Positions 1 through 64,000 of a stretch of 64,000 nucleotides of DNA are shown here, one piece after another. The notes below the pieces were generated by a model. It made no database searches. It was not told the DNA's origin and saw nothing but the letters and a program-made list of their open reading frames with translations. Each line of letters begins with the position of its first letter. The stretch's first letter is position 1. The DNA lies in assembly GCF_018362995.1 (NCBI RefSeq), contig NZ_CP074372.1:2728001-2792000 (forward strand). The letters run 5' to 3'. Source of the DNA: Chryseobacterium indologenes (GTDB lineage Bacteria; Bacteroidota; Bacteroidia; Flavobacteriales; Weeksellaceae). The position numbers were made by a program, and so were the translations under genes.

Positions 1-353
1 ATGGTCCCAATGGAGTTACCTATCAAATTCCCCTTAAAGGACAGGGAGACACCAATGGAAACAGCGGAGGTCTGATGGTAGGAGTACAATTTTTTCTTAC
101 CCGAAGTCAAAATCTTGTTCTGGATTTCTGGATTGCCGGCGCGCACTATGGAAGCGGAAAAGGTGATTTTATGATGACCTCAGATTATGTATTGACTCCT
201 GATATGCAGGCTCAGCTTAAAAAAGAAATTGAAAATCTGGACATTCCTTTTGTAAAATACACTGTAGAAACCAATGCCAACGGAGCCAGAATAAAAGTGG
301 ATGGTCCGTGGGCGGGATTCAGAAGCGGGCTTTCTATTGGATACAGATTTTAA
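1..353 (+). CDS. C-terminal part of an outer-membrane beta-barrel-like protein (5' truncated by window edge)
   Basis: The reading frame is open from the first bases of the window to the stop at 351-353, so the gene begins upstream. About 116 residues are visible. They are rich in glycine and aromatic residues and end in SGLSIGYRF, a terminal phenylalanine in an amphipathic strand, as in outer-membrane barrels recognised by the Bam machinery. A central polar stretch (DMQAQLKKEIENLDIPF) could be an extracellular loop or linker. The family cannot be named from this fragment. It resembles hypothetical outer-membrane proteins of Chryseobacterium, but that is an impression and not a search result. 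Confidence 0.6.
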   Translation, partial: GPNGVTYQIPLKGQGDTNGNSGGLMVGVQFFLTRSQNLVLDFWIAGAHYGSGKGDFMMTSDYVLTPDMQAQLKKEIENLDIPFVKYTVETNANGARIKVDGPWAGFRSGLSIGYRF

Positions 354-456
354 AAAACACACAGTCTATACCTGTAAATCGTTCTTTTTCAGAGCGATTT
401 ATTTTTTTCTGAAATTTGTATCTTGGGTGTGAAAAACTTGTCTGAAATAATACTTT

Positions 457-1749
457 ATGAATTCATCCACTATCACTACTGGTCAAAGAATCAAAGCCAT
501 CATAGGCGGATCTATAGGAAATCTTGTTGAATGGTATGACTGGTATGCTTACGCTGCCTTTGCCATTTATTTTTCACATTCATTTTTCCCGGATTCTGAC
601 CTGAATGCACAGCTGATGAATACAGCGGGAATATTTGCAGTAGGCTTTCTGATGCGTCCCATTGGAGGCTGGGTATTCGGAAGCATTGCTGACAAGATCG
701 GGAGAAAAAAGGCGATGACGCTTTCTGTATTACTAATGTCATTCGGATCTCTGCTGATTGCCCTTACTCCTACTTATAAAACTATCGGAATCCTGGCTCC
801 TGCCTTATTACTGCTCGCCAGATTATTACAAGGATTGAGTGTAGGAGGTGAATACGGTGTTTCCGCAACTTACCTCAGCGAAATGGCATCGGAAGATAAA
901 AGAGGATTTTATTCAAGCTTTCAGTATGTTACTCTGATCGGAGGGCAGCTGATTGCATTGGGAATACAACTGATCTTACAGAAATTACTTTTAACAGAGG
1001 CCCAGCTTGAAGAATGGGGCTGGAGAATTCCTTTTGTTATAGGAGCATTACTTTCTGTTATCGCTTTATATTTAAGAGCCAATCTTCATGAAACCGAAGC
1101 CTTTGAGAATAAAAAAGAAATCAGTGAAAAGAAAAAAGGAACAGTAACAGAACTCCTCAAGCATCCCAAAGCTTTGCTTACGGTAATCGGGCTGACACTA
1201 GGAGGAACTCTTGCATTCTACACCTATACCACTTATATGCAAAAGTTTCTGGTAAATACTGTTCATCTGACTAAAGAGCAATCTACCCTTATCTCATTTA
1301 TTTCATTATTTATATTTGCCTGCCTGCAGCCTGTTTTCGGAGCATTATCGGACAAAATTGGACGAAGACCGATTCTTTTGGGCTTTGGAATTTTGGGAAC
1401 GTTATTCACTGTACCACTTCTTACCGCTTTAAGTACAACCACTTCAATGTGGACTGCTTTTTTCCTGATTATGGCATCTCTGATCATTGTCAGCGGATAT
1501 ACCTCCATCAATGCTGTTGTAAAAGCAGAACTCTTCCCTTCAGAGATCAGAGCGCTGGGGGTAGGACTCCCGTACGCACTGACAGTAGCTATTTTCGGGG
1601 GAACCGCAGAATATATTGCCTTATGGTTTAAACAGGCAGGAGCAGAAAGTTATTTCTACTGGTATATTACGGGATGTATTTTATTTTCCCTGATCGTTTA
1701 TGCCGGAATGAAAGATACAAAGGAAACTTCCACACTTGATAAAGATTAA
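457..1749 (+). CDS. kgtP: KgtP-type alpha-ketoglutarate:H+ symporter (MFS, MHS family)
   Basis: Twelve-helix major facilitator permease, 430 residues, close to the 432 of E. coli KgtP. It probably imports 2-oxoglutarate with protons across the inner membrane. The N-terminus carries GNLVEWYDWYAY (residues 21-32). The cytoplasmic loop 2-3 signature GWVFGSIADKIGRKKAM is at 71-87, RLLQGLSVGGEYG at 122-134, and the repeat-half signature GALSDKIGRRP is near 300. These match KgtP motif by motif, including FRALGVGL-like and FGGTAEY segments near the end. The ATG at 457 is the first in frame and directly precedes the conserved core. The gene stands alone and is followed by a strong hairpin at 1769-1801. 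Another dicarboxylate is possible, since MHS members differ in substrate. Confidence 0.85.
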   Translation: MNSSTITTGQRIKAIIGGSIGNLVEWYDWYAYAAFAIYFSHSFFPDSDLNAQLMNTAGIFAVGFLMRPIGGWVFGSIADKIGRKKAMTLSVLLMSFGSLLIALTPTYKTIGILAPALLLLARLLQGLSVGGEYGVSATYLSEMASEDKRGFYSSFQYVTLIGGQLIALGIQLILQKLLLTEAQLEEWGWRIPFVIGALLSVIALYLRANLHETEAFENKKEISEKKKGTVTELLKHPKALLTVIGLTLGGTLAFYTYTTYMQKFLVNTVHLTKEQSTLISFISLFIFACLQPVFGALSDKIGRRPILLGFGILGTLFTVPLLTALSTTTSMWTAFFLIMASLIIVSGYTSINAVVKAELFPSEIRALGVGLPYALTVAIFGGTAEYIALWFKQAGAESYFYWYITGCILFSLIVYAGMKDTKETSTLDKD

Positions 1750-1768
1750 TAGTATACAGCTTTATAAA

Positions 1769-1801
1769 AACGTGCGCCGCAGATTCTCTGCGGCGCACGT
1801 T
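1769..1801. terminator. Long perfect stem-loop between convergent genes
   Basis: A 15-bp perfect stem (AACGTGCGCCGCAGA with its complement) closes a three-base TTC loop. It lies between the convergent permease and the 82-codon ORF on the other strand, so it probably terminates both. It lacks a long T tract on either side. Confidence 0.7.
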
Positions 1802-1808
1802 CTATTTC

Positions 1809-2024
1809 TTAATGATAGGCTTGCTTAAATTTTTCAATCATACTATCCAGATTATGACGCTGGACGTATATACTTTTTACCTCTTCATACCTCGGTGATT
1901 TGTAGAAAACCTCGTGGAAATCCATACTACCGTTTCCTACTTTTACAACTTTCTGTACTTCGATATTCAACTTTCTCAATTCGTCTTTGAAGACTTTAAA
2001 CTCATCTTGGATACTACTGCTCAT
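1809..2024 (-). CDS. Small conserved-looking protein of unknown function
   Basis: A 71-residue soluble, charged protein (SSIQDEFKVFKDELRKL at the N-terminus, MIEKFKQAYH at the C-terminus), probably mostly helical, with no signal peptide or membrane helix. I chose the ATG at 2024 because it follows an A-rich leader typical of flavobacterial starts. An in-frame ATG at 2057 would add 11 residues and cannot be excluded. Codon usage and composition look like a real gene and the opposite-strand frames are not competitive. No family is recognised. It is transcribed convergently with kgtP. Confidence 0.55.
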   Translation of the reverse strand: MSSSIQDEFKVFKDELRKLNIEVQKVVKVGNGSMDFHEVFYKSPRYEEVKSIYVQRHNLDSMIEKFKQAYH

Positions 2025-2243
2025 TAATATTTTTAGTTTTTTAGTTAAAAATTCCATTAACCCCTTTCAAGGTAAGGGGTAATCTCTTAAATTCCGAATA
2101 AAGTTAGTAAATTTATCGACACAAAATAACACTTTGACAACATTTTATTGCTTTTTTTGCAAACAGTGCGTAAACTTTTATCTTATTGATACATATTCCG
2201 TATTTTTAAGTCACCAAAAAATCACAACAACGTTATATAAACT

Positions 2244-2918
2244 ATGAATATTAAAGCATTTTTCTCTTTATTCTTTTTAATATTGCTTACTTTCCTGCAT
2301 GCACAAAAGATGGAATTTAAGGCACCCGATTATGCTGCCATTCAAAAAAATATTGAAGATAAAAACTCGGAATTGTATTATCCGAAACTTTTAAAAAGAT
2401 TAAAACAGAATGATACGCTTCTTACAAGCAGTCAATACCGTCATCTTTACTTCGGCTACACCTTTCAAAAAGACTATCAACCCTATAAAACAGGCAAGAA
2501 AGCTGAAGAAGTGGCCAAATATTATCGTGGGGAAGGTATTTCACAAAAAGATCTTTCCAAGGGAATCCGACTATTTCTGGATGCTCTGGATGAAAACCCA
2601 CTGGATCTGCGGGCTATGAATTATCTTGCTTATTTATATCATTTAAATAATGATGATACTACTGCTGAAAAGATTGCGGGAAATTTCCATGGGTTACTAA
2701 ACGCTATTCTTACTTCTGGTGACGGATTGAAATGCGAGACAGGATTTCACGTTATTACTGTCACAGATGAATATGTACTCTTAAACAGGTTTCAAATGGA
2801 AACCAAAGCACAAAGCCACAATGGAAAATGCGATTATCAGGAATTTGAAAAAGGTAAATATAAAATTCCGGGATTTTATTTTGATATCAGCAGGTTTTAT
2901 GGAAAAATATTAGATTAA
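2244..2918 (+). CDS. Secreted DUF4919-family protein
   Basis: A 224-residue exported protein of unknown function. Residues 1-20 form a signal peptide (MNIKAFFSLFFLILLTFLHA, cut before QKMEF). The mature part contains YYPKLLKRLKQNDTLLTSSQYRHLYFGYTFQKDY-type sequence followed by a helical LDALDENPLDLRAMNYLAYLYH segment that looks like a tetratricopeptide helix pair, as in DUF4919 proteins of Bacteroidota. The C-terminus (GFYFDISRFYGKI) is strand-like. It stands alone, with AT-rich flanks on both sides. The assignment rests on remembered family sequence, so the family name is likely but not proven. No catalytic residues can be pointed out. Confidence 0.7.
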   Translation: MNIKAFFSLFFLILLTFLHAQKMEFKAPDYAAIQKNIEDKNSELYYPKLLKRLKQNDTLLTSSQYRHLYFGYTFQKDYQPYKTGKKAEEVAKYYRGEGISQKDLSKGIRLFLDALDENPLDLRAMNYLAYLYHLNNDDTTAEKIAGNFHGLLNAILTSGDGLKCETGFHVITVTDEYVLLNRFQMETKAQSHNGKCDYQEFEKGKYKIPGFYFDISRFYGKILD

Positions 2919-3120
2919 TCTTTTCAATAATGTATTCAAAAATTCACTAAAGTTTATTATTTAAGAATAAATTGCTAAAATATTTTCATATAATTCCCCC
3001 CTAATAGAAAGGGTTTCGGAGTAAAAAGGAATATTTTTTTCAAAAAAAATTAAAATCTAGTGTAACATTTTTTTGAAGTTCGTCTCTAAAAGGCAAATAA
3101 ACCTTAAAACTTTAGAAATC

Positions 3121-3972
3121 ATGAAAAAATTTACATTCCTTCTTATCATCATGTTATTTTTCTTAGCGGCATGCAATATCTTCGGTCAGGAAACAGTGTA
3201 TCCGTTTGAAGTAAAGAAAACCGGAAAAGGAGATCAGTCTTTATTATTTATTCCGGGATTTGCCTCTTCCGGGGATGTATGGAATGAAACGACTTCAAAA
3301 TTTGAAAAAAACTTTACTTGTTATACTTTGACGATGGCAGGATTTGCCGGAACAAAACCACAGTCAGACGCCAGCTTTAAAGATTGGGAAAAAGGAATTG
3401 CCGCTTATATAAAGAATAATAAAATTGACAAACCTATTATCATCGGACACAGCATGGGAGGCGGCCTTGCCCTGGCTATTGCCGCAGACTATCCTGAGCT
3501 GGTAGGAAAAATCGTTATTGTAGATACGCTTCCTTGTCTGACCGCGATATCTGATCCTAATTTTACCTCTAAAGAAAATAATGACTGCTCCTCTACCATT
3601 ACTCAATTAACAGCTATGAGTGATGATCAGTTCCGCAAAATGCAGACACAGATGATGCCGCGTCTTCTGGCAGATACTTCTATGCAGGAAACTGTTATCG
3701 GCTGGAGCATGAAATCTGACCGAAAAACATTCGCTAAAATGTACTGTGATTTTTCCAATACCGATCTGAGAGATAAAATAAAAAATATACAATGTCCTTC
3801 CCTTATTCTCTTGGAATCTTTTTTTACCAACCTGAAACCAACTATTGAAGGTCAGTACAAAAATTTAAAAAATGCCAATATGCAATATGCTTCAAAAGGA
3901 TTGCATTTCATTATGTATGATGATAAAGATTGGTACTTTAATCAGCTTACTCACTTTTTATCTTCGAAATAA
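3121..3972 (+). CDS. Exported alpha/beta hydrolase
   Basis: A 283-residue hydrolase of the alpha/beta fold. The N-terminus is a signal sequence (MKKFTFLLIIMLFFLAAC), and LAAC at 15-18 could be a lipobox. The oxyanion region is LLFIPGFASSGDVW (41-54). The nucleophile elbow is GHSMGGG with Ser111. A C-terminal GLHFIMYDD supplies the probable catalytic histidine. The frame opens upstream at a TTG (3073), but the ATG at 3121 begins a perfect signal peptide, so I use it. The stop overlaps the sigma-factor start by one base (TAATG), so the two are translationally coupled. The substrate is unknown; an envelope esterase or peptidase-like role is an inference. Confidence 0.85.
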   Translation: MKKFTFLLIIMLFFLAACNIFGQETVYPFEVKKTGKGDQSLLFIPGFASSGDVWNETTSKFEKNFTCYTLTMAGFAGTKPQSDASFKDWEKGIAAYIKNNKIDKPIIIGHSMGGGLALAIAADYPELVGKIVIVDTLPCLTAISDPNFTSKENNDCSSTITQLTAMSDDQFRKMQTQMMPRLLADTSMQETVIGWSMKSDRKTFAKMYCDFSNTDLRDKIKNIQCPSLILLESFFTNLKPTIEGQYKNLKNANMQYASKGLHFIMYDDKDWYFNQLTHFLSSK

Positions 3973-4442
3973 TGGCTTTTGAAGAGATATACGAACTCTA
4001 CTGGCAAAGGATATTCCGTCTGTGTATGGGATATGTGAATGATACTGACCTCGCCCAGGATCTTGCCCAGGAAACATTTATCATTGTATGGCAACAGCTT
4101 CCGAAATTCAGAAATGAATCCAGCGTAGGAACATGGATCTTCAGAATAGCTTCTAATAACTGTCTTCGGCAGATTGAAAAGGAAAAGAAATTTACAAAAA
4201 CAGATCTGCCTGTTAATCTGGAAGAAAAAAAGCAGGAATCTATGGAACCTCAGATACAAATGCTGTATCAGTTTATTTCGGAGCTGCCGGAAACAGACAG
4301 AATTATTATTTCATTGGAACTGGAAGAGGTAAAACAGGCTGAGATAGCACATATCGTAGGACTTTCGGAATCCAATATACGGGTAAAGATTCACAGGATA
4401 AAAGAAAAATTAACACAAAAGTTTAGAGAAAATGGATTCTAA
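3972..4442 (+). CDS. ECF-type sigma-70 factor
   Basis: A 156-residue alternative sigma factor with only regions 2 and 4, the ECF layout. Region 2 is LYWQRIFRLCMGYVNDTDLAQDLAQETF (about residues 8-36) with the -10-recognition helix continuing through FIIVWQQLPKFRNESSVGTWIFRIASNNCL. Region 4 is ELEEVKQAEIAHIVGLSESNIRVKIHRIKEKL near the C-terminus, a helix-turn-helix for the -35-like element. It overlaps the hydrolase by 1 base and the downstream membrane protein by 11 bases, so the three are one transcript. The overlap suggests the next gene encodes its regulator. Target promoters are not identifiable here. Confidence 0.92.
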   Translation: MAFEEIYELYWQRIFRLCMGYVNDTDLAQDLAQETFIIVWQQLPKFRNESSVGTWIFRIASNNCLRQIEKEKKFTKTDLPVNLEEKKQESMEPQIQMLYQFISELPETDRIIISLELEEVKQAEIAHIVGLSESNIRVKIHRIKEKLTQKFRENGF

Positions 4443-5025
4443 TATCGATTTCAAAAATATATGGAAGCAGCAGACTTCCAACAAACCCAATCTGGAAGAG
4501 CTTATTGGTAAATTGAAAAAATTCCGAAATCAAAATCTTCGTAAGCTGATTCTGGCCAATATTGGACTAATCACCACCTCATTATTAATCATTTATATCT
4601 GGTATCGTTTCCAGCCTCAGATGATTACTACAAAAATCGGGATTGTGCTTGTCATTCTGGCCATGGTTATGTTTCTTTTTGCTTATAATAAAATATTTAT
4701 GGTTTTTTACAAAATTGATAAGACTCAGTCGAATAATGAATATCTGCAGAGTTTATATGTGGTAAAGAGTAAGCAGAAATTTATGCAGACCACTATTCTC
4801 AACTTATATTTTATTATGCTTTTTCTGGGAATATGCCTTTATATGTATGAATACACTTCAAGAATGACAGTAGGCGCAGCGATTCTGACCTATACGGTAA
4901 CATTAGCATGGATTGCTTTCAATTGGTTTTATTTAAGACCTAAAACAATAAAGAAACAACAGGGGAAACTTGATGAATTAATTAATAAATTTGAAGAAAT
5001 AAACAATCAATTAAAAGAATCATGA
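4432..5025 (+). CDS. Four-helix membrane protein, candidate anti-sigma factor
   Basis: A 197-residue inner-membrane protein. A short soluble N-terminus (about 38 residues, including IWKQQTSNKPNLEELIGKL) is followed by hydrophobic segments near residues 39-57, 64-84, 117-137 and 144-167, then a charged coiled-coil-like tail (KKQQGKLDELINKFEEINNQL). The ATG lies inside the sigma-factor gene (11-base overlap) and the stop overlaps the methyltransferase start (ATGA). A soluble N-terminus before membrane helices, coupled to an ECF sigma gene, is the arrangement of membrane anti-sigma factors. However, there is no zinc-binding HxxxCxxC motif, so it would be non-canonical. This role is inferred from position only. 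Confidence 0.7.
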   Translation: MDSNIDFKNIWKQQTSNKPNLEELIGKLKKFRNQNLRKLILANIGLITTSLLIIYIWYRFQPQMITTKIGIVLVILAMVMFLFAYNKIFMVFYKIDKTQSNNEYLQSLYVVKSKQKFMQTTILNLYFIMLFLGICLYMYEYTSRMTVGAAILTYTVTLAWIAFNWFYLRPKTIKKQQGKLDELINKFEEINNQLKES

Positions 5026-5636
5026 GTTCTTCCGACAACAAAAACCATTGGGAAAACGTATACGAAACCAAAAACCCTGATCAGGTAAGCTGGACCCAGA
5101 AAAAACCACAGACCTCCCTTGACTTTATCAAATCTTCAGGATTGGGAAAAGATGCCAACATTATTGATATTGGCGGCGGCGACAGTAATCTTGTTGATTT
5201 TCTTCTTGAAGAAGGTTATGAGAATATTACAGTCCTTGATATTTCTGCCAACGCTTTGGAAAAAGCACAGAAAAGACTCGGAAATTTAGCGGGTAAAGTA
5301 AAATGGATCGCAACCGATATTACCGCTTTTCAACCCTCGGAAACTTATGACATCTGGCATGACAGAGCTGCATTTCACTTCCTGACAACTCCGGAACAGG
5401 TTTCAAAATATATTGACATTGCAGAAAAGAATGTGAATAACTTTATGATCCTTGGAACTTTTTCCAAAAACGGACCTACGAAATGCAGTGGATTGGATAT
5501 TCAGCAGTATGATGAGGAATCATTATCAGAAAAATTTAAAGCAAGCTTTGAAAAAATAAAATGCATTACTGAAGATCATATCACCCCTTTTGAAACTGTT
5601 CAGAATTTTGTTTTCTGTAGTTTTAAAAAGCATTAA
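5022..5636 (+). CDS. Class I SAM-dependent methyltransferase
   Basis: A 204-residue soluble enzyme. Motif I for S-adenosylmethionine is ANIIDIGGGDSNLVDFLLE (about 44-62). The acidic ribose-binding position is in ENITVLDISANALEKAQ (68-84). WIATDIT and DIWHDRAAFHFL are motifs II and III of the class I fold. The family (Methyltransf_11/25 type, often annotated as tellurite- or thiopurine-related) does not give the acceptor. Its start overlaps the membrane protein by four bases (ATGA), making it the last gene of the sigma-factor operon. It is followed by a hairpin terminator. The link to the sigma factor is positional. Confidence 0.85.
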   Translation: MSSSDNKNHWENVYETKNPDQVSWTQKKPQTSLDFIKSSGLGKDANIIDIGGGDSNLVDFLLEEGYENITVLDISANALEKAQKRLGNLAGKVKWIATDITAFQPSETYDIWHDRAAFHFLTTPEQVSKYIDIAEKNVNNFMILGTFSKNGPTKCSGLDIQQYDEESLSEKFKASFEKIKCITEDHITPFETVQNFVFCSFKKH

Positions 5637-5655
5637 ATGAATTATATATTTAAAT

Positions 5656-5686
5656 AAAAAAGAGAATCGTAATGACTCTCTTTTTT
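5656..5686. terminator. Bidirectional intrinsic terminator
   Basis: AAAAAAGAGA and its complement TCTCTTTTTT are separated by an 11-base loop. The A and T tracts serve both the plus-strand sigma operon and the minus-strand ABC transporter that ends at 5709. Confidence 0.75.
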
Positions 5687-5708
5687 GTTTATTATCATTC
5701 CTTATGGA

Positions 5709-7466
5709 TTATGATTCTTTTTCTTCTTCCAATTCTACTTCATGACGCAGCTGGGCTTTGTAAAGAGTAGAATAATATCCGTTCTTATCCAAAAGCTCAA
5801 GGTGCTTACCTTCTTCTACAATTTTACCATGTTCCATCACAATAATTTTATCTGCTTTTTCAATAGTGGAAAGCCTGTGCGCAATAATAATGGAGGTCCT
5901 GTTTTTTGTAAGCTTTTCTGTTGCTCTCTGGATCAGTTTTTCACTTTCATGGTCAATGGAGGATGTTGCTTCATCCAGAATTAAAATTTTCGGATCTGAT
6001 AAATAGGCTCTCAGGAAAGACAGCAATTGTCTCTGGCCTAAAGAGATTGACGAACCTCTTTCGCTCACTACATAATCATATCCGCCAGGAAGCTGCTGGA
6101 TAAACTGATCTACCTCAATTTCTCTGGCACCTGCTTTTATTTTATCTAAAGTTATGCTGTCATCTCCAAAGGAAAGATTTTCAAAAATACTTCCATGGAA
6201 AAGGAAAACATCCTGCAAAACGACTCCGATGTGGCTTCTCAGATTATAAAGCTCATAATCTTTTAAATTCACATCATCAATCAGAATATTTCCGGAGTTG
6301 ATGTCATATAATCTTGTGATCAGACTGATAATGGTAGATTTTCCGGCACCTGTTGCCCCTACAATAGCGACTGTTTCTCCTGGATTTACTTTAAAATCAA
6401 TACCTTTCAGAACTTCCTGCTTTTCATCATAGGCAAAATGTACTTTCTGAAATTCAATTTTTCCTGCAAAATGGTCTTTCTTTACCGTACCGTTATTCGG
6501 CATTGAATTCTCTTCATCCATTAATCCCAGTACCCTTTCCGCTCCTACAATCCCTCGTTGGATATTGTTGAAACGGTCAGCAATCTGTCTTAAAGGGCGG
6601 ATCAGCATTGAAATATACTGAATAAATGCAATCACGACTCCGGCACTGATGGTAATATATCCTCCATAGAAAAGAATAAATCCTATGAATAACGAAGAAA
6701 TAAGTTCTACTACAGGAAAGAACAGTGAGAAAATAAATACGGTTCTCAGCAATGCACTTTTCAGGGTAATATTGATGTCATCAAATTTTTTGAATTCAGC
6801 TTCCTGTCTGTTGAATACCTGAATGATAGACATTCCCGCCAGTCTTTCCTGAACAAAAGAGTTCTGATTGGCAGTCCAGTTTCTCTCATCTCCAAAAGCT
6901 TTCTTCAGTCTTTTCTGGAAAAATCTTGTAATGACTACCATTAAAGGTAAAATAGCCAGCGTAATATAACTCAGATGAACATTGGTACTGAACATCATGA
7001 CCAATACAAACAGGATTCTCAGAATATCCCCGAAAACCATCAGGAAACCATCCGTATATACAGTGGCAATTGTTTCCACATCTCCTACCGCACGTGTTAC
7101 CAGCTGTCCTATAGGCGTTTTATCAAAAAATGAAGTCTTAAAATAAATCAGCTTAGCATATAAACGCTCTCTGATATCCCTGATCACATTCTGTGAGATA
7201 AAATTTGAAAAATAAACCAGGAAAAAGTTTAAAATCGTTTCAGCAAACACCAATCCTACAAGGATATAGATATGTTTCATCATCAAAGCCTTATCATGAA
7301 GCTTTGTAATATCATTATCCACCACCTGCATAGTAAGATATGGCCTGTAAGTAGAAACAATGGAAAGGAAAATAGAAATTATAAGCGTAAGGATGAACCA
7401 TGAACGGAACTTCATTCCGATAAAGAACAGCCTTTTTATAATCCCCCAGGTATCTTGTTTTTTCAT
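5709..7466 (-). CDS. ABC exporter, fused permease-ATPase half transporter (MdlB/MsbA-like)
   Basis: A 585-residue half transporter that would work as a dimer in the inner membrane. An N-terminal six-helix exporter domain spans about 1-320. The ATPase contains Walker A GATGAGKST, the Q-loop in GVVLQDVFLFHGS, Walker B ILILDEATSSID and the H-loop in IIIAHRLST. The ABC signature reads SLGQRQ instead of LSGGQ, as in MdlB/SmdB-type exporters, which often pair with a second half. No partner gene is adjacent. Substrate unknown (lipid, drug or peptide). A TATTTTTG box lies about 40 bases upstream (complement of 7507-7514). Confidence 0.88.
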   Translation of the reverse strand: MKKQDTWGIIKRLFFIGMKFRSWFILTLIISIFLSIVSTYRPYLTMQVVDNDITKLHDKALMMKHIYILVGLVFAETILNFFLVYFSNFISQNVIRDIRERLYAKLIYFKTSFFDKTPIGQLVTRAVGDVETIATVYTDGFLMVFGDILRILFVLVMMFSTNVHLSYITLAILPLMVVITRFFQKRLKKAFGDERNWTANQNSFVQERLAGMSIIQVFNRQEAEFKKFDDINITLKSALLRTVFIFSLFFPVVELISSLFIGFILFYGGYITISAGVVIAFIQYISMLIRPLRQIADRFNNIQRGIVGAERVLGLMDEENSMPNNGTVKKDHFAGKIEFQKVHFAYDEKQEVLKGIDFKVNPGETVAIVGATGAGKSTIISLITRLYDINSGNILIDDVNLKDYELYNLRSHIGVVLQDVFLFHGSIFENLSFGDDSITLDKIKAGAREIEVDQFIQQLPGGYDYVVSERGSSISLGQRQLLSFLRAYLSDPKILILDEATSSIDHESEKLIQRATEKLTKNRTSIIIAHRLSTIEKADKIIVMEHGKIVEEGKHLELLDKNGYYSTLYKAQLRHEVELEEEKES

Positions 7467-7832
7467 TGTACGAATCGAAAGAAAGAATTAAAATAAAAAT
7501 TCTATGCAAAAATAAGACTTTATAACCGGACTGCCTTTACAACTTTTGCAAATCGTCATAGAAAATTTCAGATACCTGTTATTTACAGAATGAATATCCT
7601 TAGTCTGGTGACAAGCTGATTTTTTGGCAATTAAACCCATTTTATTCCTCATTAAAGATGAAAAATAAATTTGTAATCAATAAAACAACCTTGTTTGAAA
7701 CCTCCCGATATCTCGGAACGTCTCCTGCAACTTGCGGGAAACCTCCCGAGTCCTCAGAAGGTTTATTTTAAGGCCGTTTGTAACCAAACGAGTTTTCTGA
7801 CTGTCACAAATGAATTGGTAACAGGATATTTA
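7467..7832. other. Intergenic region with small palindromes
   Basis: It lies upstream of the divergently ending ABC exporter and downstream of truA. A minus-strand -7-like box is at 7507-7514. Between about 7695 and 7765 there is a cluster of small hairpins around two copies of AAACCTCCCGA (for example CCGATATCTCGG and GCAACTTGC). A 62-codon frame here runs into truA and looks spurious. Confidence 0.5.
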
Positions 7833-8564
7833 TTAAAATTCGTAACCAACATCCACAAGATACAACCCATGTCCCGGAGCTGAAGTTCCGGCAGCATTGC
7901 GGTTTTTATCTTCAATCACAGTACGAAGATCTTCTGGTTTCAGTTTTCCGGTTCCTATTTCTACCATTGTTCCCACAATCGCACGAACCATGTTTCTCAA
8001 AAATCGGTTAGCCGAAACAGTAAATTTCAGTTCCGAACCATTCTGTTCCCATTCTGCTTTATAGATTTTGCAGATATTGGTTTTGTTGTCGGTTTTTAAT
8101 TTGGCAAAACTGGTAAAATCCTCGTATTCAAAAAGAATCTTACAGGCTTCATTCATGGCATCAATATCCAATCCTCTTTTCCAGTGCTGCCAGGCCGATT
8201 CCTGAGTGAATGGATTTTTTTCCAGTGAGATATAATACTCATAGGTTCTGTACGTAGCATCAAAACGGGCGTGGAAATCATCTTTTACCGGAAAAATCCT
8301 TTTAATGGAAATATCAGGCGGAAGAAAACTGTTCAGCCTGCGTGGAAGCTGATCGTTTACTTCCTTTTCCGTATCAAAATGAGCAAATATTTTTTTGGCA
8401 TGAACCCCTGTATCCGTTCTTCCTGCTCCTGTAGTTTTAATCTCTTCCCTTAAAATTGTGGAAAGTGCTTTTTCCAGTTCTTCCTGTACAGAAATGGCAT
8501 CCGGCTGTATCTGGTAGCCGAAATAATTCTTTCCGTTGTAAGAAAATTCTATAAAGTATCTCAA
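7833..8564 (-). CDS. truA: tRNA pseudouridine(38-40) synthase TruA
   Basis: Isomerises uridines 38-40 in the anticodon stem-loop of tRNAs to pseudouridine. It has 243 residues, normal for TruA. MRYFIEFSYNGKNYFGYQIQ opens the first half. The catalytic aspartate is Asp51 in GAGRTDTGVHA. FLRNMVRAIVGTMVEIG near the C-terminus is the conserved second-domain motif. The frame has no ATG near its beginning: it opens with TTG at 8585, and a second TTG at 8564 directly begins the conserved RYF core, so I place the start there. Single gene; the next gene (lpxK) is divergent. Confidence 0.93.
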   Translation of the reverse strand: MRYFIEFSYNGKNYFGYQIQPDAISVQEELEKALSTILREEIKTTGAGRTDTGVHAKKIFAHFDTEKEVNDQLPRRLNSFLPPDISIKRIFPVKDDFHARFDATYRTYEYYISLEKNPFTQESAWQHWKRGLDIDAMNEACKILFEYEDFTSFAKLKTDNKTNICKIYKAEWEQNGSELKFTVSANRFLRNMVRAIVGTMVEIGTGKLKPEDLRTVIEDKNRNAAGTSAPGHGLYLVDVGYEF

Positions 8565-8658
8565 TGTATTGTAATAACTCCACAAAAATACTTTAATTTA
8601 ACGAAATATTTGTTGAAAAGTCTTTGAGAATAATATACCAAATGCTTATGAAAATTCC

Positions 8659-8666
8659 TATTTTTG
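8659..8666 (+). promoter_or_regulatory. TAnnTTTG (-7) box before lpxK
   Basis: TATTTTTG lies 7 bases before the lpxK ATG, so transcription would start almost at the start codon. No TTG is found at the usual -33 spacing, so this is tentative. Confidence 0.4.
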
Positions 8667-8673
8667 CAATCGT

Positions 8674-9699
8674 ATGAAAAGATGGTACCTTTATCCTTTT
8701 TCCCTTGGTTATCATTTGGTAACGGGTATCCGGAACACAATGTATGATCTGGGAATTTTTAAATCGACAAAATTCAAAACACCGATAATCAATGTCGGCA
8801 ACCTTTCTGTGGGCGGAAGCGGAAAGTCACCCATGGTGATGTATCTTGCCCAATATCTATCCAAACATTACAGAACCGGAGTACTTTCACGAGGCTACGG
8901 AAGGCTGACAAAAGGCTACGAAGTAACCAATTATGAAAGTAATTACAAAATGGTGGGTGATGAGGCAATGCAGCTTTTTGAACGTTTTAAAAACCGTTTT
9001 GTCATTGCTGTTTCCGAAGAACGTGTTCCCGGAGCCAAAAAAGTAATTGAAGACATGGACCTTGAAGTTCTGGTATTGGATGATGCTATGCAGCACAGAG
9101 CCATCAAAGCAGGATTCAATATTCTAATGACCGACTTTAATGATCCTTTTTTCAAAGACTATCTTCTTCCGGCAGGAGATCTGAGAGAATCCAGAGCAGG
9201 ATATAAAAGAGCCAACATCATTATGGTCAGCAAATGTCCCGATGAACTGACTGAGGAAACAAAAAGATATTATATTTCAAGAATAAGACCTTCTTATGGA
9301 CAGAAAGTTTTCTTTTCATCCATCGGTTATGACGAAAATGTATACGGAAAAGATAAAATGCTTCCGGATAATAACCTGAATTATTATGATATTTTACTGA
9401 TCACCGGAATTGCCAATCCTAAACCCCTTCTGGAACATCTGGCAAAATTTTCAAAAAGGGTAAAACATTTAAAGTTCAGGGATCATCATAATTTCACGGA
9501 CGATGATATTAAAAAAATCCTTGCCGAGTATAAAAAATTAGGGGAATATAAACTGATATTAACCACAGAGAAAGACTATGTACGTCTGAAAACTTTTGAC
9601 TATCTTAGAGAAATTGTTTACTACTGGCCTATCAATGTATTGATTGATAAGAAAGAAGAATTCAATCAAATCATCTTAGATTATGTTAGAAAAAATTAA
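8674..9699 (+). CDS. lpxK: Tetraacyldisaccharide 4'-kinase LpxK (lipid A biosynthesis)
   Basis: Phosphorylates the 4' position of the lipid A disaccharide at the cytoplasmic face of the inner membrane. It has 341 residues, typical for LpxK. The N-terminus is amphipathic and membrane-associated (YLYPFSLGYHLVTGIRN). The P-loop is GNLSVGGSGKSP at 42-53. VLVLDDAMQHRAIKAGFNILM is the conserved Walker B-like region. DHHNFTDDDI and LTTEKDYVRL are typical C-terminal motifs. Its 3' end overlaps the start of the purine nucleoside phosphorylase gene by 17 bases, so the two are co-translated. Confidence 0.96.
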   Translation: MKRWYLYPFSLGYHLVTGIRNTMYDLGIFKSTKFKTPIINVGNLSVGGSGKSPMVMYLAQYLSKHYRTGVLSRGYGRLTKGYEVTNYESNYKMVGDEAMQLFERFKNRFVIAVSEERVPGAKKVIEDMDLEVLVLDDAMQHRAIKAGFNILMTDFNDPFFKDYLLPAGDLRESRAGYKRANIIMVSKCPDELTEETKRYYISRIRPSYGQKVFFSSIGYDENVYGKDKMLPDNNLNYYDILLITGIANPKPLLEHLAKFSKRVKHLKFRDHHNFTDDDIKKILAEYKKLGEYKLILTTEKDYVRLKTFDYLREIVYYWPINVLIDKKEEFNQIILDYVRKN

Positions 9700-10498
9700 A
9701 GAGACCGCAGATTTTATTAAAAATATTATTCAGGAAACACCTGATTTTGCGGTTGTTTTAGGATCCGGGCTGGGAAAACTACAAAATGAAGTAGAACCGA
9801 TCCATGTTTTAGAGTACAAAGACATTCCTCATTTTCCACAAACTACAGTAGCAGGGCATACCGGAAAACTGATTTATGGACTCCTGGAAGGAAAAAAAGT
9901 TCTGATGATGAGCGGCCGTTTCCATTATTACGAAGGACATTCGATGGAAACCGTAACTTTTCCTGTGAGAGTTTTTCATTTACTGGGCATTCAAAACCTG
10001 ATTCTTTCCAATGCGTGCGGCGGCGTAAATCCTGCTTACAGTGTTGCAGATATCGTTATTCTGAAAGATCACATCAATATGATGCCTGAGCATCCGCTTC
10101 GGGGGAAAAATATAGATGAGCTTGGACCGCGTTTTGTGGATATGAGCGAGCCTTATAACAAAAAAATGATTGCCACTGCGGAAAAAGCTGCTGCAGATCA
10201 CCAAATAAAAACCCATCAGGGAGTTTACGTAGCACTACAAGGACCAACTTTTGAAACTCCGGCCGAATACGGCATGATCAAAGCCATCGGCGGTGATATG
10301 GTAGGAATGAGCACTGTTCCTGAGGTCATTGTTGCCAGACATATGGGAATGGATGTTTTCTGCGTCTCCGTAATCACAGATCTTGGCGGACCGGATATAG
10401 CTTTTGCCGTTTCTCACGAAGAGGTTTTAAATGCAGCCAATAAAGCAATGCCCAATGTAATTGCCGTTGTGAAAGGCTTGATTAAAAACTATCAGTAG
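9683..10498 (+). CDS. punA: Trimeric-type purine nucleoside phosphorylase
   Basis: Cleaves purine nucleosides with phosphate in purine salvage; 271 residues, cytosolic. Phosphate-binding motifs are GSGLGKL (27-33), the histidine in AGHTGKL (57-63) and RFHYYEGH (79-86). SNACGGVNPAY and GPTFETPAEY (the purine-binding glutamate) follow. The base-contact segment reads SVITDLGG where most 6-oxopurine-specific enzymes have an Asn (TN); here it is Asp. In human PNP the corresponding Asn243-to-Asp change broadens specificity to adenosine, so substrate range may differ. The start codon lies within lpxK (17-base overlap). Confidence 0.93.
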   Translation: MLEKIKETADFIKNIIQETPDFAVVLGSGLGKLQNEVEPIHVLEYKDIPHFPQTTVAGHTGKLIYGLLEGKKVLMMSGRFHYYEGHSMETVTFPVRVFHLLGIQNLILSNACGGVNPAYSVADIVILKDHINMMPEHPLRGKNIDELGPRFVDMSEPYNKKMIATAEKAAADHQIKTHQGVYVALQGPTFETPAEYGMIKAIGGDMVGMSTVPEVIVARHMGMDVFCVSVITDLGGPDIAFAVSHEEVLNAANKAMPNVIAVVKGLIKNYQ

Positions 10499-10530
10499 AA
10501 ATAATCCTAATATTAAAACTGAAGACGTAA

Positions 10531-10588
10531 CATTCCCCTCTCACGGAGGGGTGGCGAAAATTCAAAGAATTTTTGACAGAGTGGTTCC
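10531..10588 (+). repeat. Dispersed palindromic intergenic repeat, copy A
   Basis: It begins with a CCCCTC-TCAC-GGAGGGG hairpin, then GTGGCGAAAATTCAAAGAATTTTTGAC (an AAAATTC/GAATTTT palindrome) and GTGGTT. The reverse complement of nearly the same string occurs at 14911-14966. It lies just after the lpxK-punA unit and could also act as its terminator. Confidence 0.75.
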
Positions 10589-10679
10589 ACATTTTCACTC
10601 TCCTACCCAATAGAATCCATCAATATTATAAATTTTTCCTAATTCACCAGAAATCAATCCCAGATTGCAATTCATTGTT

Positions 10680-10687
10680 TAGATTTG
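10680..10687 (+). promoter_or_regulatory. TAGATTTG (-7) box for the thioredoxin-like gene
   Basis: An exact TAnnTTTG match 20 bases before the chosen ATG at 10708. No TTG is present at 17-23 bases further upstream (the nearest gives 12), so the -33 element is weak or absent. Confidence 0.45.
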
Positions 10688-10707
10688 TACAAATGAAATT
10701 GTACGAG

Positions 10708-11223
10708 ATGAAAAAGTTGATACTAATTTTTATGATAGGTATTTTTGGGATGAGTTATTCACAAAAAGTTCCTGCCGTTCTTAAAACGGGATTTTCAAAA
10801 GAGGCTTTGCAACAGAAACTGGAAGATGAAGAAGGAAAAGCCGTTACCATCCAGCAGATTCTTGATCAGCATAAAGGAAAGGTTTTAGTTATTGATTTTT
10901 GGGCAGGATGGTGTAGAGATTGCTTAAAGGCACTTCCAAAAGCTAAAGAACTGGAAGATAACAACAAAAATATTGATTTTGTATTTCTATCATTAGACCG
11001 TTCAAAAGAAGGGTTTGAAAAAAGTCTGGAAAGATTTGAGATGAAAGACAAAGAAAATTATTGGTTTTCTACAGGATGGAAAAATGATTTCAACAATTAT
11101 GTAGATCTTAACTGGATTCCAAGATATATGATAATCGATCAGAAATCTTCTATCGCAAAATATTATGCAATATCACCTGAAGATCCTGAACTTCAGCAAA
11201 CCATAGATCAACTTTTAAAATAA
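10708..11223 (+). CDS. Exported TlpA/thioredoxin-like disulfide oxidoreductase
   Basis: A 171-residue periplasmic thioredoxin-fold protein. The signal peptide is residues 1-18 (MKKLILIFMIGIFGMSYS). The active site is W-Cys69-R-D-Cys72 within VIDFWAGWCRDCLKALPKA. IPRYMIIDQ supplies the cis-proline region. It probably reduces or exchanges thiols in the envelope, as TlpA/ResA proteins do. The open frame extends upstream to a TTG at 10573, but that extension runs through a repeat, and the ATG at 10708 starts the signal peptide; an ATG at 10693 would add five residues. It stands alone with its own terminator. Confidence 0.88.
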   Translation: MKKLILIFMIGIFGMSYSQKVPAVLKTGFSKEALQQKLEDEEGKAVTIQQILDQHKGKVLVIDFWAGWCRDCLKALPKAKELEDNNKNIDFVFLSLDRSKEGFEKSLERFEMKDKENYWFSTGWKNDFNNYVDLNWIPRYMIIDQKSSIAKYYAISPEDPELQQTIDQLLK

Positions 11224-11250
11224 CTTCATTTATTTTAATCCAAAAAACAT

Positions 11251-11286
11251 AAAACTCATTGAAAACCATCGCTTTCAATGAGTTTT
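11251..11286. terminator. Intrinsic terminator
   Basis: A perfect 14-bp stem (AAAACTCATTGAAA / TTTCAATGAGTTTT) with an 8-base loop, directly after the thioredoxin-like gene. Confidence 0.85.
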
Positions 11287-11308
11287 AAAATTTCAGATAT
11301 ATAACACC

Positions 11309-11764
11309 ATGATCACAAGAGAAGCCACAGAACAGGATTTAGAGATCCTTTTAGAATTTGAGCAAGGAATTGTTACTGCAGAAAGACCTTTCAACAGCAC
11401 ACTTATTGAAGGAGAAATTCATTATTATGATTTAAAACATCTTATACAGTCTTCAGATGCTACTGTAATTGTTGCCGAGGAGAATAATGAAATCGTTGCA
11501 TCAGGATATGCCCTGATCAAAAAAGCAGAAAAAGATTATTATCAGTTTAAAGAATATGCCTATCTCGGTTTTATGTATGTAAAACCCGAGCACAGAGGTA
11601 AAGGGATTAATAAAGTGATTACAGATGAGCTTGTTTCCTGGTCAAAATCAAAGGGAATCAGTGAGGTAAGACTTGATGTATATGCTCAGAATGAATCTGC
11701 CATAAAAGCTTATGAAAAAGCAGGTTTTGAACCTCATCTTCTCACCATGAGACTGAAACCGTAA
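11309..11764 (+). CDS. GNAT-family N-acetyltransferase
   Basis: A 151-residue soluble acetyltransferase of the GNAT fold. It starts MITREATEQDLEILLEFEQGI, the usual first strand and helix. The acetyl-CoA pyrophosphate loop is in YVKPEHRGKGINKVI (about 92-106, R-x-x-G-x-G/A type). EVRLDVYAQNESAIKAYEKAGFEPHLLTM is the C-terminal motif B. The acceptor cannot be inferred. It stands alone between a terminator and a repeat-like intergenic region. Confidence 0.88.
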   Translation: MITREATEQDLEILLEFEQGIVTAERPFNSTLIEGEIHYYDLKHLIQSSDATVIVAEENNEIVASGYALIKKAEKDYYQFKEYAYLGFMYVKPEHRGKGINKVITDELVSWSKSKGISEVRLDVYAQNESAIKAYEKAGFEPHLLTMRLKP

Positions 11765-11941
11765 GAGGTTGGAAGCAGGAAGATCGAAGATGGAAGTAAT
11801 TTAAGTACCATAAATGATCATTTAGTCTTTAGCTAACTTCAATACATGAATCATCCATTTCTATATTGTCTTCATTAACTTCCCTCTCCCAGCTTCAGAC
11901 TTCCCTTCTTGAAAATAATTTACCGTAAATAAAGGAATCCA
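11765..11941. repeat. Intergenic sequence with opposed purine/pyrimidine repeat arms
   Basis: The left arm repeats GGAAG (GAGGTTGGAAGCAGGAAG, then GATGGAAGT). The right arm has the opposite strand pattern (AACTTCCCTCTCCCAGCTTC, then AGACTTCCCTTC), so the region can fold back imperfectly. It resembles short dispersed repeats of Chryseobacterium genomes, but only one copy is in this window. Confidence 0.4.
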
Positions 11942-11949
11942 TATCTTTG
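11942..11949 (+). promoter_or_regulatory. TATCTTTG (-7) box before dinB
   Basis: It is centred about 7-8 bases before the ATG at 11953, which would make the mRNA nearly leaderless. No TTG lies at normal -33 spacing. Confidence 0.4.
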
Positions 11950-11952
11950 TAT

Positions 11953-13050
11953 ATGGATTTTTCTTTGCCCCTTCGTAAAATTATTCATGTGGATATGGAC
12001 GCATTCTATGCTTCTGTGGAGCAGCATGATAATCCTACATTGAAAGGCAAGCCTATTGCAGTTGGAGGACAGCATCGTGGTGTAGTTGCTGCGGCAAGCT
12101 ATGAAGCCAGAAAATATGGAGTACGCTCTGCGATGCCCAGCAAGACCGCAAAAGAAAAATGTCCGCATCTTATTTTTGTTCCTCCCCGATTTGCCAGATA
12201 TAAAGAAATTTCAAAAAAAATCCGGGAAATTTTCTATGAATATACTGATCTGGTAGAACCTCTTTCTCTGGATGAAGCCTATCTGGATGTCACCGAAAAT
12301 AAAAAAGGAATGGAATCTGCCAACCTGATCGCAAAGGAAATTCGTCAGAAAATTTTTGAACAGACAGGATTGACGGCGTCTGCAGGAATATCAGTCAATA
12401 AGTTTTTGGCCAAGGTAGCTTCCGATATCAATAAACCAAATGGACAAAAAACCATTCATCCTGATAAAATGGAGCATTTCCTGGAAGAACTGCCTGTAGA
12501 AAAATTTTATGGAGTTGGAAAAGTTACGGCTAATAAAATGTTTAGTTTAGGAATTTATAAAGGAAAAGACTTAAAAAAAAGATCACTTGAAGATCTTATG
12601 AGACTTTTTGGAAAATCCGGTATCCATTATTACAATGTAGTCCGGGGGATTCATACTTCTGAAGTAAAACCTCATCGGATTCAGAAAAGCGTGGCTGTGG
12701 AAAGAACTTTTTTTGAAGATCTTCTGGATGAACAGCAGATTAATGAAAAGCTGGAAAGTCTTGCTCAGGAAATTCATCAAAGATTACAGAAAAATAATAT
12801 TCTCGGAAGAACTTTAACATTAAAAATAAAATATAAGGATTTCTCCCTTTTCACAAGAAGCATCACACGGGAAGATTATTTTTCGTCACCGGAACAGTAC
12901 TTCAACACAGGAAGAAAGCTCTGGGAACTCCGCCCATTCGATAAGGCCGTACGTCTACTCGGACTCTCTCTCTCCCAGCTGAATACGGAAGAAAAAAAAC
13001 AGGTTTCCGTTCAACTAAAAATCCCGTTTGAAGAATTTGAAAGTGATTAG
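11953..13050 (+). CDS. dinB: DNA polymerase IV (Y-family translesion polymerase)
   Basis: Error-prone polymerase that extends past lesions. It has 365 residues. Metal-binding carboxylates are Asp14 and Asp16 in HVDMDAFYASVE and Asp107-Glu108 in SLDEAYLDVT. Tyr19 is the probable steric gate. VAAASYEARKYGVRSAMP is the finger motif. ASAGISVNKFLAKVASDINKPNG and FYGVGKVTANKM (helix-hairpin-helix) follow, then the little finger domain. The frame can be read from a TTG at 11947, but ATG at 11953 gives the usual short N-terminus. It stands alone, and no LexA box was recognised. Confidence 0.95.
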   Translation: MDFSLPLRKIIHVDMDAFYASVEQHDNPTLKGKPIAVGGQHRGVVAAASYEARKYGVRSAMPSKTAKEKCPHLIFVPPRFARYKEISKKIREIFYEYTDLVEPLSLDEAYLDVTENKKGMESANLIAKEIRQKIFEQTGLTASAGISVNKFLAKVASDINKPNGQKTIHPDKMEHFLEELPVEKFYGVGKVTANKMFSLGIYKGKDLKKRSLEDLMRLFGKSGIHYYNVVRGIHTSEVKPHRIQKSVAVERTFFEDLLDEQQINEKLESLAQEIHQRLQKNNILGRTLTLKIKYKDFSLFTRSITREDYFSSPEQYFNTGRKLWELRPFDKAVRLLGLSLSQLNTEEKKQVSVQLKIPFEEFESD

Positions 13051-13094
13051 GTCATATTTTTTCGCTAACTTGTATTGATCAAATCAGCAAATTT

Positions 13095-14567
13095 ATGAAC
13101 CCAACCATGATTCAGTTTTTTCACTGGTATTCTGAAGGAAACGGAAAGTTGTGGAAAGAAGCCGAAAAACAGGCCAGATATTTAGCAAAACTAGGAATTA
13201 CTTCGGTGTGGTTTCCTCCCGCTTACAAGGGAACAAATGGCGGTTACTCTACCGGCTATGACGCTTATGATCTCTATGACCTAGGAGAATTTGACCAAAA
13301 GGGAACTATCCCCACCAAATACGGTACAAAAAACGAGTATATAAAAGCCATTAAAGCCCTAAAGAAACAAAATATACAAATCATCGTCGATATTGTTCTT
13401 GGCCATAAAGCCGGAGGTGATGAACTGGAGAAATTCAAAGTGGTAAAAGTAGATGAAGAGAACAGGGAAAAAATTATTTCCGATATTATCGAAATTGAGT
13501 CTTATACCAAATTTACCTTTCCCGGAAGAGGAAAAAAATATTCTGATTTTGAATGGAACTTCACCTGCTTTAGTGGCGTAGATTACGCAGAAGGTATGGA
13601 ATCCCACATCTATAAAATACAGTCTGAATATGGCGATGACTGGGAAGAAATGATTCACGATGAAAAAGGGAATTACGACTACCTGATGTACAATGATATC
13701 GAACACAGAAATCCTTTTGTAAGGGAAGAGCTTAACCACTGGGCAAAGTGGTATTTTGACCAGACAGATTTCGATGGAGTGAGACTGGATGCCTTGAAGC
13801 ATATTTCGTTTGACTTTTATAAAGAATGGCTCACTATGCTTCGTTCCAATTCTGGAAAAAATATTTTTGCCGTAGGTGAATACTGGGCTCCCGGATATCT
13901 TCATCTGCTTCAAAAGTATATTGAAGTGACTGAAGGCTGCATGAGCCTTTTCGACAGTTCTCTTCAAAACAATTTTCATAATGCTTCAAAAGAAGGCGGT
14001 TCTTATGATCTCCGCAGAATTTTTGATGAAACTCTTACCCAGGCAGACCCGATGCATGCTGTCAGTTTAGTGGCCAATCATGATACCCAGCCGCTTCAGG
14101 ACCTTGAAGCTCCCGTAGAGTCCTGGTTCAAACCTATTGCTTATGCTTTGATCTTATTGAGAAAAGATGGATATCCATGTGTTTTTTATCCTGATTTGTA
14201 TGGCGCCCATTATATTGATAAAGACTCAGGAGGCCACGACCAGGAAATATTCATGCCGAAAGTGGACGGAATTGAAGAATTATTAAAAGCAAGGAAAGAA
14301 CATGCTTATGGTGACCAGCAGGATTATTTTGAGGATGCCAATTGCCTTGGATGGGTTCGTACAGGTGATGATGAACATTCAGGATGTGCTGTAGTATTAA
14401 GTAATAAAGATGCTTACAACAAGCCTATGGAAGTAGGACAGCTTTATGCAGGAAAAAAATTTAAAGATCTTTTGAAGCGATTCAAAGAAAAAATAACTAT
14501 TGATGAAAACGGATGGGGAAATTTCCCTGTTCCGGCAGGAAATGTAAGCGTTTGGATCCCTGAGTAA
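13095..14567 (+). CDS. Cytoplasmic-type alpha-amylase (GH13, AmyS-like)
   Basis: A 490-residue alpha-1,4-glucan hydrolase without a signal peptide, so probably intracellular. The catalytic triad is Asp232 (GVRLDALKH), Glu262 (AVGEYWAPG) and Asp330 (VANHDTQPL). The GNYDYLMYND segment (193-201) is the calcium-binding B domain region of liquefying amylases. Two calcium-site positions differ from Bacillus enzymes: region I reads DIVLGHKAGGD with Gly103 in place of Asn, and the third residue of D-x-D after MYN is Glu. A C-terminal beta domain follows. It stands alone with a downstream hairpin. Glycogen or maltodextrin breakdown is likely. Confidence 0.92.
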   Translation: MNPTMIQFFHWYSEGNGKLWKEAEKQARYLAKLGITSVWFPPAYKGTNGGYSTGYDAYDLYDLGEFDQKGTIPTKYGTKNEYIKAIKALKKQNIQIIVDIVLGHKAGGDELEKFKVVKVDEENREKIISDIIEIESYTKFTFPGRGKKYSDFEWNFTCFSGVDYAEGMESHIYKIQSEYGDDWEEMIHDEKGNYDYLMYNDIEHRNPFVREELNHWAKWYFDQTDFDGVRLDALKHISFDFYKEWLTMLRSNSGKNIFAVGEYWAPGYLHLLQKYIEVTEGCMSLFDSSLQNNFHNASKEGGSYDLRRIFDETLTQADPMHAVSLVANHDTQPLQDLEAPVESWFKPIAYALILLRKDGYPCVFYPDLYGAHYIDKDSGGHDQEIFMPKVDGIEELLKARKEHAYGDQQDYFEDANCLGWVRTGDDEHSGCAVVLSNKDAYNKPMEVGQLYAGKKFKDLLKRFKEKITIDENGWGNFPVPAGNVSVWIPE

Positions 14568-14571
14568 GAGC

Positions 14572-14598
14572 CTTGTCAAGGTTTAAAACCTTGACAAG
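14572..14598. terminator. Perfect palindrome after the amylase gene
   Basis: CTTGTCAAGGTTT and its complement meet across a single A, giving a hairpin with an AT-rich tip. It lies between the convergent amylase and peptide genes and may serve both. Confidence 0.6.
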
Positions 14599-14606
14599 AC
14601 TTTCAA

Positions 14607-14774
14607 TTAGCAATAAATATATCGGCAATTCCAAATATCTGTAGCCCATTCACAACATTGTCCATCTTCGTTTGAAGTACAGCATACTTTACCCCAATTT
14701 AGATCTCCCGCCTTTAGGGTCTTCAGTTGCTCACGTCTAAGTTTTTTTACTTTGAAATCTTTGTTTGTTTTCAT
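14607..14774 (-). CDS. 55-residue cysteine-rich peptide with leader-like N-terminus
   Basis: A short gene, ATG at 14772-14774 on the minus strand, TAA at 14607-14609. The N-terminal half is basic and leader-like (MKTNKDFKVKKLRREQLKTL, then KAG at 21-23). The C-terminal half is acidic and aromatic with six cysteines (31, 32, 40, 41, 50, 55), including two CC pairs. The layout resembles bacteriocin-like or ribosomally made modified peptides of Chryseobacterium, where a conserved LxxLKAG-type leader precedes a variable Cys-rich core. No modification enzyme or peptide exporter is adjacent, and the ABC exporter at 5.7 kb lacks a peptidase domain. A disulfide-rich secreted peptide is an alternative. 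Confidence 0.65.
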   Translation of the reverse strand: MKTNKDFKVKKLRREQLKTLKAGDLNWGKVCCTSNEDGQCCEWATDIWNCRYIYC

Positions 14775-15025
14775 AATTATTATTTTTTATGGTTTAGTAA
14801 TTAAATATACATTAAAAATTATAATTATTGCGAATATTTATTACTAACTACTTGATTTAGTATATATAATCCATAGTAAAATCTGAGAATAAATATTGAA
14901 GGCAGGGATAAACCACCCCGTCAAAAATTCTTTGAATTTTCGACACACTTCCAGAGGAGGAGAATGTTTGCGTCTCCAGTTGAGATATTTGTTAGAATTA
15001 GAAATTTTCTAAGCTTGCTATGAGA
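14775..15025. other. AT-rich region upstream of the peptide gene
   Basis: Holds the presumed promoter of the peptide gene (AT-rich, no clear TTG/TAnnTTTG pair seen) and, at 14911-14966, the second copy of the dispersed palindromic repeat. Confidence 0.5.
14911..14966 (-). repeat. Dispersed palindromic intergenic repeat, copy B (inverted)
   Basis: Its reverse complement reads CATTCTCCTCCTCTGGAAG, then GTCGAAAATTCAAAGAATT, then TTTGACGGGGTGGTT. This matches copy A at 10531 in the same order, with small differences in the hairpin arm. Confidence 0.75.
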
Positions 15026-16363
15026 TTACATCTTTTTGAGTTCTAGGATTTCCGGTTTTTCGGAGGTATCAGCTATTTTTCCGGTTCTGGCAAATTCAGC
15101 CCAAAGCGTCCGTAATTTTTTACCGTTTTCATGAATACGGCTCCAGGGAATATCTTTCAGCAGTTCGGAAGATTTCCAGGCAGATTCATTCCCAAAGATC
15201 AAAGGAAGATCAATACAGTGAGGAGCCCCGATATGATTATCTTTCAGTTTTGAATGAATTCTGAACAAATAAACATTTCCACCAGCTTCAGCAAGATTCT
15301 GTGCAAATTGCTTTGCAGGATTCCCATAGATAAATGCTGTAGTTTTTTCAACCGTTTTATCCATAAGCTTTAAGCCAAATCCTTTTCCGAAATATTTATT
15401 TAAAGCTTCAGAAGTTTTGAGATAAAAAGCAGTTTCATCATTATTCAAACCAATGAGTACATCATATTTCCGGGCATTCTTTTTCCACATTTCCACTGAT
15501 TCTTCTTCTTTGCATAAAGGGAAATATCCGTATTGAGTGCCAAAAGGCATCGCTGCTTTCAGACCGTATTTCATGATAGATGGTAAAAATTTCCCGTATT
15601 CATCCATCATTTTTAAGACATCAGTTTCATCTTTCAATATTTCTGTCTTTTTCAGAAATTCCGCAGACATTTTCTGTCTTTGATGACGTAAGCCCAAAGG
15701 TGCACTCTGGATAATAACACGCTGAAATAAATCCTCCACTCCTTCAGAAATCATTAAATGCGCAATGGCATCACCTCCTGAAGACTGTCCAAGAAGGGTA
15801 ATATTGTTTTCATCTCCATTGAAATCTGCAATATGGGTTTTTATCCACTTTAATGCTTCGATTATATCCAACAAGCCAAGATTGGCGGGCCTTGTTTCAT
15901 CTCCACCTAAAAATCCAAATAATCCCAATCGATATGAAACAGCAACAACAATGACATGCTGTTCTTTCACCCATTCCGCGGGATCTGCAGTGGCAAGATC
16001 ACCACAGCCTATTTCATGAGATCCTCCATGAATCCAGACTATAACGGGAAGTTTTTCATTTTCAGAAACTGTTTCAGGACGGGTGATTGAAAGATATTGT
16101 GTAGATTCATCAGCTTCAAAGCTCTCAACAGGGGTCGTACCAATCATTTTTTCTACAAGTGGACTTAAAGCTTGAGGACACACCGGAGTTTTTTCAGGAG
16201 CAATAATATCAGATGATGAAAATTTTACAGCAACAGGTTTTTGAAATCTCTCAGAATAGGCATAGCGAATACTTTTAGCCCTGATAATTCCTTGTTCTTT
16301 CAATGCTATAATTCTCCCGAAACGGGTATTAAAAATAAAGGTTTCTTGCTGATTTGGTGTCAT
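15026..16363 (-). CDS. Type B carboxylesterase/lipase
   Basis: A 445-residue alpha/beta hydrolase of the carboxylesterase type B family. The oxyanion hole is in WIHGGSHEIGCGD (110-122). The nucleophile elbow GQSSG carries Ser194, a variant of the usual GESAG. GLNNDETAFYL probably holds the catalytic acid, and HCIDLPLIFGNE the histidine (GAPHCIDLPLIF). No signal peptide is present, so it is probably cytosolic. The substrate is unknown; para-nitrobenzyl esterase-like enzymes are the nearest type I can recall. It stands alone, with a tandem-repeat array upstream. Confidence 0.88.
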   Translation of the reverse strand: MTPNQQETFIFNTRFGRIIALKEQGIIRAKSIRYAYSERFQKPVAVKFSSSDIIAPEKTPVCPQALSPLVEKMIGTTPVESFEADESTQYLSITRPETVSENEKLPVIVWIHGGSHEIGCGDLATADPAEWVKEQHVIVVAVSYRLGLFGFLGGDETRPANLGLLDIIEALKWIKTHIADFNGDENNITLLGQSSGGDAIAHLMISEGVEDLFQRVIIQSAPLGLRHQRQKMSAEFLKKTEILKDETDVLKMMDEYGKFLPSIMKYGLKAAMPFGTQYGYFPLCKEEESVEMWKKNARKYDVLIGLNNDETAFYLKTSEALNKYFGKGFGLKLMDKTVEKTTAFIYGNPAKQFAQNLAEAGGNVYLFRIHSKLKDNHIGAPHCIDLPLIFGNESAWKSSELLKDIPWSRIHENGKKLRTLWAEFARTGKIADTSEKPEILELKKM

Positions 16364-16393
16364 CTTTGGAATGGTGAAAACTTTGCTCTTTAA

Positions 16394-16745
16394 ATTTAAT
16401 TATTTAAACACAAATCTCACGAATAAATGCACTAATATTCACAAATAATTATGGTGTCATTCGTGAAAAGATTAGTGTTATTCGTATTGAAAAAAAATCT
16501 ACACGAATGTCATAAATGAACTCACTAATATCCACTAATTTGAATGGTGTTATTTGTGAAAAGATTAGTGTTATTTGTGTTGAAAAAAAATCTAAACACG
16601 AATGTCACAAATGAATACACTAATATTCACTAATTTGAATTGTGTTATTTGTGAAAAAATTAGTGTTATTTGTGTTGAAAAAAATCTAAACAATGAACTC
16701 TAATATCTACTAATTTGAATTGTGTTATTTGTTAAAGATTAGTAA
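16394..16745. repeat. Imperfect ~95-bp tandem repeat, nearly four copies
   Basis: The segment GTGTTGAAAAAAAATCTAAAC recurs with a period of 93-95 bases, together with CACTAATATTCACTAATTTG and GTGAAAAGATTAGTGTTATT. The first copy is the most diverged and the last is shortened. Each unit is internally palindromic (ATTAGTG/CACTAAT and ATTTGTG/CACAAAT). It fills the 399-base space between the esterase and the AraC regulator. Confidence 0.85.
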
Positions 16746-16762
16746 TGCTAGTGTTAAAAAAA

Positions 16763-17665
16763 CTAGTTCAGGATTTTATATTCACTTGGAGAAATACCAA
16801 CTTTAGTTTTAAACAGCCTTGTAAAATGCTGCGGATATTTGAAACCTAAATCATAGGAAATCTCACTGATTGTTTTTGCCTGATCCAGAATCTGTTCTTT
16901 GGCGATATCAATAAGTTTGTTGTGGATAAATTCCTGTGCAGAAATTCCCAGTTCTTTTTTAATCAGGTCACCGAAATAATTGGCAGACAGGTTCAGTTTT
17001 TCTGCAAAATAATTAACCATGGGAAAACCTATATTTTTCGGATCCTCAGATTTTAAGTAATCATCAACCAGATTTTCAAATTTTCCAATCACTCCCTGGT
17101 TGATATAATCTCTGGTAATAAACTGACGGTCGTAAAAACGCATGCAGTAATTAAGGAACAGTTCAATATTATTAACAATTAAAGATTTACTGTGTTTATC
17201 AATAGCCTGTTCCAGTTCCAGCTTAATATTTTTAAAGCAGTCCAGTACCACTTCCCTTTCTTTTTCTGAGAGGTGTAAGGCTTCATGTACATCATAAGAG
17301 AAAAAGGAATAGTCTTTCATATTCTTCCCTAGGTTGGTTCCTTTTATTAAGTCAGGATGAAAGATCAGGGCAAAACCTGCAGGCTGAACAAACTTATCTT
17401 TATTATAGATTCCATAGGTTTGTCCGGGAGCAATGAAAACCAATGTCCCTTCCTGATAGTCGTAGCTGTGCTTTCCATACAGCATATCTCCGCACATTAC
17501 ATCTTTCAGAAAAACGGTATAAAAGCCGAATTTCCTTTTGTGCTGACAGATAAGATCGGATCTGGAAAAATCTATGATGCTTACCAGGGGATGCAGGGTT
17601 TCATGATTGGCCATTTTATTATATTCCGAGACACTGTTATAGATTTCAACCTCCTGATTTTCCAT
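16763..17665 (-). CDS. AraC-family transcriptional regulator
   Basis: A 300-residue regulator. The N-terminal part is an AraC-type cupin-like sensor (YQEGTLVFIAPGQTYGIY is characteristic). The C-terminal ~100 residues hold two helix-turn-helix motifs: LNLSANYFGDLIKKELG, then TISEISYDLGFKYPQHFTRLFKTKVGISPSEY. It is divergent from the zinc alcohol dehydrogenase across 243 bases, so that gene is the likely target. A TAATTTTG box (complement of 17688-17695) lies shortly upstream of the ATG. The inducer is unknown. Confidence 0.92.
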   Translation of the reverse strand: MENQEVEIYNSVSEYNKMANHETLHPLVSIIDFSRSDLICQHKRKFGFYTVFLKDVMCGDMLYGKHSYDYQEGTLVFIAPGQTYGIYNKDKFVQPAGFALIFHPDLIKGTNLGKNMKDYSFFSYDVHEALHLSEKEREVVLDCFKNIKLELEQAIDKHSKSLIVNNIELFLNYCMRFYDRQFITRDYINQGVIGKFENLVDDYLKSEDPKNIGFPMVNYFAEKLNLSANYFGDLIKKELGISAQEFIHNKLIDIAKEQILDQAKTISEISYDLGFKYPQHFTRLFKTKVGISPSEYKILN

Positions 17666-17908
17666 GAAGTATATTTTTATTTCTATTCAAAATTACCACT
17701 TTCCTGTGTAACTGAAATAGGGTCTGTAAAATTGGTAGGTAATTCGGTAATCTGTATAAGTACAGTTTATTGAAAAGTTTCGACTTTTGTATCGTTATGG
17801 ATTTTCACTCCAAACGGCAGACTTACTTGACAACGGATTGTAAAGCAACCAGACCATAACAAATAAAAGACACTATAATTTATCCTAAATAAACTAAATA
17901 TAAAAAAA

Positions 17909-18964
17909 ATGAGTACAATTACAGTAAAAGCTTATGGAGCAGAGTCTACCACGACAGATCTGAAAGAAATGAATATCGAAAGAAGAGAAGTCACTGCAAA
18001 AGATGTAGAAATTGAAATTCTATACTGCGGAGTATGCCACTCTGACCTTCATACTGCAAGAAATGACTGGGGCGGATCTTTGTATCCTGTAGTTCCGGGA
18101 CATGAAATTGTGGGGAGAATTACCAAAGTAGGAAGCGAAGTTTCGAAATTTAAAGCAGGTGATCTTGCAGCAGTAGGATGCATGGTAGATTCATGCGGAC
18201 ATTGCGACAGCTGCCAACATGATCTGGAACAATATTGCCAGAATGGATTTACAGGGACTTACAATGGAAAAGACAAACATCTTGGTGGCCATACTTTTGG
18301 AGGATATTCCCAAAAAGTAGTGGTTGATGAACATTTTGTTTTAAGTGTTCCTGAAAATCTGGATCTGGCAGCAGTAGCACCTCTTCTATGTGCAGGAATC
18401 ACTACATGGTCTCCGTTAAGACACTGGAATGCTGGGCCGGGTTCTAAAGTAGCCGTTGTAGGGTTAGGCGGTTTAGGACACATGGCTATTAAATTAGCAA
18501 AAGGATTGGGAGCTGAAGTTACGTTGTTCTCAAGAACTCCCGGAAAAACGGATGATGCCAAACAGCTTGGAGCAGATCATGTAGTAATTTCTACTGATGA
18601 TTCTCAAATGGATGCTGTAAAGGGTAAATTTGATCTTATCATTGATACAGTACCTTATGAGCACGACATCAATCCTTATATGCAAACGCTGTCTCTGAAC
18701 GGCACCCTGGTTCTTGTAGGATTCGTAGGTGAATTCCAGGAAACACAAGTAAGCACCAGACCAATGATCTTCCAGCGTCGTTCTGTTGCAGGATCTTTGA
18801 TCGGAGGTATTGCAGAAACCCAGGAGTTGTTAGATTTCTGTGGAAAACATAATATCGTCTCTGATATTGAACTGATTAAAATGCAGGATATCAACAATGC
18901 GTATGAAAGAATGCTGAAAAGCGATGTAAAATACCGTTTCGTGATTGATATGCAGTCTTTGTAA
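17909..18964 (+). CDS. Zinc-dependent NAD(P) alcohol dehydrogenase (YahK/Ahr type)
   Basis: Oxidises alcohols or reduces aldehydes; 351 residues, cytosolic medium-chain dehydrogenase. Catalytic zinc ligands are Cys43 (CGVCHSDLH), His65 (VPGHE) and Cys161 (LLCAG). The structural zinc is held by Cys96, Cys99, Cys102 and Cys110 in CGHCDSCQHDLEQYC. The cofactor loop is GLGGLG (185-190), followed by FSRTPGK, where Ser/Arg after the second strand favours NADP(H). This cinnamyl-alcohol-dehydrogenase subgroup usually reduces aldehydes. Probably controlled by the divergent AraC regulator. A strong hairpin follows. Confidence 0.94.
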   Translation: MSTITVKAYGAESTTTDLKEMNIERREVTAKDVEIEILYCGVCHSDLHTARNDWGGSLYPVVPGHEIVGRITKVGSEVSKFKAGDLAAVGCMVDSCGHCDSCQHDLEQYCQNGFTGTYNGKDKHLGGHTFGGYSQKVVVDEHFVLSVPENLDLAAVAPLLCAGITTWSPLRHWNAGPGSKVAVVGLGGLGHMAIKLAKGLGAEVTLFSRTPGKTDDAKQLGADHVVISTDDSQMDAVKGKFDLIIDTVPYEHDINPYMQTLSLNGTLVLVGFVGEFQETQVSTRPMIFQRRSVAGSLIGGIAETQELLDFCGKHNIVSDIELIKMQDINNAYERMLKSDVKYRFVIDMQSL

Positions 18965-18985
18965 TTCTTCTGGAGAATAATAACG

Positions 18986-19018
18986 AAAACAGGCGCTTCA
19001 ATCCAAAGCGCCTGTTTT
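18986..19018. terminator. Bidirectional intrinsic terminator
   Basis: A 13-bp stem AAAACAGGCGCTT / AAGCGCCTGTTTT with a 7-base loop and T tracts. It separates the dehydrogenase from the convergent HxlR gene and touches the HxlR stop codon. Confidence 0.88.
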
Positions 19019-19446
19019 TATTTTTTTAGATTTTGACTAAATGTATTCTGAGCCTGATTTACGATATATTGATTTCCTTTAACACATTTATTATCATGTC
19101 TTTCCATATCCTGAAAAGCCCAGGCTGCCATGGCATCAATAACGGGAGCAAGCTCATTACCGGCTTCACTTAATTTATAAGTAACATGTGGAGGAATTAC
19201 AGGTTTCGCCGTTCTGATAATCAATCCATCTGTTTCCAGCTGCTTCAGATGCTGAATGAGCATTTTTTCCGTTACGGCAGGAATTGCTTTTTTCAATTCG
19301 CTGTATCTTTTTTCTCCGGTGGAAAGATTGAACAGGATAATCGGTTTCCAAAATCCACCGATTCTTTCCATAACGTACATTACAGGACAATCCTGTACCG
19401 TCTTTCTGTTTTCCTGAATGGTTGAACTTTCTTTGATTGCTGTCAT
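19018..19446 (-). CDS. HxlR-family transcriptional regulator
   Basis: A 142-residue winged-helix repressor. The HxlR core is DCPVMYVMERIGGFWKPIIL (19-38), then RYSELKKAIPAVTEKMLIQHLKQLETDGLI, the recognition helix and wing. Cys20 in the DCPV motif is the position used for redox or quinone sensing in YodB, HypR and QorR-type members. The open frame extends 80 codons upstream across the divergent gene, but ATG at 19446 gives the family's normal start. It is divergent from the NmrA-type reductase, with an inverted repeat overlapping that gene's promoter, so it probably represses it. Confidence 0.93.
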   Translation of the reverse strand: MTAIKESSTIQENRKTVQDCPVMYVMERIGGFWKPIILFNLSTGEKRYSELKKAIPAVTEKMLIQHLKQLETDGLIIRTAKPVIPPHVTYKLSEAGNELAPVIDAMAAWAFQDMERHDNKCVKGNQYIVNQAQNTFSQNLKK

Positions 19447-19462
19447 ATCTACATACTTTAGG

Positions 19463-19501
19463 GTAAGTACTTGCATAAAAGTAAGTACAAATATAACTTT
19501 G
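19463..19501 (+). promoter_or_regulatory. Promoter with overlapping HxlR operator
   Basis: A TTG at 19471-19473 and TAACTTTG at 19494-19501, separated by 20 bases, match the Bacteroidota promoter. Over the -33 lies the inverted repeat TACTT-N6-AAGTA (19468-19483), embedded in two direct GTAAGTAC copies 18 bases apart (19463 and 19481). HxlR proteins such as YodB bind similar TACT/AGTA palindromes. Confidence 0.7.
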
Positions 19502-19528
19502 TTCTCAGAAATAAAAAAATATTTACAG

Positions 19529-20407
19529 ATGAAAATTGTAATCACAGGATCATTAGGAAATGTAGCTAAACCATTAGCACAACAATTAATTGCCGAAGGG
19601 CATACTATTACGGTAATAAGCAGCAGCGGTGCAAGAAAACAGGACATTGAATCTCTTGGTGCAACTCCAGCTATAGGCTCTATCACAGATGCTAACTTTT
19701 TGACTCAGACATTTGAAGGCGCAGATGCTGTTTTTGTAATGACTCCTCCAGCTATCAGCCCGGATAAGATTGTGGAAAACACAACTAATGCAGGAAAAAA
19801 TTATGCTGAAGCTTTAAAAAATGCTAACGTAAAAAGAGCAGTAATGTTAAGCAGCGTAGGAGCAGAATCTCCGGTAGAAAACGGCCCTATTGCAGGCCTT
19901 CACAATATTGAAAAAATATATAACGACGTAGAAAATACTTCTTTCACTTTTTTAAGAGCCGGATATTTTTATAATAATTTTTTCAATGATATTCCTTTAA
20001 TTCAAAATGCAGGAATCATTGGTGCTAATTACCCTGCAAGCATTGAAGTCCCAGTAGTACACCCGAATGATATTGCCAAAGCAGCAGCCGAAGAGCTGGT
20101 AAAAGACGGAAATACCAACACCATCAGATATATTGTAAGTGATGTACGAACAGCTTCTGATTTTGCGAAAGTTTTAGGTACTTCTGTTAACAAACCGGAA
20201 CTTCCATGGGTAGAATTCTCTGATGAAGATTCTTTAAACGGAATGCTGCAGGCCGGACTTCCAGAGGATATGGCACATCTTTATGTTGAAATGGGTAGAG
20301 GAATAAGAAAAGGTGTTGTTCAAAAGGATTTTCTTGATCTTGGCTCTCCTGTTACAGGAAATGTTAAATTGGAAGATTTTGCTAAAGAATTTTCTTCTAA
20401 ATTTTAA
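19529..20407 (+). CDS. NmrA/QOR2-type NAD(P)H-dependent reductase
   Basis: A 292-residue atypical short-chain dehydrogenase. The N-terminal cofactor loop is ITGSLGNVAKPLAQQL (4-19; G-x-x-G-x-x type). VMLSSVGAESP and FLRAGYFYNNF are typical of the NmrA/azoreductase/QOR2 group, which reduces quinones or acts as a redox sensor. The frame extends upstream over the promoter, but ATG at 19529 starts the Rossmann strand. The divergent HxlR regulator makes a role in quinone or electrophile detoxification plausible. Cytosolic. A 21-bp hairpin follows at 20424. Confidence 0.88.
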   Translation: MKIVITGSLGNVAKPLAQQLIAEGHTITVISSSGARKQDIESLGATPAIGSITDANFLTQTFEGADAVFVMTPPAISPDKIVENTTNAGKNYAEALKNANVKRAVMLSSVGAESPVENGPIAGLHNIEKIYNDVENTSFTFLRAGYFYNNFFNDIPLIQNAGIIGANYPASIEVPVVHPNDIAKAAAEELVKDGNTNTIRYIVSDVRTASDFAKVLGTSVNKPELPWVEFSDEDSLNGMLQAGLPEDMAHLYVEMGRGIRKGVVQKDFLDLGSPVTGNVKLEDFAKEFSSKF

Positions 20408-20423
20408 TTTCTCAGTCAATCTA

Positions 20424-20468
20424 TAACACTAGTTTCGGCGCACCAAAGGTGCGCCGAAACTAGTGTTA
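20424..20468. terminator. 21-bp perfect stem-loop between convergent genes
   Basis: TAACACTAGTTTCGGCGCACC and its exact complement flank a three-base AAA loop. It lies between the convergent reductase and phosphodiesterase. An AT-rich tract follows on the plus side. Confidence 0.8.
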
Positions 20469-20491
20469 ATTTTTATTTTTTAATCCTCAGA

Positions 20492-21775
20492 TTATTTTTT
20501 CTCTTTTAATGTTTCTTTTAAAACTTTCAGTTTTCCATCAATAGGCTGATCAATTTTTAATCCTAAAACTTCAGCAACCAAAGGATAAACATTGATATTG
20601 GCAAATTCTCCGATTGTCAGATTATTTTTAAATTCCGGTCCCCACGCAAAGAAAGTTGCTTTCATTTCCGGAACAACTTTTGGGTTGTAGCCATGTTTTC
20701 CAACCGATGTTTTCTTTCCTTTTTCAAGGAATATTTTTGGAGCTTTCGGAATCAGAAGAATCTGACCGATCCTGTTGTATCTGTCATCTCTTGTTGAAAA
20801 ATGCAGGTATTTGGGAAGCTTTTTATCCAGATATACTTCGTAATCGCCTGTTTTACTGGCTTTCAATTCTTTATAAACTGCTTTTACCTCATCCGGATTT
20901 TTAACGTAAACTCTTAACAGGGTTTGAGAATTGTAAAAATCAAATCTGTTTTTATCAAAAAGCACAGCTGGGATTTCCAATGGTGTACCACCGTCTACTT
21001 TAATCATCCCGTGGTCGGAAACAAAAATAAAGTTGACATTTTTTAATCCTAATTCATTTACTTTCTGAGCAAGGTCACCAATCGCCTGGTCTATCAGATG
21101 AACAGCCGTTTCTGTTTCTTTGGCATCCGGACCATAATGATGCCCGCTTCCGTCTACTTCAGGGAAATATAATGATATAAAATGGGGTCTTTTATCTTCC
21201 GGTAACTTCAGCCAGTTCACTACTTTTCCCACTTTTTCTGAAGGGGTGAATTTTTCATGGTAGGGATAATAATAAGTAGGTCTCATTCCTCCTGCCTCGC
21301 TGGCAGATCCTACCCACATTAAAGAAGCCGATATCATTCCCTGTTTTTCGGCAAGTCCCCAAAGTGGAGTTCCTCCATACCAGCTCCCGTCTTCCGCATT
21401 TTTCTTGCTGCTCATCGCATATCCTTCCTTTCTCTTATAATCGTAAAAAAAGTTATCAATCAAACCATGATGGGAAGGATAAAGTCCGGTGATTAAGCTC
21501 CAGTGGTTCGGGAAAGTAATACTTGGATAACTTGGAATCATTGCTTCAGCTTTTACACCACCGTTAGCCAGTTTTAAAAGATGTTCAGCGTTGTATTTCT
21601 GAGCATAGTCATAACGGAAACCGTCTGTAGATATCATAATCACATAAGGTTTAGATTGAGCCTCTGTACTGTTTTGCCTACCCGGGATCACCACCTGGGC
21701 TGTATCAATATTTACCTGTTGTGCAAAAGCCGTAAAGGAAATTAGCAGCAGTAAAAAATGGATTCCTCGCTTCAT
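20492..21775 (-). CDS. Exported nucleotide pyrophosphatase/phosphodiesterase (alkaline phosphatase superfamily)
   Basis: A 427-residue periplasmic enzyme. Signal peptide 1-18 (MKRGIHFLLLLISFTAFA). Two-metal active site: Asp51 in ISTDGFRYDY, the nucleophile Thr87 in PSITFPNHW, the HHYGPDA motif, DHGM in FVSDHGMIKV and a C-terminal KHGY. Thr as nucleophile with FPN is typical of the NPP family, which hydrolyses phosphodiesters of nucleotides or lipids. A TAACTTTG box (complement of 21793-21800) precedes the gene. It stands alone. Confidence 0.92.
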   Translation of the reverse strand: MKRGIHFLLLLISFTAFAQQVNIDTAQVVIPGRQNSTEAQSKPYVIMISTDGFRYDYAQKYNAEHLLKLANGGVKAEAMIPSYPSITFPNHWSLITGLYPSHHGLIDNFFYDYKRKEGYAMSSKKNAEDGSWYGGTPLWGLAEKQGMISASLMWVGSASEAGGMRPTYYYPYHEKFTPSEKVGKVVNWLKLPEDKRPHFISLYFPEVDGSGHHYGPDAKETETAVHLIDQAIGDLAQKVNELGLKNVNFIFVSDHGMIKVDGGTPLEIPAVLFDKNRFDFYNSQTLLRVYVKNPDEVKAVYKELKASKTGDYEVYLDKKLPKYLHFSTRDDRYNRIGQILLIPKAPKIFLEKGKKTSVGKHGYNPKVVPEMKATFFAWGPEFKNNLTIGEFANINVYPLVAEVLGLKIDQPIDGKLKVLKETLKEKK

Positions 21776-21885
21776 TATTTTAAAATTTTCCGCAAAGTTA
21801 CATCCTATACTTCTGCCTGAAAAGTTTAAGAGATTAAAAGTATATTAAAAGCGATTATTTTTTTTGAATCAAAATTAAAAACTCA

Positions 21886-22731
21886 TTAAATAGGTTTTTT
21901 CATTTCAAACTGTGACAGCCAATTGTTCAGTCCTGCTCTTTCACTAAGAAATTTACTGGCGTTTTCTGAAGAATCGTCTACATTGTTCAATGCTATAGTC
22001 TGCCCTCCATTTTTTTTCGAAATGGCATTAAAAAGCATCGTTCCTACTCCCTGATTTCTGAAACTTTTATCTACAGCAAACTGGTATATTTTTTCCGATG
22101 CAGGACCATAGACAATATATCCCACAAGCTTCTCCTCAATATAAGCACCCAAAGTTATATAGTTTTCAGGCATAGGCTCCAATACAAAAACAGATCCCTG
22201 CCATGAAGGTTCGATATCCCAGAAAGAACGTAATTTTTCCCATTGAAAGTCTTTCAAATCCTTGATAGAAACCTCAGCATTTTCTTTTCCCTGCTTAATG
22301 CTACCGTTAAAACAAAGCAGCCTTCGGACAATACTAAAGCCCAAGTTTTCATATGCCCTGATGGCAGGCTGGTTTCCTTCAATGACTTCAAGCAGCAAAG
22401 TATTGGCATTTCTTTCTTTTAAGACAGGAATAATAAAATCATACATTTTTCTCACCAATCCTTTACCTCTGCTTTCCGGAATGACTCCTGTTCCTCCGTT
22501 GTAGATTATCTTTTCTCCATTTTCAACTTTTTCAGACTGAAGAATAAAACCGACCAGTTTTCCGTCTTCAAATGCCCCAGCGGATAAATCCATGTCTAAT
22601 TTTTCAGCGGTAATTTTTGAGACAAGTACCTGTTTCGTTAAGTGAAAAGGAACAACATAGTCAGAAAATGAATGATTGAATACTGATAAAAGTTCATCTA
22701 TTGTGATATGGGCTAAGGTTTTAAATTCCAT
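21886..22731 (-). CDS. Tandem GNAT-domain acetyltransferase
   Basis: A 281-residue protein with two GNAT units. The first has GTGVIPESRGKGLVRKMYDFI and ANTLLLEVIEGNQPAIRAYENLGF (about 80-133). The second has IYQFAVDKSFRNQGVGTMLFNAI (around 215-240), both with the R-x-x-G-x-G acetyl-CoA loop. Both loops look intact, so either half could be active. The acceptor is unknown. The final residues (LNNWLSQFEMKKPI) are typical of this two-domain family. Single gene. Confidence 0.87.
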   Translation of the reverse strand: MEFKTLAHITIDELLSVFNHSFSDYVVPFHLTKQVLVSKITAEKLDMDLSAGAFEDGKLVGFILQSEKVENGEKIIYNGGTGVIPESRGKGLVRKMYDFIIPVLKERNANTLLLEVIEGNQPAIRAYENLGFSIVRRLLCFNGSIKQGKENAEVSIKDLKDFQWEKLRSFWDIEPSWQGSVFVLEPMPENYITLGAYIEEKLVGYIVYGPASEKIYQFAVDKSFRNQGVGTMLFNAISKKNGGQTIALNNVDDSSENASKFLSERAGLNNWLSQFEMKKPI

Positions 22732-22842
22732 TGGTTGTAAAAATTATAAGGCTAAGGAATTGCCTTTTATTAAGAATCCGGATCTACACAAATATATGAA
22801 TTTTAAAGCAACCTCTCTGAAATTGGTACTTAAGAAAAAATG

Positions 22843-22866
22843 ATACCCCTGAAAAATCAGGGGTAT
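22843..22866 (-). terminator. Intrinsic terminator of the envelope redox operon
   Basis: A 10-bp stem ATACCCCTGA / TCAGGGGTAT with an AAAA loop. In the minus direction it is followed by a run of six T. Confidence 0.88.
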
Positions 22867-22902
22867 TCATTACTAATTATTTAGGTGTGTTTTTTCTGAA
22901 AA

Positions 22903-23685
22903 TTATTCTTTAATCAGTTTTTCGTAAGATGTAGTTCCATCTTTTAAAGTAATTTCAAAATAATAAGTACCGGATTTTAAATCTCTGACACTGATATTTT
23001 CTCCCTCAAGCTTTACAGATCTTACTTTTCTTCCGGCAGATTCATAAATATCAACAGATTTTATTTTATCTGCATTTTTAAAGCTCACGGTTTCTTTAGC
23101 CGGGTTTGGATAAAGAACTATTTTCTTACTCTCTAAAGCTGTTTCATTAGTTCCTAAAGTAGAACCAAAAGTAAGTGCTGTAGTACCACAGCTGTTAGAA
23201 CCATGATAAGCAATCGTAAAGTTTGATAACCTACGTCCATAGGTAACGTTTAAAGGGCTTGCTGGAGGAAAAGTAAAAACGTAATCATTAGCATCTCCTG
23301 TATTTAAAGCTCTTGTAGCAACTACAGTACGAACACTTCCTGCCACTGTATTAGATGTTACAGTCCAGTTTTGAGTCCCGTCCAAAGGCGGAACCACTCC
23401 TTGTCCATTAAATGTTCTGTCGCTTAAATTAGTGCCATCAAAAATTACAACGTCTTTCCCTATATCATCCATATTCGTTGTATTGAAAGCCATTCCCAGC
23501 CATCCTGTAGAAGGCCCGATAAGGGTAAGGGTAACTAAAGAAGGGGTAAGGTCAATCTTAACTGAATAAGCCAAATCTGCTCCTCCCGGTGTGGAAAAAA
23601 GAGGTACAGTTCCTGTCGAATATTGACTTTTTACCTGAAAAAAAGCAAAAAATCCGATCAATAATAATGTAGTTTTTAATTTCAT
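22903..23685 (-). CDS. Secreted DOMON-like protein with T9SS type A sorting domain
   Basis: A 260-residue protein. Signal peptide 1-20. The central part (about 25-165) contains GPSTGWLGMAFNTTNMDDIGKDVVIFDG, the pattern of DOMON domains, which bind haem or sugars in extracellular redox proteins. The C-terminal ~75 residues are a type A T9SS signal beginning VLYPNPAKETVSF and ending TSYEKLIKE, so it is exported through the outer membrane and probably attached to the surface. It is the last gene of a five-gene operon (4 bases after the ankyrin gene). Haem ligands cannot be fixed from sequence alone. Confidence 0.82.
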   Translation of the reverse strand: MKLKTTLLLIGFFAFFQVKSQYSTGTVPLFSTPGGADLAYSVKIDLTPSLVTLTLIGPSTGWLGMAFNTTNMDDIGKDVVIFDGTNLSDRTFNGQGVVPPLDGTQNWTVTSNTVAGSVRTVVATRALNTGDANDYVFTFPPASPLNVTYGRRLSNFTIAYHGSNSCGTTALTFGSTLGTNETALESKKIVLYPNPAKETVSFKNADKIKSVDIYESAGRKVRSVKLEGENISVRDLKSGTYYFEITLKDGTTSYEKLIKE

Positions 23686-23689
23686 ATGG

Positions 23690-24214
23690 TCAATTTTTTA
23701 ATAAGTTAATAATGTCTTGATTTTTAGTAAATAATGCATATTCAAAAACAGTTTTCCCTTGTTTATCTGATAATGTCTTATTTGCTTTATTCTTTAGCAG
23801 CAGCTCTACCATTTCTTTGTTTTGTGACTGGACAGCATATATTAATGGCGTTACTCCACTGCTGTTTGCCACATTGGGATCAGCTTTGTTCGCTAATAAT
23901 TTCTGAGTAAGATTTTTATCTCCTTTAAAAACAGAAGCTGTTAAAGCTGTTCCTTCTCCGCTTGCGTAATTCATATTTTTAACGTGAGTAATTAAAAATT
24001 CCGCAACAGGAATATTTCCTCTGTAACAAGCTAAAATAAGGGGAGAGAATCCGTTTTCGTTCACCTGATTAATAACATCCGGGTTTTGTTTCATCAGCTC
24101 CTGTACTTCAGGAACTGTTCCGCTTCTGGCAATATCAAATATTGATTTTGCCTTTTCCTGAGCAGACATCAATGAGCTCAGAAATAGTCCTAAAATTAAA
24201 ATTAGATTTCTCAT
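23690..24214 (-). CDS. Exported ankyrin-repeat protein
   Basis: A 174-residue protein with a signal peptide (MRNLILILGLFLSSLMSA). The mature part is almost entirely ankyrin repeats: ENGFSPLILACYRGNIPVAEFLI, GEGTALTASVFKGDKNLTQKLL, SGVTPLIYAVQSQNKEMVELLL, and KQGKTVFEYALFTKNQDIINLL. A protein-protein scaffold in the periplasm is likely. The start overlaps the YceI stop by four bases (ATGA), so the two are coupled. Periplasmic ankyrin proteins accompany redox enzymes in other bacteria (AnkB with catalase); here the partner may be the cytochrome or YceI. Confidence 0.88.
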   Translation of the reverse strand: MRNLILILGLFLSSLMSAQEKAKSIFDIARSGTVPEVQELMKQNPDVINQVNENGFSPLILACYRGNIPVAEFLITHVKNMNYASGEGTALTASVFKGDKNLTQKLLANKADPNVANSSGVTPLIYAVQSQNKEMVELLLKNKANKTLSDKQGKTVFEYALFTKNQDIINLLKN

Positions 24215-24756
24215 TGTTTTACCATTACGTAATTGTATTCGATGTTGACATTTTCTGCCACTTTCTTGGTAACCATTTTAGGGATTGTCACTTTATAATC
24301 TGCAGGTTTGGCCACAAAACCACCCTGCATATAGATTTTACCATCTTTTGCATATAATGTGGCTGAAGAAGCAACCGCTTTGTCTACACCATGAAAGTTA
24401 AGCGTTCCCTGAACGGTATATTTCTGAGGACTGGCCGTAAGTTTTGATTTATCAAAGTTGACAATTTTCCCTTTGAATGTTGTTTTAGGATATTTTGCAG
24501 ATTCTGCATAACTTTCATTGAAATGCTCTTCCATTAATTTGGTTTTAAAATGAAAGTTTTTAACGGTTGAAACGGATGCCATCTCACCATTATCTGCATT
24601 CAGAATCACCACATTATTGTCGTCCTGGGCAAAAATATCATCAAACAGAGGTACCGAGGCTTCAAAAGTTACTTTTCCGGTCTTAGAGCTGTATTTTTGT
24701 GCTGAAACGTACCCGGCAGAAAGCAGTAGTACGCTTAATAATGCTAATTTTTTCAT
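24211..24756 (-). CDS. YceI-family lipid/isoprenoid-binding periplasmic protein
   Basis: A 181-residue protein. Signal peptide 1-19 (MKKLALLSVLLLSAGYVSA), then one lipocalin-like YceI barrel: GKVTFEASVPLFDDIFAQ, MEEHFNESYAESAKYPKTTFKGKI and TVQGTLNFHGV are family hallmarks. YceI proteins bind polyisoprenoids, including quinones, in the periplasm. Next to a cytochrome this suggests quinone or lipid handling during electron transfer. It is 11 bases after the cytochrome gene and overlaps the ankyrin gene. Confidence 0.9.
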   Translation of the reverse strand: MKKLALLSVLLLSAGYVSAQKYSSKTGKVTFEASVPLFDDIFAQDDNNVVILNADNGEMASVSTVKNFHFKTKLMEEHFNESYAESAKYPKTTFKGKIVNFDKSKLTASPQKYTVQGTLNFHGVDKAVASSATLYAKDGKIYMQGGFVAKPADYKVTIPKMVTKKVAENVNIEYNYVMVKQ

Positions 24757-24767
24757 ATCAATTTTTT

Positions 24768-25115
24768 TTAATTTTCATTTAATCCGTCAGCTTTCCATTT
24801 TATGAAAATATTAATCTGAGCAGCAGACAAAGAGCCTCCCTGGGGCATTTTCCCGGGATCACCGTTAGGTCTTTGGATACGGTCCAGAATTCCGTCTATA
24901 TTATTTTTCACCTGATCGTAAGTAACCAGTGGTTTAAAACTTCCTGCAGAATGGCAGCCAATGCAAGAGTTATCCACAATTGGTTTTACATCTGCAGTAT
25001 ATTTTACAGGCACCGTGATGGGTGTATTATCAGAAATCTCTTCATAAGTTCTGCTGTCACACGCCGTCAGTATGATTGCTGACGATACTATCAATAAGGA
25101 TGTTAGCTTTTTCAT
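24768..25115 (-). CDS. Small monohaem cytochrome c-like lipoprotein
   Basis: A 115-residue protein. The lipobox ILTAC sits at 15-19, so it is an anchored lipoprotein. One haem-binding CIGCH motif follows in DNSCIGCHSAGS (around residues 51-55), with KMPQGG near residue 90 offering a methionine ligand. This is the small cytochrome type often found at the end of Bacteroidota electron chains. The frame extends 22 codons upstream into the previous gene, but ATG at 25115 starts the signal sequence. One base separates it from the DUF5777 stop. Confidence 0.88.
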   Translation of the reverse strand: MKKLTSLLIVSSAIILTACDSRTYEEISDNTPITVPVKYTADVKPIVDNSCIGCHSAGSFKPLVTYDQVKNNIDGILDRIQRPNGDPGKMPQGGSLSAAQINIFIKWKADGLNEN

Positions 25116-25116
25116 A

Positions 25117-25959
25117 TTAAAAAACTCTATAAAGATTAAACCCAAAGAAAATATGTCCCTTTCCCCATGCTCCTGTGGCATTGGTAAGATATCCGATATC
25201 AGAATTAATCTGGGAGTTCGTCAGTAAAAGCTGGAACACGTGTCCTCCGGTTTCTATATCTACCCCTAACGATAATGGGTTTTTATAAAAACTGTGATCG
25301 TCGAAATTCACAAAGTATTCTGCATTCACAGAAACTCTTTTGGAAATTTTATATCGCCCTCCCAAACCTGCAAGAAACTGATTTCTGTTTTCAATATTAG
25401 GTTCGTAAAGGTTTTTATGAACAAAGGAAGGAGTAAGCTGTAAGGAGAGCTTATCATTGAATCTTCTTGAAATTAATGCCTGTGTAAGATAAGAAAGCCT
25501 GTCACTGAATTTAAGGTGTGGATAGGTATCTTTATCCAGCTCAGTATTGGCCCCCATTACATTGTATCCCACAATATCCACCGGGAAGTTTTCATTTTGT
25601 CTTACCAGTCTATATTTCACGGCTCCTTCAAATGTCTTCATATTCGTTTCTCTGGAAAGGCTTACGGATACAGCATCTGAAATACCATAGATAACGCCTA
25701 ATTTGGTGGAGGCATGATCCAGACCGAAAAAGTCTTTAAATCCTGCGCTTATATCTCCAAATCTATGGGCAACAATAATGTACCATTCTTTTTTGGCAGC
25801 GAGTTTTGTGGATTGTCCTGTTACAATCTGAAGTGCTTTAAAGGCGGGTTGTGAAGTTTCTGTGTTGGTTTTCACCGTGTCAATATCTTTCAGCAGATCT
25901 TCCTGTGCAAAGACAAGACCTGAAGAAAATACTGACAAAAATAAGAGAGTTTTCGTCAT
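25117..25959 (-). CDS. DUF5777-family outer-membrane beta-barrel protein
   Basis: A 280-residue protein, first gene of the five-gene operon. Signal peptide (MTKTLLFLSVFSSGLVFA). The mature part has alternating aromatic/polar strands (AKKEWYIIVAHRFGDISAGFKDFFGLDHASTKLG is typical of DUF5777) and ends in FFGFNLYRVF, a terminal Phe barrel signature. It may be a pore or a haem/electron-transfer partner; no function is established. A TTG start two codons earlier is possible, but ATG at 25959 is preferred. A Crp-type site and a -7 box precede it. Confidence 0.85.
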   Translation of the reverse strand: MTKTLLFLSVFSSGLVFAQEDLLKDIDTVKTNTETSQPAFKALQIVTGQSTKLAAKKEWYIIVAHRFGDISAGFKDFFGLDHASTKLGVIYGISDAVSVSLSRETNMKTFEGAVKYRLVRQNENFPVDIVGYNVMGANTELDKDTYPHLKFSDRLSYLTQALISRRFNDKLSLQLTPSFVHKNLYEPNIENRNQFLAGLGGRYKISKRVSVNAEYFVNFDDHSFYKNPLSLGVDIETGGHVFQLLLTNSQINSDIGYLTNATGAWGKGHIFFGFNLYRVF

Positions 25960-25987
25960 ATACAATTTGAATTAAATTATGATACAA

Positions 25988-26033
25988 CAAACTTATTGAG
26001 TTCTCAATTCAAAAACAGGTGATAAAAGTCACC
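25988..26033 (-). promoter_or_regulatory. Crp-activated promoter of the redox operon
   Basis: The complement of 25988-25995 is TAAGTTTG, a -7 box giving a start about 25 bases before the DUF5777 ATG. There is no TTG at -33. Instead GGTGA-N6-TCACC (26018-26033), a GTGA-N6-TCAC palindrome like the Crp consensus, is centred about 41 bases upstream of the predicted start, the class II activator position. Confidence 0.72.
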
Positions 26034-26084
26034 AGTCAAATTGTTTTTATCAATGATAGAAATAAACTTTTCAAACAATTAAAA

Positions 26085-26735
26085 TTAGACTATCCTAACA
26101 TTTTCATTTACAGACACTTTAATCCCTTCTTTGGTTTGAACAATTTCACCTTCGCTTTCAATTTTTTTCAAAACTCTGCTCACTACTTCCCTGGAGGTTC
26201 CCAAACTATTGGCAATTTCACGATGGGTAATCTTAATAGGATTGTTTCCTGTGGATAAAATCTGCTGTTTGATATAGTTTAGTACTCTTTTATCCAGCCT
26301 GTGAAACACTGCATCATTCACCATATTCATCACTTCGGAAAATCTGCGGTCATATTCATGGTAAAACAGCTTGTTGATTTCCGGGAATCTGATCAGCCAA
26401 TCATGCATTACGGAAACGGGAATAAGAATAGCTTCCGAGTCTTCTTCCGCAATAGCATACACTCTGCTGACATAATCTGTAAGAATAGATGAGAAGGTCA
26501 TGAGGCAGCTATCTTTGGGCTTAATATAGTAGTAGATAAGTTCTCTTCCATCATTAAGGGTAAATACCCTGATAGAGCCTTTGATAAGGAAAGGAACAAA
26601 CTTATTTTTCTGCCCTTCTCTTATGATTTCAGTTTTTGCTTTTATATCAATGGCAACAGCATGTTTTTCCAGCTCAGATAAAAAAACAGCACCCAGAAAG
26701 CCAAATTTATTTACAGCGAACGCGTTATCAATCAT
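26085..26735 (-). CDS. Crp/Fnr-family transcriptional regulator
   Basis: A 216-residue regulator. The N-terminal cyclic-nucleotide-binding-like domain (about 20-130, with ILIPVSVMHDWL) lacks the cysteine cluster of Fnr, so it does not look like an oxygen-sensing Fe-S protein. The C-terminal helix-turn-helix is THREIANSLGTSREVVSRVLKKIE. Its recognition helix has R-E-x-x-x-R as in Crp, which reads GTGA half-sites. It lies directly upstream of and parallel to the redox operon, whose promoter carries such a site. A TATCTTTG box (complement of 26763-26770) precedes it. The ligand is unknown. Confidence 0.93.
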   Translation of the reverse strand: MIDNAFAVNKFGFLGAVFLSELEKHAVAIDIKAKTEIIREGQKNKFVPFLIKGSIRVFTLNDGRELIYYYIKPKDSCLMTFSSILTDYVSRVYAIAEEDSEAILIPVSVMHDWLIRFPEINKLFYHEYDRRFSEVMNMVNDAVFHRLDKRVLNYIKQQILSTGNNPIKITHREIANSLGTSREVVSRVLKKIESEGEIVQTKEGIKVSVNENVRIV

Positions 26736-26868
26736 ATCCTATATTTTCTACTTTTTCTTAAACAAAGATATAAAATTGATGTATGGTTACTATATATTTT
26801 TATATTATTAAAGAAAATTAACAATTAAACAAATTCGATATTGATTTTTAGTGCAAAGTTTAGCATAT

Positions 26869-26903
26869 AAAAAATGCCCCAATAAGAATCAGGGCATTTT
26901 TTT
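26869..26903 (-). terminator. Intrinsic terminator after the TonB receptor operon
   Basis: AAAAAATGCCC and GGGCATTTTTT flank an 11-12-base loop. In the minus direction it is followed by T-rich sequence. Confidence 0.82.
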
Positions 26904-26931
26904 GTTCTAAATCAACTTTATAAGTTAAGTT

Positions 26932-29085
26932 TTAGAATCTGTATTTAAGATTGAATCCATAAAAGAAATAAGCTTTTCCAGGCCCGGGATTAAGATCTGT
27001 AGGAACAATGTAGTTACTTCCTTTATCTGAGTCATTAATATTATTTCCTAAGAATAGAAATGTATAGTTAGTCTGGTTTGTAAGATTATTCCCCATTACA
27101 TATACATCCAGATCAAGTTTGTTAAAAGATTTTTTAAATCCTAATTTTGCATTAAGCAATCCAAACCCTTTCACCAGATTTTCATTTTTAAAATCAGAGT
27201 AAACATTTCCAAGATAATTATAGGTGTTCACAAGATAGAACCCTGGTTTGGTAAAAATGTCCAACCCGACAGCATATTTATTCCTTGGAACTCCTACTAC
27301 CGATTTATGATCATAAGTTTCTTTTCTTCCTCCCACTAGAGTTGTAAAATCTTTATACTTCGCATCATAATAAGAAAGGTTGACAAATGGAACAATTCTT
27401 TCAATAAAAGAATTGTCTGTTCTGTACTGATAGCCTACGCTAAACTCAAATCCCGTATTTTTTTGGCTTCCGGTATTTGTCCAATAGGTTTGTCCCGGAA
27501 CAGTGCTTCCAGGAATTACTAACTGTGTGAGCTTATCAGAATAGTCGATTCTGAATGCGGAAATACGGTAATCTAATTTTGTATTCAGTAAAAGTCCATG
27601 AACACTGAAGTCAAACATTTTTGCACGTTCAGGTTTCAGATCATCATTTACGGTATTGGTTGCTGTTATAAAAGAAGAAGCTGCCGTAGGAGAATTGTAT
27701 CCTTCACTATAGCTTAGATTAAAGATCTGATGTTTCCATTCTTTCTGTAATGCAAAGTGAGGAGTATAAGCCATGTCATATTTCTTGTTGAAAGACTGAT
27801 CCTTTCGGCCGGCAACTAATCCTGGCAATGCAAAAAGATCTTTCCTGTCATAATTGGTTCTATTTCCACTTACACCAGCCAACAAAGTAAGTCCCCAGGG
27901 TTTATACGTAAGATAATCGATCACAAAATAGGTGGATTGATTATTATTATATTTAAAATAAGAGGCTCCGGACATTCCTGTCGTTAGTAATGGTTGTGAT
28001 GGATTAGTCCCATCGAAACGATAGCTGGACGTTGTAGAAACAGTGTTCTGTATCTCAGCTCCAAAATCTAACCGGTTTTCAAAATCTTTAAAATCATTCT
28101 TCAACGTAAAAGTAGAACGCAACCCTACATTCGGTGAACTTGTCACTCCATATGCTCCGGCTGAAACACTTTCTGTGTTTGCATTATAATAAAATAAGGT
28201 TGTATAGTTTCTTAAGTTTGAAGTAAGACTTACCATATTACTCAATCCTACTCTTGTTGATTTTATCTTTGTACCGGCATTTTTACTTATATAGGCCGTA
28301 TTTCCGTTATCAATCCCTGCATAATAATCAGCATATGAAATCTGCCCTGAAGTGTGTTCATAGGAATAAGCCTGGCTTGCAAAGAAACTTAACTGATCTT
28401 TCTTGCCCAATTTCACCGTACCATTGACATTGAAAAAGTTTTTCAAACCTCCTCCTTTTGGTCTGTATCCATCTGTTTCAAGATGTCCGTACGCAGCGCT
28501 TACTGAATAATTATCATCAGCAACATTCAACTGTGTCCTTGACTGAAAAGTTTTGAAAGCACCAAACATTGCATTTTCTGAAACCGATGCTCCTTTTGTA
28601 AAATCCGGACGCGTGTAGAAGCGTACAGCGCCTCCTACTCCCCCTCCATACATCGTTGCTGCCGGACCTTTGATCACCTCAACATTGGTTACGTAAGCAA
28701 AATCCACATCATCCAGAACGGTTATCCCTTCAGCATTTGTTAAAGGCATATTGTTCCAATACGCTTTTACCCCCCAGTTATTAAATTTCTGGTCATTTCC
28801 ATATCCTCTCAAAACGAGCCTCTGACCTCCGAAATTGGTTCGTTTATCTACCTGAAGTCCTGGCATTGTAGATAAAGTCTGATCTATTGCTGCGGGGTTA
28901 TTTCTGTTAAGATCCTCTTCAGACAGCGTTTCTACAGATTGCGCGTGTCTTTTGAATTCAGCTCGTTCCTGTTTAATTTTTTTTCTCCCAAGGATATTGA
29001 CTTCATCAATTGATCCTTCCTGCGTCTGCTGAGCATGTGCTATAGTACAGCCTAACAAAGCTGCTATGCATATATATTTTTTCAT
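26932..29085 (-). CDS. TonB-dependent outer-membrane receptor (FecA/siderophore-like)
   Basis: A 717-residue importer. Signal peptide 1-18 (MKKYICIAALLGCTIAHA). No carboxypeptidase-like N-terminal domain is present. The plug (about 25-150) contains SVETLSEEDLNRNNPAAIDQTLSTMPGLQVD and VEVIKGPAATMYGGGVGGAVRF. The 22-strand barrel ends FFYGFNLKYRF with terminal Phe. The plug matches ferric-citrate or ferrichrome-type receptors more than SusC, and no SusD follows. Energised by TonB from the inner membrane. It is the last of four genes with gaps of 3, 14 and 24 bases, so two small unknown proteins and an Asp-box protein are co-expressed. Ligand unknown. Confidence 0.92.
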   Translation of the reverse strand: MKKYICIAALLGCTIAHAQQTQEGSIDEVNILGRKKIKQERAEFKRHAQSVETLSEEDLNRNNPAAIDQTLSTMPGLQVDKRTNFGGQRLVLRGYGNDQKFNNWGVKAYWNNMPLTNAEGITVLDDVDFAYVTNVEVIKGPAATMYGGGVGGAVRFYTRPDFTKGASVSENAMFGAFKTFQSRTQLNVADDNYSVSAAYGHLETDGYRPKGGGLKNFFNVNGTVKLGKKDQLSFFASQAYSYEHTSGQISYADYYAGIDNGNTAYISKNAGTKIKSTRVGLSNMVSLTSNLRNYTTLFYYNANTESVSAGAYGVTSSPNVGLRSTFTLKNDFKDFENRLDFGAEIQNTVSTTSSYRFDGTNPSQPLLTTGMSGASYFKYNNNQSTYFVIDYLTYKPWGLTLLAGVSGNRTNYDRKDLFALPGLVAGRKDQSFNKKYDMAYTPHFALQKEWKHQIFNLSYSEGYNSPTAASSFITATNTVNDDLKPERAKMFDFSVHGLLLNTKLDYRISAFRIDYSDKLTQLVIPGSTVPGQTYWTNTGSQKNTGFEFSVGYQYRTDNSFIERIVPFVNLSYYDAKYKDFTTLVGGRKETYDHKSVVGVPRNKYAVGLDIFTKPGFYLVNTYNYLGNVYSDFKNENLVKGFGLLNAKLGFKKSFNKLDLDVYVMGNNLTNQTNYTFLFLGNNINDSDKGSNYIVPTDLNPGPGKAYFFYGFNLKYRF

Positions 29086-29109
29086 TATTTAAATTTGTTA
29101 CCATTAATA

Positions 29110-29673
29110 TTATATTCGCTTTATTATAAAGCTCATTTCCGGTGGAGGAAAAATAATGGATAAATAATGAGTGTTTTTCTGTTGATTATAATGTTTGGAA
29201 ATGGTTTCTAAGAAATGATTTGTAAAAAGACAAAATTCTTTTTTATCAAAAACGGCAAAGGAACCTGAAGTCTTAAGTATACTTTTGTTTTGACCGGGAA
29301 GATTAATCTGCAGCTTTAAGCAAGTTTTTTTAAAAGCAAGTTTTTTTGAAAAGTCCAGTAAAGAATTGATGATGATATCTTTTTTATCAATATAACAGAG
29401 AAAATATTTCTTTCCATTCACTACACTGATCCGGACAATATCATAAGAAAATCTATGAAGTGTAAATTCTTTTTCTTCTTTCCATTCTGCTTCAGTAAGA
29501 TCCTTTTCGGTAAAACAGATCGTTTCAGATTTTCTGAAATTACTCTTTGCAATACTATATTGTGTCTTTTCATACAATTCTCTTTTAACATGAGAAACTA
29601 CAGAATACATCATATTGCTGAATAATATGATTACCGGAATACACAGAAAAATAAAAAGTAGTTTTTTATTCAA
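29110..29673 (-). CDS. Unknown membrane-anchored envelope protein
   Basis: A 187-residue protein with one N-terminal hydrophobic helix (KLLFIFLCIPVIILFSNMMY, 4-23) and a soluble, lysine- and phenylalanine-rich remainder. No family is recognised. There is no ATG in a suitable position: the frame opens with TTG at 29673, 14 bases after the previous stop, and TTG is taken as the start. The helix makes it an inner-membrane or signal-anchor protein facing the periplasm. It lies between the lipoprotein and the TonB receptor in a four-gene operon, so it may assist receptor function; that is inference from position. Confidence 0.65.
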   Translation of the reverse strand: MNKKLLFIFLCIPVIILFSNMMYSVVSHVKRELYEKTQYSIAKSNFRKSETICFTEKDLTEAEWKEEKEFTLHRFSYDIVRISVVNGKKYFLCYIDKKDIIINSLLDFSKKLAFKKTCLKLQINLPGQNKSILKTSGSFAVFDKKEFCLFTNHFLETISKHYNQQKNTHYLSIIFPPPEMSFIIKRI

Positions 29674-29687
29674 AGAATGAAAGATAT

Positions 29688-30158
29688 TTAAGGGGCAGGT
29701 TCTTCAGATGATTCTACAGGAGTAAATTTTGAAATATTTATTTTGTAAAGTGTTTGAGATCCTTTTATAGTGTACTCTATCCAGTTATCTTTTGGATTTA
29801 ATTTTTGAGGAACAGGATTTTCTACAGGTGCTCCAGCCTGCATTTGATCAGCAGTCTTTAAATCGTCATTATTTTTATAAGCAAGATTGCCTCTTATTAT
29901 TATTGTACTGCCTGTATTATTTTGAATAAATGGAATAATATTTCCTTCCGCTCTAAAAGCTTTTACAGTGACAACACTATTATTTTTCTTCTTCAGTTTC
30001 ACAGTATACACGGCTCCTCTTACACCGGCTCTTCCTCCTATCCACTCAGATTTTTCAGCAGAGATCACAGATACTGTCTTATCCTGAGATAAAGAGGATA
30101 CCGGCATCCCGCAGGAAGCCAGCATCCAAAATAATATTAAATATATTTGATTATTCAT
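29688..30158 (-). CDS. Putative lipoprotein of unknown function
   Basis: A 156-residue protein. A lipobox MLASC ends at Cys16 (NQIYLILFWMLASCGMPVSS). The mature part is a small beta-rich domain (TVSVISAEKSEWIGGRAGVRGAVYTVKLKKK) that looks like one sandwich fold, followed by a proline-rich, acidic tail ending SSEEPAP. No catalytic motif is visible. It is 3 bases after the Asp-box T9SS gene and 14 before the membrane protein, the second gene of the TonB receptor operon. Confidence 0.75.
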   Translation of the reverse strand: MNNQIYLILFWMLASCGMPVSSLSQDKTVSVISAEKSEWIGGRAGVRGAVYTVKLKKKNNSVVTVKAFRAEGNIIPFIQNNTGSTIIIRGNLAYKNNDDLKTADQMQAGAPVENPVPQKLNPKDNWIEYTIKGSQTLYKINISKFTPVESSEEPAP

Positions 30159-30161
30159 TTT

Positions 30162-32996
30162 CTAATCATCATCACCTCCGGTACGTCCTAATACAAGGAA
30201 GTTACCACTATATACGATTTGACCTTTAGACTCGGCTTTCAAAATATAATTTCCAGGTACAAGCTTTTGTCCGAACTCTTCATCAGACTTTACATTTTTC
30301 TTACTGTATACCAATCTTCCTGAGCCATCCACAATGCTTATATCCACACTACTATATTTAGCAGTATCAAATCTCAGATGAGAAATTCCCTTGGAAGGGT
30401 TCGGATAGATAATGTTCATATCCTTTTTAGATTTGGTTTCAGCTGTTGATAAAGCAGGCACTGTATTCTGGGTTGTCCATGCTCCTCTACCATATGTAGA
30501 AACCAATACTGTTTTGGTAACTGGTCTGTAATCTAAATTGGTAATTCTTACATTTCCTATATTCCCGGTTACTGAAGCCCATTCAGGCGTTGTTGCAAGG
30601 AAACTAGTTGTTCCCCAAACTCCCATTTCGGTTCCTACCAGCACTTCATTTGGATTGTCTGGATTTCTTAATACAGTTCTTACAGGCATGTCAGGAAGGT
30701 TCCCTTCTTTGTTCTGCCATGTAGTTCCTCCATCTGTAGAGTAGAAAACACTGGTAAGGTTATAATTGGAGAAGGTTACGATAATTTCATTTTCGTTGGC
30801 GCCAAATTCTATGTCAGAAACAGTTCCTGTTATTGGTGATGTCAACAATGTTGCTGCGTATGCTGTGGTGTTGGCATTTGTTACTTTAAAGATTCTCCCC
30901 AGATTGGTTCCTACAAAAAGTGTTGTAGAAGCGGTTGTATAAGGAGATACTTTCATCCATGAAATCTGCTCATTTGTTTGTGCGGTTCCTACTGTCACCA
31001 CATTATTGGTAAAAGATGTCGCTGATGCAGAAAGTCCACTTGTTCTGAAAAGTGTAAGTCCGGAACGGTAAGAATAGAAGACATCATTGGTTCTGTCTAA
31101 AGCAATTTCGTTTACAAAGTGCCCCATGTTCCTGTTAGCACTAGAAATAAGATAATATGAGTTGTTAGTCAATAAATAGTGGCTATTGTAAACATAACTT
31201 GCAATTTCATAATTATCCTGATCATCATATTCAGTATACATCCCATCTCCTCCTGTAGCAGACTGAGAGGTAAGGAAATTATTAGCTTGTGGCACTCCAT
31301 ACAGCCACCATGAGCCATTATCCTGTGCACCTGCCAGTAATTCTTCATTGGCTGGTGTTTTTATGGGATTCAGCATGGCAGAGTAAAACTGCGTTACATT
31401 ATATCTGGTATTTCTGGGAGAAAACCCACCAACAGTACCAATATTAGCTTTATTGGCCGCATAATAGATCCCTCCATCATTTCCAAACATCATTTGCCCT
31501 GTTGCATAATTATTGTAAGGATTGAATACAATTTCATGCTGGTCAGCATGTACCTGTGAGACCTGCAAAGCAGCCATATTATTGTTATTTGACCACTTTG
31601 AGATCTGTGTCCAGCTTGTTCCTCCATTGGTAGATTTATGCAGATCAATACCTCCTATATACAAGGTATTATCATCCAGAGGATCTGTTGCAATGATCAG
31701 GTCATAAAAAGATTGCCCTCTTGTAAAGTCATTAGCAGGAATACTCGTATCGGTTGCTGTAGGCAGCGCCAAAACAGGCGCAGCATCATTTGTTGCCTGC
31801 CAGGTTGTTCCGCCATCTGCAGATTTTGCTATTCTGATAGGTTCTGCAGAAGATGCACCCTGCATAAATGCATATATTTTGTTGGCATCTGTTCTTGAAA
31901 GAGTAAAGTTGACTCTCGAACCACTGTTTCCTACATTGTATACCTGATTAAAAGTATTTCCGTCTGTGGATTTAAAAATTCGCCCACCGGAATCTATATT
32001 GGAGAATCTGGAAGATCTGGTAGAAACCCATACTGCGTTGTCTGCCCCAATTTCTATCTGTTGAATAGAATATCCTGTTGTACTGGTTACGCCAGTAGTT
32101 GTATTAAGAGCTAGTAAGCTGTTATTTTTTGTAAATGTTGTTCCACCATCTGTAGACTTGTACAATCCAGCCTGGCTTAATCCCTGCCATCCGTCATTAA
32201 ACGAAATTCCTACATAAGCACCGCTTACTCCGGCATATACTTCTGATACGCCATTATTATTTCTTACTTTGATATCATTAATATAGAAGTTACCGTTTCT
32301 TACTCCGGAAGAAGAATAGGTAACAGGAATGGTAAAAATCTGCGTCCATGTTGTACCGCCATTGGTTGATTTCCATATCCCTGATCCTACAGCATCAGCA
32401 GTTGGAGCTTCTCCTGTTCCTACGTAAAAAATTTGTGGATTATTTGGGTCATAAGTAATACTTGAAATGGAGGTATTCGCCCAGAATGTACTTAATGGCT
32501 GCCATTCATTGGCTGCTACTGAAGGGTCCTGATTTACCCAAAGTCCTCCTGAAACGCTTCCTGCAAAAACTCTTTTCCCTGTAGGATCATTTGGATCATA
32601 CATAATTGCCCTTGTTCTTCCTCCTACACTATATGGTCCTCTTTCAATCCAGGGCTCGTCTACTATTTTCCCTGTAGTAGAGGCATTGTGATTCGAAATA
32701 AAAGACATAGGTTGTGAAGGTTGATATTTACCTGTTAAGATATCCTCGTTTACCTTTGCCAGTCCTTCAAAGTTGGTTCTCCCTGTTACAGGATCCATTG
32801 TTCTTTTGTAATCCTCTTCATTGTATAAATTAGGAGGTATTCCTGCCGCTTTTGCATTTTTATGAACCTTTTTAAGATCTTTTTCATATTTAGCATACAG
32901 CTCCTGCAAATGCTTTTGATTTTCCTTAAGTGTACTTTGCTTTTGTGCGTACACATTCATGCAGAGTAGAACCGCTGCAATAGGGTAGATTTTCAT
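30162..32996 (-). CDS. Large secreted Asp-box (BNR/VPS10-like) protein with T9SS type A sorting domain
   Basis: A 944-residue surface protein. Signal peptide 1-18 (MKIYPIAAVLLCMNVYA). At least five Asp-box motifs of the type KSTNGGTTWTQI, KSTDGGTTFTKN, KSADGGTTWQ and YSTDGGTTWQN are spread through the middle, indicating a beta-propeller as in sialidase-like and VPS10 folds. No sialidase FRIP motif was seen, so enzymatic activity is doubtful. The C-terminus is a T9SS signal beginning IIYPNPSKGISHLRF; the last residues are GRTGGDDD. The frame begins with TTG at 33005, but ATG at 32996 starts the signal peptide. First gene of the TonB receptor operon. Confidence 0.88.
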   Translation of the reverse strand: MKIYPIAAVLLCMNVYAQKQSTLKENQKHLQELYAKYEKDLKKVHKNAKAAGIPPNLYNEEDYKRTMDPVTGRTNFEGLAKVNEDILTGKYQPSQPMSFISNHNASTTGKIVDEPWIERGPYSVGGRTRAIMYDPNDPTGKRVFAGSVSGGLWVNQDPSVAANEWQPLSTFWANTSISSITYDPNNPQIFYVGTGEAPTADAVGSGIWKSTNGGTTWTQIFTIPVTYSSSGVRNGNFYINDIKVRNNNGVSEVYAGVSGAYVGISFNDGWQGLSQAGLYKSTDGGTTFTKNNSLLALNTTTGVTSTTGYSIQQIEIGADNAVWVSTRSSRFSNIDSGGRIFKSTDGNTFNQVYNVGNSGSRVNFTLSRTDANKIYAFMQGASSAEPIRIAKSADGGTTWQATNDAAPVLALPTATDTSIPANDFTRGQSFYDLIIATDPLDDNTLYIGGIDLHKSTNGGTSWTQISKWSNNNNMAALQVSQVHADQHEIVFNPYNNYATGQMMFGNDGGIYYAANKANIGTVGGFSPRNTRYNVTQFYSAMLNPIKTPANEELLAGAQDNGSWWLYGVPQANNFLTSQSATGGDGMYTEYDDQDNYEIASYVYNSHYLLTNNSYYLISSANRNMGHFVNEIALDRTNDVFYSYRSGLTLFRTSGLSASATSFTNNVVTVGTAQTNEQISWMKVSPYTTASTTLFVGTNLGRIFKVTNANTTAYAATLLTSPITGTVSDIEFGANENEIIVTFSNYNLTSVFYSTDGGTTWQNKEGNLPDMPVRTVLRNPDNPNEVLVGTEMGVWGTTSFLATTPEWASVTGNIGNVRITNLDYRPVTKTVLVSTYGRGAWTTQNTVPALSTAETKSKKDMNIIYPNPSKGISHLRFDTAKYSSVDISIVDGSGRLVYSKKNVKSDEEFGQKLVPGNYILKAESKGQIVYSGNFLVLGRTGGDDD

Positions 32997-33200
32997 TCCA
33001 TTCAATTTTTTACAAATTTAACCAAGCAAAATGATAATTTTTAACTAATTTAAATTAATTTTTATTAATTTATAATAAGAATTAACAAAAATATTTCAAT
33101 TTTATTATCCGTATTTTTTTAGTATATTTTTAAAATAAAATTACGAATAATAAAAAAAAGACAAAAAAGGAACCAATCAGTGAATTATACATCTCAAAAA

Positions 33201-33226
33201 AATACCCCGGCAAAAACCAGGGTATT
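33201..33226 (-). terminator. Intrinsic terminator after the rpoBC-DUF3467 unit
   Basis: AATACCC and GGGTATT frame a 12-base loop. In the minus direction T-rich sequence follows. Confidence 0.75.
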
Positions 33227-33249
33227 CTTTATTTTATGTAAAAGAAATC

Positions 33250-33555
33250 TTACGCTTGAACGTTGTTTCCTCCTAATACGAAAGGCTCAACTTCTTTGAT
33301 TTCTCCGAACTGCTGCTCGTAGTTAGCGATGTTCTGCTGAAGAGCGTTTAATACTCTTTTAGCGTGAAGTGGAGCAAGAATAACTCTTGATCTTACTTTA
33401 GCTTGCTGAACACCTGGCATCAACTGAATAAAGTCTACTACAAATTCAGATGGAGAGTGGTTTACTAAAGCTAGGTTAGCATAGATACCAGCAGCTACCA
33501 TTTCGTTTAATTCGATGTTGATGTTTCCGTCTTGTGGATTTTGATTGTTGTCCAT
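33250..33555 (-). CDS. DUF3467-family small protein downstream of rpoC
   Basis: A 101-residue soluble protein of unknown function. The conserved core is EMVAAGIYANLALVNHSPSEFVVDFIQLMPG, then KVRSRVILAPLHAKRVLNAL. DUF3467 proteins sit next to rpoC in many Bacteroidota, as here (87 bases after rpoC), so it may help transcription or simply ride along. No membrane segment. The ATG at 33555 is the only reasonable start. A terminator follows. Confidence 0.92.
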   Translation of the reverse strand: MDNNQNPQDGNINIELNEMVAAGIYANLALVNHSPSEFVVDFIQLMPGVQQAKVRSRVILAPLHAKRVLNALQQNIANYEQQFGEIKEVEPFVLGGNNVQA

Positions 33556-33642
33556 TGTTATAAATTATGTTTTTAAAATTCGAAATTTGAGATTGTGAAA
33601 ATATAAAAATAATTTCAAATCCCAAATTTCAAATCATTAATT

Positions 33643-36600
33643 TTAGTTAAGGTCTTCGAATTCTTTCTTAGAACCTACAATAACGTTCTGATACTCTTTA
33701 AGACCTGTACCTGCAGGGATTCTGTGCCCTACAATTACATTTTCTTTAAGACCGTTAAGATCGTCTACTTTACCAGCAACAGCTGCTTCGTTAAGAACCT
33801 TAGTTGTTTCCTGGAATGATGCTGCAGACATGAATGACTTAGTCTGAAGGGCAGCTCTTGTAATACCTTGCAGTACAGGAGTTGCTGTAGCAGGAAGAGC
33901 TTCTCTTACTTCTACCAATGCTAAATCTTCACGCTTCAACTTAGAGTTTTCATCTCTCAATTCTCTTGCAGTAATCATCTGACCTGGCATAAATTCTTTA
34001 GAATCACCAGCGTCTACTACTACTTTAAGACCGAATACTCTGTTGTTTTCTTCCAAGAAATCATACTTGTGCTCAAGAGCTCCTTCAAGGAATTGAGTAT
34101 CACCTCCATCTACGATAGATACTTTCGTCATCATCTGTCTTACGATAATTTCGAAGTGCTTGTCGTCGATTTTTACCCCCTGTAGACGGTAAACTTCCTG
34201 AATCTCATTTACCAAGTATTCCTGAACTGCTGTTGGGCCTTTAATTCTTAAGATATCTTCCGGCGTAATAGAACCGTCAGAAAGCGGAGAACCTGCTCTT
34301 ACGAAGTCATTCTCCTGTACTAAGATCTGGTTTGATAATTTAACTAAATAAATTTTTCTTTCTCCAGTTTTAGCTTCAACAATAAGTTCACGGTTACCTC
34401 TCTTTATTTTTCCGTAAGAAACTACCCCGTCGATTTCAGTAACAACCGCTGGGTTTGAAGGGTTTCTAGCTTCGAATAATTCGGTAACTCTCGGAAGACC
34501 TCCGGTGATATCCCCTGCTTTTGCAGATTTTCTTGGGATTTTGATTAAGACTTTACCAGCCTTAATTTTTTCACCATCGTTAACCATTAAGTGGGCTCCT
34601 ACCGGTAAGTTGTAAGCTTTCTGCTCAACACCTTTAGAGTCTACCACTTTCAAGGTAGGTACGGCTTTCTTATTTCTGGATTCAGAGATTACTTTCTCTT
34701 CAAATCCTGTTTGTTCGTCAATTTCAAGTTGGAATGAAATACCCTGGATAATATCCTCGTATTCTACCTTACCTGAAGTTTCAGCAATAATTACCGCGTT
34801 ATATGGATCCCATCTACAGATTGTATCTCCTTTCTTCACTTTATCACCTGGTTTTACAGCTAATATAGATCCGTAAGGTACGTTAGCTACCATTAATGGA
34901 GTTCTAAGCTCATTATCAGCAACTAATCTGAATTCTGTTGAACGGGAAACCACAACCTCAGCAGTGTTACCGTTTTCATCTTCAGAAGTAATTGTTCTTA
35001 CTTCATCCATTTCAACGATACCATCTCTTCTTGCAACGATAGATGGGTTTTCTGATACGTTTCCTGCAGTACCTCCTTGGTGGAAGGTTCTCAACGTAAG
35101 CTGAGTACCTGGTTCCCCAATTGACTGTGCTGCAATTACACCTACCGCTTCACCCATGTGAATCACTTTACCTGTTGCTAAGTTTCTACCGTAACATTTA
35201 GCACAGATCCCTTTCTTAGCTTCACAAGTTAATGGTGAACGAACCTCAACAGACTCTAATCCAGCCTCTTCGATTCTTTTCGCCAATGCTTCAATGATCA
35301 CCTGATCTGCACTTGCAATAAGCTCGTCAGTTTCAGGATCGTAAATATTATGTAGAGATACTCTACCTAAGATTCTTTCAGAGATTTTTTCAACGATCTC
35401 GTCATTTTTCTTAAGTGCAGTAACTTCTGTACCTCTCAGCGTTCCACAGTCATCTTCTGTAACGATAACGTCCTGTGCAACGTCTACCAATCTTCTCGTT
35501 AAGTAACCAGCATCGGCTGTCTTAAGAGCGGTATCCGCAAGTCCTTTACGGGCACCGTGGGTAGAGATAAAGTACTCTAGAATCGAAAGACCTTCCTTAA
35601 AGTTTGCAAGGATCGGGTTTTCGATGATCTCCGCTCCGGTAGAACCGGCTTTCTGCGGTTTTGCCATCAAACCTCTCATCCCTGATAACTGACGGATCTG
35701 TTCTTTAGAACCCCTCGCTCCAGAGTCAAGCATCATGTATACAGAGTTGAAACCACCTTGGTCAGTTTTCATTCTGCTCATGATCATTTCAGTTAATCCT
35801 GCGTTGGTATTTGTCCAAACGTCGATTACCTGGTTATAACGTTCTGTATCGGTAATTAGACCCATGTTATAGTTAGCTCTAATTTCGTCTACAGTTTCAA
35901 TTGAAGAAGCAATCATCTGCTTTTTCTCAACAGGAACTACAATATCCCCAAGTGAGAATGAAAGACCTCCTTTGAATGCGTTTGAATACCCTAAGTCTTT
36001 CATTGCATCAAGGAACTTCACAGTTGTAGGGAAGTCTGTATCAGCAAGGATCTTACCGATAACGTTTCTCAATGATTTCTTCGTAAGAAGTTCATTGATA
36101 TATCCTACCTGCTTAGGTACAATCTGGTTAAATAAAATTCTACCTACAGAAGTTTCGATCAATCTTGTTACTATTACTCCGTCTTCTTTAACAGGTAGTC
36201 TACATCTTACCTTAGCATTTAAAGAAACTCTACCTTCAGCATAAGCGATTTCCGCTTCCTCAGGAGAATAGAATGCAAGACCTTCCCCTTTTACTTTCAT
36301 ATCTTCTGTAGAGCTCAATTCTTTAGTCATGAAATAAAGACCAAGAACCATGTCCTGAGAAGGTACTGTAATCGGAGAACCGTTTGCAGGGTTCAAGATG
36401 TTTTGAGAACCTAACATCAATAACTGAGCTTCAAGGATTGCCTCTGGTCCTAACGGTAAGTGTACCGCCATCTGGTCACCATCGAAATCGGCGTTGAATG
36501 CTGTTGTTACCAACGGGTGTAGCTGGATTGCCTTACCTTCGATCATCTTAGGTTGGAAAGCCTGGATACCTAGTCTGTGAAGAGTAGGTGCTCTGTTCAA

Positions 36601-37908
36601 TAAAACAGGGTGACCTTTCATCACGTTTTCAAGAATATCATAAACTACAGGTTCTTTTCTATCAATAATTCTCTTTGCAGATTTTACAGTTTTTACAATT
36701 CCTCTTTCAATTAGTTTTCTAATGATAAACGGTTTGTAAAGTTCAGCTGCCATATCTTTAGGAATACCACATTCGTGAAGCTGTAAGTTTGGACCTACAA
36801 CAATTACGGAACGCGCAGAGTAATCTACCCTTTTCCCTAGTAAGTTCTGACGGAAACGACCTTGCTTACCTTTCAATGAATCAGAAAGTGATTTCAATGG
36901 TCTGTTTGATTCAGATTTTACTGCAGAAGATTTTCTTGTATTATCGAATAATGAATCTACTGATTCCTGAAGCATACGCTTCTCGTTTCTCAAGATTACT
37001 TCAGGAGCTTTGATCTCCAATAATCTCTTCAAACGGTTATTTCTGATAATTACTCTTCTATAAAGGTCATTCAAGTCAGAAGTTGCGAAACGTCCTCCAT
37101 CCAATGGAACTAATGGTCTTAATTCTGGTGGGATAACAGGAAGTACACGCATGATCATCCACTCTGGTCTGTTGATCATTCTTGTATTAGCACCTCTCAA
37201 TGCTTCTACAACGTTCAATCTTTTAAGAGCTTCAGTTCTTCTTTGTTTAGAACCTTCGTTATGAGCTTTGTGTCTCAAGTCGAAAGACAATGCATCAAGA
37301 TCGATTCTTTTTAATAGATCTTCTACAGCTTCAGCACCCATTCTGGCGATGAATTTGTTTGGATCAGAATCATCAAGATACTGGTTTTCTACAGGAAGAG
37401 TTTCCATAATATCAAGGTACTCTTCTTCTGTAAGGAATTCCATATTTTCGAAATCGGAACCATCTAATTTTTTAGCAATACCCTGCTGAATCACTACATA
37501 TCTTTCATAGTAGATGATCATATCTAATTTCTTAGAAGGGATTCCTAAAAGGTATCCGATTTTGTTTGGCAATGAACGGAAGTACCAGATGTGAGCAATA
37601 GGAACGACCAATCCGATATGACCGATTCTTTCTCTTCTTACTTTTTTCTCAGTAACTTCTACACCACAACGGTCACAAACAATCCCTTTGTAACGAATTC
37701 TCTTGTATTTACCACAAGCACACTCGTAATCTTTTACAGGACCAAAGATTTTCTCACAGAATAATCCGTCTCTTTCAGGTTTGTGAGTTCTGTAGTTAAT
37801 AGTTTCCGGTTTTAAAACCTCCCCTCTTGAGTCCTGTAAAATAGACTCCGGTGAAGCTAAACCGATGGTTATTTTATTAAATCTACTTGTTTTATTTTTA
37901 TTTGACAT
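33643..37908 (-). CDS. rpoC: RNA polymerase beta' subunit
   Basis: Catalytic subunit of RNA polymerase, 1421 residues, typical of Bacteroidota. The first zinc ribbon uses Cys63, Cys65, Cys78 and Cys81 ([20 protein letters not shown]). The catalytic NADFDGDQ loop with three magnesium-binding aspartates lies near residue 470. The second zinc site is in [32 protein letters not shown] is the trigger-loop region. It is separated from rpoB by only 84 bases, which contain three TTTTAGA repeats. Co-transcribed with rpoB. Confidence 0.99.
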
Positions 37909-37910
37909 TT

Positions 37911-37946
37911 GTTAGATTTTAAATTTTAGATTTTAGATTTTAGATT
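37911..37946. repeat. Three tandem TTTTAGA heptamers in the rpoB-rpoC spacer
   Basis: TTTTAGA at 37924, 37931 and 37938, preceded by TTAGATTTTAAA. The spacer contains the rpoC leader. A related fold-back occurs after rpoC (about 33578-33632: GAAATTTGAGATTGTGAAA opposite TTTCAAATCCCAAATTTC). Confidence 0.7.
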
Positions 37947-37992
37947 AATTTCTGAATGTTGCCATTCAACATTTATAATTTAAAATTTAAAA

Positions 37993-40900
37993 TTATTCCT
38001 CTAGTCTTACGTCTAATCCAAGACCTTGCAGCTCGTGAAGTAATACGTTGAATGATTCCGGAATACCTGGTTCAGGCATAGATTCACCTTTTGCAATTGC
38101 TTCATAAGTTTTTGCTCTACCAATCACGTCATCCGACTTCACAGTCAAGATTTCTCTCAAGATATTGGATGCACCGAATGCTTCAAGTGCCCAAACCTCC
38201 ATCTCTCCGAATCTCTGCCCTCCGAACTGAGCTTTACCTCCTAACGGCTGCTGAGTAATCAATGAGTAAGGTCCAATAGAACGTGCGTGCATCTTATCAT
38301 CTACCATGTGTCCTAGTTTCAACATGTAAATGATACCTACTGTCGCAGCCTGAGTAAATCTTTCTCCGGTACCACCATCATAAAGGTGAGTGTGACCGAA
38401 TTTAGGAAGACCTGCTTTCTCAGTATACTCAGTAATCTGATCAAGACTTGCTCCATCAAAGATTGGTGTAGCGAACTTCAATCCTAGTTTTCTACCAGCC
38501 CATCCAAGAACAGTTTCGTAGATCTGACCGATGTTCATACGAGAAGGTACCCCTAGTGGATTCAATACGATATCTACCGGTGTTCCATCTTCTAAGAACG
38601 GCATGTCTTCTTCACGAACGATTCTTGAAACGATACCTTTGTTACCGTGACGTCCCGCCATCTTATCTCCTACATTCAGTTTACGTTTCTTAGCGATGTA
38701 AACTTTAGCCAACTTCATAATCCCTGCTGGAAGCTCATCTCCGATTGAAATAGCAAATTTCTCACGGTTTTTAACTCCTTGGATGTCGTTATATTTGATT
38801 TTGTAATTGTGAATTAATTGTTTGATTAATTCATTCTTATCAGCGTCTACTGTCCAGTCTGCACCACTAACATTTACATAATCTTCAACTGAAGTCAATA
38901 ATTTGTGAGTAAATTTCACACCTTTACCGATGATTTCTTCGTCAAGGTCATTTTGTACCCCTTGAGAAGTTTTACCGCTTACCAGTGTATTTAATTTTTC
39001 AATTAAAGTATTTCTCAACTCGTCAAATTTAGCCTTGTAAGTGTTTTCAATTTCTTCAAGTCTAAGTTTTTCTTCAGTTCTTTTCTTTTTGTCTTTAATG
39101 TTTCTGGAGAACAATTTCTTGTTGATAACAACTCCTCTTAATGAAGAGTCAGCTTTTAATGATGCATCTTTTACATCACCAGCTTTATCACCGAAGATTG
39201 CTCTAAGAAGTTTTTCTTCAGGAGTCGGGTCAGATTCACCTTTTGGAGTAATTTTACCAATCATGATATCTCCAGGCTTCACTTCAGCACCGATTCTGAT
39301 CATACCGTTCTCGTCAAGATCTTTGGTAGCTTCTTCAGATACGTTTGGAATATCTGCTGTAAGCTCTTCCATACCTAATTTGGTATCACGAACTTCAAGA
39401 GAATACTCATCTACGTGGATTGAAGTAAACCAGTCTTCACGTACAACTTTTTCGTTGATTACGATTGCATCCTCAAAGTTGTACCCTTTCCAAGGCATGA
39501 ACGCTACTACTAAGTTTCTACCAAGAGCTAATTCTCCTTTTTCGGTAGCATAACCGTCGCAAAGTACTTGTCCTTTCTCCACTACATCACCTACTCTTAC
39601 GTTTGGTCTTAGGGTAATAGTTGTACTCTGGTTGGTTTTTCTGAACTTAGTAAGTTTGTATGTTTTAGTAGCAGACTCGAATTGTACTAAATCTTCGTCT
39701 TCGCTTCTTTCATATTTAATAACGATTCTGTCAGCATCTACGTACTCTACAGTACCTGTACCTTCAGCGTTAATTAAGATTCTTGAATCTCTTGCAACTT
39801 GCTGCTCAAGCCCTGTACCAACGATTGGAGCCTGTGGCTTCAATAGAGGAACGGCCTGACGCATCATGTTAGATCCCATCAATGCACGGTTCGCATCATC
39901 ATGCTCCAAGAAAGGAATCAATGAAGCGGAAATACCTGAGATCTGGTTTGGAGCTACATCGATAAGGTTAACCTGAGCAGGCTCAACTACCGGATAGTCA
40001 CCATCCAATCTTGCAATAATTCTGTCTGTTAAGAAGTCTCCGTTATCACTCAATTCAACGTTTGCCTGAGCAATTACTTTATCTTCTTCATCTTCTGCAT
40101 TTAAGTAAATAGGATCAGCGTTAAGGTCAATCTTACCACCTTCTACTTTTCTATATGGAGTTTCGATGAAACCAAGGTTATTGATTTTCGCATAGATCCC
40201 TAGAGATGAAATCAAACCGATGTTTGGTCCTTCCGGAGTTTCAATCGGACAAATTCTTCCGTAGTGAGTATGGTGAACGTCACGAACCTCGAAACCTGCT
40301 CTTTCTCTTGATAAACCACCAGGCCCTAGTGCAGATAATCTTCTCTTGTGAGTGATCTCTGATAACGGGTTGGTTTGGTCCATGAACTGAGAAAGCTGGT
40401 TGGTACCGAAGAATGAGTTGATTACAGATGTTAATGTCTTAGCATTTACAAGGTCAAGCGGAGTAAAGATTTCGTTATCTCTAACGTTCATTCTTTCCTT
40501 GATTGTTCTTGCAATTCTTGAAAGACCTACTCCGAACTGTCCTGCCAGCTGCTCACCAACAGTTTTAATTCTTCTGTTTGATAAGTGGTCAATATCATCA
40601 ACCTCAGCTTTAGAGTTTACAAGTTCGATTAAGTGTCTTACGATCGCAATGATATCTTCTTTTGTAAGAACCTCAGTTGTTGTAGGAATGTTAAGACCTA
40701 ACTTTTTGTTCAATCTGTAACGTCCAACTTCACCTAAAGAGTATCTCTGCTCAGAGAAGAATAATTTTTCAATGATTCCTCTTGCAGTTTCCTCATCTGG
40801 CGGATCTGCGTTTCTTAACTGACGATAAATATACTCTACCGCTTCTTTTTCAGAGTTAGTAGGGTCTTTTTGTAATGTATTCTGGATGATAGAGAATTCG

Positions 40901-41814
40901 TTGCTGTTTTCTTTGTGAATCAGGATTGATTTCACACCAGCATCCAGGATAAGATCTAAATGTTCTTTTTCCAGGATTGTTTCTCTATCCAGGATGATCT
41001 CATTTCTTTCGATAGAAACTACTTCACCTGTATCTTCGTCTACGAAATCTTCGAACCAAGTGTTCAATACTCTCGCAGCCAATGTTCTCCCTTCCACTTT
41101 TTTAAGGGCAGCTTTAGAAACTTTCACTTCTTCCGCAAGGTCGAAGATCTGAAGGATATCTTTATCAGATTCGTATCCTATAGCTCTTAATAAAGTTGTT
41201 AATGGTAATTTTTTCTTACGGTCGATATATGCGTACATTACGCTGTTGATATCAGTTGTAAATTCCATCCAAGATCCTTTGAAAGGGATAATTCTTGAAT
41301 AGTAAAGTTTGGTTCCATTCGCATGGTAAGTTTGTCCGAAGAATACACCAGGTGAACGGTGAAGCTGCGTAACAATAACTCTCTCAGCACCGTTGATGAT
41401 GAAAGAACCACTTGGTGTCATGTAAGGAACCGGACCTAAATATACGTCCTGAACCACTGTCTGGAAATCTTCGTGTTCCGGGTCAGTACAATACAGTTTA
41501 AGTCTAGCTTTTAGAGGAACTGAATAAGTAAGTCCTCTTTCCACACACTCATCGATTGAATAACGTGGAGAATCTACCAGATAGTCCAGGAATTCTAATA
41601 CGAATTGGTTTCTAGAATCCGTAATTGGGAAATTCTCTTGGAAAGTCTTGTAAAGAGCTTCTGTCTTTCTGGCTTCAGGAAGTGTATCAAGCTGGAAAAA
41701 TTCTCTGAAAGACTCAATTTGGATATCCAAAAAGTCCGGAGTGATGATTTTTCCTTTCGCTGATGAGAAATTAATTCTCGGATTTCCTTGAGTTGTTGAT
41801 TTTGTTTTACTCAT
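37993..41814 (-). CDS. rpoB: RNA polymerase beta subunit
   Basis: 1273-residue subunit that with rpoC forms the catalytic core. Family motifs include [70 protein letters not shown], the rifampicin-pocket and fork region, and [14 protein letters not shown] near the C-terminus. It has its own promoter 320 bases upstream (complement of 42139-42169), since rplL ends in a terminator and a cassette of surface-protein genes lies between them. Confidence 0.99.
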
Positions 41815-42138
41815 AAAACTTTTAAGAAAGGGTTAAAAAATATTTTGATTCATTAAAAAATATCAGAAAAGAACAAAAAAACAAGGTAAAAGTAAAAGGT
41901 AAAAGTGTTTTTGGCGCTCACAGAAGACCTCAGGACTCTTTTAACTATGCACTTGGCTCTTTCTAACTGCAACACTGGTATATCTTTTCACAGTGTAATG
42001 CAAAATATTTTTATTACTTTTGAGGCAGCATTACCGCAATATCTACATATACGAAATCCCTCTCACGTTTTCACAATGAAAGAGTTGATTTTCAGTATTT
42101 TATAAATTTACAAACAATTTTTCGCGCCAAAAGAAGGG

Positions 42139-42169
42139 CAAAGATACAAAAATCTATCTACAATAACAA
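42139..42169 (-). promoter_or_regulatory. rpoBC promoter
   Basis: On the minus strand, TTG (complement of 42167-42169), 20-base spacer and TATCTTTG (complement of 42139-42146). Both elements and the spacing fit the Bacteroidota consensus. Confidence 0.75.
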
Positions 42170-42203
42170 ATAAATCATCTCATTTTGAGACTCTTAAAAA
42201 CAA

Positions 42204-42233
42204 GAGAGGCTGCTCAAACATGAGCAACCCCTC
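42204..42233 (-). terminator. Terminator of the surface-protein cassette upstream of rpoB
   Basis: GAGAGGCTGCTCA pairs with TGAGCAACCCCTC (two mismatches, AACA loop). In the minus direction it is followed by TTGTTTTT. Confidence 0.7.
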
Positions 42234-42256
42234 CACAACACAAGCTAATCTTATGA

Positions 42257-44854
42257 CTATTTCACAATAACCTTATAAGATTTTATTTTTGATTTGGTTT
42301 CTATTTTAATGATATAAACCCCTGTAGGAAGTGAAGATGTATCAATACCGGTATTGGCATTGAACTTATCTGTCTTAATTACCTGTCCCTGTGCTGAGAA
42401 CAGAGTATACACTCCTTCTTCTGCAGATGTAATTCTAAGATTTTCTCCTGCTTTTACCGGGTTTGGATATACTTTCACATCATTGGCAGCATCAGTAATT
42501 TCTGCAGCTGTGGTTTTTGCAGCAGTTTTAGGAGCATTTTTCAGTAATGAAGCATATGGTGAAAGCGGAGAATCAGGAGAACCTCTTTTCACCAGGTCAG
42601 TATCTACAACAGCCTGAATACCATCTTTATCCTGATCATTAATTGTAGAGATAAATCCACCTCCTAATGTATCCAGATTACCTTTTCCGATCTTATAAAG
42701 GTCAGGATCTGATCCGTTGGAAGTAATATCCAGGAAGTCCGGCTTATCATCTCCATCTGTATTTTTGATTGCATATTTCAATACTCCTGAGTCTGGTGAT
42801 GTTTCCAGAATATCAGCGATACCGTTTTTACCTACCGGAACATTAGCATCGATAACTCCGTTGTGATCTGCATCAATCTGATTGATGACTGACGTTGGAA
42901 TTCCTGATTCAAACAAATCTAAGATACCATCGTTATCAGAATCAAGGTCCAGATAATTCGGAACTGAATCTCCCAATACCGGCGTTAACAGGATATCTCC
43001 TTCATTATCATCATCCTGGAATTTTCCATTTTTGTCAAAGTCTTCCACAGCATCAGGAATACCGTCGTTATCAGAATCCAGATCACAAGCATCCACAATA
43101 CCATCTCCGTCTGTATCCAATGCAGGAGATTTATCATTCACTTCAGTACATCCTTCTGCACAGTCAGGAATTCCGTTTCCGTTATTATCTATGCTGTCAT
43201 CACCTCCAGGGCAACGGTCAAAACAGTTTGGAACACCATCATTATCATCATCTCTGCTCGCAAAAGCATTATAGATATAATAATTCTGAGGAATACGAAC
43301 TGCTGTTCCGCTGTTGAATGTAATTTTAATACGATTGAAAGGCTTTGTTGCTTTTCCTCCGACATAGAATTTATTTGAATTCGTTGTGAAGAAGTTTCCG
43401 CTGATAAGACTTCCTGAGCTTGTAAAGGTATCTGTCAATGTATTTCCATTGTACAAAGTCACGGTGATATTTTCCAACACACTTACTCCAAGAAGATTTC
43501 CTGCTTTTTCTACGGTGAACCCAGCCATTGTATTAACAGGAAGCACAGTATTACTGCTTACCGTTGCAAAGGCTGAAAAAATGCTAAGAAAAGATGCCGC
43601 AGGAACAGTAGCCGTTGCATAATTAGATGGGTTATTATCTACAATAGCTTCCGGATTGGTCATCTTCGCTAAAATAAGACCAAGGAATCCCGGACCTGAT
43701 GTCCATGAAGTTCCGGTTACCAAATTTCCAGGTACCGCAGAACCACTTGTCTGGATTTTATCATCACATTCGCAAGAAACTGGTTCTTCAAAAGCGTAAT
43801 AAACTTTTAAAGCTCCTAAATTAAATCCAACTGTCTGTGTAATTTTTAATCGTACTTCATTGAAAGGCTTAGTAGTCGTTAATGTAACTTTCTGTTTTCC
43901 TGAACCGAATCCCAACACTTTTATATTAATCAGACCACCTCCGTCAGACAGTTGTTTTGAATCCTGAAGCTGTCCGTAAAGGTAAGTTTCTATTGTAATA
44001 TTCTTTAAAAACTCTGCACTTAAAAGTTTCCCCTGATCATCCGGCTCTATTACAAAACCTGTTCTGTTACCTGCAGGATACACCTGATTTTTGTCAAGAA
44101 CTCCAACTGAATAAGATCCCAGCAATCCGACAGGAAGAACTATTGATCCGTAAGAGTTTTTATTTCCATCTCCAATTCTTTCTTTATTCTGAACATAAGA
44201 AAGCGGAGCCAGGAAACTGCTGCTTCCGGATACATTCCCGTCAACACCGCTTCCTGCAATGATATCATCACAAATACCATTATTGTCTGTAGGTACTTTT
44301 GCAGGATCAAATGCAAAGGCATAATATACATTCATAGCACTGAATACGGAAAGAACATTGGTTTGATAGAGTCTTACTTCATCAAATTCTTTTGAAGTTT
44401 TAAAATGTAAGAATATTCTGTTTTTACTTCCTCCGAATGCAGGAACTGATAAAAGAGTACTGCTGGTAGTGGTCTCCTGAAGAACACCATTTTTATAAGT
44501 ACTGATTCGTAAAGAGCTCAACAGATCAACAGTAATAAAACTCGTTCCAAGATCTACATTGAATCCGGTAATATATCCTGCAGGATAAGTTGTATTTTTA
44601 TTCTTCACAGAGATTCCGTTTCCACTTAACAGAGAAGCGAAATTCCCCATGCTTACGCTGTTGTCAAGACTTGCATCCACCACCGAATTCATGCTTCCGT
44701 TATAACATGCCAGGCAGATCCCTGAATTGTTGACAGGTTTTGCCTCTACACCCATCCCACGGATAGGCTCATAGCCCTGCTGCGCAAATACTACTGCTGA
44801 CATCATGAGTGTCATAAGCATCACAGCTAACTTTTCGAATAATTTTCTGGTCAT
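42257..44854 (-). CDS. Large surface protein with calcium-binding TSP3 repeats and T9SS type A sorting domain
   Basis: An 865-residue protein. Signal peptide at the N-terminus (MTRKLFEKLAVMLMTLMMSAVVFA). Three related beta-sandwich-like modules cover the first ~570 residues, each with AGYITGFNVD/AGNRTGFVIE/NTMAGFTVE-type segments. Then come thrombospondin type 3 acidic repeats (DDDNDGVPNCFDRCP, DTDGDGIVDACDLD, DSDNDGIPDAVED, DSDNDGILDL) that bind calcium. The C-terminus is a T9SS signal beginning KVYPNPVKAGENLRI. The frame extends 48 codons upstream, but ATG at 44854 starts the signal peptide. It is 37 bases after the YadA-like gene, in the cassette between rplL and rpoB. Confidence 0.88.
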   Translation of the reverse strand: MTRKLFEKLAVMLMTLMMSAVVFAQQGYEPIRGMGVEAKPVNNSGICLACYNGSMNSVVDASLDNSVSMGNFASLLSGNGISVKNKNTTYPAGYITGFNVDLGTSFITVDLLSSLRISTYKNGVLQETTTSSTLLSVPAFGGSKNRIFLHFKTSKEFDEVRLYQTNVLSVFSAMNVYYAFAFDPAKVPTDNNGICDDIIAGSGVDGNVSGSSSFLAPLSYVQNKERIGDGNKNSYGSIVLPVGLLGSYSVGVLDKNQVYPAGNRTGFVIEPDDQGKLLSAEFLKNITIETYLYGQLQDSKQLSDGGGLINIKVLGFGSGKQKVTLTTTKPFNEVRLKITQTVGFNLGALKVYYAFEEPVSCECDDKIQTSGSAVPGNLVTGTSWTSGPGFLGLILAKMTNPEAIVDNNPSNYATATVPAASFLSIFSAFATVSSNTVLPVNTMAGFTVEKAGNLLGVSVLENITVTLYNGNTLTDTFTSSGSLISGNFFTTNSNKFYVGGKATKPFNRIKITFNSGTAVRIPQNYYIYNAFASRDDDNDGVPNCFDRCPGGDDSIDNNGNGIPDCAEGCTEVNDKSPALDTDGDGIVDACDLDSDNDGIPDAVEDFDKNGKFQDDDNEGDILLTPVLGDSVPNYLDLDSDNDGILDLFESGIPTSVINQIDADHNGVIDANVPVGKNGIADILETSPDSGVLKYAIKNTDGDDKPDFLDITSNGSDPDLYKIGKGNLDTLGGGFISTINDQDKDGIQAVVDTDLVKRGSPDSPLSPYASLLKNAPKTAAKTTAAEITDAANDVKVYPNPVKAGENLRITSAEEGVYTLFSAQGQVIKTDKFNANTGIDTSSLPTGVYIIKIETKSKIKSYKVIVK

Positions 44855-44891
44855 TTTTATTTTTTTAAGGTTTGTGTTTATTTGTATTGAA

Positions 44892-46025
44892 TTAGTAAAG
44901 TGCTTTCCAGTTAGTCCCATTACAGCCTTCATGTACTCTGGCGGTTGTATTATATCGGATTGCACCCTCCTCAGCAGTAGAACAACTTGCATTAGCACCT
45001 GAAGCGATTCCTTTCATCTGAATGGCAGCACCTGTAGCAGTAGCTGCGGTAGGAGTCATATTGATTCCTAATATGGTGTCTGTACCGTTATTTTTATTGA
45101 AGAAAACGTGTTGTTTGTTGGCATAAACCAGCTGTCCAGCTGCTGCCTGACCTGAAAATCCTATTGCAAAAGCTTCTGTACCGGTGGCTGTGTTCGCTGA
45201 ACCGACAGCAATATTGTTCAATGATGTTGTATTTCCGCTTCCGATGGCAATCCCACCACTGTTGATATGATTGTTCCCAACCGTGAGTCCTGTGAGTCCT
45301 GTTACCGTATTAAGGTTTCCAAATACCAAATTATTAGGTCCTGTAGCATTGTTGGTATTCCCTATTACTTTAGCACCATTATTTGCTGTATTTCCCATTC
45401 CGATAGCAACAGCGAGAAAATTCCCCTGTGCAGAGACAGTATTGTCTTTTCCCAATGCAATATTAGAAGAGGTACTGTTGGTAAGAATATTATTGGATCC
45501 CCAGGTGAATGACGAGTAAGGACCCGTTGCAGAATTGGAATTTCCACCTTGCAGGGTTCCATTCGTATCTAATATTCCTTTTACATTTTTCTGAGTAGCC
45601 AAAACCAAATTCTGACCGTCATTTGTTCCTAAATAATTTCCGTTGCCAATATCAGTTCCTAAGGTTGCCGTTGTTGCTGTTGTACCGGAATTTCCTACTG
45701 TACGCCAGCTTCCGCTTATGCTTAGCCATTTGGCACCATCAAAATAATAATACCCTGGTGAAACGACATCAATGGTCTGTCCGGACGGTGTAGCTTCAGC
45801 CGAGGTAACGTACACTATGGCTCCTGTTTGGGCCGTCGTATAGTTTTTAGCTTTTAATTGTACACCTGTAAGCCTGGGAGCAATCACGCCATCAAGTTTA
45901 CCGGGGTTGGAAGGTGAGCCTACTATATCAAAGGTTGCCTGAGCTTGTCCAGTATTAATCCCAACCTGTGCTAATGCCGGCAAACCAAATGATAAAAGAG
46001 TGATAGTAAATAATCTGTTTTTCAT
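44892..46025 (-). CDS. Secreted adhesin-like protein with YadA-type head repeats (VGINT family)
   Basis: A 377-residue protein. Signal peptide MKNRLFTITLLSFGLPALA, then QVGINTGQAQATFDIVG, the motif shared by the three paralogues at 49.4-51.4 kb. Residues about 185-310 are short glycine/asparagine repeats (SNIALGKDNTVSAQGN, AIGMGNTANNG, IAIGSGNTTSLNN, IAVGSANTATG) like the beta-roll head of YadA/Hia trimeric adhesins. There is no YadA membrane anchor. The C-terminus has paired cysteines in CSTAEEGAIRYN and EGCNGTNWKAL. It would be surface or extracellular. The frame extends upstream, but ATG at 46025 starts the signal sequence. Confidence 0.78.
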   Translation of the reverse strand: MKNRLFTITLLSFGLPALAQVGINTGQAQATFDIVGSPSNPGKLDGVIAPRLTGVQLKAKNYTTAQTGAIVYVTSAEATPSGQTIDVVSPGYYYFDGAKWLSISGSWRTVGNSGTTATTATLGTDIGNGNYLGTNDGQNLVLATQKNVKGILDTNGTLQGGNSNSATGPYSSFTWGSNNILTNSTSSNIALGKDNTVSAQGNFLAVAIGMGNTANNGAKVIGNTNNATGPNNLVFGNLNTVTGLTGLTVGNNHINSGGIAIGSGNTTSLNNIAVGSANTATGTEAFAIGFSGQAAAGQLVYANKQHVFFNKNNGTDTILGINMTPTAATATGAAIQMKGIASGANASCSTAEEGAIRYNTTARVHEGCNGTNWKALY

Positions 46026-46152
46026 GTCTAATGATATTTGCTGTTTTTTATGTGTGTGTGTTTTTGAAAGGCAATTCTCGGGCGTTCTCACTCAAATAAT
46101 AAATGAAATAACAGACAGTGCTGTGAGAAAGCGTATAAGATTGTTAGAAATA

Positions 46153-46641
46153 TTAAGAGATAAAAGAATGGATTAATTTATCAGGAATTTTAATAATAAA
46201 CTTAAAACCATCAACAAGTTTAAAAGGATTGATACAGAACTTGCGGACTTCAATAAATGCCAGGAAAATATATTCTTTGCAGACAGAGTAAGAAAAAGTC
46301 CATACAGAGGCAAATCTTATATTTCTCAGGAGAAATAACTGGAGATCATTATTCTTAAAAAAAGAAAAATTATACTGATGACTATTGCAATAGAATGCAA
46401 AAACTTCATTTTGAACAGCAGACAATTTGTTTGCAGCCGTCAAATCATTTCCTGCTTCAGACAGATAATCTGAAACATCAGCTAAACATCGCTGGGGATG
46501 ATTATTTATAACTGTGCAATAAGGTAATTCAGTCTTACCTATTGTGCCAGCTATAAACTTAGCGTTTAATTTTCCTACAGCCGCCATAAGCAACAGAATT
46601 GTAATCTTGTGGCCGTAGGAAAGAAAATAATTTCTATCCAA
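46153..46641 (-). CDS. Unknown protein, first gene of the rplL-rpoB cassette
   Basis: A 162-residue frame with hydrophobic segments (HKITILLLMAAVGKL, about 11-25) and aromatic-rich, cysteine-containing sequence without a recognised domain. It opens with TTG at 46641; the next ATG is codon 19. A promoter-like TTG-N18-TATATTTG (complement of 46663-46691) lies directly upstream, which supports a real transcript. It is 127 bases upstream of the YadA-like gene. It may be an exported or membrane protein of the cassette; it could also be a non-coding frame, so confidence is moderate. Confidence 0.45.
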   Translation of the reverse strand: MDRNYFLSYGHKITILLLMAAVGKLNAKFIAGTIGKTELPYCTVINNHPQRCLADVSDYLSEAGNDLTAANKLSAVQNEVFAFYCNSHQYNFSFFKNNDLQLFLLRNIRFASVWTFSYSVCKEYIFLAFIEVRKFCINPFKLVDGFKFIIKIPDKLIHSFIS

Positions 46642-46662
46642 TTATGTTGTGTTTTTTCGGTA

Positions 46663-46691
46663 CAAATATAATATTTTTTTAACCAAAACAA
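46663..46691 (-). promoter_or_regulatory. Promoter of the rplL-rpoB surface cassette
   Basis: On the minus strand, TTG (complement of 46689-46691), 18-base spacer, TATATTTG (complement of 46663-46670). Confidence 0.55.
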
Positions 46692-46867
46692 TATTTTATT
46701 AGTAAAAAACCAAACAAAATTAACAAATATTAAAATACAACTAAAATATTATGTTAATTATTATTAAATAAACAATCATATTAAAATATAACAAATAAAG
46801 AATGAATAATATTCAAATACTATTATAAAATAAAACACGCATTTACAAAGACTTACATACAAAAAAA

Positions 46868-46891
46868 GAGCCCGGGCAAATGCCCGGGCTC
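46868..46891 (-). terminator. Intrinsic terminator after rplL
   Basis: An 11-bp GC-rich stem GAGCCCGGGCA / TGCCCGGGCTC, followed in the minus direction by seven T. Unusually strong, it separates rplKAJL from rpoB. Confidence 0.92.
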
Positions 46892-46914
46892 CTATATTTA
46901 TAATAAAATTGAAA

Positions 46915-47280
46915 TTATTTCAATTCTACTTCAGCACCAGCTTCTTCTAATTGCTTCTTAAGAGCTTCAGCTTCGTCTTTAGAGATACCAGTTTTGATTG
47001 GAGCAGGAGCACCATCTACGATATCTTTAGCTTCTTTAAGACCAGCACCAGTTAAATCTTTTACTAATTTAACGATAGCTAATTTAGAAGCACCTGCAGA
47101 CTTAAGAATTACGTCGAATTCAGTTTTTTCTTCAGCAGCTTCACCACCACCTGCAGCAACTACTACAGCAGCAGCAGCTGGCTCAATTCCGTACTCATCC
47201 TTAAGGATAGTTGCTAATTCGTTTACGTCTTTTACTGTTAAGTTTACTAGCGTTTCAGCTAAATTTTTTAAATCTGACAT
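46915..47280 (-). CDS. rplL: 50S ribosomal protein L7/L12
   Basis: Stalk protein that recruits translation factors, 121 residues. N-terminal dimerisation helices ([26 protein letters not shown]), an alanine/glycine-rich hinge ([13 protein letters not shown]) and the C-terminal factor-binding domain with [25 protein letters not shown]. It follows rplJ by 46 bases. The mRNA ends in the terminator at 46868. Confidence 0.98.
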
Positions 47281-47326
47281 TGTTGTAATGTTTTTGTTGA
47301 TTATTTATTTAATTTCTTGAGTGTAA

Positions 47327-47911
47327 TTATTCAGCACTTGTTTCTTCAGTGCTTTCTGCAGCAGCTTCTGGAGCTTCAGCAGGAATTTCTTCTACCGCAG
47401 GAGCAGCTTCTTCAGCTTTAGCTTCTACAGTTTCAGGTTTGTTTTGAAGAGCAGAAACAACTCTTTGAATTGGAGATTGAAGTAATCCGATGATTTCTCC
47501 GATCATTTCTTCTCTAGACTTGATGTTAGCAAGTGCAGATAAGTTTTCGTCTCCAACGTAGAAAGTTTCCTGAACAAAAGCAGACTTTAAAGCTGGCTTT
47601 TCTTCTTTCTTTCTGAAACCTTGGATTAATTTTGCTGGACCGTTTGCAGTCTCAGAAATCATTAATGCAGAGTTTCCTTTAAAAGTCTGGAACATTTCAG
47701 AGTAATCTACTCCTTCAATCTGCTCCATTGCTTTTTGTAAAAGTGTATTTTTCACCACTTTCACTTTGATATTTTGCTTGAAAGCCTGTCTTCTGAATTC
47801 TGAAGACTTCGCAGCGTTCAAACCGTCTAGATCTGCTACGTATACTACTTTTGCATCCTGAAGCAAGTCTTTGATCTCTTGTATTGCTACAACTTTTTGG
47901 TCTTTTGTCAT
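47327..47911 (-). CDS. rplJ: 50S ribosomal protein L10
   Basis: Stalk base protein holding L7/L12 dimers, 194 residues. KVVYVADLDGLNAAKSSEFRRQAF and KVKVVKNTLLQKAM are the rRNA-binding part. The C-terminal L7/L12-binding helix ends about residue 157. A further ~36-residue alanine/glutamate-rich tail (KAEEAAPAVEEIPAEAPEA) is not found in the shorter E. coli protein (165 residues). Co-transcribed with rplK, rplA and rplL. Confidence 0.98.
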   Translation of the reverse strand: MTKDQKVVAIQEIKDLLQDAKVVYVADLDGLNAAKSSEFRRQAFKQNIKVKVVKNTLLQKAMEQIEGVDYSEMFQTFKGNSALMISETANGPAKLIQGFRKKEEKPALKSAFVQETFYVGDENLSALANIKSREEMIGEIIGLLQSPIQRVVSALQNKPETVEAKAEEAAPAVEEIPAEAPEAAAESTEETSAE

Positions 47912-47928
47912 TGTCTTAAGGATTTATA

Positions 47929-48621
47929 TTAGTTAACAGATTTAGTATCGATTGCAATACCAGGGCTCATTGTAGAAGACAAGTAAATGCTTTTTACATA
48001 AGTTCCTTTAGCAGCAGTTGGCTTCATTTTGATCAATGTAGAGATCAATTCCTGCGCATTTTCTTTGATCTTAGCAGCATCGAAAGATACTTTACCAATA
48101 CCAGCGTGGATGATACCATACTTGTCTACTTTGAAATCAATTTTACCTGCTTTCACTTCAGTTACTGCTTTACCAATTTCCATTGTTACAGTTCCTGATT
48201 TAGGGTTTGGCATTAAACCTCTTGGACCTAATACTCTACCTAATGGACCTAATTTACCCATTACAGCTGGCATAGTAACGATAACGTCAACATCTGTCCA
48301 ACCTTCTTTGATTTTTTGTAAATATTCGTCAAGACCTACATAATCAGCACCAGCAGCTTTAGCTTCTGCTTCTTTATCTGGAGTTACAAGAGCTAATACT
48401 TTAACATCTTTACCAGTACCGTGAGGAAGAGATACAACACCTCTTACCATTTGGTTTGCTTTTCTTGGGTCTACCCCTAATCTTACAGCGATATCTACAG
48501 AAGCATCAAACTTTGTAGTGTTCACCTCCTTTACAAGAGCTGAACCTTCTTCAAGGTTATAGATTCTTCCTTTTTCTACTTTGCTTAAAGCTTCCTTTTG
48601 CTTTTTAGTTAATTTTGCCAT
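47929..48621 (-). CDS. rplA: 50S ribosomal protein L1
   Basis: 230-residue protein of the L1 stalk. [25 protein letters not shown] and [25 protein letters not shown] are diagnostic. It also acts as a translational repressor in other bacteria. It is 11 bases after rplK and 17 before rplJ, within the rplKAJL unit. Confidence 0.98.
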
Positions 48622-48632
48622 TTCTTTAAGTT

Positions 48633-49076
48633 TTAAGCGTTAGTTGGTTTAGTTCCTGTTACTCTTAATCCCATAGATCTAGCAGTACCTGCAACCATAG
48701 AAACTGCAGAGTCTGTTGTAAAACAGTTAAGATCCGCCATTTTATCTTCAGCGATTTTCTTTACTTGTTCCCAAGTTACAGAACCTACTTTGTTTCTGTT
48801 TGGTTCACCAGAACCTCCCTTGATCTTAGCTGCATCCATTAACTGGATTGCTGCAGGTGGAGTTTTAATAACGAATTCAAAAGATTTGTCTTCGTATACT
48901 GTAATTACTACAGGTAAAACTTGCCCTGGCTTATCTTGGGTTCTTCCGTTAAATTGCTTACAAAACTCCATGATGTTCACACCTGCAGAACCCAATGCTG
49001 GACCTACTGGTGGAGAAGGGTTAGCTGCGCCACCTTTCACCTGAAGCTTTACCATTTTAAAGACTTTCTTAGCCAT
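48633..49076 (-). CDS. rplK: 50S ribosomal protein L11
   Basis: 147-residue protein of the GTPase-associated centre. The proline-rich N-terminus [29 protein letters not shown] and C-terminal [14 protein letters not shown] are diagnostic. First gene of rplKAJL, with its own promoter about 95 bases upstream (complement of 49174-49203). Confidence 0.98.
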
Positions 49077-49173
49077 TGTTTGTTTTTTAAATTTGAATAA
49101 TTAATGAGTTTGGAAGCATTTATTATTCAGTAGGTTATGCACTCACATAACAATAAACCTACTTTTTGGACTG

Positions 49174-49203
49174 CAAAAGTATAAAATATTTTTTAAATAG
49201 CAA
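49174..49203 (-). promoter_or_regulatory. rplKAJL promoter
   Basis: On the minus strand, TTTG with TTG at the complement of 49201-49203, 19-base spacer, TACTTTTG (complement of 49174-49181). A very good consensus match. Confidence 0.78.
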
Positions 49204-49348
49204 ACGGAAATTGCTGATTTTTAAAAAGTTTTAAAAAAATAATCGAGATACAGAATTATTTTTCCAGATCCTCTTTTGTGATGTCCTCTTTCGAGAGGAA
49301 TTTTGAAATATATCTCACCCGGTTTTAAAAAGTGACCCTTTTAGCCAA

Positions 49349-49382
49349 AAAAAAGAAGAACATACATTTGCTCTTCTTTTTT
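49349..49382 (-). terminator. Intrinsic terminator of the VGINT cassette
   Basis: AAAAAAGAAGA and TCTTCTTTTTT flank a 12-base loop, just after the stop of the last cassette gene; T-rich in the minus direction. Confidence 0.85.
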
Positions 49383-49403
49383 ATTTATGGATTCAAAGAA
49401 TTA

Positions 49404-50072
49404 CTAAAAACCTGATGGTTTCGTAATTGTTTGGGTAGAACCATTATTCCCGCCAAGATCAGCAGTAACATCACTGATATTTTGCTTTGTAATCAACCTT
49501 CTGTAAGCCATAAGATAAAGATCTACCGTAAAGTTGTTATAGTTTCTTGACGGACTAGATGAGTTCACAGCAATAATTCTACTGTCTGTAAATCTTGCTC
49601 TGATATGCCATGTTCCGTTACTTTTGAAAGCAACAACATCAGGTGAGCCCTGTTTGTTATCATTAATACCGTTGTCGCCATAATCAAGCATCACATTGGT
49701 ATTTCCGTCATTCAGTTTGAATGAGTAGTTATGAAGCACAACCAGAAAGTTATTTGCATCAATTTTGGTATCATAATCCGTGATTCCCGCACCTGATATT
49801 CCGGTAAGACTAAGCTTAAGGTAATTGAACAAACCGCTGCTTTCCAAAGCCGGATCATACAATTGCAAACCATTTTGTGAAGTTGCTAAGAAACTACCTC
49901 CTGTCATGGTAGGCTCACCCGGATTTCTCAGATATAAAGAATTCGTGTATGTTTTTCCGTTAACGTCAAGTGTTTCTGTAGGATTAGCGGTGTTTATCCC
50001 TACTTTTCCTATTTGGGCATTCAAGAATATCCCCATACACATGATTATTGTGATATAAATTTTTCTTTTCAT
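49404..50072 (-). CDS. Secreted VGINT-family protein (paralogue 3)
   Basis: A 222-residue exported protein. Signal peptide MKRKIYITIIMCMGIFLNA. The mature start is QIGKVGINTANPTETLDVNG, a motif also seen in tail-fibre-like and adhesin-like proteins. The rest is a beta-rich domain with TKIDANNFLVVLHNYSFK and GTWHIRARF, which align by eye to the two upstream paralogues (SSKFLVVISSFGF; GTWKLKADY). Function unknown; surface or extracellular. Last of three tandem genes, 7 bases after its neighbour. Confidence 0.82.
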   Translation of the reverse strand: MKRKIYITIIMCMGIFLNAQIGKVGINTANPTETLDVNGKTYTNSLYLRNPGEPTMTGGSFLATSQNGLQLYDPALESSGLFNYLKLSLTGISGAGITDYDTKIDANNFLVVLHNYSFKLNDGNTNVMLDYGDNGINDNKQGSPDVVAFKSNGTWHIRARFTDSRIIAVNSSSPSRNYNNFTVDLYLMAYRRLITKQNISDVTADLGGNNGSTQTITKPSGF

Positions 50073-50079
50073 AGTTTTT

Positions 50080-50727
50080 TTATTGAAGCCCTAGAGGCGT
50101 GTTGGTTGATACTCCCGAATAAGCCGGTGAAGCAGATGCCGAAACTGAACCATTGAAAGTTCCCCAGTCTTTAACTAATGATTTTTCAAAGACATTCAGC
50201 GTAAGCGTCCATGTTCCATTTTGGGATGAAACGGTACCGGCTCCTTTAAAGCTTAAATTAATCGCATGATAATTTTTACCTCCACTTGCTACCTGAGTAA
50301 CTTCAGTAGAATAAGAACCATATGATTTTGGGTTAGTCGTTGTATTAGCTGCCGACACCGCTCCTGTAAAAACAGCACCTGTAATGGCCACAACATATTT
50401 ACTTACATCTAATCCTGTATTGAGATTCACTACTTCATCCTGTCTCACATTTTTCAATACAATATTATACATATTTACAGGGGCTACATTACGGAGCGAT
50501 ATATCCAACAGCTTTACCTTACCTACCGGTGAAGTATCTTTTGAACGGGTAAGAAGAAGATAGTTTCCGCTTGCCTTCGTATTTTCAGTATCTATTAAAT
50601 AGGACTCTACCAATGCTTCTCCTTCAACATCGAGAGTTCCTTTGGGTGTGCTAGTATTAATTCCAACTTGTGCATTAATGCTTAAAGCAGCAAAACCCGT
50701 AAAGAGTATCGCAATAATTTTTTTCAT
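50080..50727 (-). CDS. Secreted VGINT-family protein (paralogue 2)
   Basis: A 215-residue exported protein. Signal peptide MKKIIAILFTGFAALSINA, then QVGINTSTPKGTLDVEGEAL. The body shares VSKYVVAITGAVFTG and NGTWTLTLNVFEKSLVKDWGTF with paralogue 1 (VWTLNLLVFDRSYAKDFNS). The end is serine/alanine-rich. No catalytic motif. Middle gene of the tandem set, 12 bases after paralogue 1. Confidence 0.82.
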   Translation of the reverse strand: MKKIIAILFTGFAALSINAQVGINTSTPKGTLDVEGEALVESYLIDTENTKASGNYLLLTRSKDTSPVGKVKLLDISLRNVAPVNMYNIVLKNVRQDEVVNLNTGLDVSKYVVAITGAVFTGAVSAANTTTNPKSYGSYSTEVTQVASGGKNYHAINLSFKGAGTVSSQNGTWTLTLNVFEKSLVKDWGTFNGSVSASASPAYSGVSTNTPLGLQ

Positions 50728-50739
50728 AAAGTATTTGTT

Positions 50740-51360
50740 TTATTGAATTAATGGAGCTGCAGCAGCACCCGTTGTTGAAGCATTAAGGCTTTGTGTAGAA
50801 TTAAAATCTTTGGCATAGGATCTGTCAAATACCAACAAATTCAGTGTCCAGACTCCTGTAGGAAAAGAGTTGTCAGGGGAAAAGCCCTGATAATCTGCTT
50901 TAAGCTTCCATGTTCCTCCTGCAGAATAAGCAAAAATCTGAGGTACCGGTGTAAGCCAATCTGCAGAAAAAGTTCTTGTAGGTTGTGTAAATCCAAAGGA
51001 AGAAATTACTACCAAAAATTTACTAGAGTTGATCTTTGTGTCAAATTGATTTACCCAATCCTTGTCTGAAGGATCACAGGTAATTTTAAATTGAATAAGG
51101 TTAATCGGTGCCGGAGAATTGGGTACAAAGGAATCGTTGTACGCTGTAATTTTGTTTTCCGGAGCTGGAGATTTGATAATGAAAGTGTAATTCTCATCTG
51201 CTTTCAATTTCTCCATAGGTTGCTTGAAAACAACTCCTGATGTCTTCATTGTACCGTTCACGGTAAGTTCTTTTTCTGGTTTCGTAGTATTGATACCAAC
51301 CTGCGCACTTGCGAGTACGGACGTACCCACAAGAATGACCATCGAAATAATTTTTGTCAT
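50740..51360 (-). CDS. Secreted VGINT-family protein (paralogue 1)
   Basis: A 206-residue exported protein. Signal peptide MTKIISMVILVGTSVLASA, then QVGINTTKPEKELTVNGTMK. The middle has TKINSSKFLVVISSFGFTQP and the end GVWTLNLLVFDRSYAKDFN, matching the two downstream genes. First gene of a three-gene cassette between nusG and rplK. No promoter pair was clearly seen upstream; the repeat-like region to nusG is a possible site. Confidence 0.82.
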   Translation of the reverse strand: MTKIISMVILVGTSVLASAQVGINTTKPEKELTVNGTMKTSGVVFKQPMEKLKADENYTFIIKSPAPENKITAYNDSFVPNSPAPINLIQFKITCDPSDKDWVNQFDTKINSSKFLVVISSFGFTQPTRTFSADWLTPVPQIFAYSAGGTWKLKADYQGFSPDNSFPTGVWTLNLLVFDRSYAKDFNSTQSLNASTTGAAAAPLIQ

Positions 51361-51461
51361 TGAGTTATGTGTTTATAAGGCTTGTGTTTTAAATAGCTAA
51401 TCCAAACTTTATATTTTTTTAAGTAAAAACATAAGATTTACCATACGCCTGTAAACAGTGT

Positions 51462-51660
51462 ATGAAATACAAAAAACATAAAATTTATGGATTACTTAAC
51501 AGCTTGGTTGCAAGAACTATGCCATCTGAAAATATATTAAAGAAATGGAAGGAACTTTAAAGCAAAAAATTTTCAAAAGAAAGTAATTAAATAAAAAAAA
51601 TTCACTGCAGAAGAAATCAACAAGATATCTGTAGTAAAAGACAATACCATAATTTTTTAG
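51462..51660 (+). pseudogene. Possible decayed gene fragment
   Basis: ATG at 51462 starts MKYKKHKIYGLLNSLVART, then MPSENILKKWKEL and a stop (frame 0). A second frame gives MEGTLKQKIFKRK. A third, from about 51590, gives NKKKFTAEEINKISVVKDN, then TIIF and a stop. The pieces are in order and have protein-like composition, as in a gene broken by frameshifts. It could be chance; family unknown. Confidence 0.3.
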
Positions 51661-51683
51661 GCAACTATAAATAATTACACCAT

Positions 51684-51770
51684 TGTCGTTCTGACGAAGG
51701 AAAGAATCTCATGTAAAGCCTGGATTCTTCATTTCACTGCATTACATTCAGAATGACAAAGTCATGATAA
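51684..51770. repeat. Inverted intergenic repeat of the GTCATTCTGA type
   Basis: Left arm CGTTCTGACGAAGGAAAGAATCTC, right arm GATTCTTCATTTC then CATTCAGAATGACAAAG, which pair imperfectly. The arms resemble a fold-back repeat (GTCATTCTGA, then GAAGAATCTC) seen widely in bacterial intergenic DNA. Confidence 0.6.
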
Positions 51771-51823
51771 TAAGATGGCAGCACTAATGTAAAATTATAT
51801 ATAATTAAGAGTATTAGAAAAGC

Positions 51824-51851
51824 AAAAAGACCGCTTAATAGCAGTCTTTTT
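51824..51851 (-). terminator. Intrinsic terminator after nusG
   Basis: AAAAAGAC / GTCTTTTT stem with an inner GC/GC pair; T-rich in the minus direction. Confidence 0.8.
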
Positions 51852-51870
51852 ATATTTTTATAAGTAATTG

Positions 51871-52413
51871 TTATACTTTTTCTACTTGCATGTAGCTTAG
51901 CTCCATTGGAGTTTTTCTACCGAAGATCAATACAGAAACTTCAATTTTCTTTTTGTCTTCAAGAATCTTCTCAACTGTACCATTGAATCCGTTGAAAGGT
52001 CCATCGATTACTTTAACGTTTTCACCTACTACATAAGGAATTTCAACATCGCTTGCAAATTCTGAAAGTTCATCCATTCTTCCAAGCATTCTGTTAACCT
52101 CTGATTTTCTCATTGGAACAGGATCTCCCCCTTTAGTTAAACTTAAGAAAGAAATAACTCCAGGAATATTCTTGATAACGTGAGGAATTTCTCCCATCAG
52201 ATCAGCTTCAATCATCAAGTATCCAGGGTAATAAGGTCTCTCTTTAGGAACTTTTTTTCCGTTTCTAATTTGAATTACCTTTTCCATAGGAATAACCACT
52301 TGAGTAACGTACTGATCAAACCCTAGACGTTTGATTTCTGTCTCAATATAGTTTTTCACTTTATTTTCCTGTCCGCTGATAGCTTTCAGCACATACCATT
52401 TCAATTCGCTCAT
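51871..52413 (-). CDS. nusG: Transcription termination/antitermination protein NusG
   Basis: 180-residue elongation factor that binds RNA polymerase beta' and couples it to Rho or the ribosome. The NGN domain begins KWYVLKAISGQENKVKNYIE and includes RPYYPGYLMIEADL. The KOW motif is NVKVIDGPFNGFNGTVEKI near 130-148. 19 bases after secE, the usual order. Confidence 0.97.
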   Translation of the reverse strand: MSELKWYVLKAISGQENKVKNYIETEIKRLGFDQYVTQVVIPMEKVIQIRNGKKVPKERPYYPGYLMIEADLMGEIPHVIKNIPGVISFLSLTKGGDPVPMRKSEVNRMLGRMDELSEFASDVEIPYVVGENVKVIDGPFNGFNGTVEKILEDKKKIEVSVLIFGRKTPMELSYMQVEKV

Positions 52414-52432
52414 TATGGGAAAATACTTTTAA

Positions 52433-52639
52433 TTAATTGAACAAGTTGATTAGCATTCCAATGATGTTGCTGATTGATTTAGAAAACAATTCATCAACTC
52501 CAAAAGTAAATAATGCCAGAATCACTGTCGCAATAGTCACTACAATAGTAGATGACTGAAGGTCAGCCCACTTTGGCCATTCAACTTTATGTCTGAATTC
52601 GTTATAAGAACCTTTTAAAAAATCGACAAATGAACTCAT
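52433..52639 (-). CDS. secE: Preprotein translocase subunit SecE
   Basis: 68-residue short-form SecE with one membrane helix (SSTIVVTIATVILALFTFGVD, about 28-48) preceded by the conserved amphipathic FLKGSYNEFRHKVEWPKW. It clamps SecY in the translocon. Located between tRNA-Trp and nusG. Confidence 0.95.
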   Translation of the reverse strand: MSSFVDFLKGSYNEFRHKVEWPKWADLQSSTIVVTIATVILALFTFGVDELFSKSISNIIGMLINLFN

Positions 52640-52651
52640 AATTTATATTTG

Positions 52652-52722
52652 CACGGGCACAAGGATTCGAACCCTGATCAACGGTTTTGGAGACCGGTAT
52701 CCTACCATTGGACGATGCCCGT
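52652..52722 (-). tRNA. tRNA-Trp (CCA)
   Basis: On the minus strand: acceptor ACGGGCA pairing with TGCCCGT, D arm GTCC/GGAT, anticodon loop CTCCAAA with anticodon CCA, T arm CAGGG-TTCGAAT-CCTTG, discriminator G. CCA is not encoded. The first anticodon-stem pair looks like a C-U mismatch. Confidence 0.96.
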
Positions 52723-52728
52723 AGATAA

Positions 52729-52760
52729 AAAGCTTCCGAGAGTTTCCTTTCGGAAGCTTT
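52729..52760 (-). terminator. Terminator between tuf and tRNA-Trp
   Basis: An 11-bp stem AAAGCTTCCGA / TCGGAAGCTTT with a 10-base loop, followed by TTTTT in the minus direction. tRNA-Trp-secE-nusG must be reached by read-through or an unseen promoter. Confidence 0.85.
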
Positions 52761-52776
52761 ATTTATTTTAAGATGA

Positions 52777-53988
52777 TTAGTCTAAGATTTCAGTAACCTG
52801 ACCTGAACCAACTGTTCTACCTCCTTCTCTGATCGCAAATCTAAGACCTACGTTAAGAGCGATTGGTTGTAACAATTCTACAGTGATCTCTAAGTTATCA
52901 CCAGGCATTACCATTTCTACACCTTCTGGTAAGAAGATCTCACCTGTAACGTCAGTAGTTCTTACGTAGAACTGAGGACGGTATTTGTTGTGGAATGGAG
53001 TGTGACGTCCACCTTCTTCTTTAGAAAGGATATAAACAGAAGCCTTGAATTTTTTGTGTGGCTTAACTGAATCTTTCTTAGCGATAACCATACCTCTCTT
53101 GATGTCAGTTTTTTCAATACCTCTCAACAATAGACCTACGTTATCTCCAGCTTCACCTCTATCTAGGATCTTTCTGAACATCTCAACTCCTGTAATAGTA
53201 GAAGTTAATTTCTCGTCACCCATACCTACGATATCAACTGGATCACCAGTGTTGATAACACCAGCCTCGATTCTACCAGTTGCTACAGTACCTCTACCTG
53301 TAATAGAGAATACGTCTTCGATTGGCATCAAGAATGGCTTTTCAGTATCTCTTGGTGGTTGCTCGATCCAAGTATCAACAGCATCCATCAATTCTTCAAC
53401 GCTCTTGAACCACTTATCTTCTGTGTTAGCAGGAGAAGCAGTAGCTGCAGTAAGAGCACCTAGTGCAGAACCTTGAATTACTGGAGAGTTGTCTCCGTCA
53501 AATTCGTAAGTAGATAATAAGTCTCTAAGCTCCATTTCAACAAGCTCTAATAACTCTGGATCATCTACCATGTCAACTTTGTTCATGAAAACAACGATTC
53601 TTGGTACGTTTACCTGACGGCAAAGTAGGATATGTTCTCTAGTCTGAGGCATAGGACCGTCAGTTGCAGCACATACTACGATAGCTCCATCCATTTGAGC
53701 AGCACCAGTTACCATGTTCTTAACATAGTCGGCGTGACCTGGACAGTCAACGTGAGCATAGTGTCTTTTTTCAGTTTCGTATTCGATGTGAGCAGTATTG
53801 ATAGTAATACCTCTTTCTTTTTCTTCTGGAGCAGAGTCAATTGCAGAGAAGTCTTTTTTCTCAGCAAGACCTTTGCTAGCTAATACAGCAGAAATAGCAG
53901 CTGTAAGAGTAGTTTTACCATGGTCAACGTGACCAATAGTACCAATGTTCAAGTGTGGTTTGTTACGATTAAACGTTTCCTTTGCCAT
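52777..53988 (-). CDS. tuf: Elongation factor Tu
   Basis: 403-residue GTPase delivering aminoacyl-tRNA to the ribosome. GTP motifs GHVDHGKT (G1), DCPGH (G3) and NKVD (G4) are intact, with [12 protein letters not shown] as switch I. Eight to ten residues longer than the E. coli protein, with extra sequence around SPANTEDKW. Followed by a terminator and tRNA-Trp. Confidence 0.99.
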
Positions 53989-54312
53989 GATTTAAAATTA
54001 TTTATTTATTGTTTTTCAAATTTTCGGTGTGCAAATATAATGAATTTTTAAATACCAAAAACTTTTTATTAAAAAAACTTTCAATATTCTCATCCAGTGA
54101 AGGACAAACCTTATATTTAACGTATTGAGACTGCAAATTTACAAATTTTTCCGAATAGAAAAAATCCTTAGAAACGTTTTATTAAAAATATAAACTATCA
54201 TACTAGTTATGAATACAATATACAGATAAAAAAATACGGGCAGTGATCTCCATCCGTAAATCCAACTTTATTTTTTTCTCGTAAATACAAAACAACAACT
54301 AAAATTACTATT
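53989..54312. other. Spacer between tuf and the divergent DUF4394 gene
   Basis: 324 bases holding the tuf promoter (54032-54039) and a second TAnnTTTG (complement of 54134-54141) without a -33. The minus-strand 62-codon frame at 54207 overlaps the DUF4394 gene and is probably spurious. Confidence 0.55.
54032..54058 (-). promoter_or_regulatory. tuf promoter
   Basis: On the minus strand, TTG (complement of 54056-54058), 16-base spacer, TATATTTG (complement of 54032-54039). The spacer is one base shorter than usual. Start about 40 bases before the ATG. Confidence 0.6.
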
Positions 54313-55815
54313 ATGAGAAAACTATTACACATGTACTTAGCCCTGTTTGCTATTATAACATTATTTTCATGCGATAATTCGGATGAAAACAACATGCCTG
54401 AAAATATGACACCTCAAGGTCCAGATCTTATGGTATACGGAATAACCGCTATGAATGAACTTGTTTATTTCAATTCCAATAATCCTAAAACTTTCACCTC
54501 AAAAACAGCGGTAACCGGCATTGTATCAGGAGAGAAATTATTAAGCATAGATTTCAGACCTGCGACCGGGGAATTGTATGCATTATCCAATGCCAGCAAG
54601 TTATATATTATCAATACTTCCAATGCTTCAGCAAGAGCGGTAAGCTCTACAGCATTTTCTCCTATAATTTCAGGAACAATAGCTTCTATTGATTTCAACC
54701 CTACTGTCGACAGGATTCGTCTGGTGAGTAATACCGGACAAAACCTTCGCTTACATCCGGAAACCGGAGCTGTTGCTGCTACTGATATTAATATCAACGG
54801 AACAGCAAACCCTTCCATAACTGGAGTAGCATATACCAACAGTAAAGCTGGTGCTTCCACTACTGCTTTATTTGACATAGATCCGGCTTTGGGAAAATTA
54901 TACAAACAAGACCCACCCAACAACGGAACTTTAGTCGAGGTTGGAAGCCTGGGAACTACTTTTACAGGACAGTCTGCGTTTGATATTAGATATGATAATA
55001 GCACTGCATTATTAGCTTTCAATGATAAATTGCATGTTCTGGATCTGAATAATGGTAAAACGACTCCGATAGGAATTCTTCAACAGGCAGTCATTGATAT
55101 TGCCATTCCTACAGAACCGACAGCTTATGCGATTGACAATTCAAATAATCTTCAAATTTTTAATCCAAACAATCCTATGCCTGTTTCTAAAACAGTGACC
55201 GGTTTACAAAGCGGTGAGAATATTTTAGGAATAGATTTCAGACCAGTCAACGGACAATTATATGCTTTGGGAAGCTCAAGCAGAATTTATACTATTAATT
55301 TAGGGACAGGTGCTGCTACAGCGGTCGGCACTTCTCCTTTTTCAACTTTACTTTCCGGAACGGATTTCGGATTTGACTTCAATCCAACAGTTGACAGAAT
55401 AAGAGTAGTGAGTAATACCGGGCAGAATCTCCGACTTAATCCTAACGACGGAACAATAGCTGCCGTAGATATTACGTTAAATCCGGCAAGTCCAATGATA
55501 AGCGCCGCAGCATATACGAACAACTTTGCAGGAGCCACTTCCACTATCTTGTTTGTCATTGATCATAATACAGATAAATTATATCAGCAAAACCCTCCCA
55601 ATAACGGAACTTTAGTAGAGACAGGTTCTTTAGGAATTAATATTACCAATGCTAATGGTTTTGATATTGGAAGCATGAGTCAAAAAGCCTATTTAATGGC
55701 ATCGGTAGGTTCCTCTACAAAAATCTATTCTATAAATACCACAACAGGAGCCGCAACTTCAGTTTCCGACTATCCGAATACAGTAAAAGCTTTTACCATA
55801 GGATTAGGATTTTAA
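54313..55815 (+). CDS. Lipoprotein with duplicated DUF4394 domain
   Basis: A 500-residue protein. Lipobox ITLFSC (Cys20) after a hydrophobic signal. Two copies of the same ~215-residue propeller-like unit follow: SGEKLLSIDFRPATGELYAL and IDFNPTVDRIRLVSNTGQNLRLHPETG in the first (about 75-165), and SGENILGIDFRPVNGQLYAL and FDFNPTVDRIRVVSNTGQNLRLNPNDG in the second (about 300-385). DUF4394 proteins are exported and of unknown role. No T9SS domain. It stands alone, with a hairpin at 55843. Confidence 0.87.
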   Translation: MRKLLHMYLALFAIITLFSCDNSDENNMPENMTPQGPDLMVYGITAMNELVYFNSNNPKTFTSKTAVTGIVSGEKLLSIDFRPATGELYALSNASKLYIINTSNASARAVSSTAFSPIISGTIASIDFNPTVDRIRLVSNTGQNLRLHPETGAVAATDININGTANPSITGVAYTNSKAGASTTALFDIDPALGKLYKQDPPNNGTLVEVGSLGTTFTGQSAFDIRYDNSTALLAFNDKLHVLDLNNGKTTPIGILQQAVIDIAIPTEPTAYAIDNSNNLQIFNPNNPMPVSKTVTGLQSGENILGIDFRPVNGQLYALGSSSRIYTINLGTGAATAVGTSPFSTLLSGTDFGFDFNPTVDRIRVVSNTGQNLRLNPNDGTIAAVDITLNPASPMISAAAYTNNFAGATSTILFVIDHNTDKLYQQNPPNNGTLVETGSLGINITNANGFDIGSMSQKAYLMASVGSSTKIYSINTTTGAATSVSDYPNTVKAFTIGLGF

Positions 55816-55842
55816 ACTCATCATATTTTATTTCAATAATGG

Positions 55843-55875
55843 AGAAGCGCGGAAAACAAAGTTTTCCGCGCTTCT
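55843..55875. terminator. 15-bp perfect stem-loop between convergent genes
   Basis: AGAAGCGCGGAAAAC with its complement and an AAA loop, between the DUF4394 and efflux genes; no T tract on either side. Confidence 0.7.
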
Positions 55876-55903
55876 GACTAATATAAATGAAAGATAATCT
55901 AAT

Positions 55904-58900
55904 TTAAATATGGCTGAGCTTTTTAGTTCTGTTGAATATCCAGAAAATAATTGGAAAAATAAGCAGTGTAAGCACGGTAGCTGTAATAAGTCCTCCAATA
56001 ATGACAATCGCCAGAGGCTTTTGAGATTCTGAGCCGATTCCTGTAGACAATGCTGCGGGCATAAGACCAATAGAGGCCATAAGTGCAGTCATAATTACAG
56101 GTCTTGTTCTGGATTTCACTCCGTTTAATATCGCGGAGTCTATATCGAGACCGTCTTTCACATTCTGATGGAATTCTGTAATAAGAATTACTCCATTCTG
56201 AATACAAATTCCCAGAAGGGCAATCATCCCTACCCCGGCAGAGATTCCAAAATTGATTCCGGTAACGTGTAAAGCAATAATCCCTCCTATTAAAGCAAAA
56301 GGTACGTTGGCCAGTACCAACAGGGAATCCTTCATATTTCCAAACAGAATAAACAACAGGAAGAAAATCATCACAATACTTACGGGTACCACCTGTGCCA
56401 ATCTGTGAGAAGCCCGCTGCTGGTTTTCAAACTGCCCGGTCCATCCTACGGAATAGCCATCAGGAAGCTCAATAGTCTCAACTTTTTTCTGGGCATCGGC
56501 AATGGTGCTCCCCAAATCTCTGTCACGGATAGAGAATTTAACCCCGATATATCGTTTGATATTGTCTCTGTAAATAAATGCTGCCCCATTATCTTTTACA
56601 ATGGTACTTATTTCTTTTAAAGGGATCTTTGCTCCGTCTTGGGTAGGAACCATCAAAGCGGCAATATCGTTCTCATTGGTTCTGTATTCCTGTGAATAAC
56701 GCAGACGGATCGGGAATTTTCTTTCACCGTCAAACATTTCTGAAGCGGTTTTCCCTCCAAAAGCCATTTCCAACACGGCCTGTGCATCTGCCGGCATTAC
56801 TCCATAAGCCGCCATTTTATCTCTGTCCAGCACAACGCTTACTTCCGGCTGACCGATATTTTTAATAATTCCAGGATCTTTTACTCCCTCTACATCTTTA
56901 ATTTTTAATAAAACTTCATTCGCTATTTTATCCAGGGTTTCCAGATTATCACCATAGATTTTGATTCCGTTTTCTGCTTTAAAACCTGCTACTGCTTCCG
57001 CCACATTATCTGAAATCGGCTGGGAATAATTGAAAGTAATTCCCTGATAACTTCTGAGTTTTTTATCAATTTCATTAATCAATTCATCATAGGTGATCTT
57101 ACGTTTCCATTCTTCTCTTGGCTTAAGGTTAACAGCAAACTGTACGAATCCAAATCCATTGGGGTCTGTTCCGTCATTACTTCTCCCCGTCTGTGCCAGA
57201 ACATCTGTGACTTCTGAAAAGCTCATAATGTCTTTCTTTAAAAGGTCTGCTGTTTTCAGAGATTCTTTTAATGATGAGCTCATCGGCATTTCGGCAGTGA
57301 TCCACAATGAACCTTCATTCAACTGCGGCAGGAATTCTGTTCCTAAAAATTTACCCGAAAATAAAGTGAGTGCAAGAAAAGATATGGCAACAATCATACT
57401 CGTTTTTTTATGCTTAAATGTTAAATTAAAGCCTTTTAAAACGATTCTATCCCAGAAATTAACAAACGGATTATTTTTCTCTTTTACATTTTTATTTAAA
57501 AGAATATGTGAAAGAACAGGAACCAGCGTTAATGTAAATATCAATGCTCCAATTAATGCAAATCCCAGTGTAAAAGCCAAAGGAGAGAACATCTTCCCTT
57601 CCACTTTCTGAAATGAGAAAATAGGAATCAGGGAAGTAATGATGATTAATTTTGAAAAGAAGATTGCTTTTCCCAATCCTGTTCCGGTCTGTTTGATCCA
57701 TCCTCCTTTTGCGAGTTTGTTGAACTTCTCCGTTCCATATTTGTGTGCCTTATGATCAAGCATTACAAAGAGTCCTTCTACCATGACGACGGCTCCGTCT
57801 ATGATGATCCCGAAGTCTACTGCTCCTAATGAAAGCAGGTTGGCACTCATTCCAGCCAGTTTTAGGCATAAAAATGCAAAGAGTAAGGATAGAGGAATAA
57901 TGATGGAAACAATCAGTGTTGTTCTCCAATCGGCCATAAAGATTAAAACGATTACCGTTACCAGCACAATTCCTTCAATAAGGTTGTGCATTACAGTGTG
58001 GGTGGTAAAATCCATCAGATTGTCACGATCGTAGAAAGTAACCATTTTGACATCTTTTGGAAGTATCTTTTCGTTAAGCTCTTTAATTTTAGCCTTCACT
58101 CCTACCAAAACCTCTCTTGGATTTTCTCCTTTTCTCATCACAACAATTCCTTCTACCGTATCGTCATGATGATTGAGGGCAGCCTGTCCTACTCTGGGCA
58201 TTGAACTTTCATGAACCTCAGCAACATTTTTTACCAAAACAGGGTTTCCGCTGTCATTCTGAATGGTAATATTTCCGATATCGGCCACAGATTTCACCAA
58301 ACCAATCCCTCTTACTACATAAGCCTGACCGTTTTTTTCAATGACATCACCTCCTACATTCAGGTTACTCTTGGTGACAGCATCATAGACCTGAAGCGGC
58401 GTCAGATTATATTTATCCAATGCTCTCGGATCAATGCTTAATTCAAAAACTTTATCCTGGCCTCCGAAGACATTGATATCAGCTACTCCGGGAACTCCTC
58501 TTAATGCACGGTCTATGACCCAATTTTGAAGGGTAAGCAACGCTCTTGAATCTTTTGTTTTACTTTCCAGCGTATATCTGAAAATCTCACCGGTTGGCCC
58601 GTAGGGTGGCTGTACTTCGGGATCTACCTCATCAGGAAGGCTAATGGTTCTTAATTGGTTATTGACCTGATTTCTGGCAAAAGTATCGTCCACCCCATCG
58701 TCAAACAGAATTTTAACAATGGAAAGACCAAACATTGTGGTACTTCTCACGCTTGTTTTCTTCTGAACCGGGCTCATCGCCAATTCGATGGGTGTAGTGA
58801 CAAAACGTTCTACTTCTTCTGCACTGCGCCCATTCCATTGGGTAATGATGACAATCTGGGTATTGGTAACATCCGGAAAAGCTTCAATAGGCATATTTTT

Positions 58901-59002
58901 GAAACTTATAAAACCGGAGATGGCTAAAATCGCTACCCAGATAAAGGTAAATGCTTTATTTTTTAATGAAAAAGCGATTATATTTTTTATGAATTTATTC
59001 AT
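55904..59002 (-). CDS. CzcA-like heavy-metal RND efflux pump
   Basis: A 1032-residue inner-membrane proton/metal antiporter of the HME-RND family that with an adaptor and outer-membrane channel exports metal cations. Twelve helices and two large periplasmic loops. TM4 carries DFGIIIDGAVVMVEG (396-410), the DFG-x3-DGA-x3-VE signature of HME1 pumps (Zn/Co/Cd), not the GAMVDAA signature of copper/silver pumps (CusA). Last gene of a three-gene operon (69 bases after the adaptor). Specificity is inferred from the signature only. Confidence 0.93.
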   Translation of the reverse strand: MNKFIKNIIAFSLKNKAFTFIWVAILAISGFISFKNMPIEAFPDVTNTQIVIITQWNGRSAEEVERFVTTPIELAMSPVQKKTSVRSTTMFGLSIVKILFDDGVDDTFARNQVNNQLRTISLPDEVDPEVQPPYGPTGEIFRYTLESKTKDSRALLTLQNWVIDRALRGVPGVADINVFGGQDKVFELSIDPRALDKYNLTPLQVYDAVTKSNLNVGGDVIEKNGQAYVVRGIGLVKSVADIGNITIQNDSGNPVLVKNVAEVHESSMPRVGQAALNHHDDTVEGIVVMRKGENPREVLVGVKAKIKELNEKILPKDVKMVTFYDRDNLMDFTTHTVMHNLIEGIVLVTVIVLIFMADWRTTLIVSIIIPLSLLFAFLCLKLAGMSANLLSLGAVDFGIIIDGAVVMVEGLFVMLDHKAHKYGTEKFNKLAKGGWIKQTGTGLGKAIFFSKLIIITSLIPIFSFQKVEGKMFSPLAFTLGFALIGALIFTLTLVPVLSHILLNKNVKEKNNPFVNFWDRIVLKGFNLTFKHKKTSMIVAISFLALTLFSGKFLGTEFLPQLNEGSLWITAEMPMSSSLKESLKTADLLKKDIMSFSEVTDVLAQTGRSNDGTDPNGFGFVQFAVNLKPREEWKRKITYDELINEIDKKLRSYQGITFNYSQPISDNVAEAVAGFKAENGIKIYGDNLETLDKIANEVLLKIKDVEGVKDPGIIKNIGQPEVSVVLDRDKMAAYGVMPADAQAVLEMAFGGKTASEMFDGERKFPIRLRYSQEYRTNENDIAALMVPTQDGAKIPLKEISTIVKDNGAAFIYRDNIKRYIGVKFSIRDRDLGSTIADAQKKVETIELPDGYSVGWTGQFENQQRASHRLAQVVPVSIVMIFFLLFILFGNMKDSLLVLANVPFALIGGIIALHVTGINFGISAGVGMIALLGICIQNGVILITEFHQNVKDGLDIDSAILNGVKSRTRPVIMTALMASIGLMPAALSTGIGSESQKPLAIVIIGGLITATVLTLLIFPIIFWIFNRTKKLSHI

Positions 59003-59071
59003 GATAGATAAATTGATGACCTAAAAAAGCCGTTAAAGAAAAATATCAATATTCTTAAGGGTTTAATAAGA

Positions 59072-60157
59072 CTAGCTGTTCAGTGAACGGTATATCAGCA
59101 GCTGGTTGTTGGTAATCACTTCTTCTCCTTCTTTCAGGCCGTCTGCTATATAAGTGACATCCCCTACTTGTTTTAATACTTTAATTTCTCTGACCTTCAC
59201 ATCTGTTCTTGATTTAAAAATCACTACAAAGCTTTTGTTATCATCAAAAATCACTGCTTTGGATGGAACAGTCAGCATCGTATTGCTCTCCAGGCTGGAA
59301 ACTTTTATTGTTGCTTTACTGTCCGGAATGAGAAGCCCATTGGCATTATCCAATACCACTCTTGCCTGCATGGCATTGGTCTGCGGATCAATAATCTTGA
59401 ATATTTTATCAATTTTTCCATCAAAAACTTTATCTGGATAAGAAAGAGTAGATACCTGCGCTTTCATTCCCAGACTGATTTTATCAATATCTGATTCGTT
59501 GACATTCATAATTGCCCAAACATTGGTTGTATTGGCAACATCAAAGATATTATCACTTCTGTCACTTCTCAGCTGCATATCTTTATTGATACTTTTCTGA
59601 ACAATATAACCGTTGATGGGTGCTACTACACTGTATATATTTCCGGTTTTCACGTTATAGACCGTACTTACTGCTGCAGCTCTCTGTAACTGGTCTTCGG
59701 CTTTTTGTAACTGGCTTTTGGCTTCCAGGACATCTCTTTCTGTGTTCAGCTTTCCTTCGTAGAGTTCCTTCGCAACACGGAGATTATTTTTCGCCACTAC
59801 CAGATCCGTTTTTGCATCGCTTACATCTTTTTGAATTTCTGCAAGCTCGGTGCTCCTGATTGTTGCCAGCACCTGCCCTTTTTTCACATAGTCACCCAGT
59901 TCTACATTTACACTCATTACATTTCCTCCTACCAAAGGGTAAACATCTATATAACTGTTTTTGTCTGCAGAGATTTTTCCGTAAAAGCTGTATTCATCTT
60001 CTATATTCTTTTTTTCAACTTTTGCCAGGGAAATAGAGTTCAGCATTGTATTGCTCAGCTCAAATCCTTTTTTGGCGTGATTGGTTTTCTCTTCCTCTTT
60101 TTTTGAACAGGCCAATAATGAAAGGGCCATCAATACGGGGATAATATATGTTTTCAT
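59072..60157 (-). CDS. RND efflux periplasmic adaptor lipoprotein (CzcB/HlyD family)
   Basis: 361-residue membrane fusion protein. Lipobox LLAC (Cys16) in MALSLLACSKKEEEK. A beta-barrel/lipoyl half is seen in YPLVGGNVMSVNVELGDYVKKGQVLATI and GYIVQKSINKDMQLRSD. A coiled-coil hairpin spans about 110-170 (DAKTDLVVAKNNLRVAKELYEGK). It links pump and channel across the periplasm. The frame extends 22 codons upstream, but ATG at 60157 starts the signal. 4 bases after the TolC gene. Confidence 0.93.
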   Translation of the reverse strand: MKTYIIPVLMALSLLACSKKEEEKTNHAKKGFELSNTMLNSISLAKVEKKNIEDEYSFYGKISADKNSYIDVYPLVGGNVMSVNVELGDYVKKGQVLATIRSTELAEIQKDVSDAKTDLVVAKNNLRVAKELYEGKLNTERDVLEAKSQLQKAEDQLQRAAAVSTVYNVKTGNIYSVVAPINGYIVQKSINKDMQLRSDRSDNIFDVANTTNVWAIMNVNESDIDKISLGMKAQVSTLSYPDKVFDGKIDKIFKIIDPQTNAMQARVVLDNANGLLIPDSKATIKVSSLESNTMLTVPSKAVIFDDNKSFVVIFKSRTDVKVREIKVLKQVGDVTYIADGLKEGEEVITNNQLLIYRSLNS

Positions 60158-60161
60158 GATT

Positions 60162-61403
60162 TTAATAGAAGATTTTAGTTTGTACGAGTTTATTAAGCTG
60201 CTCTGCTGACTGCATGATCTCATTTTTCATATCGTAGATCTGAAGGGCTGTTTCCCTGTAGCTGTCCATAAAGTCTGTGAATTCAATCAGGTTGACATTT
60301 CCTTTTCTGAAGTTATTCAGCATTCCGTTGTATACGAGATCCATATTCTGCAGATCTGCAGTTTTGATGTCTAAAAGCTGGTCATACTGAGCCTTCCAGG
60401 TTTTATAAGCAGACTGAACTTTCGTTTCCAGGGTCATTTTTTGAAAGTCAGCATTTTTCTGATTCTGTTGAATAGCATAGTTTGCTTTCACCACATTCCC
60501 CTGATTCGCTTTCCATAAAGGCAAAGGAATTCCTAAGGTCAGGTTCGCTTCATTATTAAAAGTTCCGCCTGCCTGATCCCATGCAGCACCTACCGTCATA
60601 TCCGGCACATTCAAAGATTTCTGCCATTGCGCATATAATTTGCTGTTATCAATAAGTTTCAGATTGTATTGGTAATCTGCATTATTTTCCAGGGCTTTAT
60701 TTTTCAGTTCTTCTTCATTTCCGAAAGGCTGTGCTGCCAGAGATTCCTTAGCTTCAGCTTCAGACATCGTTGGTTCTATTTCTTCCGAAACTCCGGTTAA
60801 AACTTTCAGGTTCTGTTCAAAATCCAGAATATTTTTATTGATCTCCAGTTTATCATGATTCAGCTGGATCACAATACTCTGTAACCTGACAGCATCTTTA
60901 AGGGAAACATTTCCTTTTGCAGACTGTACACGATAAGCATTCAGAAGATCATTCATATATCCTAACTGCTTATTGGTGTTCTCCAATTTTAGTTTTTCGT
61001 AATAAAGGTTGAAATAGGCAGAACGAAGCTGAGATCTTAAATCCGCCAGCAGTTGGGAAAACTGAAGCTGGGCAAGTTCTTTATTGGATTTGGCAAAAGC
61101 AATTTCGTTTTTCTTTTTCCCACCCATATAGATCAATTGAGTAATTCCTGCTCCTTTGGAGTGTCCCACATCAAAAATCTTCTTATCCTGAGGATTATAA
61201 GCATTGAATTGTCCGCTTAGTTGTGGTAGTTCCCAGATTTTAGCCTGCAGAATATCTGCATCAGCCATATTGATGTTGTATTGTTCGGCGAGCAGCTGGA
61301 GGTTGTTCTTCTGAAAGGCTTCTTCGCAATCCAAAAGAGACATCTGCTGTTGTGCTGCCATGAATGAGGAAACGGCGAGACACAGCACTGCAATTCTGTT
61401 CAT
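60162..61403 (-). CDS. TolC-family outer-membrane efflux channel (CzcC-like)
   Basis: 413-residue outer-membrane protein. Signal peptide MNRIAVLCLAVSSFMAA. Two repeated TolC units with long helices (LEDLQLAEQYNINMADADILQAKIW-type, and KLENTNKQLGYMNDLLNAY) and the channel-forming LTLGIPLPLWKANQGNVVKA. First gene of the efflux operon, 220 bases after the end of the sensor kinase gene. Confidence 0.92.
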   Translation of the reverse strand: MNRIAVLCLAVSSFMAAQQQMSLLDCEEAFQKNNLQLLAEQYNINMADADILQAKIWELPQLSGQFNAYNPQDKKIFDVGHSKGAGITQLIYMGGKKKNEIAFAKSNKELAQLQFSQLLADLRSQLRSAYFNLYYEKLKLENTNKQLGYMNDLLNAYRVQSAKGNVSLKDAVRLQSIVIQLNHDKLEINKNILDFEQNLKVLTGVSEEIEPTMSEAEAKESLAAQPFGNEEELKNKALENNADYQYNLKLIDNSKLYAQWQKSLNVPDMTVGAAWDQAGGTFNNEANLTLGIPLPLWKANQGNVVKANYAIQQNQKNADFQKMTLETKVQSAYKTWKAQYDQLLDIKTADLQNMDLVYNGMLNNFRKGNVNLIEFTDFMDSYRETALQIYDMKNEIMQSAEQLNKLVQTKIFY

Positions 61404-61585
61404 TGTTTTTCTTTTTAAATTACAAAATTGCTCTGATGCTATTAAAAGAAACTTAAATGAGGCTTAAAAAAATATTAAAATCTCCTTCCACAGGACGTTT
61501 CAAAGAAAAAAGAAATAGCTGAACAACTATTTTATTCTCCAATAATTGAATTTTTTATCAAAAATTTAATCCGGAGTTTAACAAA

Positions 61586-61617
61586 AAAAGCAACTGCTTT
61601 TGAGGTCAGTTGCTTTT
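61586..61617 (-). terminator. Intrinsic terminator after the sensor kinase
   Basis: An 11-bp stem AAAAGCAACTG / CAGTTGCTTTT with a 10-base loop. T-rich in the minus direction. It separates the two-component genes from the efflux operon, which must have its own promoter. Confidence 0.85.
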
Positions 61618-61622
61618 GAATA

Positions 61623-62987
61623 TTATTTCTTAAAGATTAAAGTAAATTTATTAATATATTCCTGTGGGGAAGAGTAGATGATATCCGCATCATGATATTC
61701 CAGAATCCTTTTGACAATTCTAAGTCCTAAACCTGATCCTGCAATATTCTGTGCATTATTTCCTCTTGTGAAAGCTTCAAAAAGTTTGGTCTGCTCATCT
61801 TCAGGAATAGTATTTCCATGAGAAAGTACTTCTACAGAAAGGTTATCGTTCGTTTCGGTAATCAGGACATTCACTTCTGAATTGTCAGAATACACCGCAG
61901 CATTTTTAAAGAGGTTAATAAAGACAATGACCAATAGCGATTGGATTCCCTTTATCATCAGAAAAGCATTCTCGGAACTCTCTTCATTAATCAGAAAATC
62001 CAGCTTAAGCTGTGGATAACTTTTCTCTACCGCTTCAAAAGCCTCAAAAATGACTTCATCAATCCTTACTTCCTCATAAATGCTCTGAATATTTTCTTTA
62101 TCAAATTTTGTAAGCAGCAAAAGTGAATTCGTCAAATCCGACAACTGGTATACATCCCGCTGAATCTGTTGTAAAGAAGAAAGGGTTTCCGGGGAATGTT
62201 CTTCAAATTTTATGAGGTTTTCCAGCTGAAATGCCATTCTTGTAATTGGCGTTCTGATCTCATGGGAAGCACTTGCAGTAAAATCCTTTTGTGACTGAAA
62301 GACATCATCCAACCTTCCGATCATTGTATTAAACGATTTTGCCAGCACACTGACTTCATCATTAGACTGCTCCACAGGAATCTGTTTTGTAAGTTTATGG
62401 GCCGTGACTTCAGAAATCTCTTTGTTCAGATCTTCCAGTGGACGCAGAAACTTTTCTACAAAATAATAACTGAAAAAGCCAATAAGAAGAGTACTCATGG
62501 CATAAGCCGTGATCAAAAGGTATTTCAAATATCCCAGCTTCGATTTTCCGTTGGTATCAAAGGCGCTGGTAAGGATATAATAATCTTCACCATTAATAGT
62601 TCTGAGTGCAGCATAAATTTCCGGAACTGTTCTTTCCGTATAGATAATCTTTTTCTTATCCAGTTCTTTAAGCATCGCACTGTCCCAGGTGACATTCCGG
62701 TCCTTGATGGTGCTGTAGATCAGTTCTTTTTTTTCATTGAAGATTAAAATCTTTTCATTCAAAAGAATATTATCTGAATTTTCATTGAAGAAAACGGGGG
62801 CTTCCTCCTCAAAGTCTTTGGATTTTGAAATGAAATGAGAGGTGAATTCAAGCCTCTGTCTGAAGCGTTCTTTAAATTCATCTCTTCTGAAATCATTAAA
62901 AGATAAATAAATAACGGCCATCACCATTCCAAAAAGTAATGAAAAGGCGATACTGATCGTTAAAGCTATCTTTCTTTTTAAAGACAT
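61623..62987 (-). CDS. Two-component sensor histidine kinase (CusS/CzcS-like)
   Basis: 454-residue inner-membrane kinase. TM1 about 8-30, a periplasmic sensor of about 125 residues, TM2 about 157-176, then HAMP. Phosphoacceptor His242 in SASHEIRTPITR. ATP-binding N box FINLFKNAAVYS, G boxes GNNAQNIAGSGLGLRIVKRI. Probably senses periplasmic metal, as the partner genes export it. It starts immediately after the regulator's stop (TAAATG). Confidence 0.94.
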   Translation of the reverse strand: MSLKRKIALTISIAFSLLFGMVMAVIYLSFNDFRRDEFKERFRQRLEFTSHFISKSKDFEEEAPVFFNENSDNILLNEKILIFNEKKELIYSTIKDRNVTWDSAMLKELDKKKIIYTERTVPEIYAALRTINGEDYYILTSAFDTNGKSKLGYLKYLLITAYAMSTLLIGFFSYYFVEKFLRPLEDLNKEISEVTAHKLTKQIPVEQSNDEVSVLAKSFNTMIGRLDDVFQSQKDFTASASHEIRTPITRMAFQLENLIKFEEHSPETLSSLQQIQRDVYQLSDLTNSLLLLTKFDKENIQSIYEEVRIDEVIFEAFEAVEKSYPQLKLDFLINEESSENAFLMIKGIQSLLVIVFINLFKNAAVYSDNSEVNVLITETNDNLSVEVLSHGNTIPEDEQTKLFEAFTRGNNAQNIAGSGLGLRIVKRILEYHDADIIYSSPQEYINKFTLIFKK

Positions 62988-63668
62988 TTATAATGGGCTA
63001 AGGTAATATCCGAAACCTGAACGGGTATGGATCAGTTTTATTTTAAAATCTTTATCAATCTTTTTCCTCAAAAAATTGATATAAACTTCTACCGTATTGG
63101 TATTCGTATTAAAATTATGTTCCCATACATGTTCTGTAATCTGCTGTTTGGAAACTGTTCTTCCCTGCGCTTCCGCAAGATACACCAGGAGCTGAAATTC
63201 TTTTAATGTAAGGGTAATTTCATTTCCTCCACGATAGACCTTCTGCTCGGTTTTGTTGATAATAAGGTCATCAATCCTGAGAATATCCTGATCTGAATTA
63301 TCAGAGGGAGCTTTCCTTCTCAACAGCGAATTCATTCTTAAAAGAAGTTCTTCAAACTGAAAAGGTTTTACCAGATAATCATCAGCCAGTCTGGTGAAGG
63401 CATCTTTTTTATCAGAGATATCCCCATAAGCAGAAATGATAATAATCGGCGTATTCTTATCAAAGGAACGAATTGTCTGGCAGACGTCAAGTCCATTTAT
63501 TTTAGGAACATTAATGTCGAGCAAATACAGTTCGTAAGTATTATTTTTTATCTGGCGGAGAAAAGTTTCCCCGTCATAGATTTTATCACAGTTAAAATTA
63601 TTTGATTCTAAAAATCGGCAAAGTTCTGCAGACAGAATGAGATCATCTTCTAATAAAAGAATATTCAT
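62988..63668 (-). CDS. OmpR-family response regulator (CusR/CzcR-like)
   Basis: 226-residue DNA-binding regulator. Receiver: acidic pocket Asp8-Asp9, phosphoacceptor Asp51 (LLDINVPK), Lys101 (VKPF). C-terminal winged helix ending NTNTVEVYINFLRKKIDKDFKIKLIHTRSGFGYYL. A TTG one codon earlier would start at 63671; ATG at 63668 is used. Followed without a gap by its kinase and then the metal efflux operon, its likely target. Confidence 0.95.
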   Translation of the reverse strand: MNILLLEDDLILSAELCRFLESNNFNCDKIYDGETFLRQIKNNTYELYLLDINVPKINGLDVCQTIRSFDKNTPIIIISAYGDISDKKDAFTRLADDYLVKPFQFEELLLRMNSLLRRKAPSDNSDQDILRIDDLIINKTEQKVYRGGNEITLTLKEFQLLVYLAEAQGRTVSKQQITEHVWEHNFNTNTNTVEVYINFLRKKIDKDFKIKLIHTRSGFGYYLSPL

Positions 63669-63671
63669 CAA

Positions 63672-63928
63672 AAATTATTTTACACGAATTTAACGAAAAT
63701 TTTATGATTGTGATTCTAAAGATGAAGTAAAAGTTTTCAGGAAACTTCTATACTTTATTATTAATAGATAAAAAGTGACCCGAAGCAAAAGTTAGATGGA
63801 ATCAATTTTATGATTTTATTTAAGCAAGTGTTTAACTATAAAACTTCTTAACTGACGCAATCATTTTTTAATCTTCTTTTCTAAAATTGGGATAAAAAAA
63901 AATCCCGAAGAAATTCGGGAAAATCGAG
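63672..63928. other. Spacer with tRNA terminator
   Basis: 257 bases, AT-rich, with the tRNA-Thr terminator at 63903-63920. The promoter of the two-component genes must lie here but no clear TTG/TAnnTTTG pair was seen. Confidence 0.5.
63903..63920 (-). terminator. Intrinsic terminator after tRNA-Thr
   Basis: TCCCGAA-GAAA-TTCGGGA hairpin followed by nine T in the minus direction. Confidence 0.88.
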
Positions 63929-64000
63929 AGCCAACTACGGGACTTGAACCCGTGACCTCTTCCTTACCAAGGAAGCACTCTACCGCTGAGCTAAGTCGGC
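63929..64000 (-). tRNA. tRNA-Thr (GGT)
   Basis: On the minus strand: acceptor GCCGACT / AGTTGGC, D arm GCTC, anticodon stem CTTCC/GGAAG with loop TTGGTAA (anticodon GGT), T arm ACGGG-TTCAAGT-CCCGT, discriminator T. CCA not encoded. The 5' end is exactly at the window edge. Confidence 0.96.

Follow-up and report, generated by a model that had tools for sequence, protein, structure and literature searches.

Candidate insulated sites of cargo turnover at nusG-rplK and rplL-rpoB in Chryseobacterium and related genera

Introduction

The run of core genes from tuf to rpoB is broken at two places in a 64,000-nucleotide stretch of the Chryseobacterium indologenes chromosome (hereafter the window; its source genome is one 5.0 Mb contig). 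How did other genes come to lie within a run that encodes ribosomal proteins and RNA polymerase, and are they recent arrivals or a property of the lineage?

Hotspots between core genes and the break-up of operon clusters are already known. The sections of Oliveira et al. (2017, PMC5635113) that bear on this, which compare genomes within each of 80 species, describe hotspots of horizontal gene transfer as a small number of places on the chromosome where gene content changes quickly, many of them lacking mobile elements, and explain them by homologous recombination in the flanking core genes. For other phyla, the relevant parts of PMC8046335 describe a few genes inserted between core operons, followed by full disconnection of the operons; in one of these cases the insert, nrdHEF, separates rplL from the gene that follows it, and the main text of that paper contains neither 'terminator' nor 'promoter' (0 occurrences each). 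In Chryseobacterium sp. NG-CE01, the section of PMC13063519 on genomic islands reports that IslandViewer flagged nusG-rplKAJL-rpoBC as GI_2 (15.9 kb, 13 genes, five of them hypothetical), which its authors regarded as a large housekeeping cassette at a broadly conserved locus. GI_2 covers the corresponding core genes; its description there does not deal with insertion sites, insulators or turnover of cargo. Our search of the open-access PMC literature found no paper on insertion sites at nusG-rplK or rplL-rpoB in this clade.

Two three-gene cassettes interrupt the core run in the window

Read along the minus strand, the gene order is tuf, tRNA-Trp, secE, nusG, three genes sharing a VGINT motif, rplKAJL, three further genes and rpoB. 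The first core block comprises tuf (EF-Tu, 52777-53988), tRNA-Trp (cca, 52651-52722), secE (52433-52639, which served as a tblastn query) and nusG (51871-52413); the second comprises rplK (48633-49076), rplA (47929-48621), rplJ (47327-47911) and rplL (46915-47280); rpoB follows at 37993-41814. This order and the shared strand confirm what a sequence-only reading of the locus had claimed, namely that two three-gene cassettes sit between nusG and rplK and between rplL and rpoB on the core strand. Upstream of tuf lies a divergent gene (54313-55815, plus strand) with a match to DUF4394 in two stretches (482 bits).

Cassette 1 is a tandem array of three paralogues (50740-51360, 50080-50727 and 49404-50072, all minus strand; 206, 215 and 222 residues, respectively) with a signal-peptide-like N terminus and the VGINT motif. 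The middle protein has 148 relatives; among the 120 listed, the named ones belong to Chryseobacterium and are mostly labelled 'hypothetical protein'. A beta-sandwich is predicted for roughly residues 82-187 of this protein with middling to modest confidence, and matches of the trio protein to agglutinins and tail fibres were not significant. The third VGINT gene matches six places in the genome, two of them within the window (itself and another gene of the trio).

Cassette 2 opens with a small TTG-start gene (46153-46641, minus strand; 162 residues with a hydrophobic N-terminal segment) whose ends are conserved and whose middle is variable, and for which searches of Pfam and PHROG gave no match. 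We considered and rejected the possibility that this small ORF is noise: a frame of 140-170 codons is preserved in 26/26 loci having the start motif, and shuffled sequences reach 100 codons in a fraction of 0.0015 of cases; the motif is absent from the other 28 of 54 loci. The second gene (44892-46022) encodes a 376-residue protein with YadA-head-like repeats that also has the VGINT motif, and its relatives are labelled YadA-like or Hep_Hag in some records. The third (42257-44854) encodes an 865-residue protein with a TIGR04183 type A C-terminal sorting domain (60.7 bits against a curated cut-off of 23), a result that applies to this gene only; its TSP3-like stretch scores below cut-off. Both cassettes of the window are adhesin-like, and the second is preceded by a promoter of its own. 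Such proteins may resemble YadA-like adhesins and the mosaic adhesive trimer fibres of Bdellovibrio (PMC10769870) in having beta-rich fibre tips that are exchanged; matches of a VGINT profile to MYRF (E 0.012) and Bd2133 (E 0.1) chains are weak and below significance, and a trimeric fibre fold is possible.

The cassettes had been described as flanked by four strong hairpins, and all four fold stably on the minus strand (z −4.5 to −7.3 against 200 dinucleotide shuffles). They lie 3' of nusG (51823-51852, 13 pairs; −15.3 kcal/mol, z −6.0), of cassette 1 (49349-49382; −14.6 kcal/mol, z −4.5), of rplL (46866-46893, 12 pairs of which nine are G-C; −25.5 kcal/mol, z −4.8) and of cassette 2 (42203-42234; −24.3 kcal/mol, z −7.3). 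A generic terminator scan of the window recovered three of the four, missing the one at 49349 because its U run was absorbed into the stem; as a whole, that scan found terminator-like sites no more often than in shuffled sequence (11 vs 9.9).

As a promoter pattern we used the Bacteroidetes sigma-A type, TTG-N16-24-TAnnTTTG, whose TAnnTTTG box is the consensus mapped in Flavobacterium psychrophilum in the mapping results of PMC9723704. Scanning with it placed a sigma-A type sequence before rplK (TTG-N-TACTTTTG, 49174-49203), rpoB (TTG-N-TATCTTTG, 42139-42169) and tuf (54032-54058), all on the minus strand and with first bases 127, 355 and 70 bases before the respective genes' starts, in agreement with the claim that each of these genes has a promoter of its own. 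Cassette 2 is preceded by a candidate promoter (46663-46691, minus strand) whose -7 box, TATATTTG, ends 21 bases 5' of the TTG start; the signal recurs in 44 of 53 leaders, and 43 of 51 loci have a terminator after the cassette. For cassette 1 the scan found no sigma-A promoter above chance (5 of 47 loci, with 5 in shuffled sequence), and 30 of the 47 trio loci have a terminator within 100 bases after it.

Both junctions are open across one clade

We assembled 80 loci from a scan of genome contigs and 140 from further genomes; after removal of six duplicates, the final set held 151 open-clade loci (window included) and 64 others, among them one Faecalibacter. Within the clade, nusG-rplK (hereafter site A) spans 191-8735 bp and exceeds 1 kb in 98 of 141 loci, and rplL-rpoB (site B) spans 267-8386 bp and exceeds 1 kb in 87 of 120; junctions that ran past a contig end or 20 kb of sequence were omitted, so these size counts are biased towards small inserts. 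The same junctions are closed in other Flavobacteriales-type genera, at 47-107 bp for site A (63 loci) and 84-263 bp for site B (64 loci). Turnover at the two sites far exceeds that at five neighbouring core junctions, a comparison made inside this locus: tuf-secE, secE-nusG, rplK-rplA, rplA-rplJ and rplJ-rplL are never longer than 225 bp in the clade, with 0/140 to 0/151 above 1 kb. An assembly artefact was rejected as an explanation, since equal junction sizes recur across many independent assemblies, some of them single-contig.

For 123 genomes outside the genus, within a family sample of 148, we derived approximate junctions from the match coordinates of rplA, nusG and rpoB, assuming the fixed lengths that rplK and rplAJL have in the window. 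By this approximate measure, 34 family genomes, drawn from six genera, have closed junctions (39-86 bp at site A and 50-117 bp at site B; site A was not measured in G271), with the single exception of 1173 bp at site A in G190, and other genera of the family have junctions from about 190 bp up to 15.7 kb. In several genomes the blocks have separated on one contig, with nusG far from rplA in six genomes (G173, G174, G187, G189, G196 and G198) and rpoB far from rplL in eight (G174, G176, G196, G201, G206, G223, G231 and G245); distances between the separated blocks range from 42 kb to 1.8 Mb, and some blocks are inverted.

These data bear on whether the insertions are recent or lineage-wide, which the sequence-only reading had left undecided. 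The open junctions are clade-wide but do not extend to the entire family, and the cargo varies among relatives. A recent insertion was rejected for both cassettes of the window, which are common to about half of same-genus loci (the VGINT trio in 48 of 97, the 865-residue T9SS gene in 51 of 84); presence of the cassettes or of the open state in all of the family was likewise rejected, given the 34 genomes above. Both junctions are closed in nearly all related outside loci measured, and one clade has opened and reuses both.

Predicted terminators and promoters are found clade-wide, also at empty sites

The signals seen in the window recur across the clade and are rare outside it. A terminator follows nusG in 124/141 clade loci vs 9/63 others, and rplL in 144/151 vs 2/64; a promoter precedes rplK in 151/151 vs 1/63, and rpoB in 113/120 vs 2/64. 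Mononucleotide shuffles of the clade stretches gave 0.4, 1.2, 3.6 and 10.2, respectively. Among sites without cargo, terminator and promoter are both present in 28 of 39 at site A, where the remaining 11 yielded no detected terminator, and in 30 of 33 at site B. With both signals in place at most empty sites too, the split need not have followed the arrival of cargo. In two genomes of a divergent open genus, nusG and rplL are each followed by a terminator and rplK is preceded by a promoter; at rpoB, the -7 box alone was found.

Predicted terminators and promoters thus occur throughout the clade and at most empty sites, and turnover falls exactly at the two junctions that they border. The nusG and rplL blocks would end, and the rplK and rpoB blocks begin, as separate transcription units. 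That the core genes are insulated from the cassettes had been claimed from the outset: by sequence they do form separate units, and insulation of their transcription is what these signals predict.

In the Flavobacteriaceae loci examined, the rplL-rpoB gap contains a long hairpin, which falls outside the terminator-scan counts and could attenuate transcription; partial termination at this junction may therefore be older than the clade's open state. Loci L024, L041, L052, L063 and L086 share in their rplL-rpoB gap a long hairpin-like repeat, GGTTTAGG..CCTAAACC, lacking a clear U tract.

Cargo turns over between fixed core flanks

On a FastTree phylogeny of the core genes of the locus itself, cargo is patchily distributed. 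Where both ends of a junction could be measured, an ORF of at least 150 residues is present in 100 of 146 cases at site A and in 85 of 125 at site B (duplicates included). A module of a LuxR-TPR regulator and a T9SS protein occurs in eight scattered loci, and further cargo includes a membrane protein, a DUF285 T9SS protein found mostly on the reverse strand and an AraC-MFS-trehalase set.

The boundaries of the variable segments are confined. In 18 pairwise comparisons between loci with differing cargo, modules lie between the upstream terminator region and a point 128-516 bases 5' of rplK or rpoB, where the alignment picks up again; in the eight of these that set an empty site against a loaded one, it breaks off 0-70 bases past the nusG or rplL stop. 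At site B of L124, compared with L125 and L127, the middle of the YadA-like gene is 52-58% identical and neighbouring stretches mostly 80-94%, a pattern that reads as a domain-sized replacement, or allele swap. Cargo and core distances are correlated, with Spearman coefficients of 0.80 and 0.73 for the main genes of cassette 2, lower ones of 0.49 and 0.46 for the eight-locus module, and values from −0.5 to 0.89 for the other sets, of which several have 3-5 members; much of the descent is therefore vertical.

Secreted products account for 156 of 203 ORFs at site B and 113 of 272 at site A, vs backgrounds of 10/34 and 52/275. Counted by family against the background of 34 window ORFs, signal peptides occur in 21 of 44 families at site A (p 0.11) and 16 of 28 at site B (p 0.04) with a revised predictor that allows for wrong starts and sets multi-TM proteins apart; an initial test with the first version gave no significant excess (A p 0.24, B p 0.20), and both versions are crude. 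The excess of secreted proteins is thus weak by family and, at site B, dominant by ORF count. Surface proteins as the sole cargo were not supported, given that trehalase, MFS transporters, AraC regulators, a Y-family polymerase, Tex and ApbE are also present. The suggestion that the junctions are docking sites for surface genes therefore survives in its first half: insertion sites are borne out and 'docking site' is a fair term, but 'for surface genes' is only partly so because numerous cargo families encode other kinds of protein.

A probable history of the locus and its rivals

We consider it probable that an ancestral split of the run into three insulated units created permissive sites whose cargo has since been exchanged by recombination in the flanks. 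In an ancestor of the clade that includes Chryseobacterium, Epilithonimonas, Kaistella and Bergeyella, the tuf-secE-nusG-rplKAJL-rpoBC run would have divided into three self-sufficient units, with a terminator shutting the nusG and rplL blocks and a sigma-A type promoter plus a conserved leader opening the rplK and rpoB blocks. Both junctions would thereby have become permissive, because DNA inserted between the two signals would be expected to leave the core blocks on either side undisturbed. Exchange of cargo would then have gone chiefly through ordinary homologous recombination in the conserved core genes that flank it, a route we infer from flanks that stay alike and from a scan of 40 cargo representatives from related loci, of more than 100 families, that found no integrase. 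The insulated-site part of this account is well supported by sequence, the surface-gene part partly.

An ancestor with large cassettes at both sites, followed by lineage-specific deletions and little or no horizontal exchange, would account for the trio and the T9SS gene being common to about half of the genus and for apparent loss debris, such as the roughly 1 kb that L103 retains without both large cassette-2 genes; two loci (L100 and L179) even hold modules of Chryseobacterium and Epilithonimonas type together at a site B of about 8.2 kb. Yet site A has 44 families with products of at least 150 residues and site B has 28, too many for all to be ancestral in junctions of at most 8.7 kb, and the same module occurs in distant lineages while being absent from those lineages' relatives, so that we regard pure deletion as unlikely. 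Still less likely, in our judgement, is insertion driven by mobile elements, with a transposon or site-specific element that has the terminator regions as its target and brings the cargo along. The two transposases among the cargo ORFs scanned (in the L186 and L217 sets), together with the IS110 gene that the locus description in PMC13063519 gives for NG-CE01, indicate that mobile elements play some part, and short inverted matches lie near terminators in some pairwise comparisons. Against a driving role stand the scan for integrases and the orientation of the cargo: ORFs longer than 150 residues run with the core genes in 238 cases vs 34 at site A and 193 vs 9 at site B (duplicate loci included), unlike random transposition.

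That same orientation bias, the predominance of secreted ORFs at site B and the recurrence of an adhesin-like architecture across genera would also suit surface genes being kept here because expression at this site is high and linked to growth, being coupled to the synthesis of ribosomes and polymerase. But cassette 2 has its own predicted promoter behind a strong terminator, non-surface cargo is common and family-level enrichment weak, and co-direction can be explained by avoidance of collisions with core transcripts; we hold this functional reading to be somewhat unlikely.

A split followed by exchange between the core flanks, which we prefer, resembles the hotspots of PMC5635113, as far as its hotspot sections go, in that the same core genes flank the sites across the clade while content turns over. 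It differs from them in that the two spots lie inside a ribosomal protein/RNA polymerase run and coincide with terminators and promoters, and in scale, the comparison there being within species and here between species and genera. The order of insertion first and separation later, drawn from the operon comparisons in PMC8046335, agrees with the far-apart blocks seen here; the phylum is different, and here many modules turn over at two fixed junctions. Closed operon, insulated empty site, loaded site and full separation together form a natural series of states, which makes the order of events in operon break-up testable. Where rpoB or ribosomal protein genes serve as phylogenetic markers in this clade, their neighbourhood is one in which recombination should be checked.

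Conserved leaders accompany the open state

Between the predicted rpoB promoter and rpoB lies a conserved leader element, R1 (41960-42015, minus strand), a probable RNA hairpin with a stem of four and six pairs and a nearly invariant 13-base loop. Its core, allowing up to two mismatches, occurs within 500 bases before rpoB in 125/125 clade loci (duplicates included) and 0/64 others, and a longer R1 pattern has a single occurrence in the window's genome. A model search found R1 in 111 of the 148 family genomes and in 14 of 119 genomes sampled from the order; these 14 all belong to the window's family, and the other 105 gave no match. Both searches used stricter filters, under which weak matches are lost. 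By elimination, the 37 family genomes lacking R1 are the 34 closed ones, two whose rpoB start was not found (G184 and G255) and G204, where the miss is unexplained. One copy per genome is the rule (110 of 111), G294 having two. In the separated genomes checked, R1 still precedes the rpoB match by about 100-230 bases. Within the samples searched, R1 appears as a marker of the open-junction state. At oriented position about 15308 of L194, a second, truncated R1-like copy lies upstream of the full one, which may be a sign of duplication or insertion inside the leader.

R1 is probably a structured leader RNA whose stem is kept by compensatory changes. Three pairs have changed on both sides, a number reached by 20 of 500 shuffles, and covariation involves 39 cells vs 13.1 in shuffles; pair types show no excess (5 vs 5.1), and one stem pair fails in 13 of 62 sequences. 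Because this covariation is modest and the single-sequence fold is ordinary (stability the same as in shuffles, z −0.1), R1 may instead be a protein-binding DNA repeat. In Rfam, R1 had no match, and across 36000-55000 the tRNA alone reached cut-off. The main text of PMC7247131, on ribosomal leaders, does not mention rpoB or L11, and our open-access PMC search found no paper on an rpoB leader in the clade.

R1 is thus of interest both as a marker for operon change and as a candidate regulator of RNA polymerase synthesis; that it acts in feedback control is a guess. More tentatively still than the history above, one can picture three plug-in blocks with two sockets that exchange adhesin-like proteins between species, R1 being a newly gained leader RNA that restores the polymerase feedback lost with the cutting of the operon, a possibility to which we give less than even credence. 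If true, the exchange of adhesin-like proteins at the sockets would run through recombination in ribosomal and polymerase genes.

The rplK leader (49077-49173, minus strand) contains a conserved stretch, AATAAATGCTTCCAAA, found in 136/157 clade loci and 0/64 others, with a probable hairpin (z −1.6). The leader has TGAATAATAAATGCTTCCAAA plus a partly pairing TATTCA and is possibly an L1-binding leader. Three Flavobacteriaceae loci, in which nusG-rplK is closed, also have a GCTTCCAA stretch in that gap.
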